This document shows positions 1-64,000 of a stretch of 64,000 nt of DNA, piece after piece; positions within the stretch are counted from its first letter, which is position 1, and every line of letters begins with the position of its first letter. The stretch is taken from positions 1 through 64,000 of IMG/VR virus record IMGVR_UViG_3300042147_000020, one strand, 5' to 3'. The stretch is from a virus. The notes under the pieces are model-generated. The model was given only the letters and a program-made list of their open reading frames with translations. It did not search any database and was not told the origin of the DNA. The position numbers and the translations under genes were made by a program.

Positions 1-569
1 TGTACAGCAACGAAGTCTTCCGGCGAACCAGTCAACTTGGCCCAGTGTTCCAGAACACGACGGTACTCGTAAGCGATGGTGGCGTTGGTGACCATTTTCC
101 AGATCAGGTTCGACATCGACGTTTCGAGGTAGTTCGTGAACCAGAAGAAATCCGGGTCGGTGTTGTAGATCACGTACAGCGGCACGTTCATGTTGACACG
201 TGAGCCTTCTGGCAGACCTAGGACTTGGATCGGCAGGTAGCCCAGATCGTGTAGACGTTCCATGCCATCGGTAGGAACTTTACCGACACCCATGTAGTTG
301 TCCATGCGACGCTTGTAACGACGGATCACAGCTTCTTTAGGCTGGGAGAAGAACGACTTGTCCCACAGCTCTTTCAGCTCTTGTAGGATGCCCTGTAGAC
401 CGAACCAAGCAACCTTGTGGTCCCAGAACTTGGACGCCGACACCGACTTCAGGAACAAACGATCAGCACGAGCTGTCAGGTTCCCGTAAGTGTAGTTGGT
501 GTGCAGAGGGAACATCTGACGGTGTGGGATTTTGTAACCGTCAGCAACGTGAGGGGCGAACAGGTTCAT
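1..569 (-). CDS. NAMPT-like phosphoribosyltransferase, N-terminal part (probable Namat of NARP1)
   Basis: Only the first 189 residues are present; the gene runs off the left edge. The start is an ATG whose ATGA overlaps the stop of the upstream PRPP-synthetase-like gene, so the two are translationally coupled. The N-terminus carries the family signature (ADGYKIPHRQMFP, compare DSYK-x-x-H-x-x-x-YP of nicotinamide phosphoribosyltransferases), followed by a FWFTNYLETSMSNLIW segment typical of the family. NAMPT joins nicotinamide to PRPP to make NMN. In the NARP1 phage pathway, a NAMPT homologue (Namat) instead joins nicotinamide to ADP-ribose pyrophosphate, giving NAD+ directly. Neighbour and coupling favour the NARP1 role; substrate choice cannot be read from the visible part. 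Confidence 0.85.
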   Translation of the reverse strand, partial: MNLFAPHVADGYKIPHRQMFPLHTNYTYGNLTARADRLFLKSVSASKFWDHKVAWFGLQGILQELKELWDKSFFSQPKEAVIRRYKRRMDNYMGVGKVPTDGMERLHDLGYLPIQVLGLPEGSRVNMNVPLYVIYNTDPDFFWFTNYLETSMSNLIWKMVTNATIAYEYRRVLEHWAKLTGSPEDFVAV

Positions 570-1495
570 GCAAAAATTCCTTGTACGGAGTGCCAGTAGA
601 TTGCTTGATCAGTAACGCCATCAGGACGTTGGCTGTATTGCGCTTCAGGGTGCCACGAGTTGGTGGTCTCGATGCGGCTGTAGTGACGCTTCAGCTCATC
701 GTAACCTTTGGTGAACAGGCCGTGCGTAACCCACAGTTCCAGAGTGTACGCAGGTTTCGCCGTCAGTGGATCACCGAGGCCGAGAATTGGGTCGAGCTTC
801 TCACGCAGAGCCTTCGCCAGTTCCACGAAGGTGTAACCGCCGTCACAGATGTCGTCGACTACCAACCAGTTCATGTCTGCACGCGGTTCGAAGTTGAAGT
901 CCACGCGAGTACCAGTGATCTTGCCGGTAGCAGTGTCACGGTCTTTAAAGCCACAGACCACGTGAGGACAGCCAACCATGCGAGCCAGCTCGAGGGTCTT
1001 CTTCATAGCGCCAGCATCGGGAGCTACGAGTACGGTGTTGGTCCACGCACCAGTGTTCGCTTCGTTACGACGAGTCATGGCCTTCGCCACCACTTGTGGG
1101 AGCGAGATGTGACGAACACGATCCAACAGCGCCAGACCGGTGTCACTGTGAACGTCCAGCACCGACACGGTAGCGTATTGCTGGGAGTTGATCAGGTCAC
1201 AGAACGGCTTGATGGTCAGCGACTCACCGGGACGCGGTACACGGTCTTGACGAGCGTACGGTAAGTACGGCATCCATAGGTGAATCTGGATGGCCGGGTT
1301 CAGACGACGGATGGCGTCAGTGACCATCAACAGGTCCATGATGTCCGTGCCGTTCTTCAGGTGTGCGGTCAGGTTGACAGCAGTCCATGTAGCGACGGTA
1401 GGGTCGACGTATGGGTGCACTTCACCACCCGGCAACACTTTGGAGTCAGCAGGAAACGAGACAGACGTGTTCCCACGGTTGCTAATCAGAATCAT
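566..1495 (-). CDS. PRPP synthetase-like kinase (probable Adps of NARP1)
   Basis: Protein of 309 residues, close to the usual 310-320 for ribose-phosphate pyrophosphokinase. Family motifs are visible: YARQDR at 80-85, DVHS at 114-117 (normally DLHA), and the PRPP-type loop VVDDICDGGYTF at 212-223. A longer upstream frame exists, but the ATG used here has an AGGAAG ribosome site and fits the family N-terminus. Classical Prs makes PRPP from ribose-5-phosphate. In NARP1, the Prs homologue (Adps) pyrophosphorylates ADP-ribose for the next enzyme. Its overlap with the NAMPT-like gene supports the two-enzyme pathway; ordinary Prs feeding NMN synthesis is the alternative. Confidence 0.85.
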   Translation of the reverse strand: MILISNRGNTSVSFPADSKVLPGGEVHPYVDPTVATWTAVNLTAHLKNGTDIMDLLMVTDAIRRLNPAIQIHLWMPYLPYARQDRVPRPGESLTIKPFCDLINSQQYATVSVLDVHSDTGLALLDRVRHISLPQVVAKAMTRRNEANTGAWTNTVLVAPDAGAMKKTLELARMVGCPHVVCGFKDRDTATGKITGTRVDFNFEPRADMNWLVVDDICDGGYTFVELAKALREKLDPILGLGDPLTAKPAYTLELWVTHGLFTKGYDELKRHYSRIETTNSWHPEAQYSQRPDGVTDQAIYWHSVQGIFA

Positions 1496-1557
1496 TGGAA
1501 CTTCCTTTTCTTTTTTTACAAAACGGGTTACTCTCACATGATCTTGAGTGTATGTAG

Positions 1558-1583
1558 AAAAAAAAACAAGGGGCCGAAGCCCC
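1558..1583 (-). terminator. Rho-independent terminator
   Basis: A GGGGC-CGAA-GCCCC hairpin is followed, reading leftward, by a long T run. It ends the unit containing the 348-residue gene just upstream and separates it from the NAD-related pair. Confidence 0.8.
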
Positions 1584-1621
1584 GAGTTTTATTCTTCGTC
1601 TGGCGAACTACCCAGTTGCTT

Positions 1622-2668
1622 TTACTGCTCGCATATTTCTACATCCAACGAACGACGGTTAAGGATGGTGGCGAGTGGGGTGTAATCGGAATCGAAAGTT
1701 ACTTCAACCCCGATAGACTCGTTCTCAACCAGAGGTACCTGCACCAAGAGCGCTTGGTACACCTGTGGAACCTGAGTCCACTCAAGATCGCCACTCGATA
1801 AACCGAGCACACACTGCATCTCACGAGAGAACGAAACGCAGTAACCACACGGCTGCCACGCGATAGGCTTGAGGGTGATAACCCCGTCCACGAAGCGCAC
1901 ACCGTATTCATCTTCCACCATGAGGAATTCATGGAGACGCACTTCGATCGGATCACGGTACTCTTTGTCCGTCAGCACCACACCTCGGAACAGCCCCGGT
2001 TTGTACTCGCGATCTTTCAAGAACGTAGCGGTGGTGTAGTGGTGGTCCCAGAATTTATCGTACTGGAAGTTGAATGCCACCTGACCGATTTGTCCGTAGG
2101 CGGCGTCTTGCTTCAGTGAAGGCAGTTCCTCCAACGTACTGCTGATGCGAAAGTCACGGAATTGCATCGACGGCACACTGTACTCCAGACTCACCAAGCC
2201 TGTGTCATTGGCTTGACTGAGCGCTATCTGGCGCTTCAGACACAACAGCTTAACCATCCCACAGGTCACTGGTACCGTGATGTAAGCCATGTCATGGTAA
2301 CCCACGGAGTCATCGCCAGCTCGCCGTTTGTTCACGTAACGGACGTACTCCGTGAACGCATGGTTCTGTACCCAGAGGGGCTTCACACAACTGTGAGCGA
2401 TCGGTTCCAGCCTGATCAAGTCCCAGTAGTACGAACGTTGAGCATGAGGTTCGACCATACGTTTGATCTTGGCCATAGGGCCGTTTCCACCCAGGACAGC
2501 ACCGAGGAAACGAGTGCGTTGGTCACCGAAGAACATCGCGGCGTGAGAAGACAACATACCCACAGCCTGAGCTACTTGCGGGACAGCCATACACTGAGTA
2601 CTGGCTGACTGAATACCGCTAACCAGTTTGTTGACGCTTTCTTCAAGAGCAGGATCGAACGGATTCAT
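1622..2668 (-). CDS. Unknown phage protein, 348 residues
   Basis: No family recognised. The protein is soluble and mixed alpha/beta, with scattered cysteines and no obvious motif. It begins at MNPFDPALEE; a TTG start 24 bases further upstream is possible, but the ATG is preferred. The start overlaps the end of the upstream membrane-protein gene, placing it last in a leftward run of overlapping genes that closes with the terminator downstream. Confidence 0.75.
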   Translation of the reverse strand: MNPFDPALEESVNKLVSGIQSASTQCMAVPQVAQAVGMLSSHAAMFFGDQRTRFLGAVLGGNGPMAKIKRMVEPHAQRSYYWDLIRLEPIAHSCVKPLWVQNHAFTEYVRYVNKRRAGDDSVGYHDMAYITVPVTCGMVKLLCLKRQIALSQANDTGLVSLEYSVPSMQFRDFRISSTLEELPSLKQDAAYGQIGQVAFNFQYDKFWDHHYTTATFLKDREYKPGLFRGVVLTDKEYRDPIEVRLHEFLMVEDEYGVRFVDGVITLKPIAWQPCGYCVSFSREMQCVLGLSSGDLEWTQVPQVYQALLVQVPLVENESIGVEVTFDSDYTPLATILNRRSLDVEICEQ

Positions 2669-2834
2669 GTAAGTACGCCCACCAATTACCAAAGGTTACG
2701 AAAGAGACCATGAAGGGGAGGCAGAGCCATCCCCAAATCGCTGGACCGAAGTGATCTACTGCTCTGATCAAACAGTAGAAGAAGCCAAGTCCACTGAGGA
2801 TCGCCAGCGTTGCGACGATCTGTAGCGCTAGCAT
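2643..2834 (-). CDS. Small membrane protein, 63 residues
   Basis: Two hydrophobic segments (about residues 3-24 and 33-53) separated by a short charged turn predict a two-pass inner-membrane protein. It overlaps the genes on both sides and is preceded by a GGTGG ribosome site. Family not recognised; this phage has several such small membrane proteins in its accessory regions. Confidence 0.7.
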   Translation of the reverse strand: MLALQIVATLAILSGLGFFYCLIRAVDHFGPAIWGWLCLPFMVSFVTFGNWWAYLHESVRSCS

Positions 2835-3553
2835 TCCACCACCGGTGAGTCACAGGTGTAGCAGTGTTCGCCGAGGTTCATGTTACCTTTCAAATCACCA
2901 GCAGCGCAGGAGGGTTCATCGAAAGGACTGAGCTTAGGGCCCTGATAATCCGCCGGATATACTGGACGCTCTTCACCACCCAGTACATCAGACATGAACT
3001 GAGTGGACTCAGCTACTGTGGACGTACCACGAGGACCGATGTCAGACATGATGTCTCGTTGTGGAGACTGCACCACAGTGATCAGGTCTTGTCGGTAACG
3101 CGTGTCGTAGTCAGGCTCACCCGGCAACACGTTCGCCATGTCAGGGTACATTACCTGAGCAACCTGCAAACCTTTACCAGCGCGTTGTTTCAGCTCAACG
3201 CAGTACTTGGTCACGGCTTCTTCCCCGTGGAGCAAACGAGTGTTACTGCGCATCACCTTGTCGGGTTCAGTCGATTTCACGATGTCAGTCCGCACTTCGT
3301 AAGACGCTACCTTCTCACGCAACCAAGCGTTAGCCTGGTTCTTGAGGATCGCACCCATGACGCTGTTGGGGATGGGTCCACAGATAAACAATTCTGGGAG
3401 TCCCTTGTGTGACAGGCCGACGGTGTACGAGTAGTTCACCGGGTTAGCACCAAACACGGGTGGTGGATTGACCGACAGGATAGCAAAGCCATTCGAGGCG
3501 ATCGAACGTTTGATGTGACGCTTGAGTTGTTTACGGTTGTCAGCAACTTTCAT
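2828..3553 (-). CDS. DUF4262-family protein
   Basis: Protein of 241 residues. The N-terminal half has the DUF4262 pattern: NYSYTVGLSHKGLPELFICG near residues 40-60, then a VAQVMYPDMANVLPGE segment in the middle. The family is common in bacteria and phages and has no established biochemical function. The last 70 residues are outside the domain and contain three closely spaced cysteines near the C-terminus (C-x-x-C...C). A second protein with the same signature lies at 46.5-47.5 kb, so the phage carries two divergent copies. Confidence 0.8.
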   Translation of the reverse strand: MKVADNRKQLKRHIKRSIASNGFAILSVNPPPVFGANPVNYSYTVGLSHKGLPELFICGPIPNSVMGAILKNQANAWLREKVASYEVRTDIVKSTEPDKVMRSNTRLLHGEEAVTKYCVELKQRAGKGLQVAQVMYPDMANVLPGEPDYDTRYRQDLITVVQSPQRDIMSDIGPRGTSTVAESTQFMSDVLGGEERPVYPADYQGPKLSPFDEPSCAAGDLKGNMNLGEHCYTCDSPVVEC

Positions 3554-3568
3554 TTTAAGCTCCTTAGC

Positions 3569-4030
3569 TTACAGGCGGTATTCGATTGGACCCGTGCCTT
3601 TTGGCAGAGGTTTGATGCGGGTACGGCGACGAGGCTTCTTCACGGCCTCAGGTACGTACATGAACAGGGCTGGCGCAGAGAAATCAGGTAGCCCTTTACG
3701 GACTTGAACCAGTATCGCCATCATCGGGACTTTGGGTGGATTAGACCAATCCATCTCGATGGTGTTTCCGTCACTCCAGCGGATGGTAGAGTCATGGTGC
3801 CGGGCGGCGAACTGAGTGATACCGATGTCTTTGATCTCGCGCTTGATGTCGGTAGCCTTGCCCTTGATCGTGACGTGGTAATAGTAGTTGTCCAGATCCG
3901 TCCCTGAGGCAATTTCAAAGTACGTCAGGTTTGGGTTGACCGGTGCAGTCAGGAGGAAACAACGAGTACCCCCGAATGCCGCAGAACGGTTAGTGGAGTA
4001 CTCTTTCAGTTGTCGAACGATCAAACTCAT
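3569..4030 (-). CDS. Unknown phage protein, 153 residues
   Basis: Not recognised. The C-terminal 25 residues are strongly basic (KKPRRRTRIK), which may bind nucleic acid. The ATG overlaps the stop of the upstream gene by four bases, so the two are likely co-translated. Confidence 0.7.
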   Translation of the reverse strand: MSLIVRQLKEYSTNRSAAFGGTRCFLLTAPVNPNLTYFEIASGTDLDNYYYHVTIKGKATDIKREIKDIGITQFAARHHDSTIRWSDGNTIEMDWSNPPKVPMMAILVQVRKGLPDFSAPALFMYVPEAVKKPRRRTRIKPLPKGTGPIEYRL

Positions 4031-4434
4031 ACAGCAACTTCCTTAGGTGCGTAGTGGTTGAGGATCACACGGCACTCTGCTTCGGTTGGTGGACGTGGGG
4101 GAGTGTTCTCGAACATCAACCAGATTGCTTCCGTACGACCACGGGATTTGTACCAACCCACCCACAGGCAAACGGGTTGGGAAACCATGTGTCCTTTTTC
4201 GTTCCTCGGAAGTACGTCGATGTCGAGCAGGCTGATCGTAGCGAAGTGTTGGTTCTCTTCGCACTGGTGATTGATACGACGGTTGTCCTCCATTTCAGCC
4301 AGATCACGGATCTCGTTGCAGGTAGCGCAGTTCCAGTTCTCACCGGAGAAAGGGCCCTTCAAGAAACCACACTTCGGGTCAGCCCCGTTCCACGTTTTAC
4401 CACGGGCTAGACAGGCTTGGCATTCAGTAGTCAT
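4027..4434 (-). CDS. Cysteine-rich, probably zinc-binding protein, 135 residues
   Basis: The N-terminal 60 residues hold C-x-x-C at 6-9, a lone Cys at 22, C-x-x-C at 36-39 and a further Cys/His group near 56-58, an arrangement suggesting one or two small zinc sites. The C-terminal part is a beta-rich region with no recognised signature. The start codon shares a base with the stop of the SLOG-like gene upstream (TAATG), indicating coupling. Confidence 0.7.
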   Translation of the reverse strand: MTTECQACLARGKTWNGADPKCGFLKGPFSGENWNCATCNEIRDLAEMEDNRRINHQCEENQHFATISLLDIDVLPRNEKGHMVSQPVCLWVGWYKSRGRTEAIWLMFENTPPRPPTEAECRVILNHYAPKEVAV

Positions 4435-5033
4435 TACGCAGCTCTCTTGAGTTCGTTCCCACGGTGGTCAAGGAATTTGGTTGCACGCTCCATACCCTCC
4501 TCCGTGTAGAGATTAATTCGATTCTTAACGCCACACTTGATGGCGAGTTGTAGTGCGGTGTTCGTACCACCTTTGACTTTCTCAGTCTTACCCACGGGTT
4601 TGCCCCAGTAGACAATCGAGCGAACAGGATCAGTAAGACACGCCCCCATGATCTGGAATACGTTTCGAGTGTGCATCGCAATGCCACCACGACCCATACC
4701 TTCCCAACTCCCGCGAGCTTCCAGCGCAATACTGTTAGCAGTTTCCCATGTTGCGAACTTGCTCGCATCGAAGAAGTAGTTCTTTGGATCATGGTAACGG
4801 TTACGTACGCCGTTCCAAGCCAAATAAATACGGGCACCCAACGTGTGGAAGTGAGGAGAGAGTAACGCCCCCTCGTAAAAGGCGGTGTCAGCTCCCTCAG
4901 CGTCGCCAGAGGAGAGTGCGAACCCTTGGGCATACAAAGCCACACTGATTCGCCGCATAAGCTCCAAGATCTCCTCAGGCGTTTCTCGACTACCTACCCC
5001 AGCGTACCAACCTTTGAATGGAATCGGCAACAT
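4434..5033 (-). CDS. SLOG/DprA-like Rossmann-fold nucleotide-binding protein
   Basis: The 199-residue protein opens with the SLOG hallmark: YAGVGSRETPEEIL near residue 10, then FALSSGDAEGADTAFYEGA about 30 residues later. This matches the GSR...SGxAxGaD pattern of the DprA/YspA/LOG superfamily. A further KGGTNTALQLA segment lies in the C-terminal third. Such folds bind nucleotides or nucleotide-derived ligands; a DNA-recombination role like DprA is possible but there is no extra DNA-binding domain. It is flanked by overlapping unknown genes. Confidence 0.75.
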   Translation of the reverse strand: MLPIPFKGWYAGVGSRETPEEILELMRRISVALYAQGFALSSGDAEGADTAFYEGALLSPHFHTLGARIYLAWNGVRNRYHDPKNYFFDASKFATWETANSIALEARGSWEGMGRGGIAMHTRNVFQIMGACLTDPVRSIVYWGKPVGKTEKVKGGTNTALQLAIKCGVKNRINLYTEEGMERATKFLDHRGNELKRAA

Positions 5034-5045
5034 AAGTCCGGTACC

Positions 5046-5378
5046 TCACCCATTGAAAGACAGGTACCACTCGTCGACCGACAGATCCGGCAAAGGACCT
5101 CGCACCTTAAAGGAAGTGACCTTCATTTGGTCGCCGTTCAAGTCGCGGGTGTAAACCATAGAACCAACCAGTTCAGTGGTACTACGATCCACACGACCAA
5201 AACCCACACCTACCCGAGTGTGATCAACCAAGTTGAAGTCTGGGTGGGTCTGGAGGTGGTTGACCAGTAACGCGAACGTATCAAAGCCAACACGTTCTAC
5301 GTTACTGGCTACTGGGACCTCTACCCCTTGCTGGTCTATATAGACGAGTTCAAAGGGGGCAAGTTGGCTAGGGAGCAT
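5046..5378 (-). CDS. Unknown phage protein, 110 residues
   Basis: No family recognised; predicted soluble and beta-rich. A GAGG ribosome site precedes the ATG. Its first 43 bases overlap the 3' end of the acidic upstream gene in another frame. Confidence 0.65.
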   Translation of the reverse strand: MLPSQLAPFELVYIDQQGVEVPVASNVERVGFDTFALLVNHLQTHPDFNLVDHTRVGVGFGRVDRSTTELVGSMVYTRDLNGDQMKVTSFKVRGPLPDLSVDEWYLSFNG

Positions 5379-5770
5379 ATCGGTTCCTCGTCTCCGTCCA
5401 ACTCAAGTTGAACAAAGAGGTTGTTGTTGATGATTTGGAAATGGTTCATCGTGTAGACGTACCACTCTGCCTTCTTGAGAATTGGCGCTAGGTACGGATA
5501 CATAGCGTTATAGAGTAGCCAGATAAATTCGTAGAACTCTTGGGACTTCAAGTCCTCAAGGTAATTACAATCTTCTTCCTCATCTTCATTCTCGATCAAC
5601 ATATCCAAATACATGTGGAACAGGTGTCCAACAACCTCTCGTTCTTTGTATTCCTTGTCTTGAAGCATGAAACTGGCGACAAAGTCTACGCAGTAGTACA
5701 TGTGTTTCTCGACACGCCCAGACGCATTGCGATAAATGTGACCGAGTGGTATCAATAGGTTCTGTTCCAC
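5336..5770 (-). CDS. Unknown acidic phage protein, 144 residues
   Basis: GTG start supported by a strong AGGAGG ribosome site four bases upstream. The middle of the protein has an acidic patch (ENEDEEED) within an otherwise aromatic-rich helical sequence. Function unknown. Confidence 0.7.
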   Translation of the reverse strand: MEQNLLIPLGHIYRNASGRVEKHMYYCVDFVASFMLQDKEYKEREVVGHLFHMYLDMLIENEDEEEDCNYLEDLKSQEFYEFIWLLYNAMYPYLAPILKKAEWYVYTMNHFQIINNNLFVQLELDGDEEPICSLANLPPLNSSI

Positions 5771-5778
5771 GGTGCCTC

Positions 5779-6009
5779 CTAGAACGGATAGATCTTAAAC
5801 GTCCAGAGGGCGACCGCCAGCATCTGACCGAGGAAAAGAAAACACAGTCCTTGCCAGACCATCCATTTCTCGATACGACCTTCCCACGAGATCCGTAGCG
5901 CATGTGCCCAGTCCCGAGGACGCAGTCCCAACCAACGCACGCAGATATACAACAAAGCCAAAGCCCAGATGACCAGACCCAACACCAACCCAGCTATGAA
6001 TACATTCAT
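5779..6009 (-). CDS. Two-pass membrane protein, 76 residues
   Basis: Two long hydrophobic stretches (about 4-26 and 49-70) flank a basic loop with several Arg and Trp residues. An AAGGAAG ribosome site precedes the ATG. It is the last of a run of three membrane-protein genes in this stretch. Confidence 0.7.
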   Translation of the reverse strand: MNVFIAGLVLGLVIWALALLYICVRWLGLRPRDWAHALRISWEGRIEKWMVWQGLCFLFLGQMLAVALWTFKIYPF

Positions 6010-6032
6010 AATCTTGCTTCCTTAAGCCAGAG

Positions 6033-6061
6033 GGTATAAAAGGCTCTCCCGAAGGAGAGCC
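6033..6061 (-). terminator. Rho-independent terminator
   Basis: A GGCTCTCC-CGAA-GGAGAGCC hairpin is followed leftward by TTTTATACC. It ends the two-gene membrane-protein unit just upstream. Confidence 0.8.
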
Positions 6062-6067
6062 TCAGTT

Positions 6068-6532
6068 TCAACCGTACACGCCTTGCACGGCCAACCACGT
6101 GGTCAGCACAGCACTAATCACAACGATCGCAAAGGAGATCTTCTGATCAGCCGCACGATGTACGTTGCCTTTTGTCCGGGTGAGTTTCCAGACGTTGTTC
6201 CACTTCTTGACATCCGTCCCCACTTCACTCATCGCCCACAATACGCGGTAGACCGTGAAGGTAAAGAAGAACATCCCAACACCCCAGAACACTGCCGCAC
6301 GAGCCACACCACCAGACCCGACACCCCAGTTAGCCAGACTGCCCACAACACTCAGCGTGATGACGAACGCCACCATGTACCAGAGTGGAGTGTCTTTGGA
6401 TACTACGACGAACACCATCGTTGGGATGTAGCTTTTGAAGTTGAACTTGTGGGTCATGAACATCGCTACGAACAACAACGCCACCGAGATCCCAATGCCC
6501 ACCACCAAACCTGTTAAGATTGCATTAAACAT
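6068..6532 (-). CDS. Polytopic membrane protein, 154 residues
   Basis: Four hydrophobic segments (about 5-28, 50-68, 76-96 and 130-150) predict an inner-membrane protein with a basic loop before the last helix. Overlaps the preceding small membrane-protein gene. Family not recognised; a role in lysis control or superinfection exclusion is only a guess. Confidence 0.7.
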   Translation of the reverse strand: MFNAILTGLVVGIGISVALLFVAMFMTHKFNFKSYIPTMVFVVVSKDTPLWYMVAFVITLSVVGSLANWGVGSGGVARAAVFWGVGMFFFTFTVYRVLWAMSEVGTDVKKWNNVWKLTRTKGNVHRAADQKISFAIVVISAVLTTWLAVQGVYG

Positions 6533-6770
6533 TGTGTAGCTTCCCCAGTGCGTAAAGAATCAACACAATGAAAGCAGCGATCAGCGCTGCGTTGATCACC
6601 ATGTGCCAAAAGTCATCGCGAGTCTTGCTGTCGCGGAACGCTACGAAGAACGCAGCTTCGGGCCACTGCCAGATCTTCCAGCGACTATTAATGTAGCCAA
6701 TGTGGATGAACAGACACACCAACAGTAGCACCCAGATTGCCAGAAACGGTTTCAGATACATCCAGTACAT
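6525..6770 (-). CDS. Small membrane protein, 81 residues
   Basis: Hydrophobic segments near residues 7-26 and 55-74 with a basic linker. An ATG two codons inside the open frame is preferred because a GGGGTG ribosome site sits at suitable distance. Co-translated with the four-pass protein that follows. Confidence 0.65.
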   Translation of the reverse strand: MYWMYLKPFLAIWVLLLVCLFIHIGYINSRWKIWQWPEAAFFVAFRDSKTRDDFWHMVINAALIAAFIVLILYALGKLHNV

Positions 6771-6785
6771 CACATCACCCCTTTG

Positions 6786-7676
6786 TTAACGATTGCCAAT
6801 GTTGTCGCCCGGTTCTTCGTCTTCGTCTTCGAAGGCTACTTCGTCGTACTCTAAGTCGACTTCCTGTGTAGTGTTTTTGTCAAGCATTGCTGCAACGTGT
6901 AGATGTCGATACAGTCTCGGTAAGAACCGCGCATGACGGTAGATCACTTGACCATCAATGTAACGACGGAAGTTCCACGTGAAGAGATACATCGCTAGGC
7001 GACGGATAGACTTGAGTCCTGGTTCAGAGAAGTCAAACTGTTCCATCGTGTTCAGACGACTTACCTTACGCCAGAATTCTTCAAAGCTGTAGTGGTATTG
7101 AATCCACTCCATCTTGTCCTGCGGGTAAGCATCAACAGCGAGTTGCAGATACTCGTCGGTGTGTACCTTGAGCATGCCTTCGATCAGGTGTAAGTACTGG
7201 GTCTTCTCTTCAAAGAAGTAACGCATCCCAAACTCAGCACCCATCATCCCGTAGTTACCTTCGCCCGTGCGGGCTAACGGGTTGCTTTGTCTCTTACGTT
7301 CCTTCATCCACTGTTGGTCTTCCATCAACTTCTGATGTTGTCGCTGTTGGAAGACTTTCTCTTTATAGATCTTCTCATCTTTAAGCGACTTTAGGAAACC
7401 CTTGTAAGTCGGATACTCCATACGTTGAGCCACTAACAACTGTGCCATATCGAGCGGTACGCCAAGGTCCTGAAACAGATGCGTGATGACCCGTTGAGTG
7501 AACAGGATGGAGACGTACGACTTGTCGTCCAACTGTTCCAACCCCAACTCTACAGCGATGAAGTCCACTGCGTCAGGTAACACCGGGGCTAACTTCGCCC
7601 GTTGTGCTGGTGTCAGTGCTACACCACGGCGACCGTAACAGTAGATTCTTTTTGGCTTCTTAGTTGGCTCTGTCAT
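6786..7676 (-). CDS. Unknown phage protein with acidic tail, 296 residues
   Basis: The ATG at MTEPTKKPKRI is chosen because it has a GAGG ribosome site and the upstream frame crosses a hairpin. The protein is helical and rich in Tyr, Phe and Gln, with a charged coiled segment (KEKVFQQRQHQKL) near the middle and a highly acidic tail (EDEDEE). No family recognised. Confidence 0.75.
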   Translation of the reverse strand: MTEPTKKPKRIYCYGRRGVALTPAQRAKLAPVLPDAVDFIAVELGLEQLDDKSYVSILFTQRVITHLFQDLGVPLDMAQLLVAQRMEYPTYKGFLKSLKDEKIYKEKVFQQRQHQKLMEDQQWMKERKRQSNPLARTGEGNYGMMGAEFGMRYFFEEKTQYLHLIEGMLKVHTDEYLQLAVDAYPQDKMEWIQYHYSFEEFWRKVSRLNTMEQFDFSEPGLKSIRRLAMYLFTWNFRRYIDGQVIYRHARFLPRLYRHLHVAAMLDKNTTQEVDLEYDEVAFEDEDEEPGDNIGNR

Positions 7677-7713
7677 CAGAGTACCTCTAGTTAGTAATGA
7701 TCGTGTGTAGGAC

Positions 7714-7731
7714 GGGGCTCCGAGAAGCCCC
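7714..7731 (-). terminator. Possible weak terminator hairpin
   Basis: GGGGCT-CCGAGA-AGCCCC hairpin just beyond the end of the 82-residue gene. No T run follows, so termination is uncertain. Confidence 0.35.
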
Positions 7732-7737
7732 TGTGTT

Positions 7738-7986
7738 TCAGTAACCCCGATAAGGTCGAGGTACTTCGTGTTGCGTTGGTTCTGGACCCCAATCTTCACG
7801 AGGAGGATCGGGAATACCTTTAGCCCGGCGTGCGTTACGGATACGATCAGAACGAGCAGCATGGTAACCGCTCAGATACGATTCCTTTACGGCACGCTTG
7901 ACCGTCTTACGGATTGGCAGACCACCCATCCCGTCCTTACAACCCAGTTCGAATGCTGCCGACTTACGCTGCGTTGTTTTAGACAT
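7738..7986 (-). CDS. Small basic protein, 82 residues
   Basis: Basic N-terminal two-thirds (many Arg/Lys) followed by a Pro-rich tail. Good GAGG ribosome site. The start lies one base from the end of the dCTP deaminase gene, so it is probably in the same unit. Unknown function; nucleic-acid binding is plausible from charge only. Confidence 0.65.
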   Translation of the reverse strand: MSKTTQRKSAAFELGCKDGMGGLPIRKTVKRAVKESYLSGYHAARSDRIRNARRAKGIPDPPREDWGPEPTQHEVPRPYRGY

Positions 7987-7987
7987 G

Positions 7988-8782
7988 TCAGATCCTCGGC
8001 ACTACGACACCGGTTTGACCTTGATACTTGCCATCACGATCTTTGTAGGAGGTTTCGCACTCTTCGTCGGACTCGAAGAACAACATCTGTGCAACACCTT
8101 CGTTCGCGTAGATCTTGGCCGGGAGGTTGGTGGTGTTGGAGAACTCCAACGTTACATGACCCTCCCACTCAGGTTCCAGCGGGGTGACGTTCACGATGAT
8201 GCCACAGCGAGCGTAAGTGGACTTACCCAAGCAGATGGTCAACACGTTACGTGGGATACGGAAGTACTCCACGGTACGGGCCAACACGAACGAGTTCGGT
8301 GGAATAATGCAGACCGGACCTTTGAAATCAACGAAGCATTTATCGTCGAAGTTCTTGGGGTCAATGACCGAGGAGTTGATGTTGGTGAAGATCTTGAACT
8401 CGTCAGCACACCGTACGTCGTAACCATACGACGAAGTGCCGTAGGAAATGAGTTTGTCGGCATTCGGGTTCTGAAGTTGGTGCATCGTAGCTTCAGCGTC
8501 ACACATCTCATCCAACATGCTGTTGAACTTGTCAGGAGCCATGCGGCGGACTTGACCGGCTTCGAACGGCTCGATCATTGGTTTGAAGTCACGGACCAAG
8601 GGGTGCTCCGGCTTCAGTCGCCCAGCCCAGAAACGGTTTTCCAGATCTTGCAACTGATCGACGGTGTGGGTGTTACCTTCCCACGCCAGACTGGCGATGT
8701 CGCTCGAACCAGAGCGGGCAGCGATGGAGTGGGTTGGTGGCATGGATTTACGACGAATCCAGCGATCGGGCTTGATGCTCAT
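7988..8782 (-). CDS. dcd: dCTP deaminase with two internal insertions
   Basis: Converts dCTP to dUTP, the first step toward phage dTTP; it pairs logically with the thymidylate kinase at 25 kb. The core is unmistakable: [10 protein letters not shown] at the N-terminus, [15 protein letters not shown] at 112-126, GKSTYAR at 186-192 and the catalytic Glu at about 213 in TLEFSN. At 264 residues it is about 75 longer than the roughly 188-residue proteobacterial enzymes. The excess falls in two places, about residues 14-68 and 80-110, leaving the flanking core nearly unchanged. It has a good AAGGAA ribosome site. Confidence 0.92.
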
Positions 8783-9084
8783 TGCGTTTCCTTGGAGAGA
8801 TGGATATTGCGATACGTGTAGTCGTCTACGACCAAGAAGTGATCTGGTATAATTTCAATCACCCAGTCACCGGGGTTAACCAACAACTTACCTTGGCGGG
8901 TAGCAATTACCCCCATGACAGACCACTGATACATGTGGGCGTCTTTGGAACAACCTGAGGTACCAATCAGCTTGTGTACCTCCATATAACAGGTACCTGT
9001 GACCAGAGGGTGATCCAGACACTCGTAACCGTTGGTAGCCTCAGCATTCCAACGTACTGCATTGTGGATCTTTATATGGGTCAT
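8779..9084 (-). CDS. Unknown phage protein, 101 residues
   Basis: Starts at MTHIKIHN, where a GAGGGAG ribosome site is present, rather than at the longer frame. Overlaps the deaminase start by four bases. Beta-rich, with a C-terminal [10 protein letters not shown]-type segment; family not recognised. Confidence 0.65.
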
Positions 9085-9097
9085 TGGTTTACTCCCT

Positions 9098-9469
9098 CTA
9101 TTTAGGAACCGGTACAGCGTCACCCCACAAGGTGGCCCACTTCTCGTTCTCAGTCACAACAACGTAGAACAGTGGGAGGAAACGGGTGGCGTCATAGTTG
9201 AGACTGTTGGCCAACCAAGCCTTCGCACTATCCGGGGAATAGTAAGCCATCCCCAGATTCAGAGTCTCTGGGTCCCAACCGTGTTTCACGTAGATCTCTT
9301 TAGCACGGTCTTTCATCTGGAAAGCAGACTCGCTATCCGACAGAAACTTACCACGGACTTTGGAGTTGTCGTGGATCAGTACCAGTAGTTCTTCCAGAGT
9401 TCCTTTATAGATACTCAGGGTTTTAACCTTCTCAGGTACCGGCTTTTCTTTATCAAACATGGGAAGCAT
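9098..9469 (-). CDS. Unknown phage protein, 123 residues
   Basis: The ATG three codons inside the open frame has AAGGTG at ideal spacing. The protein is soluble; no motif recognised. First gene of the leftward unit that includes dCTP deaminase. Confidence 0.65.
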   Translation of the reverse strand: MLPMFDKEKPVPEKVKTLSIYKGTLEELLVLIHDNSKVRGKFLSDSESAFQMKDRAKEIYVKHGWDPETLNLGMAYYSPDSAKAWLANSLNYDATRFLPLFYVVVTENEKWATLWGDAVPVPK

Positions 9470-9504
9470 CGTATTCACCTTCTAAGGTAGTGACGTTCAT
9501 ATAT

Positions 9505-9530
9505 GGGTAAAGGCCGTAATTTTAAATGGG
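9505..9530 (-). promoter_or_regulatory. Candidate degenerate early promoter
   Basis: Leftward TAAAATTAC, two mismatches from the TATATTAC core seen at three other sites, lies between a terminator and the first gene of the unit. The flanking conserved elements are not evident, so this is tentative. Confidence 0.3.
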
Positions 9531-9531
9531 G

Positions 9532-9557
9532 GCATAAAAAAGAGGGCCGAAGCCCTC
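9532..9557 (-). terminator. Rho-independent terminator
   Basis: GAGGGC-CGAA-GCCCTC hairpin followed leftward by TTTTTTATGCC. Ends the unit containing the secreted binding protein. Confidence 0.85.
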
Positions 9558-9561
9558 CCCT

Positions 9562-9843
9562 TTAAACGTTGTGATACTCTGGGCTCAAAGCCACCCAAGC
9601 ACCATTGCTCCGTGCACAGGACAACTGTTGCTGAACCGCCAAACACTGGTAATGAGTACCAGCGAACAGTGTACCAGTCGCAGTATGCGGACGGACATGC
9701 CAGCGCTTCCAGAACCAACGTCCCGTACGTTCAACTACATACTGGAGGTGGTGCTGACTTGCGCGGTACCCAGGACTTTCTAGAACAGATACCCCAGTCT
9801 TCAGCTCACTACCAACGGCGAGATCGCAGTCGAGCTGACTCAC
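9562..9843 (-). CDS. Unknown phage protein, 93 residues
   Basis: GTG start whose GTGA overlaps the stop of the TAXI-like gene, a coupled arrangement. It contains a Trp/Arg-rich stretch and several His and Cys residues; no signal peptide or family recognised. It could serve with the upstream periplasmic protein, but only position suggests this. Confidence 0.55.
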   Translation of the reverse strand: MSQLDCDLAVGSELKTGVSVLESPGYRASQHHLQYVVERTGRWFWKRWHVRPHTATGTLFAGTHYQCLAVQQQLSCARSNGAWVALSPEYHNV

Positions 9844-10724
9844 TGACGCACAGCCTTCACGTTAGCGGTGATGGCCTTGGTGATCGCACGCTTGACGTCA
9901 CGAGCTTCCTTGGTGTCCATGCTGGCGTGGTAGGCGTTGTTGTACACCACTTGGGCCGCCATGGCGTAGGTGTCAATCGAGAACATTTTGTTGTCGGTAG
10001 GAATGCCGGAGTCACCTTTGCTGGTCAGAGAGAAAGGAGTGTAAAGAGGGTTCTCGTTACGATCCTTGGCCTTACCGAAAGAGGACTCACCGATCTCACC
10101 GATCCACAGGCTGTCTTTGTAGTCGTCAGTGATGTCGCTACTGATCAGACCCGAACGTCCCACGTACAGAATGCCACCGACTTCCACCCGCACGCCGGAC
10201 TTCATGGTGAAGCCCTGCGAAGCTGCTTCTGCCGCTTCCAGCCAGCTATCGAACTCGACAGTTTTGATGTTGGCGTAATCAGGGTCGACTGCCGCGAAGT
10301 TCTTGACAGTTACTTCGGCACCAGAGCCGGAAACATAACCCACCGCACGGATCAGGTTTTCGTCCTTGATCATGTCGGCGAAGGACTTCACGCCAGTAGC
10401 ACCGTGGAGCCAGAAGATGACCTCGGTGTGGGCATTGGTCACGGTGATGTCACGTGGTAGACCCAAGCTGGACACCGCGTCAGCTTGCATGATCGCCATG
10501 ACGCAATCACCCTCTTTGAGCAGGTGGGCGTTCTCGACCGAACCACCGGTGTTCAGGACTTCGAGTTTGGCGCCGATCTTCTTGGCAATGTCCTTGCCGA
10601 TACCTGTACCCAACGACTCGTACGCGCCGGTAGGACCACCGGTGCAGAAGGTCAGGTCAGCAGGTGCCGCCACTGCTACAACGGATGCCAAGGCGAGAGC
10701 CAGGCCAATGAACAGCTTTTTCAT
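9840..10724 (-). CDS. Secreted TAXI/TRAP-type periplasmic binding protein
   Basis: Protein of 294 residues starting at MKKLFIGLALALASVVAVAA, a classic Sec signal peptide with cleavage expected after the Ala-x-Ala around residue 20. The mature N-terminus (LTFCTGGPTGAYESLGTGIG) matches the start of TAXI-family TRAP transporter solute receptors, where the TGG-x-x-G-x-Y motif begins the ligand-binding fold. Such proteins bind small solutes in the periplasm. No transporter subunits are nearby, so an uptake role with phage partners is unlikely. The shorter start is chosen for the signal peptide and TGGAGT site. Confidence 0.8.
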   Translation of the reverse strand: MKKLFIGLALALASVVAVAAPADLTFCTGGPTGAYESLGTGIGKDIAKKIGAKLEVLNTGGSVENAHLLKEGDCVMAIMQADAVSSLGLPRDITVTNAHTEVIFWLHGATGVKSFADMIKDENLIRAVGYVSGSGAEVTVKNFAAVDPDYANIKTVEFDSWLEAAEAASQGFTMKSGVRVEVGGILYVGRSGLISSDITDDYKDSLWIGEIGESSFGKAKDRNENPLYTPFSLTSKGDSGIPTDNKMFSIDTYAMAAQVVYNNAYHASMDTKEARDVKRAITKAITANVKAVRQ

Positions 10725-10753
10725 GTGTTTACTCCAACGGGTTTTGGTTTGCG

Positions 10754-11491
10754 TTATTGTGGGGTGGATACTTTCAACTCGCCATGCCACTGTCCGTTGT
10801 AGAACTGTAGCAAGATGAGCATCATGTGATCCAGTAAAAGGGTTGGCACATGTCCAGTCTTCCACTGAATGCCTTCGAACCACTCGAGTTTGAAAGCGTC
10901 TTCGTAGACCCGGAGTAGTACTGAGTTGACTCGAGTGCGGTCTAAATCACCCTCGAGCAACTTTAGGGTGTAGCCGCCACGGAGGGTCAAGTCCAAGGCG
11001 TGATGTTGGTGATCAATCGAGATGACTTTGTAGGGTTCTGACACCACATCGAAAGTCACCAACGTCTGGATGGTAAACTCTGGGGCTTCACGGCAACCAT
11101 TGAAACCAACACTACGTATACCGAAGCACAGGTCATTCTCAGGTTCCGCTAGCAATCTGTGAACACGATCGCCCATGGGTCCGGTAGGCTTGAAACGACC
11201 AACCAACCGATCGTCCTCTACACTCCCTGAAGCAATCACACCACAGACACGCTCCAAGTGCACTTGTGCAGCACGATGAACCACTTCACCGCAAGTCAGG
11301 TGATCGACAGTGGGTGTACCGAACTCCACATAAATCGGAGCACGAGTGAGCATTTCCTCAAACTTGTAGCCCACCTGCTTCGGATCGTACTTACGACCGC
11401 TGGGGGCGACTTTACTGGGGATCGCCAGAGTGACGTGGTAGTAACCGTCAGCATCGGGCTTGAGGTCTTTCACTGGGTTGTGTCCAATCAT
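10754..11491 (-). CDS. Phage protein with prohead-protease-like N-terminal pattern
   Basis: Protein of 245 residues. Residues about 30-120 read as a small beta-rich module: GRKYDPKQV, RAPIYVEFGTP, then RVCGVIASGSVEDDRLVGRF, a GPMGDRVHRLL segment and a final FGIRSVG. That order resembles T4 gp21/S80-type head-protease or related phage modules, but I cannot confirm a catalytic His-Ser pair. The C-terminal half is unrelated and beta-rich. The start is chosen for its GGGAG ribosome site, and its ATGA overlaps the stop of a small upstream gene. Confidence 0.5.
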   Translation of the reverse strand: MIGHNPVKDLKPDADGYYHVTLAIPSKVAPSGRKYDPKQVGYKFEEMLTRAPIYVEFGTPTVDHLTCGEVVHRAAQVHLERVCGVIASGSVEDDRLVGRFKPTGPMGDRVHRLLAEPENDLCFGIRSVGFNGCREAPEFTIQTLVTFDVVSEPYKVISIDHQHHALDLTLRGGYTLKLLEGDLDRTRVNSVLLRVYEDAFKLEWFEGIQWKTGHVPTLLLDHMMLILLQFYNGQWHGELKVSTPQ

Positions 11492-11655
11492 ACTGGAACT
11501 CCCCGAGCACGACATTCAGCCTTGTATTCCTCGATCATCGTAAAGAGGTTGTTCTTGTGGCGCAGACCTAAACGTACACAACGTTTGATCTTGGCCTCTT
11601 CTTTCTTAATCGCACGTTCCATCTTGGCGAGCACTTCATCTTGATCGTCTGGCAC
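11488..11655 (-). CDS. Small charged helical protein, 55 residues
   Basis: GTG start with AGGAA six bases upstream. The stop overlaps the next start as ATGA. The product is highly charged and helical (MERAIKKEEAKIKRCV...), like a short coiled coil. It is the first gene behind the early-promoter-like element. Function unknown. Confidence 0.6.
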   Translation of the reverse strand: MPDDQDEVLAKMERAIKKEEAKIKRCVRLGLRHKNNLFTMIEEYKAECRARGVPV

Positions 11656-11679
11656 GGGAAATTCCTATTAAAGATCAAC

Positions 11680-11722
11680 TACGTGATACCCTTACATAAT
11701 TTGTACTTGAGATATTTTTGAA
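11680..11722 (-). promoter_or_regulatory. Variant early promoter
   Basis: Reading leftward, AAAAATATCTCAAGTA is followed by CAAATTATG. The upstream block is nearly identical to the early promoter at 32.4 kb (ATCTCAAGTA then TATATTACT), but the core is degenerate. It sits 30-60 bases before a leftward start codon. Confidence 0.55.
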
Positions 11723-11732
11723 TACACATCGC

Positions 11733-11761
11733 GGCATAAAGCCTGGGAGTCACCTCCCAGG
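11733..11761 (-). terminator. Terminator after the Kelch fibre gene
   Basis: CCTGGGAG-TCAC-CTCCCAGG hairpin followed leftward by CTTTATGCC. Confidence 0.7.
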
Positions 11762-11772
11762 CCCTAAGCTTG

Positions 11773-13905
11773 TTATGCTGGAAGACTGAACTCAAATGAA
11801 TCAGTCTGACCAGTACCACTTTTGATACCTGCAAAGTAGAACATGCGAGTACCAAGGATACCAGAACCACCGAAGCCACGTGCTGCACCAGCGTTAGCCG
11901 CCAGAGCTTGCCATGTGTTCGAGAATGGATCGTAAACGTTCGACCCACTATACGGAGCACCGCCGTTAACCGACCCCCACAAGGAGATCACACGACCTTT
12001 GAAGGAGTGGAACGTTCGACGACACCCGTAAGCAGCAGGCATGTTAGCCTTCTCAGTCATTACGCCTGTCACAGTATCGTAGCAGAACGTTTTGTTGATG
12101 TAGACGCTGTTGTTACGACCACCGATCAGATAGATCTTAGTGCCAATAGCGGCGACGCCCAGATCGAGTCGAGGAGTTTGTCCAGTGATAGTCAACTCAG
12201 TCCAAGTGTTGTTGAGAGTATCGTATTTGTACTGGTTAAACTTAGTCGGTACTTCAGGAGAAACAGTACTGCTGGTCATCCCACCGAACATGTAGATGTT
12301 CGTACCCACTACACAACCGTCACCGAAGGTCATCGGTCCAGGGAGCGCTGCTTTAGTAGACCACGTACCTAGAGTAAAGTCGTAACACTCGACCAAGGTA
12401 GTAGCCGCACCGCCGTTAGCGGTTAGGCCGCCGCAGACGTACAACTTACTTCCCACTACGGCTGAAGTGTGTCCAGCTCGAGCAGTAGGTAAGGCAGGCA
12501 GATCGACCCACGCAGTACCGTCGAAGCGACGGAACCAAGCTTGTGGTGTACCACTGAAACCACCAATCCAGTACAACTTCCCATCGTAACTAACGACGTC
12601 GTGGTGGAAGCTATATCCAGGTGACGCTGTGGACTTCCAAGTCATCCCGGAGAAGTTGAACAACTCTTCCAGCACTGGCCGCCACCCGTAAGCTACGTTT
12701 GGCGTATCGTTAGGTTCATACCAGACACCAGCGAACCCAGGGTAACCGCGTAGGAGAGTACCTCCCTGCGTACTACCTTCCTTACAGATGATCATCTCAC
12801 CGGACGAGATACCGCCAAGCCAACCCATGTCAGCAGGAGTGTTATACGCCCACGCAGCGCCAGCGCCGGTGTAAGCATTAGTTACCCTCATGAAGTAGTT
12901 GTTGTACTCACCACCAGGCGAATTGGTTGGATCGTTTCCATCACCACCCGTCATCACCCGCACACGGTACGTCAGGCCACCAATTACAACAGTCTTGGTA
13001 CCCATGATCATACCCAAAGCGTTAAGCTGAGCCCATGACAAAGTCATGCGGATGATCTTCTTCGGCATGTAGAAAGTACTACCGTTGTCAACGAACTTCA
13101 ACCACGGAGTAGTGTCGTTAACCAGAGTACCATCAGTCAAACCAACTGCCGCCGCCAAGGCAGAACCGGTAATGAAGTTAGCAGCAAGTATTTCGCCAAT
13201 GAATGGAATTGGTGGCATGGTGGATTTCTTAACCAGCACTGGACGCCATCCGTACCAATTTTGGGGTGTATCGGGGGAGATGTACCAAATACCTTTAACC
13301 TGTGCTGCGGTTTCCTGTCCACCAGAGTCACTTCCTCGAGTGAAGTGACCGAAGGCAGCACCGTCAGAACAAATAGTCCCCACACCTAGTTCAGCCGAAC
13401 CGTCCATGGTTGCAACGCCCAACATTGGACCAGTGTAGTCGCCCCAGTGTTGGGCGTCTCCTGGGAAGGTTGCACGGTCTGTCATGGTGTAGATGTTGTA
13501 CATGTAGCGGTTCCACTCACCGCCAGCGTTAGACGGACCGGCTGACCCAGCCGGATTTATAGCTCCTGACAACAGCCGGACAACGAAGACTTCACCACCA
13601 ATAGTGACTTCTGCGCCGCCGAGCGACAGACCACGTGCATTGAGCTGTTCCCAACTTACGTTGTAGCGGATTGGCTTCTTGGCGATGTACAGTTCAAGGC
13701 CAGTGTCTTCGATGTAATGTAGCCAGCCCCCGTCTCTGTTCATTAGGGTCCCAGCAGTCAATCCTACCGCTGTGGCTAGGGAATCCCCGTAGATGAAGCT
13801 CACAGAAGAGACTACTCCTTTGAAGGGAGTCCCCGCTGGGAAAGCTAGATCGGAGTTGTCAATAGCCACCGCAACTTGAGTCTTAGACAATAGAGTCTCG
13901 ATCAC
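11773..13905 (-). CDS. Tail fibre-like protein with Kelch propeller
   Basis: 710 residues, GTG start behind AGGGGG. Residues about 15-225 and 225-415 are two copies of a module found singly in the next four fibre genes. Hallmarks are a W-x-[HK]-[YF] segment, a 'yipKKiiR...SW-x-qLN' segment, an IGG-x-x-[FY]-x-VR strand and a closing GWRPVL. From about 420 to the end are roughly six Kelch blades (KLYVCGGL, NIYMFGGM, KIYLIGGR with YD-x-x-x-x-x-W). This predicts a six-bladed beta-propeller at the tip, suited to sugar or surface-receptor binding. It lies last in the leftward fibre cluster. Confidence 0.8.
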   Translation of the reverse strand: MIETLLSKTQVAVAIDNSDLAFPAGTPFKGVVSSVSFIYGDSLATAVGLTAGTLMNRDGGWLHYIEDTGLELYIAKKPIRYNVSWEQLNARGLSLGGAEVTIGGEVFVVRLLSGAINPAGSAGPSNAGGEWNRYMYNIYTMTDRATFPGDAQHWGDYTGPMLGVATMDGSAELGVGTICSDGAAFGHFTRGSDSGGQETAAQVKGIWYISPDTPQNWYGWRPVLVKKSTMPPIPFIGEILAANFITGSALAAAVGLTDGTLVNDTTPWLKFVDNGSTFYMPKKIIRMTLSWAQLNALGMIMGTKTVVIGGLTYRVRVMTGGDGNDPTNSPGGEYNNYFMRVTNAYTGAGAAWAYNTPADMGWLGGISSGEMIICKEGSTQGGTLLRGYPGFAGVWYEPNDTPNVAYGWRPVLEELFNFSGMTWKSTASPGYSFHHDVVSYDGKLYWIGGFSGTPQAWFRRFDGTAWVDLPALPTARAGHTSAVVGSKLYVCGGLTANGGAATTLVECYDFTLGTWSTKAALPGPMTFGDGCVVGTNIYMFGGMTSSTVSPEVPTKFNQYKYDTLNNTWTELTITGQTPRLDLGVAAIGTKIYLIGGRNNSVYINKTFCYDTVTGVMTEKANMPAAYGCRRTFHSFKGRVISLWGSVNGGAPYSGSNVYDPFSNTWQALAANAGAARGFGGSGILGTRMFYFAGIKSGTGQTDSFEFSLPA

Positions 13906-13935
13906 GATTCATTCCCCCTAAGAGGAGTTAAGTTA

Positions 13936-14592
13936 TTACGGGGCTGTGAACAACGTAGCTTCGGCTGGAAGTGTCGGGAGTTCCGCTAGGGTCGTAGCAG
14001 CAGTGACGGCATCTTTGAAGTCCCAGATCTTTTGGTAGCCGACTGACACTGCGTAGAAAGCAGCATCCGTCATAGCAATCAGCTCAGCAGCCGTCAGTAT
14101 CACACAGATGTTCTCGTACACGCGGAACGAGAAATCCATCGCACCACCAGCCACCACAACTTCCTTAGCGATAATACGCAGGGAGGTCAAGTTGGAACGG
14201 TCGGCGTTACGGATCTGGACGTGGTACGTGCCCTCGTTGAAGGCGTAAGCGAAGCCGCGCTCGAATTGGGAAATCCGCAGATCTTCAGCCTCGCGCTGGA
14301 GTTCAGCTTTGCGGGTGGTCAACTGGTCGTTGAGTTCGGCTTGACTGTAAGTGCGTTCGATCCAGCTTTGGTACCACTTACCATCGAGTAATTGTGGCGG
14401 GCCCGCGACAACAACGTCATTCTCCGGGATCGGGGTGTCATAAACGGGTTGGTATCCGAGGGCGATCATTTCCTCTACCTCGGGTGTTGCTGTGAAGCTG
14501 GTAGTGGCTTTGAGTTTGTCGCGGATCTGGTCCAAAGTGATTGGATAGTTACCTGTGGCAACTTCGATGAAGCGAGTGTATAAGATTGACAT
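13936..14592 (-). CDS. DUF4376-like tail fibre-associated protein
   Basis: 218 residues. The middle and C-terminal half resemble the DUF4376 phage tail family: an RKAELQREAEDLRISQFERGF helix, a region with NADRSNLTSLR, then an aromatic segment ending YQKIWDFKDAVTAA. These proteins usually accompany tail fibres as assembly or attachment factors. It sits between the Kelch fibre and four paralogous fibre genes, which fits. Confidence 0.6.
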   Translation of the reverse strand: MSILYTRFIEVATGNYPITLDQIRDKLKATTSFTATPEVEEMIALGYQPVYDTPIPENDVVVAGPPQLLDGKWYQSWIERTYSQAELNDQLTTRKAELQREAEDLRISQFERGFAYAFNEGTYHVQIRNADRSNLTSLRIIAKEVVVAGGAMDFSFRVYENICVILTAAELIAMTDAAFYAVSVGYQKIWDFKDAVTAATTLAELPTLPAEATLFTAP

Positions 14593-14604
14593 GGTCAGAA
14601 TTCC

Positions 14605-15540
14605 TTACATTACAAGTTCGAGAACGGGACGCCAGTAAGTGTAGACCGCGTTATAGTTACCTATCACGTTAGTGGACACCTTGTCAGGGGCAGTAGTACC
14701 ATCACCGCCTCGCAGAATAATGGTACCACCAGCAGTTGTGGTCACATCTTTGGTATATACGTTCAGGTTGATACCGGCTAGAACCAGGTCGTCTAACGCA
14801 GGCACGCCAAAGTTTTGAATGCGACCTTGGAAATTCGGAGCCATGATGTAATCATACTCACCCCCAATTTGGTTTGCGGGCACAGCCGAAGCAGTCAGGG
14901 TACCTACCCGTGTCCCCGGTAAACGTACCACAAAATTGTCAGTACCTTTAGCCATGACGTAATTTTGAGGGATTGTACCGTAGGTACTTTTCGCCGCAGC
15001 ACTCCAAGTGCTGGGGTCGTCGGTTCCATAGACCAATCCCGCTTTGTACAGTTCGGCCCAAGATAGACCCGAACTATAGGCGAAACACACCCCTTGGTCT
15101 GGAACAAAGAGGATCTTACCGTTATAGACCATTTTGATCCAGCAGGTAATTCCTAGTCCAGCGGCGTTGTTGGTAATGAGCGGGTTGTTGATGTATGCAA
15201 CCAATTCACTGGAAGCGAATAGGTCCTCTGGACTCATGCGACCAAAAGTACCGCAACTCCAGTCACCACGTAGTAATTTCTGAGGCCCAGGGCCCGTGTA
15301 AGGCATGTAGGCCAAAGGCATGTTCGAAGACAACGTTTCTTCAGTACCCACTACTGCACTAACTCGGTAGTGGTAGACTTGGTTACGCACAGCGGTGGTG
15401 TCGGTGTAGGTGAAAATACCCGCAGCAACTTCCGCCAACACCGCAGGTAAAGCATCGTCGAGTATCACACTGTCGGCTCGGTAGACCCGGAACTTGTCAA
15501 CAGTGATGTTTCTGTCGATCCAGTTAAGTGTTAAAGACAT
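14605..15540 (-). CDS. Fibre paralogue with FN3-like N-terminus (copy 1)
   Basis: 311 residues. Residues 1-80 read as a fibronectin type III-like domain (LTLNWIDRNITVDKFRVYR ... YHYRVSAV). A GPGPQKLLRGDWSCGTFG linker introduces the shared module: WIKMVYNGKILFVPDQ, SWAELYKAGLVYGTDD, a VVRLPG strand and the ending YWRPVLELV. Start supported by AAGGG. Probably a receptor-recognition or fibre-decoration protein of the virion; ligand unknown. Confidence 0.7.
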   Translation of the reverse strand: MSLTLNWIDRNITVDKFRVYRADSVILDDALPAVLAEVAAGIFTYTDTTAVRNQVYHYRVSAVVGTEETLSSNMPLAYMPYTGPGPQKLLRGDWSCGTFGRMSPEDLFASSELVAYINNPLITNNAAGLGITCWIKMVYNGKILFVPDQGVCFAYSSGLSWAELYKAGLVYGTDDPSTWSAAAKSTYGTIPQNYVMAKGTDNFVVRLPGTRVGTLTASAVPANQIGGEYDYIMAPNFQGRIQNFGVPALDDLVLAGINLNVYTKDVTTTAGGTIILRGGDGTTAPDKVSTNVIGNYNAVYTYWRPVLELVM

Positions 15541-15550
15541 GGTTAGACCC

Positions 15551-16477
15551 TTATGTCAGAATAAGTTCGAGAACGGGGCGCCAGTTAGCATAACCGCTTG
15601 CATAATCTGCATCAGTGGGAACGTTGTAATCGAACCCTGTACTGTTGCTCACAGATATTGCGAGCTTACCCGAGGAAAAATGCTGGGTTGCAGAACCAAC
15701 GCCTCCTGGTGGAACCTCGTCGTTCCATTTATCTTGGGGTGATGTAGAATATAAGGTTAGTCCTTGTCGCCCCATCAAGCTCCCCCATTCGGATGCGTCT
15801 GTGGCGATAACACCTGGTGCATACACGTTGGTTGCCGCATCAGTGACCGACGGTGCCCGCACCAAAAAGTTATACGTGGCGTAAGGAACGACCACTTTTT
15901 GGTTAGTCAAAGTGATACCAGCAATGGTTGTTAGTACGAAGGGGGCTGAACCAGTGTCGTCCGTTCCGTATATTAATCCATTGTTATAAATGTCCCTCCA
16001 GCGGCAGGTCCCTGCGGCAAACACATTGTTAGGAATAAAAAGAACCTTACCCTTACGGATAAACTTATACCACCCAGTCACGGTGCCGTCGGCTGGAGTG
16101 GAGTTTCCGAGATTTGGGTTATTAAGGAGAGCCCTTAACTGAGAGATGCTGAGGAAGTTGGCTGTGGGAACCAACCCAAAATATCCGCAGTCCCAATTTC
16201 CTCGTAAGAGCGTCTGGGGACCTGGACCTGTGTCAGGGTAATGTCCCATGATCAGTACTGGACTTAGTAGTTCCTGTCCTGCCCGGACGTGACCCACCGC
16301 GTAGTAGTACGTAGTGTTGCGTACGGCAGTTGCGTCACTGTAAGACGTGGCTGATCCAGCAGCGGTTGCCAAAGCGGCAGGAAGGTTATTTACGTCGAGT
16401 GGTGTAGTAGACCGATAGATGTTAATGCTTTCTGCGAGCGCCGCGTTAGCAGCACCCCATGTCAAGGTAACAGACAT
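15551..16477 (-). CDS. Fibre paralogue with FN3-like N-terminus (copy 2)
   Basis: 308 residues, same layout as the neighbours: FN3-like residues 1-80 (NIYRSTTPLD... YYYAVGHV), GPGPQTLLRGNWDCGYFG linker, WYKFIRKGKVLFIPN, RDIYNNGLIYGTDD and final NWRPVLELI. It is the copy most like copy 1, consistent with tandem duplication. Strong AAGGAG ribosome site. Confidence 0.7.
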   Translation of the reverse strand: MSVTLTWGAANAALAESINIYRSTTPLDVNNLPAALATAAGSATSYSDATAVRNTTYYYAVGHVRAGQELLSPVLIMGHYPDTGPGPQTLLRGNWDCGYFGLVPTANFLSISQLRALLNNPNLGNSTPADGTVTGWYKFIRKGKVLFIPNNVFAAGTCRWRDIYNNGLIYGTDDTGSAPFVLTTIAGITLTNQKVVVPYATYNFLVRAPSVTDAATNVYAPGVIATDASEWGSLMGRQGLTLYSTSPQDKWNDEVPPGGVGSATQHFSSGKLAISVSNSTGFDYNVPTDADYASGYANWRPVLELILT

Positions 16478-16487
16478 AACTCACTCC

Positions 16488-17450
16488 TTATACCGCAGCC
16501 GGTTCGATGAGTTCCAACACGGGCCACCAGCATGAGATAGATTGGGTTATGGTGATAGCCCCGATGTTTCTTCGAGTAAGGCCGTCGCGGGTACCAGTGA
16601 CGTTAGAACCACGAACCAACGACTGGGTTGCCGCACCCGAAGTAACCTTCTCTTGTGTCAGAATACCGTACGCCATAGACGCCGCGCTATATCCCATGGT
16701 CGTCAAGGTATTGTTTGCTTGGTTAGCCATGCGTTGGACGGTAGGTACCCATACTGAGATAGGGTACATGAGATCATCGTACTCACAAGTAAAGGTTTCA
16801 ACCGGCTCTGCTACGTTACCGGTTGGTGGAAAGACGCCGTAGTCATCGTTATAACCGCGCATTAAGCGAACGCGGTAGGTATCGGCGCCAATAGTTACCT
16901 GTGCGTTCTGGTTAACGTTGGCACCGGCGTTGTACGGACCATTGTCGTTGGAGCCGAATACCAGCCCAGCGTTGTACAGTGCCGTCCAACCAACCCCGGA
17001 AACAGGTAGTTGTTCGGGCACGTAGATCACTTTGCCGTTACGAGCGAACTTGTGCCATTTGGGAGACACGTTCTGCACCGTACCTGAAAGGAAGTTCACC
17101 GCTGTACGCAGTGCGTTGATGTTAATGAAGGACGCCGATGCGATACTACCGAAGTATCCGTAGTTGTAGTCACCGGCTTTCAAGGTGTTAGGACCAGCAC
17201 CACGACGAGGAACAGTTACGATCTGATAGTTTGGTGATACCGTCCGGTCTGTCGCCGAAATGGTCTCGAATACGTAGTAGTACGTGGTACCACGCAACAC
17301 CGTGGAGTCAGTGTAAGTAGTTTCACCTGCCGTTAGAGAAACCAACAAACCAGTCAGGTTAGCTCGGTCAATTGCCGAAGTACCACGGTAGATGTTTACC
17401 GTGATGGGAGTGGCCCCATTGGGGTTTGTCCAAGTCAATTTGTTATACAT
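16488..17450 (-). CDS. Fibre paralogue with FN3-like N-terminus (copy 3)
   Basis: 320 residues. FN3-like N-terminus (LTWTNPNGATPITVNIYRG), GAGPNTLKAGDYNYGYFG linker, WHKFARNGKVIYVPEQ, ALYNAGLVFGSNDNGPYNAG, YRVRLMRG and CWWPVLELI. More divergent in its variable C-terminal region than copies 1 and 2. Start supported by AAGGA. Confidence 0.7.
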   Translation of the reverse strand: MYNKLTWTNPNGATPITVNIYRGTSAIDRANLTGLLVSLTAGETTYTDSTVLRGTTYYYVFETISATDRTVSPNYQIVTVPRRGAGPNTLKAGDYNYGYFGSIASASFININALRTAVNFLSGTVQNVSPKWHKFARNGKVIYVPEQLPVSGVGWTALYNAGLVFGSNDNGPYNAGANVNQNAQVTIGADTYRVRLMRGYNDDYGVFPPTGNVAEPVETFTCEYDDLMYPISVWVPTVQRMANQANNTLTTMGYSAASMAYGILTQEKVTSGAATQSLVRGSNVTGTRDGLTRRNIGAITITQSISCWWPVLELIEPAAV

Positions 17451-17459
17451 GAAAATTCC

Positions 17460-18503
17460 TTACGCGACGTTCGCGCCACTAACAGTGAAAGGGTTCAAGT
17501 CTGCTAAGCTGTACACCAAGTTAGCTGGGTCACTTGCCAATTGAGTACCGATCGCGCTAATTGTAAAAGCGTTTAAGTCAGGTGCTGCACTTGATGTGAC
17601 GTTAACTGGGTTTAGCGCGCAACCTGGGAAGGTAGCTCCAGTGACCACAGGTTGTTTGGTGGGCCACAGAGTAATCACGTTGACTGGGTTAAACAAGGCT
17701 TCGTTAAACCCAGAACCTAGTTGGGCTTGGCGTGAGTCTAGAATCGAGGGTGCTTGAAGCCCCGTCGAAGTTCCGATGACTGTGTACGGATCTAGTAGCG
17801 TTTCATCTGGGATCAATTCCAGTACTGGATACCAATTTGAGTTCGGTGAAGCCTTACTGTAACTCCATTTTGGGGTAAGACCCGTTGCATCGCCCCTAGC
17901 CCAAAATAATGCTATATTAGACGAGCTGGTCTCCTGCACCGACATGTTTAAATTGCTACCCACGTAGCTCAGTGCGTTACTAACCCATTTATCGGATGGT
18001 GTGTTAGCACCCACTAGGACTCGCCCAAACAACTGGTCGAATTCATTGTTAGCCGCTACCACCGAGGCTGGATCAGAACCCATACCAGTCGGCAACCGTG
18101 GGAGTAGATACCAGTTACGAGTGCCGTCGAATTTCTGAATAGGGTTCCACTGATCGACCCCAGCACCTACTGGGTACAACCCATTACCCTTAACGCCGTA
18201 CACTAACCCAGAGTTATATAGGTCGTTCCACACAATGGCACTGAGGGCCATTTGTCTGGAAATGTAAATCACTTTGTTATTGCGGAAGAATTTAAACCAC
18301 TGGGCCCCTGTCCAAGAGTTGAGGGTGCCCGTAGGAATATTGAACTTTAAAACCAAGTCTTTTCCGTAGAACAGTTCAGTTCCAGACACCTCTCCGAAGT
18401 AACCCAGCGTGCTGTTACCGAACTGTAAAGTTTTGGTTCCAGGGCCTGAGTTGGGGTAAAGGTTCGAACCACTTGGAGATTTACCTAACATCATTTCTAA
18501 CAT
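17460..18503 (-). CDS. Fibre paralogue lacking the FN3 domain (copy 4)
   Basis: 347 residues. A near-perfect GGAGGTGA ribosome site fixes the ATG. It lacks the FN3-like domain and starts almost directly with the GPGTKTLQFGNSTLGYFG linker, then WFKFFRNNKVIYISRQ, NDLYNSGLVYG and NWYPVLELI. A C-terminal 110-residue extension has three short repeats built on LNPFTVSG/LNPVNVT/LNAFTIS, each containing 'N-x-[FV]-T-[IV]' strands. The missing FN3 and added repeats make it the most altered member. Confidence 0.7.
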   Translation of the reverse strand: MLEMMLGKSPSGSNLYPNSGPGTKTLQFGNSTLGYFGEVSGTELFYGKDLVLKFNIPTGTLNSWTGAQWFKFFRNNKVIYISRQMALSAIVWNDLYNSGLVYGVKGNGLYPVGAGVDQWNPIQKFDGTRNWYLLPRLPTGMGSDPASVVAANNEFDQLFGRVLVGANTPSDKWVSNALSYVGSNLNMSVQETSSSNIALFWARGDATGLTPKWSYSKASPNSNWYPVLELIPDETLLDPYTVIGTSTGLQAPSILDSRQAQLGSGFNEALFNPVNVITLWPTKQPVVTGATFPGCALNPVNVTSSAAPDLNAFTISAIGTQLASDPANLVYSLADLNPFTVSGANVA

Positions 18504-18554
18504 TTTGTCACCTCCGATGGGGGGACACGTGCTACCAAAAGATAGACTGAGACA

Positions 18555-18593
18555 CCACCACACAAGGGGTCAGTAACTCCCCTTGTGTGGTGG
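18555..18593. terminator. 15-bp perfect hairpin after the collagen-like fibre gene
   Basis: CCACCACACAAGGGG and its exact complement flank a nine-base loop. The hairpin is strong in both directions but has no T run. It sits directly after the fibre stop, so transcription termination or mRNA 3'-end protection is likely. Confidence 0.55.
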
Positions 18594-18600
18594 TTATGCG

Positions 18601-21600
18601 TTAAACAGAAGCACCGACGGTACCAATCCACTTCGTACCATCCCACAACAAAGTGACAATGGTGGTGGAAGCACCGAGTACAGGAGCAGCACCACCGTTC
18701 CACGTGATGGTTGGCCACGTGATCGTTGCAGCACCTTGGATGACCAACACCACGGACATGGTACGAGTTGCACCCGGCACCGTACCGGCTTTGAACGAGA
18801 TGGTAGTCGCAGTGGAGTTAGCCACCGACCACACGTTACCGATGGCCAAGTCGAGGACACCAGCCGCAGCAGCGTTCATCTTCAGGTCGTAGACGTCCAA
18901 GGACACCCAAGCACCGTTCTTACGCAGGTACTGTTTACCGTCAGAGGCAGCGTCCGCGAGGGAAGCCGGAACGATCACCCACGCTGCACCTTTACGCATG
19001 TAGCCGTTGGCATCGTTCGGAGCATCTTGCAGAACAGAGACCCACGCTGCACCTTTACGACCGTAAGCCAAGGCGTCGTTAGGTGCTTCAGGGAGACCGG
19101 CAGGAACAGTAACTTCCGCCCATGCTCCATTCTTACGAGCGTATTGTTTACCGTCGTTAGGAGCTTCTGCTACTGCGAAGACCACCTCAGTCCAAGCACC
19201 GTTCTTACGAACGTATTGCTTGCCATCACTCAGAGCTTCAGCCACAGGGACTGCTACCCAAGCGCCGTTCTTCCGGGTGTAGAAACCACCATCAGACGGA
19301 GCTTCGGAGATACCAGCCGCAGGGATCACGACTTCAAGCCAAGAACCGTTCTTACGGATGTACTGCTTACCGTCGAGCGGTGCTTCGATGACAGGGATCT
19401 CGAACCAGACACCATCTTCACGACCATACAGCTTGCCGTCTTGTGGTGCTTCCAGTACGTCGACCTTAACCCACGCACCGTCTTTACGAGCGTAGTACTG
19501 ACCATCCGACAGGGCTTCCAGTACAGTGATCTCAACCCACTGATCGTATTGACGAGCGTAGACCTTACCATCGTCAGACGGACTGTAGACGTTACCACCA
19601 CCCATGTAACCGAGTGACACCCACAGAACGTCCGTAGACTTTCTGAAGTACTGCATGGTACCGGTGTTCAGGTAGTAGTCGGCACGACGACCGTCCAGTG
19701 GACCCGGATCACGACCCAGGGAAATCCAAGCAGTGCCTGGTTCACCTTTGTCGCCAGTGAAACCGATCGGACCTTTCGGACCAACGACCGTATCACCCTT
19801 ATCACCTTTGTCGCCCTTAGGACCTTGGATAGACCCCAAGTCATCATAGGCTGCACCAGTCCAACCCCAGAAGTTCAGCCCGATCATGTAACCCTGACCG
19901 AGAGTACCAGTACCCGGCAGGTCAGCAGTGCTAGCGAGTTTCCCGAGGATTGTGATACCCGGACCCATTGGACCGTCTTCACCTTGTGGTCCTACGATGT
20001 TGCCGAGGAATACCCAAGCGGTACCATCGTAGGAGTAAACGTCGCCATCACCGACGATGTAGCCGTCGCCTTGAACCATTCCAGTAACGGCGTTCAGAGC
20101 AGCGAGATCGACGAGGTTACCCTTCGGTTTGAAGTTGTTACCTTGATCACCTTTAGGACCTTCCGGACCAATCAAGCGAGCCAAGAAGTCGTTGATGCTG
20201 GTGATAGACGGATCGACGATCTGTGCCATCTCCAGAGCAGACTTACCAGTAGGACCAGTCAGGTCGCCGAGGTTAATCCAACCTGCACCGTTGTACACCC
20301 ATAAGTGACCAGTGACCATGTAGGTCCAGCCGATCTGCGGGTCAGCAACACCGTTGAGTAGGGACGGGTTAGACAGGATGCCTTTAGCGACCATGGAGTT
20401 ACCAGTGTCACCTTTGTCGCCTTTCACCCCGTCTTCACCTTGAGGACCTTGAATGACACCGAGGTCAAGCCACTCGTCACCATCCCAACCCCAGAAGTGA
20501 CCTTGGATCAGGTAGCCATCACCCAACTCACCCGTAGCAGGCAAACCGGCAGTGGTATCGAACTTACCTTTCAGTGTCAGACCGGCACCGAGGTCGCCCT
20601 TATCACCTTTGTCACCTTTGATGCTGTCACCTTGGTCGCCCTTAGGGCCAACGTAAGTACCACAGTCAACCCACGCACCACTGATGGTGACGTAGAGGTT
20701 CTGACCAGCGATCCAAGCAGCGAAAGCAGGAGCAACGGTAGGGTCTGGCAAGTTCTCGAAGGCGGCTACTTTACCAGCGATAACCAAGTTCTGACCCGGA
20801 TCACCTTTAGGACCGGTAACCGAATCACCTTTGTCCCCTTTAGGACCGGCCACAGCAATCAACCAATCTTCGACTGTCCCGGTGTAACCCGCTTCTACAG
20901 CCAGTGCGTAGTTCGACTTACCTTTGATACTCTCCAGCCATTCAGCCAGAGTACCCACATAGCCGTCTTCTTCAACGGCCAGTTGGTAAGCAGAGAGACC
21001 TTGAACAACACCGAGGTCTTCCCATTCAGTACCCGACCACACCCACAAGTGACCTTGGATGTAGTAACCGTCACCACCGGCGTTACCGGAAGGAGGGAGG
21101 TCGCCCGGATCTTCAAACTTACCCAACACCGAGATGGCGTTGGCAGGATCGCCTTTAACACCTTGAGGACCGATGTCGCCCTCGTCACCCTTAGGACCAA
21201 CCAAGCTTTCCAAGTACTGGAGCAACGTACCACTGAAACCGGTAGAGATCGCCAGTTCGTAGTTGTTCTTACCCACCAAGGAAGCCAACCATTGGGCTTC
21301 AGTGCCACTATAACCACGGGAAGCAGCCAGCTCGTAAGCCGACTTACCAGTAGGGCCGACTTGACCAACCTTGGCCCAGCCCACTGTATCCCAAACATAC
21401 ATGGACTCGTCGATGATCCAAGAGTCGCCGGAGACGTTATCCCCGTTAGGCAACTCGGAGATGTCTGACAGAGAACCCATGATCCGTAGACCGATACCAT
21501 CATGACCTTTGAGGGACTCGATCCACTCCTCGAACGTACCTGGGAACCCGCCTTCGATTACCGCAACGTCATACGCTGAGTAACCCTGAATACCGCGGAC

Positions 21601-21864
21601 CACACCAACGTTACGCCATTCGCCTTCTACCAACGTGTGGAGATCGTAGCCGATGATCCAAGAATCACCAGGCTGAGAGTCACCCACGTTCGGAAGGTTG
21701 ACCACGTCCGCCAAGGTACCCAAGATGCGAATCGAGTCGCCGTCTCTGCCCGCAGAGACGATCTCTGACAATGGGGCTTTCTTGCTGAACCCATTTTGAA
21801 CTACTTCGATTAACTCAGCGCCCGTGATGGGGCCCGCTGGGTCCATTTCTGAGATTTTACCCAT
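18601..21864 (-). CDS. Collagen-like tail fibre, 1087 residues
   Basis: The N-terminal 50 residues (GKISEMDPAGPITGAELIEV...) resemble a virion-attachment region. Residues about 50-730 alternate collagen Gly-x-Y blocks (GPKGDKGD, GPEGPKGDQG, GPQGEDGPMG) with about ten copies of a short beta module of the type 'LGD-G-Y-x-I-x-G-H-L-x-V-W-x-G-x-x-W-x-x-L-G'. Residues about 760-1010 hold some twelve tandem 20-30-residue repeats of the form EAPxDGKQYxRKNGAWVxV. A unique 80-residue tip follows. This is a long trimeric fibre, probably the main host-binding fibre. Confidence 0.85.
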   Translation of the reverse strand: MGKISEMDPAGPITGAELIEVVQNGFSKKAPLSEIVSAGRDGDSIRILGTLADVVNLPNVGDSQPGDSWIIGYDLHTLVEGEWRNVGVVRGIQGYSAYDVAVIEGGFPGTFEEWIESLKGHDGIGLRIMGSLSDISELPNGDNVSGDSWIIDESMYVWDTVGWAKVGQVGPTGKSAYELAASRGYSGTEAQWLASLVGKNNYELAISTGFSGTLLQYLESLVGPKGDEGDIGPQGVKGDPANAISVLGKFEDPGDLPPSGNAGGDGYYIQGHLWVWSGTEWEDLGVVQGLSAYQLAVEEDGYVGTLAEWLESIKGKSNYALAVEAGYTGTVEDWLIAVAGPKGDKGDSVTGPKGDPGQNLVIAGKVAAFENLPDPTVAPAFAAWIAGQNLYVTISGAWVDCGTYVGPKGDQGDSIKGDKGDKGDLGAGLTLKGKFDTTAGLPATGELGDGYLIQGHFWGWDGDEWLDLGVIQGPQGEDGVKGDKGDTGNSMVAKGILSNPSLLNGVADPQIGWTYMVTGHLWVYNGAGWINLGDLTGPTGKSALEMAQIVDPSITSINDFLARLIGPEGPKGDQGNNFKPKGNLVDLAALNAVTGMVQGDGYIVGDGDVYSYDGTAWVFLGNIVGPQGEDGPMGPGITILGKLASTADLPGTGTLGQGYMIGLNFWGWTGAAYDDLGSIQGPKGDKGDKGDTVVGPKGPIGFTGDKGEPGTAWISLGRDPGPLDGRRADYYLNTGTMQYFRKSTDVLWVSLGYMGGGNVYSPSDDGKVYARQYDQWVEITVLEALSDGQYYARKDGAWVKVDVLEAPQDGKLYGREDGVWFEIPVIEAPLDGKQYIRKNGSWLEVVIPAAGISEAPSDGGFYTRKNGAWVAVPVAEALSDGKQYVRKNGAWTEVVFAVAEAPNDGKQYARKNGAWAEVTVPAGLPEAPNDALAYGRKGAAWVSVLQDAPNDANGYMRKGAAWVIVPASLADAASDGKQYLRKNGAWVSLDVYDLKMNAAAAGVLDLAIGNVWSVANSTATTISFKAGTVPGATRTMSVVLVIQGAATITWPTITWNGGAAPVLGASTTIVTLLWDGTKWIGTVGASV
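18890..19610 (-). repeat. Tandem coding repeats in the fibre gene
   Basis: About twelve related units encode (E/D)A-x-x-DG-x-x-Y-x-RK-x-G-A-W-V. On the + strand they show as recurring CCGTTCTTACG and TTACCGTC blocks. Units are imperfect in length and sequence, so copy number may change by slippage or recombination. Confidence 0.8.
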
Positions 21865-21898
21865 TGCAAAATACCTTTGTTAAAAATGGGGTTCCTAA

Positions 21899-22450
21899 TT
21901 AAGCTGCGTCCTCAAGACGAATGGTACCGTCTTCCTGCAACCTCACACTACCGTCTTCTTCCAGACGCGCATTACCTTCGACTGGACTAACAAGAGTAAT
22001 CGGTAAAGAACCAGTATAAAGCAACGAGCTAGCTTTAGCTCTTAGCTGAATTGTTACTTCATTAGTACCCGGTGCCGGTGTCGGTAATTCGGTGACAGTA
22101 AACTCAACGTCACTTGCCACCAACTGTAATTGTTGAACCACATAGCTCAACGTTAGGGCCAAATCAGCCGCTGGAGGACAGGAGAACCCTGAACCCAGTA
22201 CGAGGAGTGCGTCGCGGTGATAGTGGACTTCTACTGACCCGGTGAGTACCTGACCGGCCTTGGCAGTTATGACAACTTTCGTGTTATACCACGCGTCAGT
22301 TGGTGAATCCCACGCGACTGGCGCCGAGTGAGTTACCTGAGAAGCTAGGAGGGGTTTATTTGGACTGGTTCCATTGATGGCCGCGAAAAAGTTCTCTTCG
22401 GCGGTTTTCACCGGATCAATCTGTAATCGGTTAGTCACTACGCCTGACAT
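21899..22450 (-). CDS. Small beta-rich virion-type protein, family copy A
   Basis: 183 residues; first of five adjacent relatives. Shared pattern: a helical N-terminus, then NTKVVITAKAGQVLTGSVEVHYHR, a D-x-E-F-T-V strand and LLYTGSLPITLV. The C-terminus adds a twice-repeated RLEEDG-x-[IV] motif (RLEEDGSVRLQEDGTIRLED), absent in the other copies. Start chosen for AGAGG spacing. Lies between the fibre gene and the other copies, so a virion or fibre-support role is likely. Confidence 0.65.
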   Translation of the reverse strand: MSGVVTNRLQIDPVKTAEENFFAAINGTSPNKPLLASQVTHSAPVAWDSPTDAWYNTKVVITAKAGQVLTGSVEVHYHRDALLVLGSGFSCPPAADLALTLSYVVQQLQLVASDVEFTVTELPTPAPGTNEVTIQLRAKASSLLYTGSLPITLVSPVEGNARLEEDGSVRLQEDGTIRLEDAA

Positions 22451-22513
22451 GATAATCATCCTCTAGATAGAGCACGGTCTCTGGATTAACGACCCGCTAT
22501 TAATAGACACTCG

Positions 22514-22545
22514 ACATAAAGTCCGGGCCGTCCCCGGCTTTTATG
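22514..22545. terminator. Terminator hairpin between family copies A and B
   Basis: ACATAAA, a CCGGG/CCCGG hairpin, then CTTTTATG on the + strand. Very similar to the hairpin after copy C, as expected if gene plus terminator were duplicated together. Confidence 0.6.
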
Positions 22546-22560
22546 TTGTTACCGAACCAC

Positions 22561-23142
22561 TTAAGCTTCTGGATCGAAGCCGTCGAGGTCAGTAACCGGG
22601 GTAGCGATAGCCAAGCTCAGCGGTACGATAGTCAGGCCGACGAGTTCTGGGTTTACGATGATCTGACTGAGCTGAACCGAACTAGGTTCGATTATTAAAG
22701 TCAGACTACCCCGATACGCCAAAGAGCCAACAGAAGCTTTCAGCTCTACCACGTCGGCATCGACAAAATCGGTGGGGAGTGCTGTGGTTAGATCAATGTC
22801 CGTCAGCTCCAAAGCTGATCTGTAGTAGGCATTAAATCCGTCCAACAGGGTGGCGTGGGTAGGGGGAACTTCAACCACGATTCCTTGTGGGTCAGCCAGA
22901 GTTTCGAACTCCGCCAAATCAATCCGATCGTACGCGAGTTCTACTTCACCTACGAGACGACGGTTAGGTTTGGGTGTGATGATGATTTTGGTATTGGCAG
23001 GGTTTTCTGCCCCAGGTTGTTGTTCTGGTGTGAGGACTGACGGCGCGCTAAATTGGACGTCGTCAAGCGTCAAGTCCAACGAGTCTGTCTCGTTGATCAG
23101 AGCCAGGAGCTGCTCTGCGGATGTCATTCCAATGTGATACAT
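22561..23142 (-). CDS. Small beta-rich virion-type protein, family copy B
   Basis: 193 residues. N-terminal EQLLALINETDSLDLTLDDVQFSAPS, then NTKIIITPKPNRRLVGEVELAYDR and a SLAYRGSLTLIIEP strand. It ends VPLSLAIATPVTDLDGFDPEA, nearly the same tail as copy D. The ribosome site is weak, and an ATG five codons inside is an alternative start. Confidence 0.65.
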   Translation of the reverse strand: MYHIGMTSAEQLLALINETDSLDLTLDDVQFSAPSVLTPEQQPGAENPANTKIIITPKPNRRLVGEVELAYDRIDLAEFETLADPQGIVVEVPPTHATLLDGFNAYYRSALELTDIDLTTALPTDFVDADVVELKASVGSLAYRGSLTLIIEPSSVQLSQIIVNPELVGLTIVPLSLAIATPVTDLDGFDPEA

Positions 23143-23235
23143 GACGTGTACGCCTGCATGATTGAATGGAGTTTGCCGAAGTTCTCGACCCCGTCAAAAG
23201 ATAAGTCGCCCTAAACAGCAAACCCCCGGAGACCG

Positions 23236-23679
23236 TTACACCAAACGCAGGGCTACAGTAATTGAACCACCTACGTACAGCAAGTTACCGACGATAGGGG
23301 TTACAGTCACAGTGCCGTCAGTTGCGTCGACTGGGATAGTGAGCGCTGTGAACTCAACAGCCGATTCGATGATTCGCAGAGCAGCCGCTACTTTGGTTTT
23401 GACGTCAGCTTCAGTGTCAGTTGCCGTAACGTCTACAGCCGCAGGGGTAGGGATCTCTTGGGAGGCCAGCGTAGCACGGTCGTAGGTGTACGTCAGGCTA
23501 CCGGTGTAACCATGGCCAACAATACCCGTCAGCGTCACCTCAGTGTTGTCTGTGGTCTCGCCAGTAGGTTCCACAGCAGGACCAGCCGTCACACGACCTT
23601 CAGCCAGCAACGTACCGTTCTTCTCGTTTACCAACGCCAACACGTTTGTCAGAGGACTCACGCTCAAGTTGATTTTCAT
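23236..23679 (-). CDS. Small beta-rich virion-type protein, family copy C
   Basis: 147 residues. Pattern: LTNVLALVNEKNGTLL, NTEVTLTGIVGHGYTGSLTYTYDR and LLYVGGSITVAL. Lacks the TPVTDLDGF tail of copies B and D. Good AGAGGA ribosome site. Confidence 0.65.
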   Translation of the reverse strand: MKINLSVSPLTNVLALVNEKNGTLLAEGRVTAGPAVEPTGETTDNTEVTLTGIVGHGYTGSLTYTYDRATLASQEIPTPAAVDVTATDTEADVKTKVAAALRIIESAVEFTALTIPVDATDGTVTVTPIVGNLLYVGGSITVALRLV

Positions 23680-23702
23680 ACATAATTCCTCTACTAGAAG
23701 AT

Positions 23703-23736
23703 GGCATAAAAGCCGGGAGTGACCCCGGCTTTTATG
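23703..23736. terminator. Bidirectional terminator between copies C and D
   Basis: GGCATAAAAGCCGGG and CCCGGCTTTTATG flank a six-base loop, giving T-rich ends on both strands. Confidence 0.7.
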
Positions 23737-23749
23737 TTGTAACTAAACC

Positions 23750-24256
23750 TTAGGCTTCAGCTTCGAAGCCGTCCAGGTCAGTTACTGGGGTAGCGCTGGA
23801 CAGGCTGACATCAGCCAAGCTCAGCGGTACGACGCGAACGCCGGTGTACAGCAGGCTGGTAGCCTTGGCGGTCAGGGTGACCGAACCGTCGGTGTCCATA
23901 TCAACAGGAGCGCTGAAAGCGCTGTAGTCGAATTCGCCAGCGACCAGACCCAGAGCAGCCAGAACCTTAACAACGGACTCAGCCTGATCGTCGTCAACCA
24001 GGGTATCAACCTTGGCTGGGGCGGTGGACGCAACAGCGTCGGTAGCGATGCTACGACGGGTGTAAGCGTAGGTCTGAGTGCCGGTGTAGTCGGCGATTGC
24101 AGTCAGGGTAACTTCGGTGTTACGACCGCCAGTGCCAGCAACAACGCTTGGGTTACCAACGGTAACTTGTGCTTCGGTGATCACTTGACCAACGTTGACA
24201 CCGTTGATCAGGTCCAGAATGTTCTGGATGGCGCTTTTAGCAGCATTAACTTTCAT
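23750..24256 (-). CDS. Small beta-rich virion-type protein, family copy D
   Basis: 168 residues. Pattern: IQNILDLINGVNVGQVITEAQVTV, NTEVTLTAIADYTGTQTYAYTRR and LLYTGVRVVPLSL, with the shared tail TPVTDLDGFEAEA. Codon use is noticeably GC-rich and regular, as in well-expressed phage genes. GGAG ribosome site. Likely an abundant structural or decoration protein. Confidence 0.7.
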   Translation of the reverse strand: MKVNAAKSAIQNILDLINGVNVGQVITEAQVTVGNPSVVAGTGGRNTEVTLTAIADYTGTQTYAYTRRSIATDAVASTAPAKVDTLVDDDQAESVVKVLAALGLVAGEFDYSAFSAPVDMDTDGSVTLTAKATSLLYTGVRVVPLSLADVSLSSATPVTDLDGFEAEA

Positions 24257-24389
24257 GGCGTACTCCAGCTATCCATAAGTAGACACAATGTCTACTCATA
24301 GTATTGTTAAGTAAAAGAATACATAAGTCGGCAATTCACTTATGGTTATAGGTGCACCCTTCTCATTGGCCGTTTATAGGAGCCTCAAC
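24257..24389. promoter_or_regulatory. Divergent intergenic region with inverted repeats
   Basis: This is the space between two divergent family copies, so it should hold both promoters. It is AT-rich and contains a perfect AGTAGAC-ACAAT-GTCTACT inverted repeat (24278-24296) and a CATAAGT/ACTTATG pair further right. No TATATTAC core is present. A regulator site or paired late promoters are possible. Confidence 0.4.
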
Positions 24390-24836
24390 GTGATTGTTGA
24401 TCATACCCTAACCCCGCTACAAAACATCATTGCCCTGATCAACGAAACCAACGATACGGCTTTCACCGCCGACGATTTCGTTCTTTCGGGTCTGGTGCAA
24501 ACCGACCTCACCGGTGACGTAACGGTGAAGAACTCCACCATTGTTGTGACATGTACTCTGAACAACGAGTTCTACGGCAACCAGACTTTGACTTTCCGTC
24601 GCCTCTACGTTCAAGAGATCGTCAAGTCCGACGACTACGTTATTCAGTCCGGTGACACTCTGGACTCGATCCGCCTGATGATCGCTGATCGTTACTTGAT
24701 GATCCCAGGTGAACTGGAGTGGGACAAGCCTGAGCTGGACGTACCAGTTGGTGAAACCTCTCCGTATGTACTGCGTGCCAAAGACGGTAGCCTGTGCTAC
24801 GTGGGTGAACTGACAATTACCTTCATCCAAAACTAA
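24390..24836 (+). CDS. Small beta-rich virion-type protein, family copy E (inverted)
   Basis: 148 residues, only member on the + strand. The GTG with TAGGAG seven bases upstream is chosen because it aligns with the paralogues' N-termini (LTPLQNIIALINETNDTAFTADDF). It also has NSTIVVTCTLNNEFYGNQTLTFRR and LCYVGELTITF. A longer ATG frame adds 16 residues but has no ribosome site. Confidence 0.7.
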   Translation: MIVDHTLTPLQNIIALINETNDTAFTADDFVLSGLVQTDLTGDVTVKNSTIVVTCTLNNEFYGNQTLTFRRLYVQEIVKSDDYVIQSGDTLDSIRLMIADRYLMIPGELEWDKPELDVPVGETSPYVLRAKDGSLCYVGELTITFIQN

Positions 24837-24838
24837 GC

Positions 24839-24876
24839 GCATAAAGAGGGAGGCCTTCGGGCCTCCCTCTATGCCG
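24839..24876. terminator. Bidirectional terminator between convergent genes
   Basis: AGAGGGAGGCC-TTCG-GGCCTCCCTCT stem flanked by GCATAA and ATGC, serving the + strand copy E and the leftward thymidylate kinase gene. Confidence 0.85.
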
Positions 24877-24878
24877 TC

Positions 24879-25517
24879 TTACAGAAAACGCTCTTCCAAA
24901 CACGCGATGACTTTTGGTAAGTTCTCGATGATTGGGAGTTCACCATCCAGTATCAATGTCGAGTCAGGCATCGACTGGAACCGCTTCAGGAAGCCCTCAC
25001 GGACGTCGTGATGGTAATCAATACCTTTCTTCTCGATGCGGTCCTTGCGACGCTCTTCGTCGGTCTGGCGCTTGAATGACACCGTCGGACAGATGTCGAG
25101 GTAGATCACCAAGTCAGGCCGGAAGCCTTTCAAGGTCATCTCTTCGATTGTAAGGAAGTCTTGTTCAGAAACGTCACCCGCGTAGTACTGCATTGCGTAA
25201 GACGAATCGACAAAACGATCCATCAGTACAATGTGACCCAGTTCCAAATTCGGCAGGATCAGGTTATGTACGTTCTGATAACGCAATGCCATCAACGTAA
25301 ACAACTCGGCCATCGGGTGATACGTCTCTTCACGGACTTTTAACAGCGTGTGTCGCAACTCTACACCCACCTCAGTGCCGCCGGGCTCGTTGGAGTTGAT
25401 AATGAAGTTACTCACACGCTCTTGGAGCCATGCTTTAACAGCCCGCAACATCGACGACTTACCACTGAAGTCGATACCTTCGAAGGCAATAAAGAACGGT
25501 TTAACTTTGGTCGTCAT
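24879..25517 (-). CDS. tmk: Thymidylate kinase
   Basis: Phosphorylates dTMP to dTDP for phage DNA synthesis. 212 residues, usual length. P-loop EGIDFSGKSS at 13-22 (cellular enzymes usually read G-x-DG-x-GK), a substrate-site NEPGGTEVG, the DRF motif at 100-102 followed by SSYAMQ, and an Arg-rich lid (RRKDRIEKK). The start overlaps the 3' end of a virion gene, so it is embedded in a structural operon. Confidence 0.92.
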   Translation of the reverse strand: MTTKVKPFFIAFEGIDFSGKSSMLRAVKAWLQERVSNFIINSNEPGGTEVGVELRHTLLKVREETYHPMAELFTLMALRYQNVHNLILPNLELGHIVLMDRFVDSSYAMQYYAGDVSEQDFLTIEEMTLKGFRPDLVIYLDICPTVSFKRQTDEERRKDRIEKKGIDYHHDVREGFLKRFQSMPDSTLILDGELPIIENLPKVIACLEERFL

Positions 25518-26859
25518 GGTCGGTTTCCAAAAACAGAGTGATGGATGAGTTGGAGGTATAACGCCTCGCAGCCATCCCTTCCCCTTTCAAGTGGATAAAG
25601 TCTTGTACTTGGGTAACAACACCAAAAAGAATCTTCGTGGTGTTATCGTTTTCATAGAGGTACTGAACCGGCATCCCAGGATAGATCAATGAACCCTTGG
25701 AATGTTCCCACACCGCTTGAACAACCTGTCCCTTACGAGACGAGATCTTTGACAGTGCGGACATCAAGTTTCCAGAGACTTGCTTGGCTGCTTGTACAAC
25801 GTGATTCAGTCCACTCCCGGCTTCCTCGAACAACACTTCCGTAATGTTCTTACCGCGAGACAAAGTCGTGATGTTGTCAACAGTCTTACCAAAGCTTTCG
25901 AAGATAGACTTGGCATCCGTAAAACGGAGACCGTTACCTTCATCCACTTGACGAGACGACGACGTGTCAATCGACCGAGTGCCACCAGTGGTGATGATGA
26001 TTAACTGGTTGGCTGTTTCACGGTAAGTCCGTTCGATACCCGGCATTCGGTTCTCAGGGATGTTGATCACCGTCAAACCTTTAGGCGAGTCCTCGAAGCG
26101 TTTGGTGTTAAACAAGGGCCATACATACCAAGAGCCTTTGTGTAGATAAAAACCGATCTCGCTGTTGTAGATGCCACCACACTTGTCTTGCAAGTAGTTG
26201 GGTAGCGCCATCAAAGGAGTACCGTGAGGCACGACGATGTGAGCACGCTTCTCAGTGTTGTCTGCTGGAACACAATCAATCACGTCAATCGCAATGCCCC
26301 GTTCAGTTGGCATCTCTTTGGCTTCTTTGGTCAGGATCGTTCGCAAGACGTCCATTGGGGTACAACCTTTAAACACCCCACCGGTTGCTACTGAACGTAA
26401 CCACTCTGCCGCCGCATCGACTAACTGGAACTGAACCTTCGTTACATCACCCAAGTCGCCCAGCTCTGCCGTATCCAACAGGGGAGAACTGGATTCCTTA
26501 GCGTGACCACGAGGGTCCATCAACACTGCCGTGTAGGTAATGGTTTCTACCGCACCGTCTGGGTTGACAGCGTCTTCCACTTCACCGATGTACTGGCGCT
26601 GGACGATGGCTTGGATTTTGGTTTTGAAAGGATAGACTTTCTTGGTCAACGTACCCATACCGAAGACCACCTCCATGACCACAACGTCTGACACGTTAGT
26701 CCCGAAGTCACGCACGATGTCAATCGACAGCAACTTCAAAGGATCAACCTCAGAGCCATCAGGCATCCTGAGTTTCACGCTGTAGTCATAGTGAACGAGG
26801 TTCGCACCTTGTTGGGTGATCTTGGTCACCTCGTTCATTATAGTACTGGTTTCTAACAT
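25501..26859 (-). CDS. Probable virion (baseplate or hub) protein, 452 residues
   Basis: Beta-rich protein without signal peptide. The central region (HGTPLMALPNYLQDKCGGIY ... FYLHKGSWYVWPLFN) recalls phage hub proteins of the T4 gp27 type, in which a domain handles a display-like fold; this is a resemblance by eye only. It is tightly coupled (TAATG) to the next structural gene. GGAGGGG ribosome site. Confidence 0.55.
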   Translation of the reverse strand: MLETSTIMNEVTKITQQGANLVHYDYSVKLRMPDGSEVDPLKLLSIDIVRDFGTNVSDVVVMEVVFGMGTLTKKVYPFKTKIQAIVQRQYIGEVEDAVNPDGAVETITYTAVLMDPRGHAKESSSPLLDTAELGDLGDVTKVQFQLVDAAAEWLRSVATGGVFKGCTPMDVLRTILTKEAKEMPTERGIAIDVIDCVPADNTEKRAHIVVPHGTPLMALPNYLQDKCGGIYNSEIGFYLHKGSWYVWPLFNTKRFEDSPKGLTVINIPENRMPGIERTYRETANQLIIITTGGTRSIDTSSSRQVDEGNGLRFTDAKSIFESFGKTVDNITTLSRGKNITEVLFEEAGSGLNHVVQAAKQVSGNLMSALSKISSRKGQVVQAVWEHSKGSLIYPGMPVQYLYENDNTTKILFGVVTQVQDFIHLKGEGMAARRYTSNSSITLFLETDHDDQS

Positions 26860-27434
26860 TAGACAGCCCCTCCACGACGGTTAACTTCACGAGCAATGAC
26901 CTGAGCCATTGGACTGTGTTCTGTAGGGACTTCACTCTGCACTTCTTCTGCCGTCTTGAGATTACGAGACACTGTAGCTCGGCGGTTGAGGCGATCCAGA
27001 CTACGGAACAAACGAGAGCCACTGACCTGAGTCGTCATGTGCTGACGCGCCATTGGGTAGATCTCTTTGGCAAACTGATCCAGCAGCCTCAAGTCTTCCA
27101 CGGGTACGTCGTCACGGCGGTTAGGGTCTTTGGTCACCTCGTCTGTCCAGTCGTTGATGTGCTCAACAATCCACTGGTAGATCTGTTTGGACTCCTCAGG
27201 ATGTACCAGAGACAGCGCAGCCCCGTCAGCCATGTGCTGGGCCATCTGAGCAACAGTCAGGTTGGCTTTCACAGTGGACTGAAAGGTCTGGGCGTCTACG
27301 TCCGCATCACCAGAGGTGTACAACCCAAACTTCTTAACGTACTCTTGGGAGTACAGGTACATCGCAGGAATCATGCACTCCACAAAGTAGTTGAAGATTT
27401 TGTAGGCGGCTGTGTGATGCGGCTGTTCCATCAT
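26859..27434 (-). CDS. Probable virion protein, 191 residues
   Basis: Mostly helical, rich in Met and Gln, no recognised domain. Placed between two larger structural candidates with one-base overlap downstream and two bases upstream, so it belongs to the same operon. Two adjacent ATGs could serve as start. Confidence 0.55.
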   Translation of the reverse strand: MMEQPHHTAAYKIFNYFVECMIPAMYLYSQEYVKKFGLYTSGDADVDAQTFQSTVKANLTVAQMAQHMADGAALSLVHPEESKQIYQWIVEHINDWTDEVTKDPNRRDDVPVEDLRLLDQFAKEIYPMARQHMTTQVSGSRLFRSLDRLNRRATVSRNLKTAEEVQSEVPTEHSPMAQVIAREVNRRGGAV

Positions 27435-27436
27435 GA

Positions 27437-28828
27437 TTAGTAATCTCGTAAGGCAGTTTTGATGAGGATGAACAGAATTGGAATGTAGTAGAACCGTTCC
27501 AAGTTGTTCCAGCGTTTAGCAGTCTGAACCAAGTTCAGCAACGTAGGCTTGTGCATCGACTCGCCATTCAGTGCACACAGGGTCAAGTGCTCCAGCTTGG
27601 ACTGTAGCAGGGGCTGGTTCTCGTAAAACGCCTGTGACAGCACGTAGAAGTCGCCCTTGTTCACCGGATGGATGTCTGGCAGTGCCTCGAGGCCCACAGG
27701 AGCCTCTGGAGGCGCGTAGTGGAAGCCGTTCAGCTCTTTGCTGACCAACACACGGCGTAGCTCTCTATTGCGCGCTATGCCCGGCAGGAGACGTCCTGGG
27801 ACAAGGGGGTCTTGAACCGAGTACTGGGTATCTACCACGGTGAGGGTAGAACGATCGAGTGGGTACACGACGTCCTGAATCCCACTGTAATAGATGCCGT
27901 CAAACATTGCGGCTTCTTTAAACAACGACGACGGTGAGAGACCGGCTGTTTGGAAGCACAGCTCACGGATGTCAGAGTTCAAGTGAGTCAGACACGTCCA
28001 CAGGTTGTTTTCCCGGTACCGGACGTTACCATCAACGTTCAGCGCACGGATACGCATGATCGTGTTGCTATCGCTGTTGTTCAGAATCGACAGCAGACCA
28101 ATCACCATGAAGGGATCGTAAGTCACGTTCACTTGGTTGGGAACGATCATCGTCTGGTATTCGACGTTGAAGAAGTCAGCGAGGTACTGGAACAGCAAGT
28201 TGGAGTAACCAGCGTTCAGTTGGGAGATCTGATCGAAGTCACTCGACGCCATGACCGGGTTCTGACCGTGGTGAATAAAGTCACGTACAAAGACGGACTC
28301 CTTCACTACTTTCTTAGCCAAGTCATTCTTATACTCGGACGTCAGGTAGTCACGCAGGGTGTAGTCGATCTGGTAACAGGTGTCTTTGAAGATCGCTTTC
28401 TTTTCAGTCCGCGTGATCGTAAACACACCCACACGACCATCGCCAATGTCAGCGAGGAACACGTCCCCGTTGTTTGGCTTGACCCCTGGGTAGAGCGTGG
28501 CTGAACCGGTCACGATGGCGTTGCGGTTGTTCTCGTCTTGTTGGTAGCCCAACTCGGTTTGAACTTTCAGCTCTAAGTGACGAATCAACTTGTACTGTTG
28601 ATAGACCGCTTGCTGGTTCAGTTGCAGGTCGGATGTTTCGTCATCTACGTCCAACACTTGGTTGTAATAGTCAACGGTCCAACTGGCGCCTTCAATGTGA
28701 GTCAACAAACTCGACATCGGAATGTAACGACTGTCCACTACGGCGTTGCGAACCTCAGCGGCAATGGCTACTGGTTCGACAGTGGTTTCCTTCGGTGGGG
28801 CCGAAGGTTTAGCATCCAAGATAGGCAT
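27437..28828 (-). CDS. Probable virion protein, 463 residues
   Basis: Proline-rich N-terminus (about 1-25) followed by a large globular region rich in Tyr, Asn and Gln, typical of tail or baseplate proteins of phiKZ-related phages. No enzymatic motif seen. AAGGGA ribosome site, directly adjoining the upstream gene. Confidence 0.55.
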   Translation of the reverse strand: MPILDAKPSAPPKETTVEPVAIAAEVRNAVVDSRYIPMSSLLTHIEGASWTVDYYNQVLDVDDETSDLQLNQQAVYQQYKLIRHLELKVQTELGYQQDENNRNAIVTGSATLYPGVKPNNGDVFLADIGDGRVGVFTITRTEKKAIFKDTCYQIDYTLRDYLTSEYKNDLAKKVVKESVFVRDFIHHGQNPVMASSDFDQISQLNAGYSNLLFQYLADFFNVEYQTMIVPNQVNVTYDPFMVIGLLSILNNSDSNTIMRIRALNVDGNVRYRENNLWTCLTHLNSDIRELCFQTAGLSPSSLFKEAAMFDGIYYSGIQDVVYPLDRSTLTVVDTQYSVQDPLVPGRLLPGIARNRELRRVLVSKELNGFHYAPPEAPVGLEALPDIHPVNKGDFYVLSQAFYENQPLLQSKLEHLTLCALNGESMHKPTLLNLVQTAKRWNNLERFYYIPILFILIKTALRDY

Positions 28829-30337
28829 TTACTTGTCCCTTCTGGCAATGATGCCCGTGGCACCGACGGTGAACATACGGCGTGTTTGATCACGCTTACC
28901 TTTGTTAATCATGTCCCAGAACCAATCCTTGGGAATCAACACCCCACCAATGATTGGAATCTTGCTGGTGTCTACTCGAGGGTAGAGGGTCTTGATCAAC
29001 TCGATGGCAAACTCGGGGTCTTTACGGATGCGATCAAGGGCTTCTCGAGTCAAGATGCTCAAGTCCGTCACCAAGCACAGACGTAAGTGTTGCACGTCCC
29101 GCAAGGTCAGTTCGTACGAACTGCGAACATTCAAAGCCGCATCCATCAACACCGTTTCGTCAGGCATCGGTTTGTCCCAACGGTAAAGCTGGAAGTTGAA
29201 CACCGACTGAGTGTACTTGCTGATAAAGGGTGCTTCTTTAATCAGGAACCGCAACGCCGCAGCAGAGAACGCAAAGTCACCGAGGTTATTCAGGTTGACT
29301 AGGTCGTGAGGGTCGTTTTCATCCACACCCAGCAACAGTTCTAGGACAGGACTGGTGCGAGGTACTAGCCAGTTAGGCATCCAATCGTCGAACGAAGGAA
29401 TGCGGTTACGGGCTAGCGGTTGCAACCGTTCTTTATACAGTCGAGTGTAGTAGTCGTACAGGAACCGTTCATTAGAAGGACGGCGGGCACGTTTAACCAA
29501 CTCGTAGACTGGAACGTTAGGACGGAACTTCTCATCGACCATCTGGTTGTGAATGACCACAGGGTAGTGAGCCATCACAGCAACCACCTTGTCGTACATA
29601 AAGGTGTAGTCGAATCCAGTTTCCCACGGTGCACCTTCAGCAGCCTTCTGACCCTTCTCAGGTTGGGCTACGAAGTTAAAGCCTCCTACGATGCTTGCCT
29701 GACGTTCTGCGATTGCCAACAGGGGTTGGGTTCCCGCTTGCGTCCGAAGCGTTGTAGCGCGTCCTGAGATGTGTTCCTGTACCCATTGCTCCAGTGTCTC
29801 GCCGTAACCTGCCACCGTCTCACGCATTGTGAAGATTTGGTGGAGGATCAGGGCGATTGAATCTGGAATTGGGTAGTGGTAGTCAATCTCGTGTAGCAGT
29901 TCAGCACGCCCTTGTGAGGAACGTACACGGAACTCGTCACGCCACTTCTCTGCTTGGGTTCTATCCTGAGCACGGTAACGGAACGAGATGGTTACTTCAC
30001 AAGAAACGTAGACGGGCTTAACGAACACATCAAGGCGTTGATCGTAGAAGACGAACTGAACGTTGTCTTTCTTTACTGCTGAGGTCAGCGTACGGTCTTC
30101 GATGTATTGTTCGTCAGCTTCGATATTGATGCGACCATTGAACGGGAACTTGTTCTGGATGCCAGTATCGGTCAGTGTGGTTTGAGGTTGGAATTGAGAC
30201 TCAGCCATGCCGAAGAACTCAAAGCCAGTATCAGGAGGGAGCCTCATGATCTCAATCAACTGCTTCGCTACCTGAGTAATGGCTGGTCGCGTAATCGAGC
30301 TATACGTTTCTGGAAGTTCAACAACGATGTTAGGCAT
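28829..30337 (-). CDS. Probable virion protein, 502 residues
   Basis: The ATG at MPNIVVELPE is chosen for its TGGAG site. The protein is a large mixed alpha/beta chain with an internal Arg/Tyr-rich stretch (RFLYDYYTRLYKERLQ) and no enzymatic signature. It is first in the structural operon that runs left to the thymidylate kinase gene. Confidence 0.55.
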   Translation of the reverse strand: MPNIVVELPETYSSITRPAITQVAKQLIEIMRLPPDTGFEFFGMAESQFQPQTTLTDTGIQNKFPFNGRINIEADEQYIEDRTLTSAVKKDNVQFVFYDQRLDVFVKPVYVSCEVTISFRYRAQDRTQAEKWRDEFRVRSSQGRAELLHEIDYHYPIPDSIALILHQIFTMRETVAGYGETLEQWVQEHISGRATTLRTQAGTQPLLAIAERQASIVGGFNFVAQPEKGQKAAEGAPWETGFDYTFMYDKVVAVMAHYPVVIHNQMVDEKFRPNVPVYELVKRARRPSNERFLYDYYTRLYKERLQPLARNRIPSFDDWMPNWLVPRTSPVLELLLGVDENDPHDLVNLNNLGDFAFSAAALRFLIKEAPFISKYTQSVFNFQLYRWDKPMPDETVLMDAALNVRSSYELTLRDVQHLRLCLVTDLSILTREALDRIRKDPEFAIELIKTLYPRVDTSKIPIIGGVLIPKDWFWDMINKGKRDQTRRMFTVGATGIIARRDK

Positions 30338-30370
30338 GTCAAAGCTCCAGTAAATGATCATAAGATAAAC

Positions 30371-30398
30371 GGCATAAAGCCCGAGGCGTAAACCTCGG
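30371..30398 (-). terminator. Terminator ending the small early-gene unit
   Basis: CCGAGG-CGTAAA-CCTCGG hairpin followed leftward by GCTTTATGCC. Confidence 0.65.
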
Positions 30399-30406
30399 AC
30401 TCTAGC

Positions 30407-30526
30407 CTATTTCTTTTCGTCGAGTGCTTTAAACAGTTTCTTGATCGCGTTGCTGGTATTCTTGGTCCGATAAGCCGAGAGAGTTCTGTTCAGAGCTTCG
30501 GCTGCTTCTTTAGGGGACAGGTTCAT
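30407..30526 (-). CDS. Very small basic helical protein, 39 residues
   Basis: Starts MNLSPKEAAEALNRTL and ends with a lysine-rich tail. Its ATGA overlaps the stop of the gene upstream, and a terminator follows, which supports a real gene despite its size. Confidence 0.55.
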   Translation of the reverse strand: MNLSPKEAAEALNRTLSAYRTKNTSNAIKKLFKALDEKK

Positions 30527-30957
30527 GACAGACTGATCCGTCCAGCTTCCAAGTCTTCCATCGCCTGCTTTATCATTGTGGCCTTACGCAGACGATCGGT
30601 ACGGCTGTGTAGTGTATTGATAGCTTTGGTGATGTGTTCCAGAGCTTCACCGTTCTCAGCACACGCGAATGGACCAGACTGACAACCCACCAAGCGGTGT
30701 TCACAGATGGCCAGTAACGATTCCAGTGTGACACCGTTGAAGCCTTCTGCTGGATTACCTTGCTGGAAGAAGATCTCTACCTCTTCCAAAGAATCCACAT
30801 ACATGCGATCGCTGTAGCTGGGGTTCGTACGTAGATCGAAGTTAGTGATCTCGTAATGGTGACAATCCCCTCCAGGACCTGGTTGGTCCTTTGCGGTAAT
30901 GACAAGTGCTTTAGGATCAAGATCAGAGGAGGACACTACGTGTCTGCTTAATTGCAT
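30523..30957 (-). CDS. Conserved phage protein with RL-x3-Q-x-GPFAC-x-EN motif
   Basis: 144 residues. N-terminal beta region with DCHHYEITNFDLR, then IFFQQGNPAEGFNGVTLESLLAI and the helical motif HRLVGCQSGPFACAENGEALEHI followed by LHSRTDRLRKA. I know this pattern as a family widespread in phages of proteobacteria, without a firm function. It could be regulatory or counter-defence; there is no direct evidence. Confidence 0.7.
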   Translation of the reverse strand: MQLSRHVVSSSDLDPKALVITAKDQPGPGGDCHHYEITNFDLRTNPSYSDRMYVDSLEEVEIFFQQGNPAEGFNGVTLESLLAICEHRLVGCQSGPFACAENGEALEHITKAINTLHSRTDRLRKATMIKQAMEDLEAGRISLS

Positions 30958-31025
30958 ATAAAAACCCTTAGACGGAATGGGAGAGCTTTAAAGACATTAG
31001 ATACACCCAAGTAGTAAGAAAAAAC

Positions 31026-31059
31026 CAAAAAAAAAAAACACTACTGAACAAGCTAGTGT
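31026..31059 (-). terminator. Strong Rho-independent terminator
   Basis: ACACTA and TAGTGT pair around a ten-base loop, followed leftward by a run of about thirteen T residues. Confidence 0.85.
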
Positions 31060-31073
31060 TTTTCTTGTGTTAC

Positions 31074-31571
31074 TTATTCAGCAACGAAGCCGCGATTAAC
31101 GGCTGGGTTGTCGCCGAGGATTTCATCGAGCACAGCGCCGAACTGAACGGCTGCCAGTTGAGAAGGGTTCAGAGGGTTGATCTGGTTCAGGTTCATGTCA
31201 GCAGTCAATGCCGAACCGCTCAGGACCAACACCCGATCGTGACCATTCGGAATGATACCGAAGTTCATTGGAGGGACGCCGCCAAAAGCGTAGTAGCCAC
31301 CCATCGACGTGTGCGGTTGACGTTGGTATTGCGGTTGAGCTTGTGGTTGTTGGAACTGCTCTTGCTGAGCTTTAACCATGGCCAGAGTGACCGGGTCGAT
31401 CAGCAAGGTGTACCCTTTACCTGCGTCCAGCAATGCGCCGAACTCAGGGTCGATCTCATTGACCGCCGACACTACACGTTCGAACGGAACCTGAATGGAA
31501 CGCTTGTCGAAGATCTGACCGTGTACGAGGTTGGCCATAGGAACGATAGTTACTTTCTTTGCGTCAGTCAT
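31074..31571 (-). CDS. Unknown phage protein with Gln-rich centre, 165 residues
   Basis: The start at MTDAKKVTIVP is chosen for its AGAGAG site. A central low-complexity stretch (about residues 68-88) is rich in Gln and Pro, separating an N-terminal alpha/beta part from a C-terminal part with NQINPLNPSQLAAVQFG. Function not recognised. Confidence 0.7.
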   Translation of the reverse strand: MTDAKKVTIVPMANLVHGQIFDKRSIQVPFERVVSAVNEIDPEFGALLDAGKGYTLLIDPVTLAMVKAQQEQFQQPQAQPQYQRQPHTSMGGYYAFGGVPPMNFGIIPNGHDRVLVLSGSALTADMNLNQINPLNPSQLAAVQFGAVLDEILGDNPAVNRGFVAE

Positions 31572-31606
31572 TGCATACTCTCTTGAGTGTGGGTTGTTAC
31601 GAAGGG

Positions 31607-31915
31607 TTAGTTTTTGTAGCCAGGCGGAACACCCAGCTTGTGTTGACGAATCCAACGGTTCACGAAAGCCCGTTGAACCCAACCAAACACGTAGTTAACA
31701 GCAAACAGCGGAACCAGTGCCATAGCACCGAAGTAACCTGCGACTAACATAAACAGCGCAGTACCTATTGTAAACTTGTAGCGATTCGGACAGGTGGTTA
31801 AGAGCAGCTTCAGGGGACGTTGGTCGCCTTTACGCTCGAAGAGGTAGATGCCTCTGGAGACTGTGATGAAGCCCACGATGAACCAGAGGTAGATGAAACC
31901 TTCGAATAAAGACAT
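31607..31915 (-). CDS. Membrane protein, 102 residues
   Basis: Hydrophobic segments near 5-24, 49-65 and 66-82, with a basic C-terminal tail. A perfect AAGGAG ribosome site selects the internal ATG. Unknown role. Confidence 0.65.
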   Translation of the reverse strand: MSLFEGFIYLWFIVGFITVSRGIYLFERKGDQRPLKLLLTTCPNRYKFTIGTALFMLVAGYFGAMALVPLFAVNYVFGWVQRAFVNRWIRQHKLGVPPGYKN

Positions 31916-31925
31916 GGTGTGCTCC

Positions 31926-32195
31926 TTAGCACTTGCCGTTATAGATAGCGTCCAGTTGTGGGTAGAACTTTTCAGCAACGTTGAACTCAACGCGGTTCAT
32001 CGCAGCAGGACCCATCTTTTGCAGACGTTTGGTCAGGGCTTCCAGACCACGTACCAGCTCAGCATTCAGTTCACGGGTAGCGAAGTACTCGTTGAATGGA
32101 ACGCCTTCAATGTGGATCACGTCATTCACGATGTCGTGTGCTACAGCAACTACAGTGTTCAGGGATTCAGTGCGGATCGAAGTATTGAAGTTCAT
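31926..32195 (-). CDS. Unknown small protein, 89 residues
   Basis: Predicted helical, ends in Cys; AAGGAAA ribosome site. Second gene behind the early promoter at 32.44 kb. Confidence 0.65.
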   Translation of the reverse strand: MNFNTSIRTESLNTVVAVAHDIVNDVIHIEGVPFNEYFATRELNAELVRGLEALTKRLQKMGPAAMNRVEFNVAEKFYPQLDAIYNGKC

Positions 32196-32238
32196 GGTGC
32201 GTTTCCTTCTAAGGATTTAAGATTAGGGTATTGCGGTC

Positions 32239-32400
32239 TTACTTCAACAGCGCCATTGCGTCGGCCAGTTTCTGGTCAGCGCTACGGTTGTCTTTCTCTT
32301 GAGCCTTTAATAGGTCTTCGGATTGCTTCAGAGTTTCACGACCTTTCGCCAAGTGTTGAGCGAGGTTAGGGTTGTGTACACCGTATTGAACATTGTTCAT
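32239..32400 (-). CDS. Small charged helical protein, 53 residues
   Basis: Begins MNNVQYGVHNPNLAQHL and continues as a charged helix (KQSEDLLKAQEKDNRSADQK). It is the first frame after the early promoter. Likely an early regulator or host-interaction peptide by position only. Confidence 0.6.
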   Translation of the reverse strand: MNNVQYGVHNPNLAQHLAKGRETLKQSEDLLKAQEKDNRSADQKLADAMALLK

Positions 32401-32424
32401 TGCGATCACTCCAGAGTTAAGTCT

Positions 32425-32470
32425 AGTCTATTCACTGAAGTAATATATACTTGAGATTTTTTTGATTCAG
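32425..32470 (-). promoter_or_regulatory. Early promoter (TATATTAC type)
   Basis: Leftward order: a seven-A tract, TCTCAAGTA, the core TATATTACT (core at 32447-32440), then GTGAATAGACTAGA. The TATATTAC core is the published early-promoter signature of phiKZ-related phages, used by the virion RNA polymerase. It drives the 53- and 89-residue genes and those beyond. Confidence 0.85.
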
Positions 32471-32479
32471 ATTACACGG

Positions 32480-32516
32480 GGCATAAAAGCCCACCCCGAA
32501 GAGTGGGCTTTTATTA
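32480..32516. terminator. Bidirectional terminator after the inner-body gene
   Basis: AAAAGCCCAC and GTGGGCTTTT flank an eight-base loop, with T-rich ends both ways. Confidence 0.85.
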
Positions 32517-32543
32517 AGTCGACTGTTTAGTCAGACGGAAGAA

Positions 32544-33845
32544 TCACTTCTTGTCGTCTTTCTTTTTGTCGTCTTTCTTGTCAACGGCCTTGGCGCCGAG
32601 CGAACGCTCAACCAGGGTCAGAGCAGCACGAACGGCGCTGAAGCCAGCGTTGTTCACTTGCAACAGAGGACGGGTGAGGTCCTTGGTCGCACGACGCATG
32701 CCCATGTTGACTTTGGCCTGGGACCAAGCTTTACCCAGCTTGCCGGTTTCAGCAGCTTTCACGAAGGTCTCGGTTTGAGCCAGAGCCTTGTCGCGAGCGC
32801 CTTCCAGCTTGGTCAGGTAAGTACCTTTGGCCATCAGGGTGGTGACGATGCTGTCGCAGTAGTCCAGAGTCTTCTTCAGATCCTGGCCGCTTGGAGCGTC
32901 GATTTCGGTGCCTTCAGCAGCATTGTGCTTCTTGCGACCCAGGCTCAGGGTAGCCTTGGTGGCGTCGTCACCGGCAGCAGTTTGCGAACCGCTATCCATA
33001 GTGAAGTACCAGCCGCCCAGAGCTTCTTTCGAACGCTGGGTAACTTTGGTAGCCACGGTAGCGAACTCGGACTCGGCCTTTTCGACGGCGCTGTTGATAG
33101 CGCTTTCTTCCAGGGCGTTCTGGGTTTTCGGGTCAGCCAGCAGTGCACCCCAGTGGGCGTAGTACTTCTCGGCACCGTTGACAACTTCGGACCAGGAGTC
33201 TTCAACCATGGTGACCAACTGGGCGAAGCCGTTGTTGATCGACGCGATGTCGGACTTGCCCTGATAGTTCAGGACGTCAGGGCTTGGAACCTTGATTTTG
33301 CCTTCGCCGGTGTGGCCGTTTTTCAGGCGGGACTTCAGACCTTCAATGCGGCCTTTCAGTTTCTTGGCACCGCCGATCAGTTTGGCGAAGAAGTTCTTGA
33401 CCGCAGCGATGGCTTTCATCACGGCGTTCTTGATTGCTTGCCAGATTTTCTTGACGGTTTCCTTGATGCCTTCCATCGAGATGGTGGTGGCAGCAGCTTG
33501 GCCGCTCGCGCCGCCGAAGGATTCCAGCGAAGGAGTGATCGAGGAAACAGACAGACCCAGGCGACGGGTGTAGCCGTTGACGGCGTGTTGCATGAACAGA
33601 GCGGCTTGAGGGTTCAGGCCACCGTCTTCCATGCAGCTTTCCATCGAGGCGCAGATGCTTTCCAGGCCTTCGGAGATGTCGCCCAGTTCGGCAACGTCGT
33701 CGGAACCCTGCTCGGATTCGGCAAAGGCTTCAGCGGTTTCAGCGATTTCTTGCTCAACGGTGTCGTCTGGGGAAACAACCAGCTCGGTGTCGAACAGAGC
33801 GTCGTCTTCCATTGAGACGAACAGGGCTTTCAAAGAAGTAGACAT
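32544..33845 (-). CDS. Inner-body-like head protein with protease-processed leader
   Basis: 433 residues. Residues 1-125 are strongly acidic and end with SMEG; the rest is basic and Lys/Ala-rich with a Lys-Asp tail (KKDDKKKDDKK). Four Ser-x-Glu motifs lie at residues 13, 69, 108 and 125. In phiKZ the head protease cleaves inner-body proteins after (S/A/G)-x-E, so a mature product from about 126 is likely. Such proteins are ejected with DNA or form the inner body. The N-terminus MSTSLKALF-x-SMEDD fits the family. Start chosen for GGAG. Confidence 0.75.
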   Translation of the reverse strand: MSTSLKALFVSMEDDALFDTELVVSPDDTVEQEIAETAEAFAESEQGSDDVAELGDISEGLESICASMESCMEDGGLNPQAALFMQHAVNGYTRRLGLSVSSITPSLESFGGASGQAAATTISMEGIKETVKKIWQAIKNAVMKAIAAVKNFFAKLIGGAKKLKGRIEGLKSRLKNGHTGEGKIKVPSPDVLNYQGKSDIASINNGFAQLVTMVEDSWSEVVNGAEKYYAHWGALLADPKTQNALEESAINSAVEKAESEFATVATKVTQRSKEALGGWYFTMDSGSQTAAGDDATKATLSLGRKKHNAAEGTEIDAPSGQDLKKTLDYCDSIVTTLMAKGTYLTKLEGARDKALAQTETFVKAAETGKLGKAWSQAKVNMGMRRATKDLTRPLLQVNNAGFSAVRAALTLVERSLGAKAVDKKDDKKKDDKK

Positions 33846-33921
33846 CAGGAGAACTCCATAAACAATTGTTTGATGCAATGATTGCACATGTGCATAACAT
33901 ACACACAGTCAGGGGTAAAGC
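33846..33921. promoter_or_regulatory. Upstream region of the inner-body gene with two palindromes
   Basis: Contains AAACAATTGTTT (33860-33871) and TGCACATGTGCA (33883-33894), both perfect 12-base palindromes, and leftward TATG sequences. A late promoter of the phiKZ TATG kind, or protein-binding sites, would fit upstream of a highly expressed head gene. Confidence 0.4.
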
Positions 33922-34491
33922 TTACACGAACTTACCGGCGAGCGCTCTGACGTCAATAGTGGCGTCAGCTTTGGACCGTTTGTCGCGCACTTCACCAAAC
34001 ATAATGTAAAGCGAAACTACGAGATCATTCAGACCACCAGGACGGGAAACCCAAGTCGACACTACGCTGCTGTCGGACGAACCAACTGCTTGCAGGAAGT
34101 CTTGAATGTCTTTGCTCGAGCCGCGATCACGATAATCGTTATTCGGAGAGTGGTTCTCCAGAAGCAGCGCTAACCAGTTCTGGACAGATACCCGGCGCCG
34201 ACCCGTTTGGATAAAGCGCAGTGTGTCGATCAGAAACTCATAGTTATATCCGTACAAAAACGGATTGTTCTTTTGAGTGTTGATAAACAACGGGAAATTG
34301 TTGAAGCAGTTCATTGCTACTTGCAGCACACGCTTCTGATAAGACCAACCGTTATGGTTGACCGTACGTTGCATCATCTGGTCGTAGAGAGCGGTGATGT
34401 CACCGCTACCTGTTACACGAATGATGTCGCTGCGTACTGATGGAGCAATGAATCCACGGGGATACAGATCACCGAAGACTCGATTAATCAT
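33922..34491 (-). CDS. Probable virion protein, 189 residues
   Basis: No domain recognised; mixed structure. The start overlaps the previous gene by eight bases and has a strong GGAGGAGG site, so it is co-translated with it. Structural role inferred from the cluster. Confidence 0.55.
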   Translation of the reverse strand: MINRVFGDLYPRGFIAPSVRSDIIRVTGSGDITALYDQMMQRTVNHNGWSYQKRVLQVAMNCFNNFPLFINTQKNNPFLYGYNYEFLIDTLRFIQTGRRRVSVQNWLALLLENHSPNNDYRDRGSSKDIQDFLQAVGSSDSSVVSTWVSRPGGLNDLVVSLYIMFGEVRDKRSKADATIDVRALAGKFV

Positions 34492-35380
34492 TGTAGCCCT
34501 CCTCCATCTCCGCGATCTTCTTGTTCAGCTTCTGGACACGACCCTCAGTGTAAGCGATCTCCTGCTCCAGCTTAGCGTCACCAGAGCCACCGTCTTTCAA
34601 AGCCAACAGACGGTATTCCAAAGCACGCTTCTCTTCGATAGCGGCCTTGTAGCGGTTTACCTGCCACTCTGCAATGGACATGCGGATGTAGTAGATAGGG
34701 TTCAGACGCACCGGGATGATGCCGAAGTGGAACGGATCGGTCTTGGTAGACCCGATAGTCGCTTCAACAGCAGGGATGTCGTCCGGAGCCACAACCATGT
34801 CTGGTACGGACTGGAACGAGCTTTGCATCTTGCGGGTGTCGATAGCCAGGATCGCCAAGCACTTGGCGTAGTTATCGCGGTTGTCCCAGATCCAACGCTC
34901 TTCAGCTTTGGACATGGCTTTCGGCAGACGGAAAGGACTGTTGTCGCTGTCCTGTTCTTCGCTGAGAGTCCACAGCAACACCCGACGAGCGTAGCGGCTA
35001 GAGAAGCTAGCGACTTCGAGGTACTGGAGAATGTTGGCCCGCAGGAACGAGATAGACGAACTACCCACGTCTTTGGCAAAAGCTTTGTCGATCAGCTTGC
35101 CCAAGACTTCGAGTTTCTCTTCCATGGTGTTCAGCACTTGCCAACTTACAGTCAGGTAGTTGCCGGACGCTTTCTCGATCGTAGCGATCTTGAGGAAGTT
35201 CTTGTCGTAGTTCAGAGCTTGTTGGCTCTTCAGCTTACCAACGCGATAGAACTCGGAAGCCTCACGCAGAGGAGGCAACGTGATCTCTTTGATCTCGTTA
35301 CGCACCACTTGGAGTTCCTCAGTCAGACGACCCTTCTCGAAAGTCGGCAACATGAGGGAGATGAATTTTTGCAACTTCAT
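34484..35380 (-). CDS. Probable virion protein with coiled-coil end, 298 residues
   Basis: Mostly helical; the last 70 residues (YKAAIEEKRALEYRLLAL ... AYTEGRVQKLNKKIAEME) form a probable coiled coil. Located between two structural candidates. No enzymatic motif. Confidence 0.6.
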   Translation of the reverse strand: MKLQKFISLMLPTFEKGRLTEELQVVRNEIKEITLPPLREASEFYRVGKLKSQQALNYDKNFLKIATIEKASGNYLTVSWQVLNTMEEKLEVLGKLIDKAFAKDVGSSSISFLRANILQYLEVASFSSRYARRVLLWTLSEEQDSDNSPFRLPKAMSKAEERWIWDNRDNYAKCLAILAIDTRKMQSSFQSVPDMVVAPDDIPAVEATIGSTKTDPFHFGIIPVRLNPIYYIRMSIAEWQVNRYKAAIEEKRALEYRLLALKDGGSGDAKLEQEIAYTEGRVQKLNKKIAEMEEGYND

Positions 35381-35395
35381 AGCGCACCCCTGGGG

Positions 35396-36574
35396 TTAGA
35401 TTGACGGGCTGTTGCCCAGTTGGTAGGCCTTGAGGATCTCGGCGACGTCTGGACCTTTGCCTTTGTTAGACACGGCCAGTTCTTTCACGCTGAGTTCGGT
35501 AGGGATGGCCAGGCTGCGGTGATAGAACGTGACGACTTCCCAATCAGGATCGACCACGGCCAGGATCATGCAGTAGGTTTCTTTGAAGATCTTCTCACGG
35601 GTGCGGAAGTCCTTCAGACGGCCACCGACGGTACGTTCCAGTTCTTTCGCGCTGGAGGCGGCCATGACGATGATGTTCGACGCGGTAGCAACCGATGGCT
35701 GACCCGAGAAGATGGCAGAGATGCTGTTGCCTTTACGACGTTCACGGATCTCGGCGTACAGACCGGTTGGGTCTTTGGCCAGAGTCTTCTTGTGGGAGTC
35801 GATCAGATCTTGGCACAGCAACAGGTCACGAACGAATTCGAGTTGCCCAGCACGCCATGCGTGGAAGCGTTCTTTGACAGAGATGTTCTTACTGCCAACG
35901 CTTAAGATATGAACCAGCTCCTTAGAGCCAATGCCGCTACAGATGAGGCGGACATTGATTGGGAAGGTTGCACGGCTGCCCTCGGACTCGATTTGTACTT
36001 CGAGCATTTTACCGACGGAGAGGTTAGTCAACTCACCCAACATCTTGACGGTATCACGACCCGGTGACATGCCAATGCCTGCGCCGAACGGAGCTTCCTT
36101 GTTCTCGGCATCACCGCCAGTTGCAGCACGGGCATAATCGAGAGCACTAGCACTTTCCAGGCTAGCGTTGAGGGCACCAAGACCATCAGGGCGACCAGGC
36201 ACCGGCAGACGGAAACGATAAGCTTCTACCGACTCCATACTTACGACTGTGGCCACACCGTTGCTGACGCCGTTAACGACGTTATCAGCTACATTTCGTT
36301 TTGGGTTGAGCTTGTCCAACAGCTTAACCACGTCCACACGACCAACGTTCACCGAGAGGGCGACCGCTTGCAGGTAGTAACCACTGAACAGCGAAGTCAG
36401 AGATTGCATCAGGTCACCGGCATACGGCAGACTGGTAATCTTCTCGTCCATCAGAACAATGGGTTCGACACGAGTCGGTTGGGTGTACTCGATCAACGAG
36501 CCGGACTTAGCAGCCCGAATCGTATCCGTCAGTTTGCTGGCCATATTAAGGCCAGTCACAATGTCATTCATCAT
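35396..36574 (-). CDS. Probable virion protein, 392 residues
   Basis: Globular, no signal peptide. Contains VVSMES near residue 120, a Ser-x-Glu site of the kind cut by phiKZ-type head proteases, which hints at a head or inner-body location. Its start is only 26 bases from a divergent + strand start, so both promoters must overlap coding sequence. GAGGG ribosome site. Confidence 0.6.
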   Translation of the reverse strand: MMNDIVTGLNMASKLTDTIRAAKSGSLIEYTQPTRVEPIVLMDEKITSLPYAGDLMQSLTSLFSGYYLQAVALSVNVGRVDVVKLLDKLNPKRNVADNVVNGVSNGVATVVSMESVEAYRFRLPVPGRPDGLGALNASLESASALDYARAATGGDAENKEAPFGAGIGMSPGRDTVKMLGELTNLSVGKMLEVQIESEGSRATFPINVRLICSGIGSKELVHILSVGSKNISVKERFHAWRAGQLEFVRDLLLCQDLIDSHKKTLAKDPTGLYAEIRERRKGNSISAIFSGQPSVATASNIIVMAASSAKELERTVGGRLKDFRTREKIFKETYCMILAVVDPDWEVVTFYHRSLAIPTELSVKELAVSNKGKGPDVAEILKAYQLGNSPSI

Positions 36575-36600
36575 TTCTGATAATCCCTCGAAGGTGACTT

Positions 36601-37722
36601 ATGGCTAAAACTATCAAAGACGTGTTAAGCGTCATTCAAAAATCAGGTGGGTTCGGAGCACTGGACCAAGCTGCCATCAACAACATGAAGGGCATCAACC
36701 ACCGAGGTTACGGAAGTCCGTTACCGGGCAACAAAGATAACTACGGTCTGACGTTCTTTACACGCCCTAACCTGAACTTGTCATACGATAATATCGCAAG
36801 TCGCCGTATTCTCACGCCTTTGCTCGACGGTGATGGCTTAGCGTCCAACACTTATCAGCGAGCAATTCGCATGACACTTGATCCGTATCTCGGAGACCCG
36901 GCGATGTACAAAACCGGTGACCCCAATCGGGCACTCAAGATGTTGACGACAGAGCTGATTGATCAGAAGAATGCGTTCATCCCTCTGTTGACAAACAACC
37001 TACTTTCGATCAGTGGTTGGCCAGACTTGCAGGTTGAAACATTCACCTCCACTCCAGGCAACTACCAAGAATCATGGGCAATGGTTGACAGTGGCTCACG
37101 CTTCTTCGAGTCGTACGAAATCCAAGCCAACTTCAGAAACATTGAAGGTGATCCGATCTCGGCGTTGTTCTCTACTTGGTTACACTATATGTCAGGGGTT
37201 TATGAGGGATCTATGGTTCCTTACCCGATCAATCTGGCTGAGCGACGCATTGATTACCAGACCCGGATCTACCGGCTCGTACTCGATACATCCCGTCGTT
37301 ACGTTCAAAAGATTGCGGCCTGTGGTGCAGCCTTCCCAGTGAACTCTCCGTTGGGCAACTCGTTCAACTATTCGATCGAAGGGCTCCCTTACAACCAAGA
37401 CAATGATCAGATCTCTATCCGCTTTAAAGCGTTGGGTGCTGACTACTTGGACCCGATCACCATTCAAGAGTTCAACGCTGTGGTGCAGATCTTCAACCCA
37501 CAGATGAAAGGGGATGACTCTGACCGTAGCAAGACGTATCGCAAAGCTTCGTACGAAGAACTCAAAGCCTACAACTACCAAGGCTATCCACGCATCGACC
37601 CTGAGTCACATGAACTCCAGTGGTGGATTGACAAGAACCAAGGCGACAAGACGGCTGTCGGCGTGAAGAATGCTATCTCAGGTATCGACTACTCCCAAAT
37701 GACCGCCCTACTGAAAGGCTAA
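36601..37722 (+). CDS. Probable virion (tail/baseplate) protein, 373 residues
   Basis: Beta-rich and rich in Tyr, Asn and Pro, without enzymatic motif. The stop is directly followed by the next start (TAAATG), linking it with the gp6-like protein. Preceded by AAGGTG. Confidence 0.55.
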   Translation: MAKTIKDVLSVIQKSGGFGALDQAAINNMKGINHRGYGSPLPGNKDNYGLTFFTRPNLNLSYDNIASRRILTPLLDGDGLASNTYQRAIRMTLDPYLGDPAMYKTGDPNRALKMLTTELIDQKNAFIPLLTNNLLSISGWPDLQVETFTSTPGNYQESWAMVDSGSRFFESYEIQANFRNIEGDPISALFSTWLHYMSGVYEGSMVPYPINLAERRIDYQTRIYRLVLDTSRRYVQKIAACGAAFPVNSPLGNSFNYSIEGLPYNQDNDQISIRFKALGADYLDPITIQEFNAVVQIFNPQMKGDDSDRSKTYRKASYEELKAYNYQGYPRIDPESHELQWWIDKNQGDKTAVGVKNAISGIDYSQMTALLKG

Positions 37723-40644
37723 ATGATGGCTACTACCTCAGTCACAGACTTGATGGCGCAGATTGACGCCGTCCGCTTCAACCCTTCGGCTATCCATCAG
37801 CTCTCGCTGAAGTTGCTGGAGGAAGTCCGTAATGGAGAACGAGTGGTAGTTGATCCGACTAACCCGTTCATGTTCCTCCTCGAAACCAGTGCTGTAAACG
37901 TGGCGGCTGCGATGGCTGCTAACGAAGCTAACACCCGGAAACAATACGGTGTGATGGCGCTGACTGAAGACGAGATCTACCACCACATGTCCGACAAGGA
38001 CTATTTGGATCGGTTCGCTAAACCGTCCCGTACTACTATTACGATTCTGGTGAGTCGTGAAGAGATTATGGCCCGTGCTGTAGCGACTGGTCAGGGTGGG
38101 ATGCGTAAGTTGGTGATTCCTCGACACAGTGAGTTTACTGTCGCAGGTTATCAGTTCACGATGCAATACCCGATTGAAATGCGGGTCATGGCAAACGGTG
38201 GCTTGCAGATCATCCATGACGTATCACGTCAGTCTCCTTTAATGAGCCTGCCGTCTAACGTGGTGGATTACTCGTTGGCGAACATTGATGGTACGATCTA
38301 CCTGATGATCAAGGCTCCGGTCTTGCAGATGAAGATCGACGTCAAGTATCCGAAGATGACTTCTGCTTCGGTATTCGATACCCGTTACGACTTCAACAAT
38401 AAGTATCACTTTGCTCGCGTTTATCAAGCGAGTGCAACCGGTGAATGGGTGGAGATGAAGACCACTCACTCAGACCAAGTCTTCGACCCCCTCACACCCA
38501 CTGCGGTACTGCGGGTGTACGACGGTAAGTTGCGGGTCAGTATCCCATTGATCTATCAGTCAGCAGGCTTGATTGACTCTGAGCTGCGTGTGGAGATCTA
38601 TTCCACCGTTGGTCCACTGAACCTGATCCTGAACAACTACGAACCCGGTGCGTACACCGCTCGTTGGGTCGATCTGGATGCTGATGACAGTGGTATGTAC
38701 TCTGCCCCTCTGGCTCAGTTGAACGCGATCTCTGTGTTCTCTGACTCGGTCGTAGCCGGTGGTGAAGAAGCCTTGTCGTTTGATGCCTTGCGTGAACGTG
38801 TTCTGATGAACAGCTTGGGGGCTCAACAGCTTCCAATCACCAACGCTCAAGCGACTTCGAAGTTGGCGAACTTGGGTTACAACCTGACTGTCAACTTGGA
38901 TACCGTGACCAACCGTCAGTTCTTGGCGACACGTATCCTGCCTCCGCCGACTGATGGTTCTGTGATCTCTGGCGTGGCTTCCACGATTGCTACGTATCAG
39001 GCCTCGTTCGACGACCTCAAGCAGCACCCTGACATCCGCAACAACGGGCAACGACTGACGATCACCCCTAAGGTACTCTTCGAGGGTAACAACGGTCTGT
39101 ATCACGTTGTACCGAAGCCTACGGTCGATGGACTACTGGCTCTGCGGGGTAGCGATGCCTTTATCTCCACGATTGAGGAATCGAAGTATCTGGCGTCACC
39201 ATTCTACTACGTGTGGGACATCAATGACGACCTGTTTGATTGCCGGATGTATCACCTCGACTCACCTGAGATCGAGTCCAAAGTGTTTGTTCAAGAGAAC
39301 GATACGACTGGACTCGTGGTAGCCACGGCGATGCAAGGCTTGGAGAAAACTGATGACGGCTACCGTCTGGTGATCAAGACCAAGTCGAGTGAAGAATGGA
39401 AAGCTTTGCGGGACGATCAAGTCTTCGTACAGCTCGCCTTCCAAGCTCAAGGGGAGAGCACTCGGGCGTATCTGAACGGTACACTGCTCGGTCGTGACGT
39501 GGACACTCAGGAACGGATCTACGAGTTCTTGATCAACACTAACTACGACGTGAGTGCGTCCGATGGTTTGATGATCACCAACTTCAACATCTTCGGTATC
39601 AATCAGAACTGCCCAATTGATCTGACGGCTACCTTCGACCTGATGTACTGCGTGACTGACTACTACTACCTCGACATGCGCAGTTCGGACATCGACAACA
39701 TTGTCGGTACGGCACTGCTCCCTGACGGTTTCGTGGGGATGATTCACGAGCAATTGAACATTCAATTGGGTCACACCCTGTCGACCTTCTGGATGAACAA
39801 CCGGTCAGTGGTCGGTACGGCTGAGTATCTGGTTCACCCGGTGGACGTCTACGCTACCTACGAGCAGAACGTTTACGAGCGTGATCCAATCACCAACACT
39901 ATTAAGGTGGAGATGGTTGAGGGGGCTGCGGTCTTTAACATCCTCCATAACGCTGGTGATTTCATTCTGGACGTGAATGGGGAGAAGACCTTCAAACACC
40001 GTAAAGATGAAGTGGTGTTGGACAACAACGGCAGTCCGGTGATTGCAAACCCTCGTGGAATGCTACGTCAGACGGATCTGTTCTTGATGGACGGCCTGTA
40101 CTACTTCGCTACTGACCCAGTGGCTCGTGCTTACGCCGCTTCTGTTCCGGACACGATCGTGGATTGGTTGGAGGAAGACATTGCTCCGATCGCTAAAGGA
40201 CTGTTGGAACAGTCTGAGTTGTTCTTCCACCCTCAGGTCACTTCCGGTAACACGAATGCCCTAGTGTTGGAAGGCTTCGAGGTCGAGATCGAAACCGAAC
40301 AAGCCCTGACTGTGAAGTACTACATGACGGACGCTGGCTACAAGAACGCCGAGCTACGCACCAGCTTGACGACCACTGCTATTGAAGTCATCAACAATGC
40401 CTTTGCCAACTCTTCTGTGGTGGTTAAAGACATTGCCAGTAAGATTCAGTTGGCTGCGGGTGATGACGTTATCACCGTGTCCGTACAGGGTCTGGGTGGC
40501 GGTGTTCCTGGCTACGACATTGTTACCCTCACGAATCAATCTGCACGACTGGGTGTCAAGAAGAAACTCTTGAACTTGGCCGATGGTTCGTACACCGTGG
40601 AAGACGATGTTGAAGTGTTGTTCCTGAAGCACCGCGAAAGCTGA
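37723..40644 (+). CDS. Baseplate wedge-like (gp6/J-type) protein, 973 residues
   Basis: The N-terminal 200 residues follow the pattern of T4 gp6-type baseplate J proteins: DPTNPFMFLLETSAVNVAA, an 'ALTEDEIYHHMSDKDYLDRFAKPS' region, and a strand with IPRHSEFTVAGYQFTMQYPIEM. The remainder is long and beta-rich. If right, it forms the wedge ring of the contractile tail baseplate. The match is by pattern, not alignment. Confidence 0.5.
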   Translation: MMATTSVTDLMAQIDAVRFNPSAIHQLSLKLLEEVRNGERVVVDPTNPFMFLLETSAVNVAAAMAANEANTRKQYGVMALTEDEIYHHMSDKDYLDRFAKPSRTTITILVSREEIMARAVATGQGGMRKLVIPRHSEFTVAGYQFTMQYPIEMRVMANGGLQIIHDVSRQSPLMSLPSNVVDYSLANIDGTIYLMIKAPVLQMKIDVKYPKMTSASVFDTRYDFNNKYHFARVYQASATGEWVEMKTTHSDQVFDPLTPTAVLRVYDGKLRVSIPLIYQSAGLIDSELRVEIYSTVGPLNLILNNYEPGAYTARWVDLDADDSGMYSAPLAQLNAISVFSDSVVAGGEEALSFDALRERVLMNSLGAQQLPITNAQATSKLANLGYNLTVNLDTVTNRQFLATRILPPPTDGSVISGVASTIATYQASFDDLKQHPDIRNNGQRLTITPKVLFEGNNGLYHVVPKPTVDGLLALRGSDAFISTIEESKYLASPFYYVWDINDDLFDCRMYHLDSPEIESKVFVQENDTTGLVVATAMQGLEKTDDGYRLVIKTKSSEEWKALRDDQVFVQLAFQAQGESTRAYLNGTLLGRDVDTQERIYEFLINTNYDVSASDGLMITNFNIFGINQNCPIDLTATFDLMYCVTDYYYLDMRSSDIDNIVGTALLPDGFVGMIHEQLNIQLGHTLSTFWMNNRSVVGTAEYLVHPVDVYATYEQNVYERDPITNTIKVEMVEGAAVFNILHNAGDFILDVNGEKTFKHRKDEVVLDNNGSPVIANPRGMLRQTDLFLMDGLYYFATDPVARAYAASVPDTIVDWLEEDIAPIAKGLLEQSELFFHPQVTSGNTNALVLEGFEVEIETEQALTVKYYMTDAGYKNAELRTSLTTTAIEVINNAFANSSVVVKDIASKIQLAAGDDVITVSVQGLGGGVPGYDIVTLTNQSARLGVKKKLLNLADGSYTVEDDVEVLFLKHRES

Positions 40645-40645
40645 C

Positions 40646-40685
40646 GGCATAGAGAGGCTCCCGCAAAGGAGCCTCTCTTTATGCC
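40646..40685. terminator. Bidirectional terminator between convergent genes
   Basis: GGCATAGAGAGGCTCC, six-base loop, GGAGCCTCTCTTTATGCC. The GGCATA and TATGCC ends pair and extend the stem. Confidence 0.85.
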
Positions 40686-40686
40686 C

Positions 40687-41907
40687 TTACTTCTTGTTCA
40701 GCTCACGCAGCTTGTTCTTAACGTCAGAGTCGCTAGAACTTACAATCGCTGCAACCATCGCCGAATTGGTAGTGCCTGCTGCACGGTTAGCCAATTCAAC
40801 AATCTTGTTACGCTGAGCAATGATGCGACCCGTCAGTCCGTAGAACATCCGAACCACATCCATCATCCGACGCATGGAAGTGATGCACTGGCGCAAGGCC
40901 TTGTCCACATCCACACCGACGTTCTTGTTGAAGGTCATCCCGTCCAAGCGTTTGATTTCCTTCTCGAGGGTTTCCAGATGCTTCTCTGGTTTAACCTTAC
41001 CGAGTGGACAGCTTTCCACCTTGAAGCCTGCGATGTCTTTCACGGTTTTGTCACCGTTGAAACCCGCATGTGCCGCTTGACCCATCTGACTGACGATATG
41101 ATCGTTGATCTCACGCATGTCAGCTTGGTAGTTCACCGGTGACGAGGTTACTCGAAGGATCGGAATGAACAGGCTACGGATCGCAGGATCGTCATCGTGG
41201 ATTTCGATACTGTTGAGGGTCGTCATGACACGAGCAGCAGCCATGTGGTCGCCACCGTTGTCCTTACGACCTTCTTTCTCGATCAGACCAGCCATCAAGT
41301 GCATCTTTTTGATGATGTCCGCGAAGGTTTTATCAGCACCACCGATCGTGCGTGTGATCGCACCACCGTCCATGACGTCACGCAGAATTGGATTCCACAT
41401 GCCAGCCATTTCGGTGTAGATCGGTTCAACCCGCTCAGACTTGCGACGCTCGAAGTCAGACTTCATTTCCGAAGTCATCAAACGAGAGATCTGCTCGTTC
41501 TTCTTCACCGTCTCAGACAGTGTAGCGCCAGCCTTGATCGCGGAGTCAGTTGCTTTGTCCCCACCTTTAAAGATAGAGATCAACCAAGCGATGATCTTGG
41601 CGAACAGGGCCGTACACGCCACCACCGCAGCAGCAATCAGAGCAACAGCGCCGAGTTTAATCGACTCCATGGCAATCTGATAGTTGGTGTGCGTTGGGTT
41701 CTTGGTGAACGAGTTGAGCTTCACGTCAGCAGGCAGCAAGTGCATGGCTGGGCGAATCATCTTCTGCGAAACACCTTGAGCGGTTGTCATGTCGTTGATA
41801 ACCATCTCGATGTCGAGAGCTACCGATTCCAACGAGGCAATCTTCTCTTCTTCATCGAGCGTGTCTGGGGCCTCGGGGAACCCCTTAGAAGTATCTCCGA
41901 AAGTCAT
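40687..41907 (-). CDS. Probable head/inner-body membrane-associated protein, 406 residues
   Basis: One strong hydrophobic segment (about residues 86-112, LGAVALIAAAVVACTALF...) sits in a helical, Lys/Arg-rich chain. A Ser-Leu-Glu site (ASLES) near residue 27 follows an acidic leader, resembling the processing of the inner-body protein at 32.5 kb. Start four codons inside the frame is preferred for GGAG spacing. Confidence 0.55.
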   Translation of the reverse strand: MTFGDTSKGFPEAPDTLDEEEKIASLESVALDIEMVINDMTTAQGVSQKMIRPAMHLLPADVKLNSFTKNPTHTNYQIAMESIKLGAVALIAAAVVACTALFAKIIAWLISIFKGGDKATDSAIKAGATLSETVKKNEQISRLMTSEMKSDFERRKSERVEPIYTEMAGMWNPILRDVMDGGAITRTIGGADKTFADIIKKMHLMAGLIEKEGRKDNGGDHMAAARVMTTLNSIEIHDDDPAIRSLFIPILRVTSSPVNYQADMREINDHIVSQMGQAAHAGFNGDKTVKDIAGFKVESCPLGKVKPEKHLETLEKEIKRLDGMTFNKNVGVDVDKALRQCITSMRRMMDVVRMFYGLTGRIIAQRNKIVELANRAAGTTNSAMVAAIVSSSDSDVKNKLRELNKK

Positions 41908-41918
41908 GGCGAACTCCA

Positions 41919-42365
41919 TTAGAACACGCTGTTAGCTTTGAACGCTTCCACGAGGTCCTGGTTTTCGTACACGACACGATACTGCTGACCGAGCTGGCAA
42001 GACGCCGGGTCGGTGATCTCACCACACAGGACGAGGTTCTTCAGCAGGCTGGAGACCGCAGGGTGGGTCGATTCGTGAACCAGACGGTAACGGGCGATCC
42101 ACAGTTTGAAGATCAGCTCTTCAACCACGTCCATCTCGATCACGTGTTCTTCGTTGACGCAGTTCAGTGCTTTGCCGATGTTGGCACGCAGGGTGTTACG
42201 GTACCAGCTTTCTGGGGAGTCCAGACGGCTAGTAGGCAACGGCAACTGAGTAGCCAGAGCGTCAGCTACCATCAGGCTGGTAACTTTGCTACGGTCAGCA
42301 AACTGCACCTTACCCCAGTCCAGTTGGTTCTGGATGACGGTAGCGATGGGTTTAATGTCAAGCAT
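41919..42365 (-). CDS. Unknown protein, 148 residues
   Basis: Helical; no motif recognised. Its stop shares a base with an ATG of the next gene, and it starts 12 bases after the metallopeptidase-like gene. Likely same virion-associated unit. Confidence 0.6.
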   Translation of the reverse strand: MLDIKPIATVIQNQLDWGKVQFADRSKVTSLMVADALATQLPLPTSRLDSPESWYRNTLRANIGKALNCVNEEHVIEMDVVEELIFKLWIARYRLVHESTHPAVSSLLKNLVLCGEITDPASCQLGQQYRVVYENQDLVEAFKANSVF

Positions 42366-42377
42366 GGGTGGCCCCTA

Positions 42378-43643
42378 TTAAAATTTGAGGTTGGTGAGTT
42401 TTTCAGCGGTCACGAACAGTTGGTTGTTCACCATCTTCTCGAGTTCAACTTGGAACTGGAGTTGCTGGTACTGACGACGACCACCTGGCAGGACGGAGGT
42501 GTAGAACATCTCCATCAGAGTGCGCTTGTCGTCAATGTTCTTGAGCAAGGCGTCAATCGCTTCGATGTCGTCCACCCAGGCCTTACGTTGCGGGGCTGGG
42601 ACTGTCTGATCTTTGAGACCAGCAACCAACTCACGCTTCATACGGGACAGACGAGCACCCGGTTCATCGTAGAGCTTCATGGCTGGGTTGATCAGCAACA
42701 CGAGGAAGATCAGGCCGAAGGTTGGCAGGATCAGTGCGAAGAACAACAGAACACGAATGAGCGTTGCGAACAGGTGAACCGCTGTCGATTGATACGAAGG
42801 GCCACCACCGTAGTGACGATGGATGCGATCCAGACCAGTGGCGAGGTGACGACCAGCACCTTGACGAATGGCGTATTGATCCGCCAGTGCTTCAGTAGCA
42901 GTGATGTCGTACACAGCCGAACCAGTCGAGGACTTGGCTTGCAGGATAGCCTTACGCAACACAACAGTCTGGAATACTTCCTTACTGTTGCAACGAACCA
43001 AGGCCTCTGGGTCTTCGAGGTCGATCTCCAACGCTTTGCACGTTTCGTCCACGATCTGCGTACGTTTGATCAGGTCGTCAGACTTGAAGAACGCTTGGGT
43101 GGCTGCGTGTAAAATTACGTTGGTCGTTAAGGTATGACCGAGGAACTCGTAATAGGTGAACAGGTGACCAATCTCGTGGAGGAAGATCGCAGCACGTTCT
43201 TCGTCGGACATCAGCTTGGTATCAACCAGCCCTCTGTGGACGTAGACTTGATGCTCGATTTCCGAGAACACACCACCGACCTTACCGTGCTGGAGATCAA
43301 CCCAACCCTTAATAATGTCGCTACGTTTGGTCTTGATGAATTTCTTCACATCGGTATTGTCGATGTGGGGCTTCCACCAGTCGTAGATCAACGGATTGTT
43401 CTTATCCACCATCGGCGGAATGACGTAAGCGTTGATGTCGCTAGACTTGTCGAGGTTGAACTTGATCTTCAAACCGGTGTGTTGTTTGACGATTGCTTCA
43501 AACCCAACCCCGGCGACAGCCTTCGGATCAATGCTGGTGAGTCCTCGCAAACGTGCGAAAGCCAACACCAGATCCTTGAAGAACATCTCGTTTTGTACTT
43601 GAATGGCCTCTAGGCCAATGGATAGTCGTTTACTGGATAACAT
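42378..43643 (-). CDS. Membrane-anchored HExxH metallopeptidase-like protein
   Basis: 421 residues. HEIGH at 156-160 is a zinc peptidase motif, and E-ALA-D at 251-255 could supply the third ligand as in M48-type gluzincins. A hydrophobic segment (about 289-318) anchors it in a membrane, with a basic C-terminal domain after it. A Gly-Leu-Glu near the N-terminus resembles head-protease sites. Position among structural genes suggests a virion component. It could act during entry or assembly; peptidase activity is inferred. Confidence 0.7.
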   Translation of the reverse strand: MLSSKRLSIGLEAIQVQNEMFFKDLVLAFARLRGLTSIDPKAVAGVGFEAIVKQHTGLKIKFNLDKSSDINAYVIPPMVDKNNPLIYDWWKPHIDNTDVKKFIKTKRSDIIKGWVDLQHGKVGGVFSEIEHQVYVHRGLVDTKLMSDEERAAIFLHEIGHLFTYYEFLGHTLTTNVILHAATQAFFKSDDLIKRTQIVDETCKALEIDLEDPEALVRCNSKEVFQTVVLRKAILQAKSSTGSAVYDITATEALADQYAIRQGAGRHLATGLDRIHRHYGGGPSYQSTAVHLFATLIRVLLFFALILPTFGLIFLVLLINPAMKLYDEPGARLSRMKRELVAGLKDQTVPAPQRKAWVDDIEAIDALLKNIDDKRTLMEMFYTSVLPGGRRQYQQLQFQVELEKMVNNQLFVTAEKLTNLKF

Positions 43644-43728
43644 GTCAGCTCCATGGGCGGCGGTTGGGCTGTTAAAAAAGATGACTCATAATGATAGTAT
43701 GGGCTAAACCGGACTAAAGGAAATCACG
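43644..43728. promoter_or_regulatory. Divergent promoter region before DNA polymerase
   Basis: Eighty-five bases between divergent starts. It holds a six-A run and, rightward, CATAATGATAGTATGGG, which includes a TATG as in phiKZ non-virion polymerase promoters. No TATATTAC core. Confidence 0.4.
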
Positions 43729-45423
43729 GTGACAGAGCAGAATTACAGCGAAGAAGACATTGTTGGCGTTGAGTGCAAACATGCGGTCTATTGCGTCCCT
43801 CGTGACCGTGATGACCGGGACGATGCCATCTTCGTTAAAGAGGTTGTACACCTCAAAGACGGGCGTCAAATCCCTCGCACCAAACTCGAGGAAAACTACA
43901 AGCGTACGTTTTATCTAGAGCGTAACCAGAACTATCAGGAGAAGAAGACTCAGCAGAAGCTCAGTCGTTTGCAACAGTTCTCCTGTACCCAACGTAACCT
44001 GATGCCTTCTATTGGTCGGGCTCTGGGTCGTGGGAAGCTCAACGGCGGTTTGCGGACGGTGGCTCGTAACCCCTATCTGTACGGTGCGGACATCACCACC
44101 CCAACGTTGCTCAAACAAGACTATCGTGAAAAGTTCCCCAACGGTATCAGTCCTAACAAGGTAGCGGTGTTCGACATCGAGACTGACGTTGTGAACGGTA
44201 CAGGTGACTTGCCGATCTGTATGTCCTTGACGTTTAAGGATCGGGTGTTCCTCGCTGCTACTAAAGAGTGGGTCGGTTCCAATCCACGTTACGTCGAAGA
44301 AGTTCAAGCGGCGGCCAAGAAGTACATTGGCGATCATATCGAAGCCCGTAACATCACGATCGAGATCCAAGTCTGTGAAACGGCTGGTCAGATGATCGTT
44401 GAGACCTTCAAGCGTGCTCACCTGTGGATGCCTGACTTCGTTACCATCTGGAACATCGACTTCGATATTCCAAAGTGCTTGAAGGTCTTGGAGCGTGAAG
44501 GTATTGATCCGGCTCAGGTGTTCTCTGATCCGTCGGTTCCTGAGAAGTACAAGTTCTTCAAGTACAAGCAAGGTTCGGCAACCAAGACCACAGCCACTGG
44601 TCGTATCGACTCGATTCACCCGGCTGAGCGTTGGCACACTGCGGAATGTCCTGCGAGCTTCTTCCTGATCGACTCCATGTGCGTCTACAAGCGCATTCGG
44701 ATGGCGAAACAGAACGAGTCCTCGTACAGCCTTGATGCGGTCATGAAGAAGAACCTGAAGTCCCTAGGGAAGCTCAAGTTCGCTGAGGCAGACGCTTACA
44801 CCGGTTTGCAATGGCACATCTTCATGCAGGAGAACTTCAAGATCGAGTATTCGGTCTACTGTATCTTCGACTGTATCGGTGTTGAGTTGCTGGACGAGAA
44901 GATCAAAGACTTGCAGTTGGTTATTACCACGCAGTCCAAAGCTTCTGAGTACACCATCTACAACTCCCAACCACGCCGTCTGGTAGACGACTACTATTTC
45001 TTCTGTCGTGATCGTGGCTTCATTGTAGCGTCTTGCTCGGATGAGATGGTTCATGAGTTGGACCAGTACGTTACGGACATGAAGGGCTGGATCGTTACCC
45101 TACCGTCTCACCAGTGTGTGGATAATGGGTTGGACATTATTGAAGAGATGCCTAACGTCAGGACGTACATTCGTTCTCACGTAGCCGACTTGGACATTGT
45201 GTCGACGTATCCAAACGTACAGGTGATCCTGAACATCTCGCGTGAGACCACTCGGCGCGAGCTGTACAAGATTGCGGGTTGCCCTGAGCGTATTCAGCGG
45301 ATGGCCGGTATCAACATGACTGGTGGCCACGTGAACGCTGTGGAAATCGTCTGTGCTGTGATGAAGGCTCCTAACTTCGATACGTTGTTGGAAGACTTCA
45401 TGGAAGAGCAAAAAGCGGCATAA
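43729..45423 (+). CDS. Family B DNA polymerase, exonuclease half ending after motif A
   Basis: 564 residues, GTG start after AAAGGA. Exo I FDIET at 148-152, Exo II NIDFD at 242-246 and Exo III Y-x-x-x-D at 377-381 give the 3'-5' proofreading domain. Residues 487-495 (DLDIVSTYP) match polymerase motif A (D-x-x-S-x-Y-P). The protein stops about 70 residues later, without motifs B and C. phiKZ-related phages are known to split this enzyme in two; the remaining half must be outside the window. Confidence 0.85.
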   Translation: MTEQNYSEEDIVGVECKHAVYCVPRDRDDRDDAIFVKEVVHLKDGRQIPRTKLEENYKRTFYLERNQNYQEKKTQQKLSRLQQFSCTQRNLMPSIGRALGRGKLNGGLRTVARNPYLYGADITTPTLLKQDYREKFPNGISPNKVAVFDIETDVVNGTGDLPICMSLTFKDRVFLAATKEWVGSNPRYVEEVQAAAKKYIGDHIEARNITIEIQVCETAGQMIVETFKRAHLWMPDFVTIWNIDFDIPKCLKVLEREGIDPAQVFSDPSVPEKYKFFKYKQGSATKTTATGRIDSIHPAERWHTAECPASFFLIDSMCVYKRIRMAKQNESSYSLDAVMKKNLKSLGKLKFAEADAYTGLQWHIFMQENFKIEYSVYCIFDCIGVELLDEKIKDLQLVITTQSKASEYTIYNSQPRRLVDDYYFFCRDRGFIVASCSDEMVHELDQYVTDMKGWIVTLPSHQCVDNGLDIIEEMPNVRTYIRSHVADLDIVSTYPNVQVILNISRETTRRELYKIAGCPERIQRMAGINMTGGHVNAVEIVCAVMKAPNFDTLLEDFMEEQKAA

Positions 45424-45472
45424 AAGGCAAAAAAAAAAAGAAGGGGGCGTGAGCCTCCTTCTTTATGCGGTC
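45417..45472. terminator. Bidirectional terminator between convergent genes
   Basis: GGCATAAA, an eleven-A run, an imperfect GAAGGGGGC/GCCTCCTTC hairpin and TTTATGCGG. The polymerase stop codon lies within the left flank. Confidence 0.8.
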
Positions 45473-46282
45473 TTAACGCAGGATTGGAAACGGGATCATT
45501 GGACGTTCCATGAGTGCGTCGTAGATGTGCTCGATCTCGTCGAAGGCATCAGAACCATAAGGAATTTCCTGGAGACCACGTAGGAACCCACGGGTGAATA
45601 CAATGTAGTTGTCTTTGCCGAACTGCACCATGATGTAGTGGTCACCTTGGTAGTTGAACACGCGATAACCGAATGGTGGTTCTTCTGGACCCAGTTGAAC
45701 GACGAACTTCAAGAACCGAGGGACGTCACCTTTAGGAGCCATCTCTGGTAACAAGTCCACTTCGTCTGGGGCACCGTAGACCTGTAGGTCGAAGTTAGGT
45801 TGACCGAACCCCTCATCCCAAGTCACCTTCAGTTCCAACTGGATCTCGGTGTTCGGAACTAGGTACTGCCAGATTGCGCAGGTAGGACCGTGACTAACCA
45901 TCTCCAACATGAAGTTCTCGTAGTCGGCGAACTTGCTGATGTCGTGGTCGGGGTATTCGCGGGACTTGCTGGTAGCGAACTTCTTCAGGCCATCCTTACT
46001 CAACCGCCGAGGCATGAACACCACTTCACCGGAAGGGAGGTCATCAGCAAGGCTGGCGATTACGTGGACAGCGTAGTCAGCCGTGGTGATGTAGAACCAA
46101 CGCATACAGTCATGTACAGACTCGAGCGTGGTGCACTTCCATTCCGCTGCCGGATCAGCAGCTTTACTGGACCACAGATTGACGCAGAAGCGGTCTTCGA
46201 AAGCTTTGGCTTGTTCTGGGGTTACGTTGTCCACTACACCTTGGTGGAAGATTTCTGTGAAGTAAGTGGCTGCGTTGTGCAT
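45473..46282 (-). CDS. Unknown phage protein, 269 residues
   Basis: Soluble, aromatic-rich. A segment HYIMVQFGKDNYIVFTRG loosely resembles FMVAQFSRDDYFCFMRE in the DUF4262 protein nearby, perhaps a shared module. GGAG ribosome site. Own terminator on each side. Confidence 0.7.
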   Translation of the reverse strand: MHNAATYFTEIFHQGVVDNVTPEQAKAFEDRFCVNLWSSKAADPAAEWKCTTLESVHDCMRWFYITTADYAVHVIASLADDLPSGEVVFMPRRLSKDGLKKFATSKSREYPDHDISKFADYENFMLEMVSHGPTCAIWQYLVPNTEIQLELKVTWDEGFGQPNFDLQVYGAPDEVDLLPEMAPKGDVPRFLKFVVQLGPEEPPFGYRVFNYQGDHYIMVQFGKDNYIVFTRGFLRGLQEIPYGSDAFDEIEHIYDALMERPMIPFPILR

Positions 46283-46317
46283 GTAGTTCTCCTAAGAACG
46301 AAAGGTTAAGGCATAGC

Positions 46318-46345
46318 AGGGTGAGTTACCTCACCCTTCTTTATG
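46318..46345. terminator. Terminator hairpin
   Basis: AGGGTGAG-TTAC-CTCACCCT hairpin with CTTTATG on the + strand side, just beyond the 59-residue gene. Confidence 0.6.
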
Positions 46346-46348
46346 TTG

Positions 46349-46528
46349 TCACTCGTATACCCACCGTCCCTCGCAGTTGGGGATGGAGATATGTGGAGCG
46401 TGTGGTGGATAATACACTCGATACCGATAACACCCGTCGAGTGGGGACCGAAGTCGCTCTAAGGGTGGTAGCGGTCGACTACTGGAGACTAGGGCTACTG
46501 TTATTAATAACAGCCCGAGTTGTCTCAT
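46349..46528 (-). CDS. Small secreted protein, 59 residues
   Basis: The ATGA overlaps the stop of the DUF4262 gene. The first 19 residues (MRQLGLLLITVALVSSSRP) look like a short signal peptide; the rest is Pro-, Arg- and Tyr-rich with two Cys. Probably periplasmic, function unknown. Confidence 0.55.
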   Translation of the reverse strand: MRQLGLLLITVALVSSSRPLPPLERLRSPLDGCYRYRVYYPPHAPHISIPNCEGRWVYE

Positions 46529-47454
46529 TTCGGCCCACGGGCGTCTTTCAGTTGTAGCAGTACCGGCTGTTCAACACTCTCCGAATCGTAGCCTTCTTCT
46601 GTCGGGAGGATATTGAACTGGTCGGCGATCAGTACTTGTAACACACGTCCTACGCGACCGCGTGTATTGGCTACCAGCTCTAAGGTCTTGGCCACCACAA
46701 CGTCGGTGACTTGAAAGCGTAAAGGTTGTCCTGCTTTAGTGGACATCCACCCTTCGTAGTAACCGGGTTCAATGCGAGGGAACTCACTAATGTAGCTGTC
46801 AGCCACTTTAGACACCATCCCCGAGAGTATATCGACGGGGAGAGCAGCAATGGCAATGACTTCCAGTCCAGCTTGAGCAGTCAACCCCACGGTGTAGACG
46901 AAGTTGACACCTGAGTCGTGGTCTTCAACCTGTTGTAACGCATACCCGTTCTCTGCGATCAACTCGTCTTCCTTAGCATGGAAGTAAGCCCGCATGATAG
47001 TAGTCTGTAGCTGAGTAACAGCCAGCGGGGAATCACACTTCTCACGCATGAAGCAGAAGTAGTCATCACGACTGAACTGTGCCACCATGAATGGGGAAGT
47101 GCGCCAACCGCTCGCCAACTGCTCCAGCAGGTGTTGTGTCATCACCGTGGGACACTTATGAATGATGTCGAACGTGTCACCGAAGTCCTTAGCCGTGGGA
47201 ATCAGGTCCCATGTCAGGAACCGACTAACGTTTTCAGGAATCAGTTCTGGTTCGATGTAGTCACCCAGTCCTTTATCTATCATCCAAGTACAGAAGTTCT
47301 CAGGAGAGTGCTGGACTTCAGCAACCTCCTTCGCAAACTCTTCGAACTCGGCGTAAGGACTGAAGACGCGATTGGGCATAAAACCAATATTCCAGATCGT
47401 CACAGGACGACCCTCGATGGTAAAGATCAACACGGGTGGATGGGTATTCGACAT
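46525..47454 (-). CDS. Protein with C-terminal DUF4262-like domain
   Basis: 309 residues. The C-terminal half has VNFVYTVGLTAQAGLEVIAIAALP and later segments like the DUF4262 protein at 2.8-3.6 kb. The N-terminal 150 residues are additional and unrecognised. Start overlaps the upstream stop by one base (TAATG). Function of the family is unknown. Confidence 0.7.
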   Translation of the reverse strand: MSNTHPPVLIFTIEGRPVTIWNIGFMPNRVFSPYAEFEEFAKEVAEVQHSPENFCTWMIDKGLGDYIEPELIPENVSRFLTWDLIPTAKDFGDTFDIIHKCPTVMTQHLLEQLASGWRTSPFMVAQFSRDDYFCFMREKCDSPLAVTQLQTTIMRAYFHAKEDELIAENGYALQQVEDHDSGVNFVYTVGLTAQAGLEVIAIAALPVDILSGMVSKVADSYISEFPRIEPGYYEGWMSTKAGQPLRFQVTDVVVAKTLELVANTRGRVGRVLQVLIADQFNILPTEEGYDSESVEQPVLLQLKDARGPK

Positions 47455-48215
47455 TACTTGTCCTCCTGAGGACTGTCAACAAATTCGATGTCTACGTGTT
47501 GCAGCATCCGACAGATGTCTTGAAGCGTGTCTAGCAAAGGTGCTCGGACATACTGAAGCTCTGGGTAGAACTTAGCAGTCGTACCACCCGGACGTAGCGA
47601 ACCCACACACTTGATCGCTTCCCATGTAGCCACAGGTCGGTTACCGTGCATGTAAGTAGCTATCCCACAACCAAACCACATCGAGAGACCTTCAAAGGTT
47701 GGGGCCACTTCCTTTAGTTCGTGCATCCACACTCGGATACAACCATCTGCATCAATGTTCGGTGGACGCATATCCCACTCGATAGCAGCAACGTTCAACT
47801 CAATATAGAACAAACCCTTGAGCTTACGTTCGTGCAACCAGAACTTCTTGTAACGCTCACGCATCTCTACGCCAGCCCAACGCTGTAGCTTGCAGATCGA
47901 AGCGAGGTCTTTACAGATGTCGCGGTCACGTTCAATCTCTGCTTCAGTTGGATTCGGTGCAGCAGGGACGTAGAGCCTCCAGCCTTGCTCCTCCAGTTCG
48001 ACCAAACGACGCAACCCAGCATCCAGAGTTTTCGGTAACGAGGCTTGGAACAACTCACGACCGTTGAACCACACTACACATGGATACTCACGCGGAGTTT
48101 CTTTTGGTGGGAGGGTAGTGTAAAAGTGTTCGTTGATGACACGTTTCCAGACGTGACTGTTGCGAACTACGTAACCACCCCACGGGAGTTTCTGGTACTT
48201 CAGATGCTTGCTCAT
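47454..48215 (-). CDS. Unknown phage protein, 253 residues
   Basis: Contains EYPCVVWFNGRELFQASL near residue 45; the 99-residue protein next door has AYPCVVYLFSRSWGAGVS in a comparable position, so the two may be related by duplication. GAGGAG ribosome site. No known domain. Confidence 0.7.
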   Translation of the reverse strand: MSKHLKYQKLPWGGYVVRNSHVWKRVINEHFYTTLPPKETPREYPCVVWFNGRELFQASLPKTLDAGLRRLVELEEQGWRLYVPAAPNPTEAEIERDRDICKDLASICKLQRWAGVEMRERYKKFWLHERKLKGLFYIELNVAAIEWDMRPPNIDADGCIRVWMHELKEVAPTFEGLSMWFGCGIATYMHGNRPVATWEAIKCVGSLRPGGTTAKFYPELQYVRAPLLDTLQDICRMLQHVDIEFVDSPQEDK

Positions 48216-48244
48216 CTCTGTTCTCCTCAGAACACTTTCTATTA

Positions 48245-48544
48245 TTAGTCGCCTTGGACTTCACGGAACTGAGCCAAGAGTTTATCTTTGTAGTCATCCA
48301 GCGACAGCCACGAACAACTGACACCAGCACCCCAGCTACGGCTGAACAGGTACACCACGCAAGGGTAAGCCTTGGGGTAGTTCGTCGGGTACTCAAGGTC
48401 AACATCATCGCTGGCACAGAAACGCTTAACAGCATCTCGGTAAGCAGCTTGGGTACGACACAGGTGACCACCGTCACTCAGGCGTTTGTAATTCGAGCGT
48501 GGTTCTTCTTGTTCCGTAAACTTGTTCAATTGCAGTAATTTCAT
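48245..48544 (-). CDS. Unknown phage protein, 99 residues
   Basis: Shares a YPCVV motif with the following gene. ATG preferred over the adjacent GTG. No domain recognised. Confidence 0.6.
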   Translation of the reverse strand: MKLLQLNKFTEQEEPRSNYKRLSDGGHLCRTQAAYRDAVKRFCASDDVDLEYPTNYPKAYPCVVYLFSRSWGAGVSCSWLSLDDYKDKLLAQFREVQGD

Positions 48545-48555
48545 CACAACCCCTT

Positions 48556-48583
48556 AAAAAAAGAAAAGGGACCCGAAGGCCCC
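48556..48583 (-). terminator. Rho-independent terminator
   Basis: GGGACC-CGAA-GGCCCC hairpin with one mismatch, followed leftward by TTTTCTTTTTTT. Confidence 0.75.
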
Positions 48584-48592
48584 TACTTACTA

Positions 48593-48994
48593 TTAGCTAG
48601 GAAACTGTAGCAGGTAATCAGCCATCTTCTTACGCGTGCGGCGAATCCACCGAGCACAAGGAACCTGAGTACCCGTCCGCTTCCCTTGGATCACCCGCTC
48701 AGCCAACGTACTGAACACCAATGGTAAGGGGTAGTAAACCCACTGGTCATCAATAGTCCGGCGAACTAACGTGAATTGAAACTCCCGAGACGTCTCCTTA
48801 TGGTGAACGCCCCGGTATGCTGCCACCAACTCATGGTCACGCAGGCGGTCGTAGATGATGACATTCGTTCCAGAGTCCTCGTGTTCACGAGTTTTCTTCC
48901 TGAACAGAGTGCCTTCAATTACGTGTTCGTATTTCTGCCCGCGAACCTCCACACAGATGCGTGGGGTTTGGATGTGTGTGTTGATGGCATTCAT
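48593..48994 (-). CDS. Unknown basic protein, 133 residues
   Basis: The ATG coupled to the upstream stop (TAATG) is preferred to a longer frame. Basic throughout with an Arg/Lys-rich C-terminus (RWIRRTRKK). Unknown function. Confidence 0.65.
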   Translation of the reverse strand: MNAINTHIQTPRICVEVRGQKYEHVIEGTLFRKKTREHEDSGTNVIIYDRLRDHELVAAYRGVHHKETSREFQFTLVRRTIDDQWVYYPLPLVFSTLAERVIQGKRTGTQVPCARWIRRTRKKMADYLLQFPS

Positions 48995-49293
48995 TATTGC
49001 TTTTCCCACGGACGTGGAATACCGTGGACTTTGATCCACTGTACAACTTCCGGGGAGATCTCTTTGAGCTTCGCCTCACTATAAGAAGGAGGGAAGACTA
49101 CGGTAACGCCATCGGGGGCTGTGTTGTCGTCCCAGATTTCGTTAGTGTTCCAGTTCTTGCACACATCAAACTTGCAGCTCACAGTCTGCATGTCTTTCAA
49201 CCAGCTCGGCTCGAAGCTTGGCGGTTGAGTAGTAGCGTTCGCTTGAGCGGTTGCGCAAGTGACCAGCATCAGTGCAGCGAAAAGAGTTTTCAT
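48994..49293 (-). CDS. Secreted protein with C-x4-C motif, 99 residues
   Basis: Signal peptide MKTLFAALMLVTCATAQANA, cleavage expected after about residue 20. The mature part has SCKFDVCKNW, a pattern shared with two other secreted proteins in this island. The C-x4-C pair is probably a disulfide in the periplasm. AAGGAAG ribosome site. Confidence 0.7.
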   Translation of the reverse strand: MKTLFAALMLVTCATAQANATTQPPSFEPSWLKDMQTVSCKFDVCKNWNTNEIWDDNTAPDGVTVVFPPSYSEAKLKEISPEVVQWIKVHGIPRPWEKQ

Positions 49294-49345
49294 GGCTTGT
49301 CTTCCTTAAGACCAATTTTTTGGTAGTGCTTGTTATGGAGGTTTG

Positions 49346-49621
49346 TTATACGTCGACTACGACGAGTTCTTGATTGTCGAAAACCATTGGCAGACTATTG
49401 CTAGCCTTACGGGCTTCGAATTCTTCAACAGGGATTACCATGTCGAGGTTGCTGTACGTCACGTAGCGGAACCCGCCTTCCACTTCGATGATCTCAGGCT
49501 CAACCGGAGAGCCTGTCACCCCACGATGGAGGTTGTCGCGAATCCAGTTCAGAATGACCTGAGCTTCGTCTACACTGGGGAACACTTTGACGCTGGTTGT
49601 TTTGCAGAGTACTCGCTTCAC
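49346..49621 (-). CDS. Unknown small protein, 91 residues
   Basis: GTG start supported by AAGGAGTGG; the GTGA overlaps the stop of the membrane-protein gene upstream. Beta-rich, acidic. Not recognised. Confidence 0.6.
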   Translation of the reverse strand: MKRVLCKTTSVKVFPSVDEAQVILNWIRDNLHRGVTGSPVEPEIIEVEGGFRYVTYSNLDMVIPVEEFEARKASNSLPMVFDNQELVVVDV

Positions 49622-49890
49622 AGATCCACTCCTTTTTCTTTTTCGGATTGGGATTTACGAATTGCTACGTAGACCAACCACATGACTACGATAGCGAATG
49701 CCAAGAACCACAACTTGGCGAAAATCATTACTGCCAACAAAATGGTGAGGCTGAGATTGCTGTAATGGCGAATCCCGTACGTCACCAGATTGATGAACCA
49801 ACCTGTGCGACCGTCAAACGTACCTTTCTTATGCTGCATCCACATGATGCCAGTGAACGCCAACAAGATCAGAGCAATTAGAATCGACAT
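49618..49890 (-). CDS. Membrane protein, 90 residues
   Basis: Two hydrophobic segments (about 2-14 and 48-74) and a basic C-terminal tail (RKSQSEKEK). Strong GAGGAGGG ribosome site. Role unknown. Confidence 0.65.
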   Translation of the reverse strand: MSILIALILLAFTGIMWMQHKKGTFDGRTGWFINLVTYGIRHYSNLSLTILLAVMIFAKLWFLAFAIVVMWLVYVAIRKSQSEKEKGVDL

Positions 49891-49913
49891 CAGGCACCCT
49901 CCTCAGGGTAAAG

Positions 49914-50267
49914 TTATTTCTTCCAGAGTGCGTACTCTGGATTCAGTCCTATAACGTCGTCAGTGACGTTGTAGCAGAACTCTAGCGAACAATAGTCAGA
50001 CTGCTCTGCCATTGGGATGTGTGCTCTCAGACGTTCTCTGGCGAGCTTACGGATACCGCTGGCAGTCGTCGTCAGGTAACAGTCGTCACCTTTAGGGTCA
50101 CACCAGATCCGGTAGACCTTCTTACTAACCTGAACCTCAGAAGGTCCAAGTCGACCCAGTGGACCGTCCACTGACAATGTTGGAGATTGTCCGGGCATCG
50201 GGCTGGCTTGTGTCGCGCTCCCCAACAGAGCTAGAGTAATCGCGCAGCACACCTGTATCAGTTTCAT
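49914..50267 (-). CDS. Secreted protein with C-x4-C motif, 117 residues
   Basis: Signal peptide MKLIQVCCAITLALLGSATQAS; no lipobox. The mature protein has WCDPKGDDCYL and, near the end, YCSLEFCYNV, the latter matching the motif in two neighbours. The gene overlaps the upstream TM-protein gene by about 130 bases in another frame. A GTG six codons upstream is an alternative start. Confidence 0.6.
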   Translation of the reverse strand: MKLIQVCCAITLALLGSATQASPMPGQSPTLSVDGPLGRLGPSEVQVSKKVYRIWCDPKGDDCYLTTTASGIRKLARERLRAHIPMAEQSDYCSLEFCYNVTDDVIGLNPEYALWKK

Positions 50268-50436
50268 TTGTTGGTACCATATCACTGGGATTGAAGATTA
50301 CTGTTAAGACCAAAGCTACAGCAAAGGCAACACACAACCAACGGAGAAACCTGTTCTCCCAAGCCAACCGTTTCTGGTCGACTTTGTTGTTCAGGTTGTC
50401 GATCGCTTGCTTACTACGATTGTTCACTTCAGTCAT
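50137..50436 (-). CDS. Single-pass membrane protein, 99 residues
   Basis: Polar helical N-terminus, one hydrophobic segment (about 29-48), then a Ser/Thr-rich C-terminal tail. GGGAA ribosome site. The last 130 bases also encode the start of the secreted protein, an unusually long overlap recalling spanin pairs, though the partner lacks a lipobox. Confidence 0.55.
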   Translation of the reverse strand: MTEVNNRSKQAIDNLNNKVDQKRLAWENRFLRWLCVAFAVALVLTVIFNPSDMVPTNETDTGVLRDYSSSVGERDTSQPDARTISNIVSGRSTGSTWTF

Positions 50437-50437
50437 G

Positions 50438-50638
50438 TTATTTCCCCACCCATACTTTCATGGTGGTTTGCTTCAGGACACCCTCACGGGTCATTACGGT
50501 TTGTTCCACGTTGCACCAGCCGTCTTTGCAGTCAGCAGGTTTGCCGGTCTCAGCAGGCAGCAGGTAGAATGCATAAGCCGAGGAGCAGATCGAAGCCAAG
50601 GCGATTACAGCGAGGATTGCTTTTACGAATTTGTTCAT
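50438..50638 (-). CDS. Small secreted protein with C-x4-C motif, 66 residues
   Basis: Signal peptide MNKFVKAILAVIALASICSSAYA then DCKDGWCNVE, the shared C-x4-C motif. AGGAAA ribosome site. Third member of the secreted group in this island. Confidence 0.7.
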   Translation of the reverse strand: MNKFVKAILAVIALASICSSAYAFYLLPAETGKPADCKDGWCNVEQTVMTREGVLKQTTMKVWVGK

Positions 50639-50682
50639 GAGTCATTTTCCTACTAAGGATAAGAGATTGGTGTAATGTTGTA

Positions 50683-50706
50683 CGAGTGGGTCACAGGACC
50701 CACTCG
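50683..50706 (-). terminator. Hairpin after the first gene of the early unit
   Basis: Perfect CGAGTGGGTC-ACAG-GACCCACTCG. No T run follows, so it may attenuate or stabilise rather than fully terminate. Confidence 0.4.
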
Positions 50707-50716
50707 CTGGGGAAGC

Positions 50717-51058
50717 TTAAGCGAATTGCAGGGGTTGTTTAGCCACGACTGCGTTGTTGCGTTCCAACGACTCGGTGTTAGCCGGAGCGGTAGGGGTGTT
50801 GTAGCGAGACAGTTCAGCTTCGTCGAAGTTGATAGCCACTTCTTCAATAGCTTCAAAGCCAACCAACACTTCAGCAGTGGTGGTAACAAAGGTAGCGATG
50901 TAGATGCGGTGGAAGTCACCATTCAGATCTTTAACAGCTACAACTTCACGACCTTCGTGTTGACCTACAGTAACAGTCTTGGCGATGAAGAAGCTTTGAT
51001 CGTCTTTAACTTTCACCAGGCCTTTGCAGGAATTCAGGACTACGATTACTTTGTTCAT
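50717..51058 (-). CDS. Unknown early protein, 113 residues
   Basis: First gene behind a strong early promoter, with a GGAG ribosome site. Beta-rich N-terminal two-thirds (KVIVVLNSCKGLVKVKDD ... VAVKDLNGDFHRIYIATF) and a flexible tail. Likely one of the first host-takeover products; no family recognised. Confidence 0.65.
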   Translation of the reverse strand: MNKVIVVLNSCKGLVKVKDDQSFFIAKTVTVGQHEGREVVAVKDLNGDFHRIYIATFVTTTAEVLVGFEAIEEVAINFDEAELSRYNTPTAPANTESLERNNAVVAKQPLQFA

Positions 51059-51102
51059 GTTGTGTTCTCCATAGAACGAAAGATTAATGACCAGATTATT
51101 CT

Positions 51103-51145
51103 AGTCTATTCACCAGAGTAATATAGATCTGAGATTTTTTTAATT
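51103..51145 (-). promoter_or_regulatory. Early promoter (TATATTAC type)
   Basis: Leftward: seven-A tract, TCTCAGATC, core TATATTACT (51125-51117), then GTGAATAGACTAGA, the same downstream block as at 32.4 kb. Confidence 0.85.
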
Positions 51146-51281
51146 GGAATGTTTACACTATGTTGTGAATACAGGCAATGTCAACATTGTCCGCAAGGGG
51201 GTGATCCAGCCTTAGTGTGTTCTCCGAATCCTTGGATCGCTGGGAAGCAGTTCTAAAAGGGATTCACGGCTGCCTGTGTTC
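51146..51281. other. Intergenic stretch with possible structured RNA
   Basis: No convincing coding frame. Several self-complementary segments occur (for example GAATCC near 51225 with GGATTC near 51260, and GCAG with CTGC), followed on the + strand by a terminator-like hairpin. It does not fold as a tRNA by eye. Could specify a small RNA on either strand. Confidence 0.25.
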
Positions 51282-51309
51282 GGACCGTCCTTCGGGGCGG
51301 TCCTTTATG
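51282..51309 (+). terminator. Terminator-like hairpin, + strand
   Basis: GGACCGTCC-TTCG-GGGCGGTCC followed by TTTATGCC. No + strand gene precedes it, which suggests a small transcript or read-through control. Confidence 0.5.
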
Positions 51310-51310
51310 C

Positions 51311-51345
51311 CCAAAAAAAAGAGGGGGCGCAAGCTCCCTCTTTTT
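51311..51345 (-). terminator. Rho-independent terminator
   Basis: GAGGGGGC-GCAA-GCTCCCTC hairpin followed leftward by eight T residues. Confidence 0.85.
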
Positions 51346-51353
51346 GTTACTAC

Positions 51354-51713
51354 TTACGAGTGGCCACCATGTTTCTTCAAAGCCGCCGTCACCAAGGCGT
51401 TCTGACGAGTGGTGTCTTCGGTCATGAGCTTAAGTAGGGACGGACTGGCTTTAACCAACGGGCTCATCTCCATCTCAAACCGACCGCCCTTACGGATATG
51501 TAACACCCCGAGCTGATAGCCGAATTCACTACTGGTGAACTCAATGAAGTCCCCTTCGTTACAGTAGGTGATGGCTAACTGCAACATCCGTGGCATCGCA
51601 GTATCGAAGTAACTGTAATGTCGCGCCATGATGACTTCTTTGGATTTACCACGCATCATGATAGCAACAACCCGACGCGGGGCAGGATCTTTCTTTTGTT
51701 TCAAGCTGGCCAT
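51354..51713 (-). CDS. Unknown basic protein, 119 residues
   Basis: Lys/Arg-rich N-terminus, then a beta-rich core, ending KKHGGHS. AAGGAAA ribosome site, isolated between two terminators. Function unknown. Confidence 0.65.
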   Translation of the reverse strand: MASLKQKKDPAPRRVVAIMMRGKSKEVIMARHYSYFDTAMPRMLQLAITYCNEGDFIEFTSSEFGYQLGVLHIRKGGRFEMEMSPLVKASPSLLKLMTEDTTRQNALVTAALKKHGGHS

Positions 51714-51744
51714 TCTACTTTCCTTCTAAGGACTTAAGTTTAGT

Positions 51745-51764
51745 GGGGTTCCTGAGGGAACCCC
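51745..51764. terminator. Terminator hairpin
   Basis: Perfect GGGGTTCC-TGAG-GGAACCCC; T-rich CTTTATG lies on the + strand side only. Confidence 0.55.
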
Positions 51765-51775
51765 CTTTATGTCGC

Positions 51776-52855
51776 TTACTTCACGGTCGGGAAGACCTGA
51801 CGATAGCGCTTGATGAAGTGTTCGATCAGACCACCTTTGATCTCGGCGCGCTTCTTCGAACCCACGCCATCACAGATGATCATGTACTCGTCGATGGCCG
51901 CTGTCAGGATGTCGAGGTACTTGGACATCGAATCAATCGGTGCTGGGTCCAGATGCTTCTTGTAACCGGCTTCGAGCAGGCTCAGTGAGGCATCGTCTAC
52001 TTGACCGACTGGTTTGTTCACCAGAGTTTCCAGAACCTTCAGGAAGAACACCGCCTGATCTACTTCAGGCTTGTCTTCTTTAGGACTGACCTTCGGTAAG
52101 TGGTACGGCATCGGGAGAATCGTGTTGATTTCCCAACCGTGTGGTCTGAACTGGCGAGTGAAACGCAGCAACTCACTGTAGTCTTCCACTTTACCCACGG
52201 AACCGAGGCTAACTGCTACGCCCTTCTTGCGAGTCACCCAGTGAATGCAGTTATCGCTACCCGACCAGATCAACACATTACCGAACTCCAACTGAGTAGG
52301 TGTGTCACGCCCACGGTCGCGGTGTTCAGGACCACGCCAGTTCAGACCCAGCAACATGCGTGGGTGATGAATGCCGGAGTTGACGTCGATGAAGCTAGTG
52401 ATGCCATCAAAGGCATCTCGCAGTTTGTCGTAACCGTAGTAGCACGGATAGACCGGACGGGTTGGAATAAACTCGAGCATGCGGACGTTACCGCCACGTG
52501 CAGCACCCATCAAGTAGGAGAACAGGACCGCAGGGTCTTCGCTACCGTAATCGTGGTCGGTGCTCGAACCAGACTCCCGTACGGTACGCATGCGCAAGTA
52601 GTTGCGAGCGATGTCGGATTCCTTCACCGTACGCAACAACTGAGGGTCACGGCTTTCAGGGTCCATCATCGTGTCATCGCCGATTTCCAGCGGGTAGTCG
52701 AAGTTCTTGCAGAAAGCCAGTTGCACAGGCTCATCGTCAAACGTGAACAGCGCCAACCCTGTGACTTCGAATACCGCACGATGCCCTGCGGGATCAAAGA
52801 TCACACGGTTCTTTTCGGTGAACAGTTTGTCTACAGCGGATTGAAGAATCGACAT
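51776..52855 (-). CDS. Unknown phage protein, 359 residues
   Basis: Large soluble protein, aromatic- and Arg-rich, no recognised motif. A helical C-terminal third (DEYMIICDGVGSKKRAEIKGG) follows a beta-rich centre. AAGG ribosome site. Located in the accessory island. Confidence 0.7.
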   Translation of the reverse strand: MSILQSAVDKLFTEKNRVIFDPAGHRAVFEVTGLALFTFDDEPVQLAFCKNFDYPLEIGDDTMMDPESRDPQLLRTVKESDIARNYLRMRTVRESGSSTDHDYGSEDPAVLFSYLMGAARGGNVRMLEFIPTRPVYPCYYGYDKLRDAFDGITSFIDVNSGIHHPRMLLGLNWRGPEHRDRGRDTPTQLEFGNVLIWSGSDNCIHWVTRKKGVAVSLGSVGKVEDYSELLRFTRQFRPHGWEINTILPMPYHLPKVSPKEDKPEVDQAVFFLKVLETLVNKPVGQVDDASLSLLEAGYKKHLDPAPIDSMSKYLDILTAAIDEYMIICDGVGSKKRAEIKGGLIEHFIKRYRQVFPTVK

Positions 52856-52902
52856 TTCTTACGCCTTCTAAGGGTTACTAGATAATTGAGGTGTGTCAGG
52901 TT

Positions 52903-53289
52903 TTACAAATCGTTACTTCTGGGTCGTTTAGCTTGTCGTTGGAAAAACGGTAAATCAAAGAAGCTGTCAACGCCTTCTGGGCATTCGGCATCGTAGTGAC
53001 GGTAATCTAGCGTTAACCAGAGATGTCCACCAAGCTCTAGGTTATCTACGTCTTCTTCAGTCATTCCAGTGGGAGGAGACATCCGCCACTTCTTTAGTAA
53101 AGTCCAGTCAAACCTACCGTCAGAAGTTTGAAAGTTCTCCGCGCCGATAGTAAACGATCCAGGGAAGGCTTTAGTAAGCTCTTCTGAAAAGTTCTCGCAC
53201 TGCCCAGAGTTGATCTGACTGAAGTCAGTAAACTGGTTCTCCGCTAAGTATTTCAACCGGAGTTCTTTTATTACATCGGCTAAGATCAT
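52903..53289 (-). CDS. Protein with possible Cys-His-Asp centre, 128 residues
   Basis: GQCENFSEEL near residue 29 places a Cys at the start of a helix, and GGHLWLTLDYRHYDAECPEG near 86 supplies His and Asp. That order resembles small papain/NlpC-like folds, and the HYDAE-x-PEGV phrase recurs in phage and bacterial proteins I recall. No activity is established. ATGA overlap with the upstream gene. Confidence 0.55.
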   Translation of the reverse strand: MILADVIKELRLKYLAENQFTDFSQINSGQCENFSEELTKAFPGSFTIGAENFQTSDGRFDWTLLKKWRMSPPTGMTEEDVDNLELGGHLWLTLDYRHYDAECPEGVDSFFDLPFFQRQAKRPRSNDL

Positions 53290-53498
53290 ACGTAGAACAC
53301 TCTGCTGTGGTTGTTGCTGGAAGCGTAACGAGCTACCGAGCGTGCACTCAACCCAGTGGCCTTAGCCGCTTGCGTAAGGTTGTTGTACACTTGCCCATTA
53401 ACACTGACCTTCTTGCGAATCGTGGCTTCACGGAGGAATGACGCTTGCCTTAAGTTCTCTCGTTGTTCACTGGTGAACACGTACCCTTCAACACACAT
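53286..53498 (-). CDS. Lone NUMOD1/IENR-type DNA-binding protein, 70 residues
   Basis: KVSVNGQVYNNLTQAAKATG followed by LSARSVARYASS matches the helix-turn-helix tail of homing endonucleases. The N-terminal EQRENLRQASFLREA resembles a linker to such domains. No nuclease domain is present, so it is a remnant of a homing endonuclease or a domesticated regulator. GGAG ribosome site, first gene after an early promoter. Confidence 0.7.
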   Translation of the reverse strand: MCVEGYVFTSEQRENLRQASFLREATIRKKVSVNGQVYNNLTQAAKATGLSARSVARYASSNNHSRVFYV

Positions 53499-53504
53499 TG
53501 GTTT

Positions 53505-53545
53505 TCTCCATCTAATTCACCTAAGTAATATAGGTTTGTAATATG
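53505..53545 (-). promoter_or_regulatory. Early promoter (TATATTAC type)
   Basis: Leftward core TATATTACT (53532-53524) followed by TAGGTGAATTAGATGG, a shortened version of the GGTGAATAGACTAGA block. The upstream A tract is weaker than at the other two sites. Confidence 0.75.
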
Positions 53546-53561
53546 TTTGAATGCGGCATAG

Positions 53562-53577
53562 AAGGGCCGAAGCCCTT
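53562..53577 (-). terminator. Terminator after the macrodomain gene
   Basis: AAGGGC-CGAA-GCCCTT hairpin followed leftward by CTATGCC. Confidence 0.65.
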
Positions 53578-53581
53578 TCTA

Positions 53582-54028
53582 TTAATAGAGGATGATGCTC
53601 ACAGGTAATTCGGTTTCAGTCAAGTACTTCTCCACCAATGGCTTGAAGTTCTTGAAGTAATCGAGTTGACCCTGACCACACCCCAGTGCCGGGATACCCA
53701 GTTCAGTAATTCCCAACTCTTTGTAGCGTGCCACTAAGTCCTCGAAGCCTGCAATCAGGTACTCTTCTTTACTAGGATTGACGAAGTGTTCTTTCGTCGG
53801 AAACAGTAGGACTTGTTGACAGGAATCTGGAATGGGGTAAACCACAAGCTTACCCACATCCAACTGACCAGTTTTCAGAGCAACCTGATAGAACGCAAGA
53901 AGGCCAGGAGTCCTGAACTTGAAAGCTGCGGCCAACCCGTTCCCGAGTGTGCCCCAGGTATTGACTGGACAGGCTACCGTTTGCAGCCCGCAACTAAAGA
54001 GGGAACCTTCACCTTCAAATGCTATCAT
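53582..54028 (-). CDS. DarG-like macrodomain protein
   Basis: 148 residues, single domain. ACPVNTWGTLGNGLAAAF at 19-36 and IPALGCGQGQLDY at 112-124 are the two ligand loops of macrodomains, and FPTKEHFVNPS near 76 occurs in the DarG/ALC1-like branch. These bind ADP-ribose and some remove it from DNA or protein. In DarTG, DarG reverses thymidine ADP-ribosylation on DNA made by DarT. A stand-alone copy in a phage could protect phage DNA from DarT. ATGA overlap with the upstream gene. Confidence 0.85.
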   Translation of the reverse strand: MIAFEGEGSLFSCGLQTVACPVNTWGTLGNGLAAAFKFRTPGLLAFYQVALKTGQLDVGKLVVYPIPDSCQQVLLFPTKEHFVNPSKEEYLIAGFEDLVARYKELGITELGIPALGCGQGQLDYFKNFKPLVEKYLTETELPVSIILY

Positions 54029-54450
54029 CTCTTGTTACCCTGTTTGTTTTGTTCAAGCTGTTTGATCTGCCGTTCCGTAGGGATCAGCGACCGTGCAGCG
54101 TCTTCTGAGCAAATGCGCAAGACCAGACGATGGATCTCACGAGGGAGGTCTAGGAACTCCGTCAATGTGAAACCCCAATTCTTGTGCACCTCATTAACAT
54201 TGAACTGGTAAATAGCGCGATACAGAGAACCGTATTCGTGGTAGTCCTCTTTCACGTGCTTACCCACCAAAGCCAACGGACGTCCTTGCTCAGCAGAGTG
54301 GTCAAAGATCCCGTAGTCTTCGTCGTACGCCTCACGCAAAACCAGTTGGGCTGTCATGGCATCCAAGTTGCTGGCGCTTTCAAGCAGCCCTTCTAGCCGT
54401 CCTTTCTGACCTATCCGAGACAAACCGAAGCCGGGGAGTGCTGTGTGCAT
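54025..54450 (-). CDS. Unknown helical protein, 141 residues
   Basis: Helical, with WGFTLTEFLDLPREIHRLVL followed by a charged C-terminus (RQIKQLEQNKQGNKR). The W-x-F-x-x-x-E-F-LDLP phrase recalls small tail-assembly or chaperone proteins, but I cannot confirm that. Coupled to the macrodomain gene by ATGA. Confidence 0.55.
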   Translation of the reverse strand: MHTALPGFGLSRIGQKGRLEGLLESASNLDAMTAQLVLREAYDEDYGIFDHSAEQGRPLALVGKHVKEDYHEYGSLYRAIYQFNVNEVHKNWGFTLTEFLDLPREIHRLVLRICSEDAARSLIPTERQIKQLEQNKQGNKR

Positions 54451-54473
54451 GTCCCCGTTTCGTGGGTCGATCT

Positions 54474-56012
54474 CTAGAGGTAAGTTCTTGTAAGGACTTT
54501 GTTGGTGCGTTGGTAGAGAAGGGAAAAAAAAACTCTCGCAACGTCCAGAGGGATGAGGTGAGGGTGTCGTTTCTCTGACTCAGGAGCCTGCGGCCACTGA
54601 CAGGCTGGGCAGTTGTGCTTCGGCAGCGCGATCAGGGAAACAGTCGCGTTGTCGATGAACTTGCCGATTTCTTCGATGAAGCGGTTACGAATCTCTTCGT
54701 CACCGGAGAACAGAGCCGCCAGACTTTCGATGGTGTCTCGATCGTCAGAGATCTCGGTGTCCGGTACCAGCACTTCACCCACCCAGTGGCCATACTGACG
54801 CATGGTGGTCAGACGACCTTGGTTGGTGATGTACTCGTCGCGTTCCTGACCTTTCAACGGAACCTGGAATGCGTTCTCCATCATCTGGACGATCGAGTCG
54901 ATCCAGCTAAAGCCGGAGTTCTCGTAGTCCTGCAACACTGGGGTACGCAGGTTCATCGAAACGGTAGGAGTCAGCTCGACCAGCTTCACGCCACCACGGG
55001 TGTGTTCCTGCTCGTAACGCTTGATGTCTTCCGGCGTCATCCGTTGTTTGCGCTGAGTCATGCGCTTACGTTGCCACTCGGTCAGCGAACGGTTGTCGGT
55101 GAACACCAGCTTACCGAGGTCCAGCAGCTCTTTGATCAGATGCTGGCACGAACCTTCGGTGTTGGCGCAGGCTTGTACGTACGGGTAGCCACCCGGATAG
55201 ATCGCCAAAGCCAGGCCCCACAAGATCGACGGAATGTCCGTAACCTTGATGATCGACTTGAGGTAGTCGACGTTCAGTTCTTGGGCGTTGGTGTCGAACA
55301 CGTACTGGAACGCGAAGTTCAACAGGTAGCTGGTCTGGTAGACCGACGTGTTGGAGAAGATCATGCCGTTGGTCAAACGACCCAGCGTGGTCTTGTCGTT
55401 GGCGATACGACGTTCCAGTTCGAGGATAGCCGACTCAGGTGGAGTTTTAAAGCTCAACCAGATACCGGTGTGCCACAGTGGAACTTGTACCAGAGAACCC
55501 AAGCCAGTAGCCGCAGCCACACGCAGGACAGCACGTTCACCAGTCAGGACAGCACCGCCGTCACCGAACTTAGGACGGGACGCACCGATCTTCTCGCCTT
55601 CGTAGTCCACGAACTGTTGCCAGTCCGAGTCAGCACGTTCCAACGACGCCATCAGCGGGTTACCGCGCAGCAGAGTCGCTTGAGCCAGTTTCAGCTCTTG
55701 GGCCCAGACACGCATCTTGGTATCGCCGGAAGCATTGATGTTCGGGTAAGCGTCGATCAACTCGTTCAAGTCGAAAGCGTCACCACCGAGCAACGACAAG
55801 TGTTCGTTGTCCGCTTCGAAGTCGTACTTGGCAACGTCTTTCTCCGGCACTGGTTTAGAGTGCGGGAACGTTTGCGTGACGTTCGCATTGGTGCGCTTGG
55901 TTTCGAAGCCAGTGGGAGGAGCTGGCTCTTCAGGCTTTTGCGCAGGCTTCGGTTCAGGAACAGGAAAACACTGCTCTGCTGTACCTTCTTTGTTATGGTC
56001 TTCAGTGGACAT
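54474..56012 (-). CDS. Probable virion or assembly protein, 512 residues
   Basis: Pro/Glu/Lys-rich disordered N-terminus (1-60), a large helical centre, and a NCPACQWP Cys pair near residue 470, perhaps a zinc site with neighbouring His. No enzymatic motif. Codon use is more GC-rich than in the adjacent island genes. Core gene by size and position. Confidence 0.6.
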   Translation of the reverse strand: MSTEDHNKEGTAEQCFPVPEPKPAQKPEEPAPPTGFETKRTNANVTQTFPHSKPVPEKDVAKYDFEADNEHLSLLGGDAFDLNELIDAYPNINASGDTKMRVWAQELKLAQATLLRGNPLMASLERADSDWQQFVDYEGEKIGASRPKFGDGGAVLTGERAVLRVAAATGLGSLVQVPLWHTGIWLSFKTPPESAILELERRIANDKTTLGRLTNGMIFSNTSVYQTSYLLNFAFQYVFDTNAQELNVDYLKSIIKVTDIPSILWGLALAIYPGGYPYVQACANTEGSCQHLIKELLDLGKLVFTDNRSLTEWQRKRMTQRKQRMTPEDIKRYEQEHTRGGVKLVELTPTVSMNLRTPVLQDYENSGFSWIDSIVQMMENAFQVPLKGQERDEYITNQGRLTTMRQYGHWVGEVLVPDTEISDDRDTIESLAALFSGDEEIRNRFIEEIGKFIDNATVSLIALPKHNCPACQWPQAPESEKRHPHLIPLDVARVFFSLLYQRTNKVLTRTYL

Positions 56013-56021
56013 CTACAACTC

Positions 56022-56504
56022 CTAGATGCTGGCGGCTGGGGCATCAGGCAGTGGCTGGATCTGACCCAGTGCTGGCTGTGCGACTTGTGAGAAAAACGCG
56101 GTGACTTGGAACGCCGACGGAATCACGACCAATTGATATGACGTGATCCAATTGCTGTACTCTTCACCGATGGCCATCAGATTGGCCAGTACGTCCGGAT
56201 CGAGCGTCGGGTCGCCTTTGCGATCTTTCGCGATCTGTTCGTGCTTGACGTGAATGGCAGCAAGCTTGTCGCTGTACTCTTTGACGTCTTTGGCCAGCAC
56301 GCGTGCGCTGTCGAGCAGACCTTGTTTGTCGACCACTGCACGATCAACCAGTTCTTGGTTCTTGATCAACAGCAGAGCGTGAGACGGGCTGGTGCGCAGT
56401 GCATTGCACTCGAGCAACAGAGTGTCCATACTGTCCCACATCTCCATGGAGCGTTGGGATTGAACCATCTGTGCAACGTTATTGAAGGTGCGACGCTTTG
56501 ACAT
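56022..56504 (-). CDS. Unknown helical protein, 160 residues
   Basis: Helical, likely coiled (LDSARVLAKDVKEYSDKLAAI) with a Pro/Ala tail. Starts close to a divergent + strand gene and precedes the 512-residue gene, probably as one unit. Confidence 0.6.
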   Translation of the reverse strand: MSKRRTFNNVAQMVQSQRSMEMWDSMDTLLLECNALRTSPSHALLLIKNQELVDRAVVDKQGLLDSARVLAKDVKEYSDKLAAIHVKHEQIAKDRKGDPTLDPDVLANLMAIGEEYSNWITSYQLVVIPSAFQVTAFFSQVAQPALGQIQPLPDAPAASI

Positions 56505-56611
56505 GATTGGATTCCTTAAAGCCGAAATAGGTTGCGTGCCGGGAAATTAGTAATGAAAAGGGCACTTTTCCTATAATGAGAAAGTTGTGTATTTATTAAC
56601 AGGGCGGTACT
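56505..56611. promoter_or_regulatory. Divergent promoter region
   Basis: AT-rich 107 bases between divergent starts, with CCTATAATGAG resembling a bacterial -10 box and a TATTTATTAA stretch. No TATATTAC core. Probably holds middle or late promoters for both directions. Confidence 0.4.
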
Positions 56612-57466
56612 ATGACTATTGATGACCTGGAGAATTACCTCCAACAGCGGGTCTCCCCCGAAGCAACAGAGTTAATGGTTGATACCGCTCGAGTGTTGTG
56701 CGAGTCGGGTTTAACCAGTCACCTCGATGACTTGGAAGACATGGTTGCCTCCGAAGACCAAATCGGTCGGGACATCACCGTCTTGCAGATGCGTCAGTAC
56801 CTCACCTCCACTTTGGAAGCGTGTGTGAATCAGTTCGGCATTGAATTGCTGGAAGATGGTGAGATCAACTTGCGACACCTGACCGGGTTGCAACGTGGCA
56901 TCAACATGATCACCAACTACGAAGACGTAGAAGCCATTGAAGCACTGTGTCTGGCTGAGACTGATCCAGAAGAGCGCCTCATTGATATTCTGGAGATACT
57001 GACCGAATATACATGGGCTGATTACAGTTTGCTGATTGACACCGTGAGTACTTCACTGTTCGATCGTATTCTGGAACAGTTGGTTAAGCCTGACCAGTTG
57101 GAAAAATCCAACAACATCGGTAACGCGGTTCTGATCCGTGTCAAGTCTTTGATCAACCACGTAGAAAGCCCGTGGCTGCTCGATGAGATCCAAGACGGGT
57201 GTGAGTTAGGGTTGCCGGTAGAAGCGATGGTAGAGCGCTTCAAGACCCGTTACGATCGAGTTCTGACGGTCTCCAATGAACTGCACCGCAAGCCTACACT
57301 GTTGGCTGAGCAATTCCTTCTATATATACTCGCTTCGAGTTGCCCTGACGACAAACTGTTGGCTACAGCCCAAGATCAATTGGAAGCTGTGGTGATGCAC
57401 GTTCCTACATTGTCGGCTGCCTCTCGTCACATCCAAGAACTGTTGAGTCAGGTGACGTCCTCATGA
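56612..57466 (+). CDS. Unknown acidic helical protein, 284 residues
   Basis: Acidic and helical, no recognised domain. ATGA overlap with the RNA polymerase gene that follows suggests the two are made together, so a transcription-related role (accessory subunit or factor) is possible, on position only. Confidence 0.6.
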   Translation: MTIDDLENYLQQRVSPEATELMVDTARVLCESGLTSHLDDLEDMVASEDQIGRDITVLQMRQYLTSTLEACVNQFGIELLEDGEINLRHLTGLQRGINMITNYEDVEAIEALCLAETDPEERLIDILEILTEYTWADYSLLIDTVSTSLFDRILEQLVKPDQLEKSNNIGNAVLIRVKSLINHVESPWLLDEIQDGCELGLPVEAMVERFKTRYDRVLTVSNELHRKPTLLAEQFLLYILASSCPDDKLLATAQDQLEAVVMHVPTLSAASRHIQELLSQVTSS

Positions 57467-58776
57467 AAACTGCTGACTACTACTTGATGGCACTGAACGG
57501 CGGCGCTTATAAAAAGAAGCGTTGGGTTCTGTCCATCTTCAGCGTACTGATCGACTCCAAGCCTCAAGGTTGGCCGTTTGAGATCGTGCGTACGGATAAG
57601 AACGTGTTCTTCCGTGACCCTACGGACTTGAACATCTTGATCTCCCTCGATGACGCTGACGTGAACAAGCCGGTCTTGAGTTTCAAAGACAAGATCGCTG
57701 TGACGCCTGAACAGGTTCTGAACCTCGACAAACCGATCACCACGACCGCAGGCAACCTGCTCTTCAACTACTACGCATTGATCTATGCGTTGGGTAAGAA
57801 GATTCCATACATGGAAGGGCGTATCTCGGCGACTCAAGTAGAGAAGATCATTGAACCCCGGTTGACGTCTAACCCGGTGGAGAATGGGGCGAACTATGAC
57901 CCTAATGATCTGAACCCGATCTACGTGAGTGAGTACAAGAAATTCAACAAGGCTATGTTTGGCCTGATGGGTTTCACTCAGCTCTGTGTGCCGTCCGCTA
58001 CGCCACGTACGATGTCAACCGACCCACGTATCCCAGCGATCCGTGAAAAGCTCTTAGAGAAGTACGCAGGCCGTCTGAATGACCCTGCTATTATCTCCCT
58101 GATCGACCAAGAACTCATTAAGGTTGATAAAGAGTGGATGGCCAACGATCCGGATGGTGGTGCTGGTTTCTATGTGAACGAAACCAAGTCTTACGACGTT
58201 GTGCGTAAGAAAGTGTTCCTGATGCACGGTGCTGAATCGGGCTTCATGGAAGGCACTGAGGTCGACTTCATCAAGAACTCCTTGAACGAAGGTTGGGACA
58301 TCGAGAAACTCCCTAGCATGGTTAACTCCTTGCGGGAAGGTTCGTACAACCGTGGTCGAGACACTGCACTCGGTGGTGAAGCTGTGAAGTTCTTGGGTCG
58401 AGTGTTCCAGAACACTGTGATCGCTGAGAAGGACTGTGGGTCTACTCTCGGGTGGATGAAGGACTTTACTGAGGCCAACTATCAGAAGTTCGTTGGTTTC
58501 TACCGCATCACCCCTCAGGGCCCTGTAGTGATGGATGAGGCTTACACCAAGTCTCAGATCGGTAAACAAGTTCACGTTCGTTCACCAATGTTGTGTAGGA
58601 CTCCGAAAACGGCATTCTGTGAATGCTGTATGGGTGCCAAGAACGCATTGAATCCAACCTCGTTGGGTCTGATGGCGGCTGACGTAGGATCGCAGATCAT
58701 GGGCATTTTCATGGGTGCGATGCACGGTAAGTCTCTGAAGACTGAACGGTACGATTTCAAGAAGTCTATCTTCTAA
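57463..58776 (+). CDS. RNA polymerase beta-prime segment ending at the trigger loop
   Basis: 437 residues. The C-terminal 60 residues align with the bacterial beta-prime signature: CRTPKTAFCECCMGAKNAL (zinc-type Cys at about 378, 386, 388/389), then LGLMAADVGSQIMGIFMGAMHG, equivalent to [21 protein letters not shown]. The chain stops just after, so the rest of beta-prime must come from another gene. phiKZ-related phages make two multisubunit polymerases from split beta and beta-prime pieces. Which of the two this serves is not evident. Confidence 0.8.
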   Translation: MKTADYYLMALNGGAYKKKRWVLSIFSVLIDSKPQGWPFEIVRTDKNVFFRDPTDLNILISLDDADVNKPVLSFKDKIAVTPEQVLNLDKPITTTAGNLLFNYYALIYALGKKIPYMEGRISATQVEKIIEPRLTSNPVENGANYDPNDLNPIYVSEYKKFNKAMFGLMGFTQLCVPSATPRTMSTDPRIPAIREKLLEKYAGRLNDPAIISLIDQELIKVDKEWMANDPDGGAGFYVNETKSYDVVRKKVFLMHGAESGFMEGTEVDFIKNSLNEGWDIEKLPSMVNSLREGSYNRGRDTALGGEAVKFLGRVFQNTVIAEKDCGSTLGWMKDFTEANYQKFVGFYRITPQGPVVMDEAYTKSQIGKQVHVRSPMLCRTPKTAFCECCMGAKNALNPTSLGLMAADVGSQIMGIFMGAMHGKSLKTERYDFKKSIF

Positions 58777-58797
58777 CCATTGTAAGGAACGCTCCAC

Positions 58798-59721
58798 ATG
58801 GCTAAGCAACAACGTACTCAAGCTGCACCAGCCGCAGCTCCAGCTCCAGTGCAAGAGCAGCCGAAAGAAGAACTGGCTCTTGACCAAGCCAACCTTGAAG
58901 AAGGCAAAACCGATGAGAATGAGTCGGGGAATGAATCTGCTGGCGCTGATGCTCCAGCACGCGACGGCGCAGGGGACGAAGCCTCGGAAACGGGCGAAGC
59001 GGACACTGGAACTGGATCGGACTCCGAGTCATCCAACGAAGACCTGGGGGAAGGCGAGGGCCAAGATCCCGATGGTACCGATGCCGATGCAAAACAACTG
59101 GCAGCAGCACTGGCGGCGGCAGTTGCCGCGCCACAACCGACGCTACAGGTAAACGATGCTCCTGAAGTCGTTGAACCGGTTGCTCCAGAAGGCTCCGACA
59201 TTCCGGACACCGCCCCTGTAGCCGCTCCTACCGAACGTGCTCCTTCGGTGTCCGTTCTCAAACCAGTTCCAGTACGGGTGGATGTGAAATTGCAACAAGC
59301 TGAAATCAAGTTCCAACTGATCGTTGACCGCCTGACCGCGTTCTCCACCGCCATGGCGCCTAACGCTGCCATCAACGAAACCGACGGCAAGGCCCAGCAA
59401 CTGGCCCTGTGGAAAGTGATCGAGCAAGTACTGAAGCTGGAAGGTCCAGAGTTCATCAAGGGCTTTGCAATGCTCTTGGACTTCATTGCTGAGCACCGCA
59501 CTACCCACTTCAGCGAGAAGTACGCCTACCGCTTCTTCGGCCCTCTGGCTCTGAGTGCCGGTGACAAGCGTAACTTCAACCGCCTGCTCAACCTGTTCAT
59601 CGCCACTGCTGACCGTGCTACTCGTCGCATGGGCCTGGAACAAGTTGGTCTGCAAGCTAGCCTGGCCGGTATTCGTGACAGCGGCATTCAGCAGCGTGTT
59701 ACCGAGTTCTACCAGATCTAA
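58798..59721 (+). CDS. Protein with disordered acidic leader and conserved C-terminus, 307 residues
   Basis: Residues 1-155 are low-complexity, rich in Ala, Pro, Glu, Asp and Gly. Residues 160-307 are helical (VDVKLQQAEIKFQLIVDRL ... EKYAYRFFGPLALSAGDKR). Higher GC than neighbours, as in strongly expressed genes. AAGGAA ribosome site. Possibly a virion or DNA-packaging protein; not recognised. Confidence 0.65.
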   Translation: MAKQQRTQAAPAAAPAPVQEQPKEELALDQANLEEGKTDENESGNESAGADAPARDGAGDEASETGEADTGTGSDSESSNEDLGEGEGQDPDGTDADAKQLAAALAAAVAAPQPTLQVNDAPEVVEPVAPEGSDIPDTAPVAAPTERAPSVSVLKPVPVRVDVKLQQAEIKFQLIVDRLTAFSTAMAPNAAINETDGKAQQLALWKVIEQVLKLEGPEFIKGFAMLLDFIAEHRTTHFSEKYAYRFFGPLALSAGDKRNFNRLLNLFIATADRATRRMGLEQVGLQASLAGIRDSGIQQRVTEFYQI

Positions 59722-59723
59722 AC

Positions 59724-59775
59724 GGCATAACAGCAAAAAAAAAAGCAGGGGTGTGAGCCCCTGCTTTTATGCCGT
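59724..59775. terminator. Bidirectional terminator between convergent genes
   Basis: GCAGGGG-TGTGAG-CCCCTGC hairpin, ten A on the left and TTTT on the right, bounded by ACGGCATAA and TTATGCCGT, which are exact complements. Confidence 0.85.
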
Positions 59776-59778
59776 GTA

Positions 59779-60393
59779 TCAATGGAAGGTAAAATCCATG
59801 GCAGGTCGACCAGTGACTTTACCCACCCGATTGGACAGAGCGGTTACTTCCTCCATGTCTAGCTTCAACCGTCGGCACAGCTCAGGAGCCATGACTTTGG
59901 AGAAGCTAGGTGGATAGTGGAGTTCTAACTGACCGATGAACACAGCCAAGTAGAAAGGCTTGAAGTCATACGGACGAGTAGGCTCAGCATCACGGTCGAC
60001 GAGGAACATCTTGCGATAGAACCCTACGTCGATCTGGTAGAACGTCTCAGCCATCAAGAACGTTCCAATCAACGAACCGAACAGATGGAAAACTTGGTAA
60101 ACGAACTCGTCACCATACGTGTGGTAGGCGAGGCTAACCCCTCTCAGGATTTGTTCACGCACCGCTTGGTCAGAGATCTGATCCACTGTGGTACTGTAAA
60201 CGTTGTGCTTGCCATCGGTGAGTACCCAACGTGGGGACAACATGGCTTTGGTGTAGCGACTAGCACAGGTTAACGTCAGGACTTCACGGTAATCAATAAG
60301 AGCACTCTTACGATTAGCGATGACGTCCAGAGGAGCATTGAAGATCTGTTGTATAGCACGGCGTGGGAGACTTTCGAAGTATTGCGTTGGCAT
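59779..60393 (-). CDS. Unknown protein, 204 residues
   Basis: Helical, with a hydrophobic stretch (about 105-118) too short to be a confident membrane span. AAGG ribosome site. Stands alone between two terminators. Confidence 0.65.
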   Translation of the reverse strand: MPTQYFESLPRRAIQQIFNAPLDVIANRKSALIDYREVLTLTCASRYTKAMLSPRWVLTDGKHNVYSTTVDQISDQAVREQILRGVSLAYHTYGDEFVYQVFHLFGSLIGTFLMAETFYQIDVGFYRKMFLVDRDAEPTRPYDFKPFYLAVFIGQLELHYPPSFSKVMAPELCRRLKLDMEEVTALSNRVGKVTGRPAMDFTFH

Positions 60394-60413
60394 ACTGGAC
60401 CTTACTGAAGGCT

Positions 60414-60443
60414 GGCATAAAAAGTGGGGCCTTTCGACCCCAC
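60414..60443 (-). terminator. Terminator after the helicase gene
   Basis: GTGGGG-CCTTTCGA-CCCCAC hairpin followed leftward by TTTTTATGCC. Confidence 0.85.
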
Positions 60444-60447
60444 GAGA

Positions 60448-62019
60448 TTAGATTACATAATCAGTTGTCAGGTACTTGTGACCTACGACCCTACCTGCAA
60501 AGTTCTCGACCTTGCGTTCGTGATACTCGATATGCTTGTCGATGTCGATACACACGAAGTAGTAGAAGGTTGGCTTAGCATCAGGCCAAATCTTAATGAT
60601 CGTATCACGTAGACGACCCATCGCTTGCAAGTTACCTTGTTTGGAACCCAAGGCATCTGTCATCAACACGTGGAGCAACTTAGGAATGTCCTGAGCTGTC
60701 CCGAGGGATTTCAGTGTTGACACGATGAGATCAGCTTCGAGCATTTCGTCGAAGTCGTCTTCTGCCGTATACCGCATCACAGTGATGTCACTGTTCCGTG
60801 GTTTCAGGTAGTTCGTGACAATGGTACACATCTCAACCGTAGCACAATAGATCAACAGCTTCTGGTCATCCACGCGTATCTTGCGAAAGTTGTGGGTTAC
60901 AAAATCGGAGATCATCTCAAGGTAAGCCTTGAGGCACTGCTTGTTCTTCATCAACGATTGCTCGAAGATGACATGACTATACGACTTACGCGCCTTGTTC
61001 ATCCACTTAAGGACGTTCTGGTGACGCAAGCGGTACTGCAACGCTTCTACTGCGGTAAAGATCACACGCTCGCCGTTGTCAATCCGTTCGTCTCTCGGGA
61101 ACATGATTGCTGTACGGTTAATCAAGAACTCGTCATCGCCTTCCAATGTACCGGAGAGTGAGATGGTCTTGTGTACGTGTGAGTACAAGTCTTGTCGATA
61201 GTTGAGATGGATGTCTTGGTGGACTTCGTCAATCAACCGAATCCCAATTCCACACGTTTGGTAGAAGTTGGGAGGAGTGCAACCGTACCCGAGTTCCAAC
61301 AAGCCGTCTTTAAACTTCTCGTAGTCTTTCAGGTAGTTGAAGTACGTCATGTTCGAACAGATGATGATCTTGGCAGTCAGTTCACCCGCAAGGGCTAGCT
61401 GTGTCACGAGGGCCAGTTGTGCTGACCCCCGAACAACCATGATGTCACCCTTCTTGCACTTGAACGCTGCCTCAATGTCGCCAATCCATTTTTCAATGTA
61501 CATGGCCTTGATGCAGATGAAGACCCGACGCTTAAGCGCTGCTATACCACTCAGTGCCATGAACGTCTTACCGCGACCGGGGTCAACGGTGAGGATCTTC
61601 GTCTTACCCGGAGCAATCAGGTAAGCGATCTTTTCAACTTGGTCATCTCGCGGTGTTCGCTTGTCGATTACCTCGAACTCAACTTCAACTCCGAGGTTGT
61701 CAGGCAAGTACTCGAACACGATGGCGCTCTCATGAACGCCCCACATCTTTAAACACCGAAGCAACGCGTCCATTTCATTCCGATGGAAGTGAAAGTCTGA
61801 ACGGTCATTCGTAACGCCCACAAAGACCCGCAGCATGGCTTTTCTGAAACGACCATCAGGTCCCTTCTCGAACCCGTACTGAGCCAGTGACTTACAGAAG
61901 TCAAGCAACGCAGCTTTAACCCGAGGGGTGAACTGCGTTGCCCTTACGTGGTGACTGGCTACTCTAAGAGTCAGCTCTGGTGCTCTAGCGGTAGGTGACG
62001 GCTGGACTACACTAGACAC
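60448..62019 (-). CDS. SF2 helicase (UvsW-like)
   Basis: 523 residues, GTG start after GGAGGTAGG. Q-motif-like RTPRDDQ near 121, Walker A DPGRGKT at 146-152, Walker B DEVH at 264-267, motif III SGTLE at 289-293 and motif VI QAMGRLRD near 465. This is an ATP-dependent nucleic-acid translocase of superfamily 2, likely for recombination or replication-fork processing as with T4 UvsW. An extra 115-residue N-terminal domain precedes the motor. Confidence 0.88.
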   Translation of the reverse strand: MSSVVQPSPTARAPELTLRVASHHVRATQFTPRVKAALLDFCKSLAQYGFEKGPDGRFRKAMLRVFVGVTNDRSDFHFHRNEMDALLRCLKMWGVHESAIVFEYLPDNLGVEVEFEVIDKRTPRDDQVEKIAYLIAPGKTKILTVDPGRGKTFMALSGIAALKRRVFICIKAMYIEKWIGDIEAAFKCKKGDIMVVRGSAQLALVTQLALAGELTAKIIICSNMTYFNYLKDYEKFKDGLLELGYGCTPPNFYQTCGIGIRLIDEVHQDIHLNYRQDLYSHVHKTISLSGTLEGDDEFLINRTAIMFPRDERIDNGERVIFTAVEALQYRLRHQNVLKWMNKARKSYSHVIFEQSLMKNKQCLKAYLEMISDFVTHNFRKIRVDDQKLLIYCATVEMCTIVTNYLKPRNSDITVMRYTAEDDFDEMLEADLIVSTLKSLGTAQDIPKLLHVLMTDALGSKQGNLQAMGRLRDTIIKIWPDAKPTFYYFVCIDIDKHIEYHERKVENFAGRVVGHKYLTTDYVI

Positions 62020-62040
62020 AGACCTACCTCCTTGTTCCCC

Positions 62041-64000
62041 TTACTGTTTGGTAAGATCCCCCATCATCAGGGCATCTAGCGGATGGTCAGGACGCTTCTT
62101 CAAGATGAAGGTCTTAATGTCCTGCAACGTGGCTCCTTGACGCTCGTACGCCATACTGGCCGACAAGCTACGGAAGTCCATGTTGTCCTCGTAGTAACCC
62201 ACTTCCCCGTTCACTCGATCCAGCGGCAGCCGGTGATCGCGACCTTCCACACTCTCAACCATGGTCGAAAGGATGATGCCTTCCAAGTGAGCAATGTTCA
62301 CGCTCAGCTTAGAGCTGATCAGATCGTAGAAAGCAAACAACGCTTCCTCAGTGTTCGAGTAGGTGTTCGACGATTTAACCTTCGAACGTTTGCCACGTAC
62401 TTTCCCAGACTTTGTAGGGGCCGCTTTGATGAAACGCTCAATGTCACCCATGTACTCCACCATGTTGGTGTGCTTCATTGGCAACTTGAACATCGTATCA
62501 GAGTAATCCCACTGCGACAGATCAATGATGTAGTCGCCGCGAGAGTTGAGTTCCCAACCTACACGTTTAATGTAGATCAGGGCATCTTCGGTCAAGAAGC
62601 TCAACCGGCTACCCATGGACACCGACAGGTTGACTTTATCCAAGTTCCCGTCATCAGCGACAATCTCCAGCGTGATGTCAATGATCTCGGAGAGTTTCTC
62701 CAGAGGCAGGTTACGAATCGTGCGAACCCGATTGATGTCAGGCAAGCGCGGTGCGTATTCTGCTGAGATCACCATCTTCACGGAGGAACGCTCAGCCAAG
62801 TCAGCGCTGAGTTTGATTTCTGCCCCAGTATTCCCCTGTCTGAGATACACAGCATCGTGCTCACAGATATAGAAGTCATCTACTACCGAACTACCGTCCA
62901 AGTGTTTGGTCGACAGAACGTTCTGGGATACCAGCTCACATAGAGTGGTGGCACATACGTGACCCAATACAGTGTGTGGCGGAATCGAGAAGGAGATCTC
63001 ACCCAAGCAAACCGAGCAGACGCCGTAGCGATCTGGGTGACGACACTTCAGTACGGAACGCACTTCAATCTCTTCGCCAATCAGTTCACGTGACGACTTC
63101 AGGATTGGCTTCAAGCCTTCTGCCGTCTTGTAGTACTTACCTTCCAACGCTTGGAAGTTACCAGCCGTGACTTTCCACAGGATGGTGTCTTGAGTACCAC
63201 AGTCTTCGTAGTGCACATGCTGCAACGTCGCACAACCCAACTGCATCTTCCGGTTGAAGTACTCGGAGTCAGCCACTGGATCTTTAGCAGCCCAGAGAGC
63301 CTTGGAGGCCGAACGGGATTCTACCAGTGCGTCGTACAGGCTCACCAAGCCCTGGGTGTAGTTACGCATGACCGGATCGTGGAAGATCCGTGAGTCAATG
63401 TCAGTCAGGAAGCCCCGCAAGGAAACTACCTGCAACACCTGACCCAAGCTAACCAGTTTGGACTTTACCGCCTTACCGATAGGATTCCCTTGGAGTTCAT
63501 TGGGATCTTTCAGCACAGCAGACACACCACGATAGGTATCGTCGATGGAGTTCTGCGTAGGCTTAGCCGCAGCGTTCAACGCAGCGATCTTCGGGTGGCG
63601 GATTACGTCAACGAAGTCCGTGATGCAGATACTGGCCACTTCCTCTTCCAGTCCAGTCACGGTGTCGTTGTAGATGTCTTGCTCCACGTCGTAGATCCAA
63701 CCGGACCACTCAGTGTTGTCAAACGCCGTACGCGTGGTGTTGCAATAATCCATCGCTAGGCTACGACCAAACGCCAGCAGGTTGTTGAAGGTATCCTTCG
63801 TCAGGCGCTCATCACCCATGTGCGATTTCTTCAGACACGGAATCTGAGGATACGCACGGTTGAAGATGGCGCAGTACCAAGTAAAGATAGTGGCTTCACG
63901 CTCCACCACCATTTCACCATCGTCGAACACCATGATGAACTTCGCCTCTGGGGATTCCAAGTCCCAGATTTGTTTCTTCGTCAACTGGTAAATGTCACGG
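62041..64000 (-). CDS. RNA polymerase beta-prime C-terminal subunit (5' end beyond window)
   Basis: Open frame continues past the right edge, so at least 652 residues are here and the start is missing. A zinc-type CRHPDRYGVCSVCLGEI is followed by VLGHVCATTLCELVSQNVLSTKHL, equivalent to the bridge-helix/trigger-loop region [21 protein letters not shown]. About 300 residues follow. Unlike the gene at 57.5 kb, this one continues through the trigger loop into the jaw/C-terminal part, so it belongs to the other polymerase or a differently split subunit. Confidence 0.8.
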   Translation of the reverse strand, partial: RDIYQLTKKQIWDLESPEAKFIMVFDDGEMVVEREATIFTWYCAIFNRAYPQIPCLKKSHMGDERLTKDTFNNLLAFGRSLAMDYCNTTRTAFDNTEWSGWIYDVEQDIYNDTVTGLEEEVASICITDFVDVIRHPKIAALNAAAKPTQNSIDDTYRGVSAVLKDPNELQGNPIGKAVKSKLVSLGQVLQVVSLRGFLTDIDSRIFHDPVMRNYTQGLVSLYDALVESRSASKALWAAKDPVADSEYFNRKMQLGCATLQHVHYEDCGTQDTILWKVTAGNFQALEGKYYKTAEGLKPILKSSRELIGEEIEVRSVLKCRHPDRYGVCSVCLGEISFSIPPHTVLGHVCATTLCELVSQNVLSTKHLDGSSVVDDFYICEHDAVYLRQGNTGAEIKLSADLAERSSVKMVISAEYAPRLPDINRVRTIRNLPLEKLSEIIDITLEIVADDGNLDKVNLSVSMGSRLSFLTEDALIYIKRVGWELNSRGDYIIDLSQWDYSDTMFKLPMKHTNMVEYMGDIERFIKAAPTKSGKVRGKRSKVKSSNTYSNTEEALFAFYDLISSKLSVNIAHLEGIILSTMVESVEGRDHRLPLDRVNGEVGYYEDNMDFRSLSASMAYERQGATLQDIKTFILKKRPDHPLDALMMGDLTKQ

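Follow-up and report, generated by a model that had tools for sequence, protein, structure and literature searches.

A probable NARP1 gene pair in the genome of a phiKZ-type jumbo phage

Two overlapping genes of a phiKZ-type jumbo phage, encoding an Adps-like and a Namat-like protein, very probably constitute a NARP1 module. A preliminary description of this DNA had taken them for a probable NARP1 pair of Adps and Namat, and this reading is supported as far as sequence reaches, with alignment to characterised enzymes, maximum-likelihood (ML) trees and published clamp residues in agreement. The genes, their overlap and conservation, their clade membership and their substrate-selecting residues are established directly. 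From homologues (PMC12774641, PMC13232231, PMC11559045) we infer both reactions and the anti-defence role: Adps would move pyrophosphate from ATP onto ADP-ribose, yielding ADPR-PP, from which Namat, with nicotinamide, would form NAD+ directly. As TIR, SIR2 and SEFIR NADases release ADP-ribose and nicotinamide, the pair would reverse NADase defences, refilling the NAD+ pool drained by these host enzymes during infection and enabling the phage to complete its replication. NARP1 itself has already been described, and the pair is a further example, assigned to the system by tests of individual residues rather than from annotation, and found in a lineage of phiKZ-type jumbo phages. A literature search found no paper joining 'jumbo phage' with NARP1.

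The gene pair and the phage that carries it

The window, i.e. the whole stretch of DNA analysed (64,000 nucleotides), comprises bases 1–64,000 of a virus record of 238,799 bp. The Prs-like and NAMPT-like genes and their ATGA overlap were found on the minus strand where the preliminary description had placed them (Table 1). The two genes are adjacent in one operon, with the overlap present both in the window and in a sister contig, L022 (genes at 3075–4004 and 4001–5806), and their translational coupling is likely. The adps-like ORF begins with ATG, 5' of which AAGGAAG is a likely ribosome-binding site; a longer version with a GTG start, extending to 1537, is possible. The terminator-like hairpin upstream suggests, weakly by itself, that the pair starts its own transcript; as three such hairpins were found here against 2.2 expected by shuffling, i.e. 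about as many as in shuffled sequence, this interpretation depends on the intergenic placement.

Table 1. Positions of the gene pair and of other features in the window
Feature	Position	Strand	Basis or remark
namat-like gene, 5' part (189 codons)	1..569	-	ATG at 569; window edge cuts it at base 3
Namat Arg37 codon, equivalent of the selectivity-clamp-loop Arg40 of SPbetaL1 Namat	459..461	-	alignment
ATGA overlap, TGA stop of adps-like gene within ATG of namat-like gene	566..569	-	also kept in L022
adps-like gene (Prs/PRPP-synthetase superfamily), 309 aa	566..1495	-	ORF and family matches
intrinsic-terminator-like hairpin (GGGGCTTCGGCCCC, then T-run)	1567..1584	-	between upstream gene and adps-like gene
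DUF4262 protein	2828..3553	-	PF14081, E=1e-9
DprA/SLOG-like protein	4434..5033	-	phrog_768, E=2e-52
TAXI/NMT1-like solute-binding domain	9840..10883	-	PF16868, E=2e-7
tail-fibre-like gene run	11773..21864	-
macro-domain protein	53582..54028	-	PF01661, E=2e-8

The region 1–1495 had been described as the gene pair, which holds for the adps-like gene, present as a whole, but for only 189 of the 601 codons of the namat-like gene. The remainder was located at the other end of the record, at about 237,556–238,792 (family search match 237,616–238,794). The record ends share a 7-bp overlap, TGTACAG (window 1–7 and L002 9994–10000), which closes the split gene: once the ends are joined, a single open frame of 601 aa results, and the joined protein aligns as one piece with that of phage Phabio (query 1–596) and matches NF006629 above the family cut-off (E=1e-135). 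An intact, uninterrupted 601-aa copy occurs at L022:4001–5806, within a separate contig of 238,014 bp that was found by scanning viral contigs, for which only the Namat alignment was used. Compared with L022, the end join is free of gaps (372/400 bases match). That the fragment in the window is a pseudogene or the start of an unrelated gene was ruled out by the end join and by L022; a chance origin of the 7-bp overlap was likewise rejected, given the open joined frame, the one-piece alignment with Phabio and the absence of gaps against L022. On the same grounds the record, though nominally linear, most likely represents a complete genome, circularly permuted and opened within the namat-like gene, and its size is supported by that of the second contig.

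Both proteins are 94.5% identical to their L022 counterparts. The dN/dS values of the two genes against this sister (0.10 and 0.095, i.e. approximately 0.1 each) indicate that both are under purifying selection and maintained by it.

No INPHARED phage was matched by megablast of the first 25 kb, so there is no close named relative there. As a search for the terminase family PF03237 gave no match, kinship was assessed with proteins of phiKZ, namely those of its RNA polymerase and its nuclear shell. A homologue of one polymerase subunit lies at 64,984–66,096 of the record (E=7e-71) and one of the shell protein at 78,299–80,071 (E=2e-37); judged from these homologues the record is that of a phiKZ-type jumbo phage, which likely builds a phage nucleus. 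If such a nucleus hides the DNA from DNA-targeting defences, metabolic defences that drain NAD+ would still reach these phages, and the rebuilding of NAD+ would then be a sensible complement to the nucleus.

Substrate-selecting residues and phylogeny

As members of the Prs and Nampt superfamilies, the two proteins might serve plain salvage of PRPP and NMN, an ordinary PRPP synthetase and an ordinary Nampt boosting the supply of nucleotides and NAD for replication without recourse to ADP-ribose. We consider this very improbable, and the evidence is given below for each protein in turn. Both were aligned and placed in trees, as proposed in the preliminary description, beside the enzymes of SPbetaL1, ICP1, DyoEdafos and Paenibacillus foliorum, and neither fell within the cellular Prs or NAMPT clade (100/100 in both trees), which argues against plain salvage.

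The adps-like protein matched phrog_619 (phage 'ribose-phosphate pyrophosphokinase', E=6e-72), and its match with TIGR01251, which represents true Prs, was below the family cut-off (E=1e-26). These matches, like that of the joined namat-like protein to NF006629, greatly exceed chance expectation. The adps-like protein is predicted to fold as a PRPP synthetase (pLDDT 88), and the best PDB matches are all Prs. In the Adps tree (37 rows), 34 Adps were split 100/100 from three cellular Prs (E. coli, Burkholderia and Legionella), and the window protein grouped with the characterised NARP1 Adps. In place of the DLHA and the ribose-5-phosphate (R5P) loop DDM(I/V)DT(G/A)GT of cellular Prs, it possesses DVHS and DDICDGGYT. 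The replacement of the catalytic DLHA by DVHS and of TGGT by GGYT, as in characterised Adps, is a further point against ordinary PRPP synthesis. DVHS and DGGYT had earlier been singled out as changed residues; they do differ from the Prs motifs, but represent the pattern of the Adps class and are not peculiar to this gene. Across the class, the DLHA of the Prs motif DLHA(E/D)QI is replaced by (D/E)(P/V/C/A)HS, and the R5P loop reads DDICDGGxTF in most Adps and DDL(S/C/T)S(F/Y)GGTF on the Bacillus/Listeria branch. The lost loop threonine helps to hold the 5'-phosphate of ribose-5-phosphate, and its loss would fit a substrate with AMP at the 5' end.

Namat is told from Nampt by a selectivity clamp consisting of a helix and a loop residue (Lan et al., PMC12774641). 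The helix has the signature GSX{Phi}X{Phi}X{Phi}TRD, with aromatic residues at positions 3 and 7 holding the adenine ring, on which the loop residue, Arg40 in SPbetaL1 Namat, also stacks (PMC12774641). Residues 497–507 of the joined protein, GSYTYQYNTRD, match this signature exactly, including the aromatic residues at its third and seventh positions, and Arg37 aligns with SPbetaL1 Arg40, in line with the loop rule (Arg, or Lys/Tyr then the next residue). The SPbetaL1 clamp residues R40, F392, Y396, T398, R399 and D400 correspond to R37, Y499, Y503, T505, R506 and D507, i.e. every adenine-clamp side chain is kept or exchanged aromatic for aromatic. The Nampt enzymes are without the signature and show GGA or GGG (Xanthomonas, mammals and three of the four compared phages) or GGK (the Erwinia phage). 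The catalytic core of the Nampt family, including the phosphorylated His and the equivalents of Arg306 and Asp308, is complete: F189, R192, D215, A242, H245, R306 and D308 of SPbetaL1 are F194, R197, D220, A247, H250, R346 and D348 here. Ser190 of the published enzyme, an NMN-phosphate contact, is A195, and the same change is found in Phabio and FelixO1. As Namat also accepts PRPP and keeps Nampt activity in vitro (PMC12774641), a point in favour of plain salvage, this enzyme may synthesise NMN in parallel; the retention of all clamp residues, which NMN synthesis does not need (PMC12774641), speaks against salvage as its sole role.

The ML tree of 44 proteins separated 38 Namat-like rows (including SPbetaL1, P. 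foliorum, DyoEdafos and ICP1) from six Nampt rows by a 100/100 split. The window protein was positioned deep inside the Namat-like clade, beside Phabio, Viktualia and RVTF4, and not with the Nampt of Xcc or mammals, nor does it have their GGA/GGG at the SCH position. By both sequence and fold, the latter compared using the predicted structure of the L022 sister protein, the closest solved structures are those of Namat (9w5x and 9w5w), ahead of any Nampt. Residues 498–507 are of low confidence in the monomer model.

Clade membership alone is not proof of ADPR-PP use, as HdNadV of plasmid pNAD1 (L117 2950–4437), an NMN maker in E. coli crystallised with NMN (PMC6095924), branched among the Namat-like proteins in the tree; a topology with all Namat apart from HdNadV was not rejected (p-AU 0.11). 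HdNadV is without three of the clamp side chains, with E, Q and R at positions 40, 392 and 396, and stands alone on pNAD1, with no Adps gene. It is possibly a natural case of switching between Namat and Nampt. By analogy, the present pair could be a former NARP1 module in which the second enzyme has gone back to making NMN from PRPP and the first is vestigial. HdNadV is an indication that at least one such switch has occurred within the clade, yet the window protein retains all three side chains, and its Adps partner is intact and overlapping, with a dN/dS of 0.10, so that we regard this reading as extremely improbable. Judged from these sequences, Namat is set apart from HdNadV only by its clamp residues and by having an Adps partner. 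For annotation, it follows that a tree by itself can mislabel, as HdNadV illustrates, and that Namat can be told from Nampt by the clamp residues together with a neighbouring Adps gene.

Comparison with known systems

The NARP1 reading is also in line with the arrangement of characterised modules, as gene order and tight spacing are as in SPbetaL1, PH357 and bacterial NARP1. In the Bacillus phage SPbetaL1 (PDB 9w5w, 9w5x; PMC12774641), adps likewise precedes namat with overlapping ends. The catalytic core and clamp residues are shared, and the Namat proteins are 45% identical over 485 columns; the one studied here is longer (601 vs 491 aa) through two insertions, at about residues 256–291 and 360–432, the second mostly of very low confidence in the structure model. 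The Adps proteins are only 24% identical, and the SPbetaL1 loop reads DDLSSFGG as against DDICDGG here. In the Vibrio phage ICP1, NARP1 is represented by NrsA/NrsB, a two-gene operon that keeps NAD+ higher against Nezha (PMC11559045). Its Namat (44% identical) belongs to the characterised lineage nearest to the window protein in the tree, but is shorter (488 aa), without the insertions, and its genes are 33 bp apart instead of overlapping. The Adps and Namat of mycobacteriophage DyoEdafos, which convert ADPR from cleaved 2'cADPR to NAD+ (PMC13232231), belong by tree and motif to the same class as the window proteins. DyoEdafos differs in having RyDEP, an RyR-domain protein, encoded between the two genes; PF02026 was found neither in the window genome nor in its sister, while the DyoEdafos control was positive.

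The closest named relatives are the jumbo Pseudomonas phages Phabio, Viktualia and RVTF4 (Namat 48–59%, Adps 39–40% identical). All three have, as does the window genome, a thymidylate synthase gene close to the pair, a nucleotide-metabolism neighbourhood that would suit plain salvage. The pair is split by small ORFs in Phabio and by short gaps in Viktualia and RVTF4, whereas it overlaps here. In these phages the genes are annotated merely as Prs and nicotinate/nicotinamide phosphoribosyltransferase, and deposits under the usual names 'ribose-phosphate pyrophosphokinase' and 'nicotinate phosphoribosyltransferase' conceal an anti-defence system.

NARP2-type phages (Ccr32, Erwinia pEa_SNUABM_50 and probably Milchi) are also expected to rebuild NAD+ with an enzyme of the Nampt family, but have no Adps, a Nampt without clamp (24–29% identical to the window protein in Ccr32 and Milchi) and an adenylyltransferase as the second enzyme. 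NMN adenylyltransferase (PF01467) was absent from the 238.8-kb record and detected in 14 of 14 control genomes, which argues against both plain salvage and a NARP2-type arrangement such as that of Ccr32 and the Erwinia phage.

Genes of this kind occur commonly in phages, and bacteria are known to have NARP1 pairs as well. At the sensitivity used, 1,935 INPHARED records had a match to the Namat/Nampt family and 1,449 to the Adps/Prs family, and among the bacterial and viral-contig loci examined an Adps-like gene was present in the flank at 65 of 84.

Other genes in the vicinity and in the window

The DprA/SLOG-like protein (Table 1) is encoded three kb upstream of the pair. Similar genes occur near Namat in Pseudomonas phage CP-p-PA-22062 (L010 5799–6419) and near Nampt in RB16 (L012 581–1165). 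SLOG domains can bind nucleotide signals. Macro domains bind ADP-ribose, and in Pseudomonas phage Adele one adjoins the NARP1 genes; for that of the window, 52 kb away, we claim no link to the pair. It could be conjectured that NARP1 belongs here to a larger group of proteins recycling ADP-ribose, in which the SLOG-like and macro-domain proteins would release or trap ADP-ribose derivatives (e.g. cyclic ADPR signals) and supply Adps with them, much like RyDEP in DyoEdafos, while the long Namat insertions would tune its place or partner; we think this very unlikely.

On the other side of the pair, downstream of Namat, a 451-aa ORF is located in L002, about 1.8–3.2 kb before base 1 of the window; its L022 counterpart (6421–8103) has 560 aa. 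The protein has a Nudix-like GG...E...TELDEE stretch and belongs to phrog_8902, with no Pfam match, and its C-terminal part differs by approximately 110 aa in length between the sister genomes. The DUF4262 protein belongs to the cluster upstream of the pair. The TAXI/NMT1-like solute-binding domain, unusual for a phage genome, follows a signal-peptide-like stretch. The tail-fibre-like gene run encodes a kelch-like protein, several paralogous proteins of about 310 aa and a collagen-like (GxxGxx) protein of 1087 aa.
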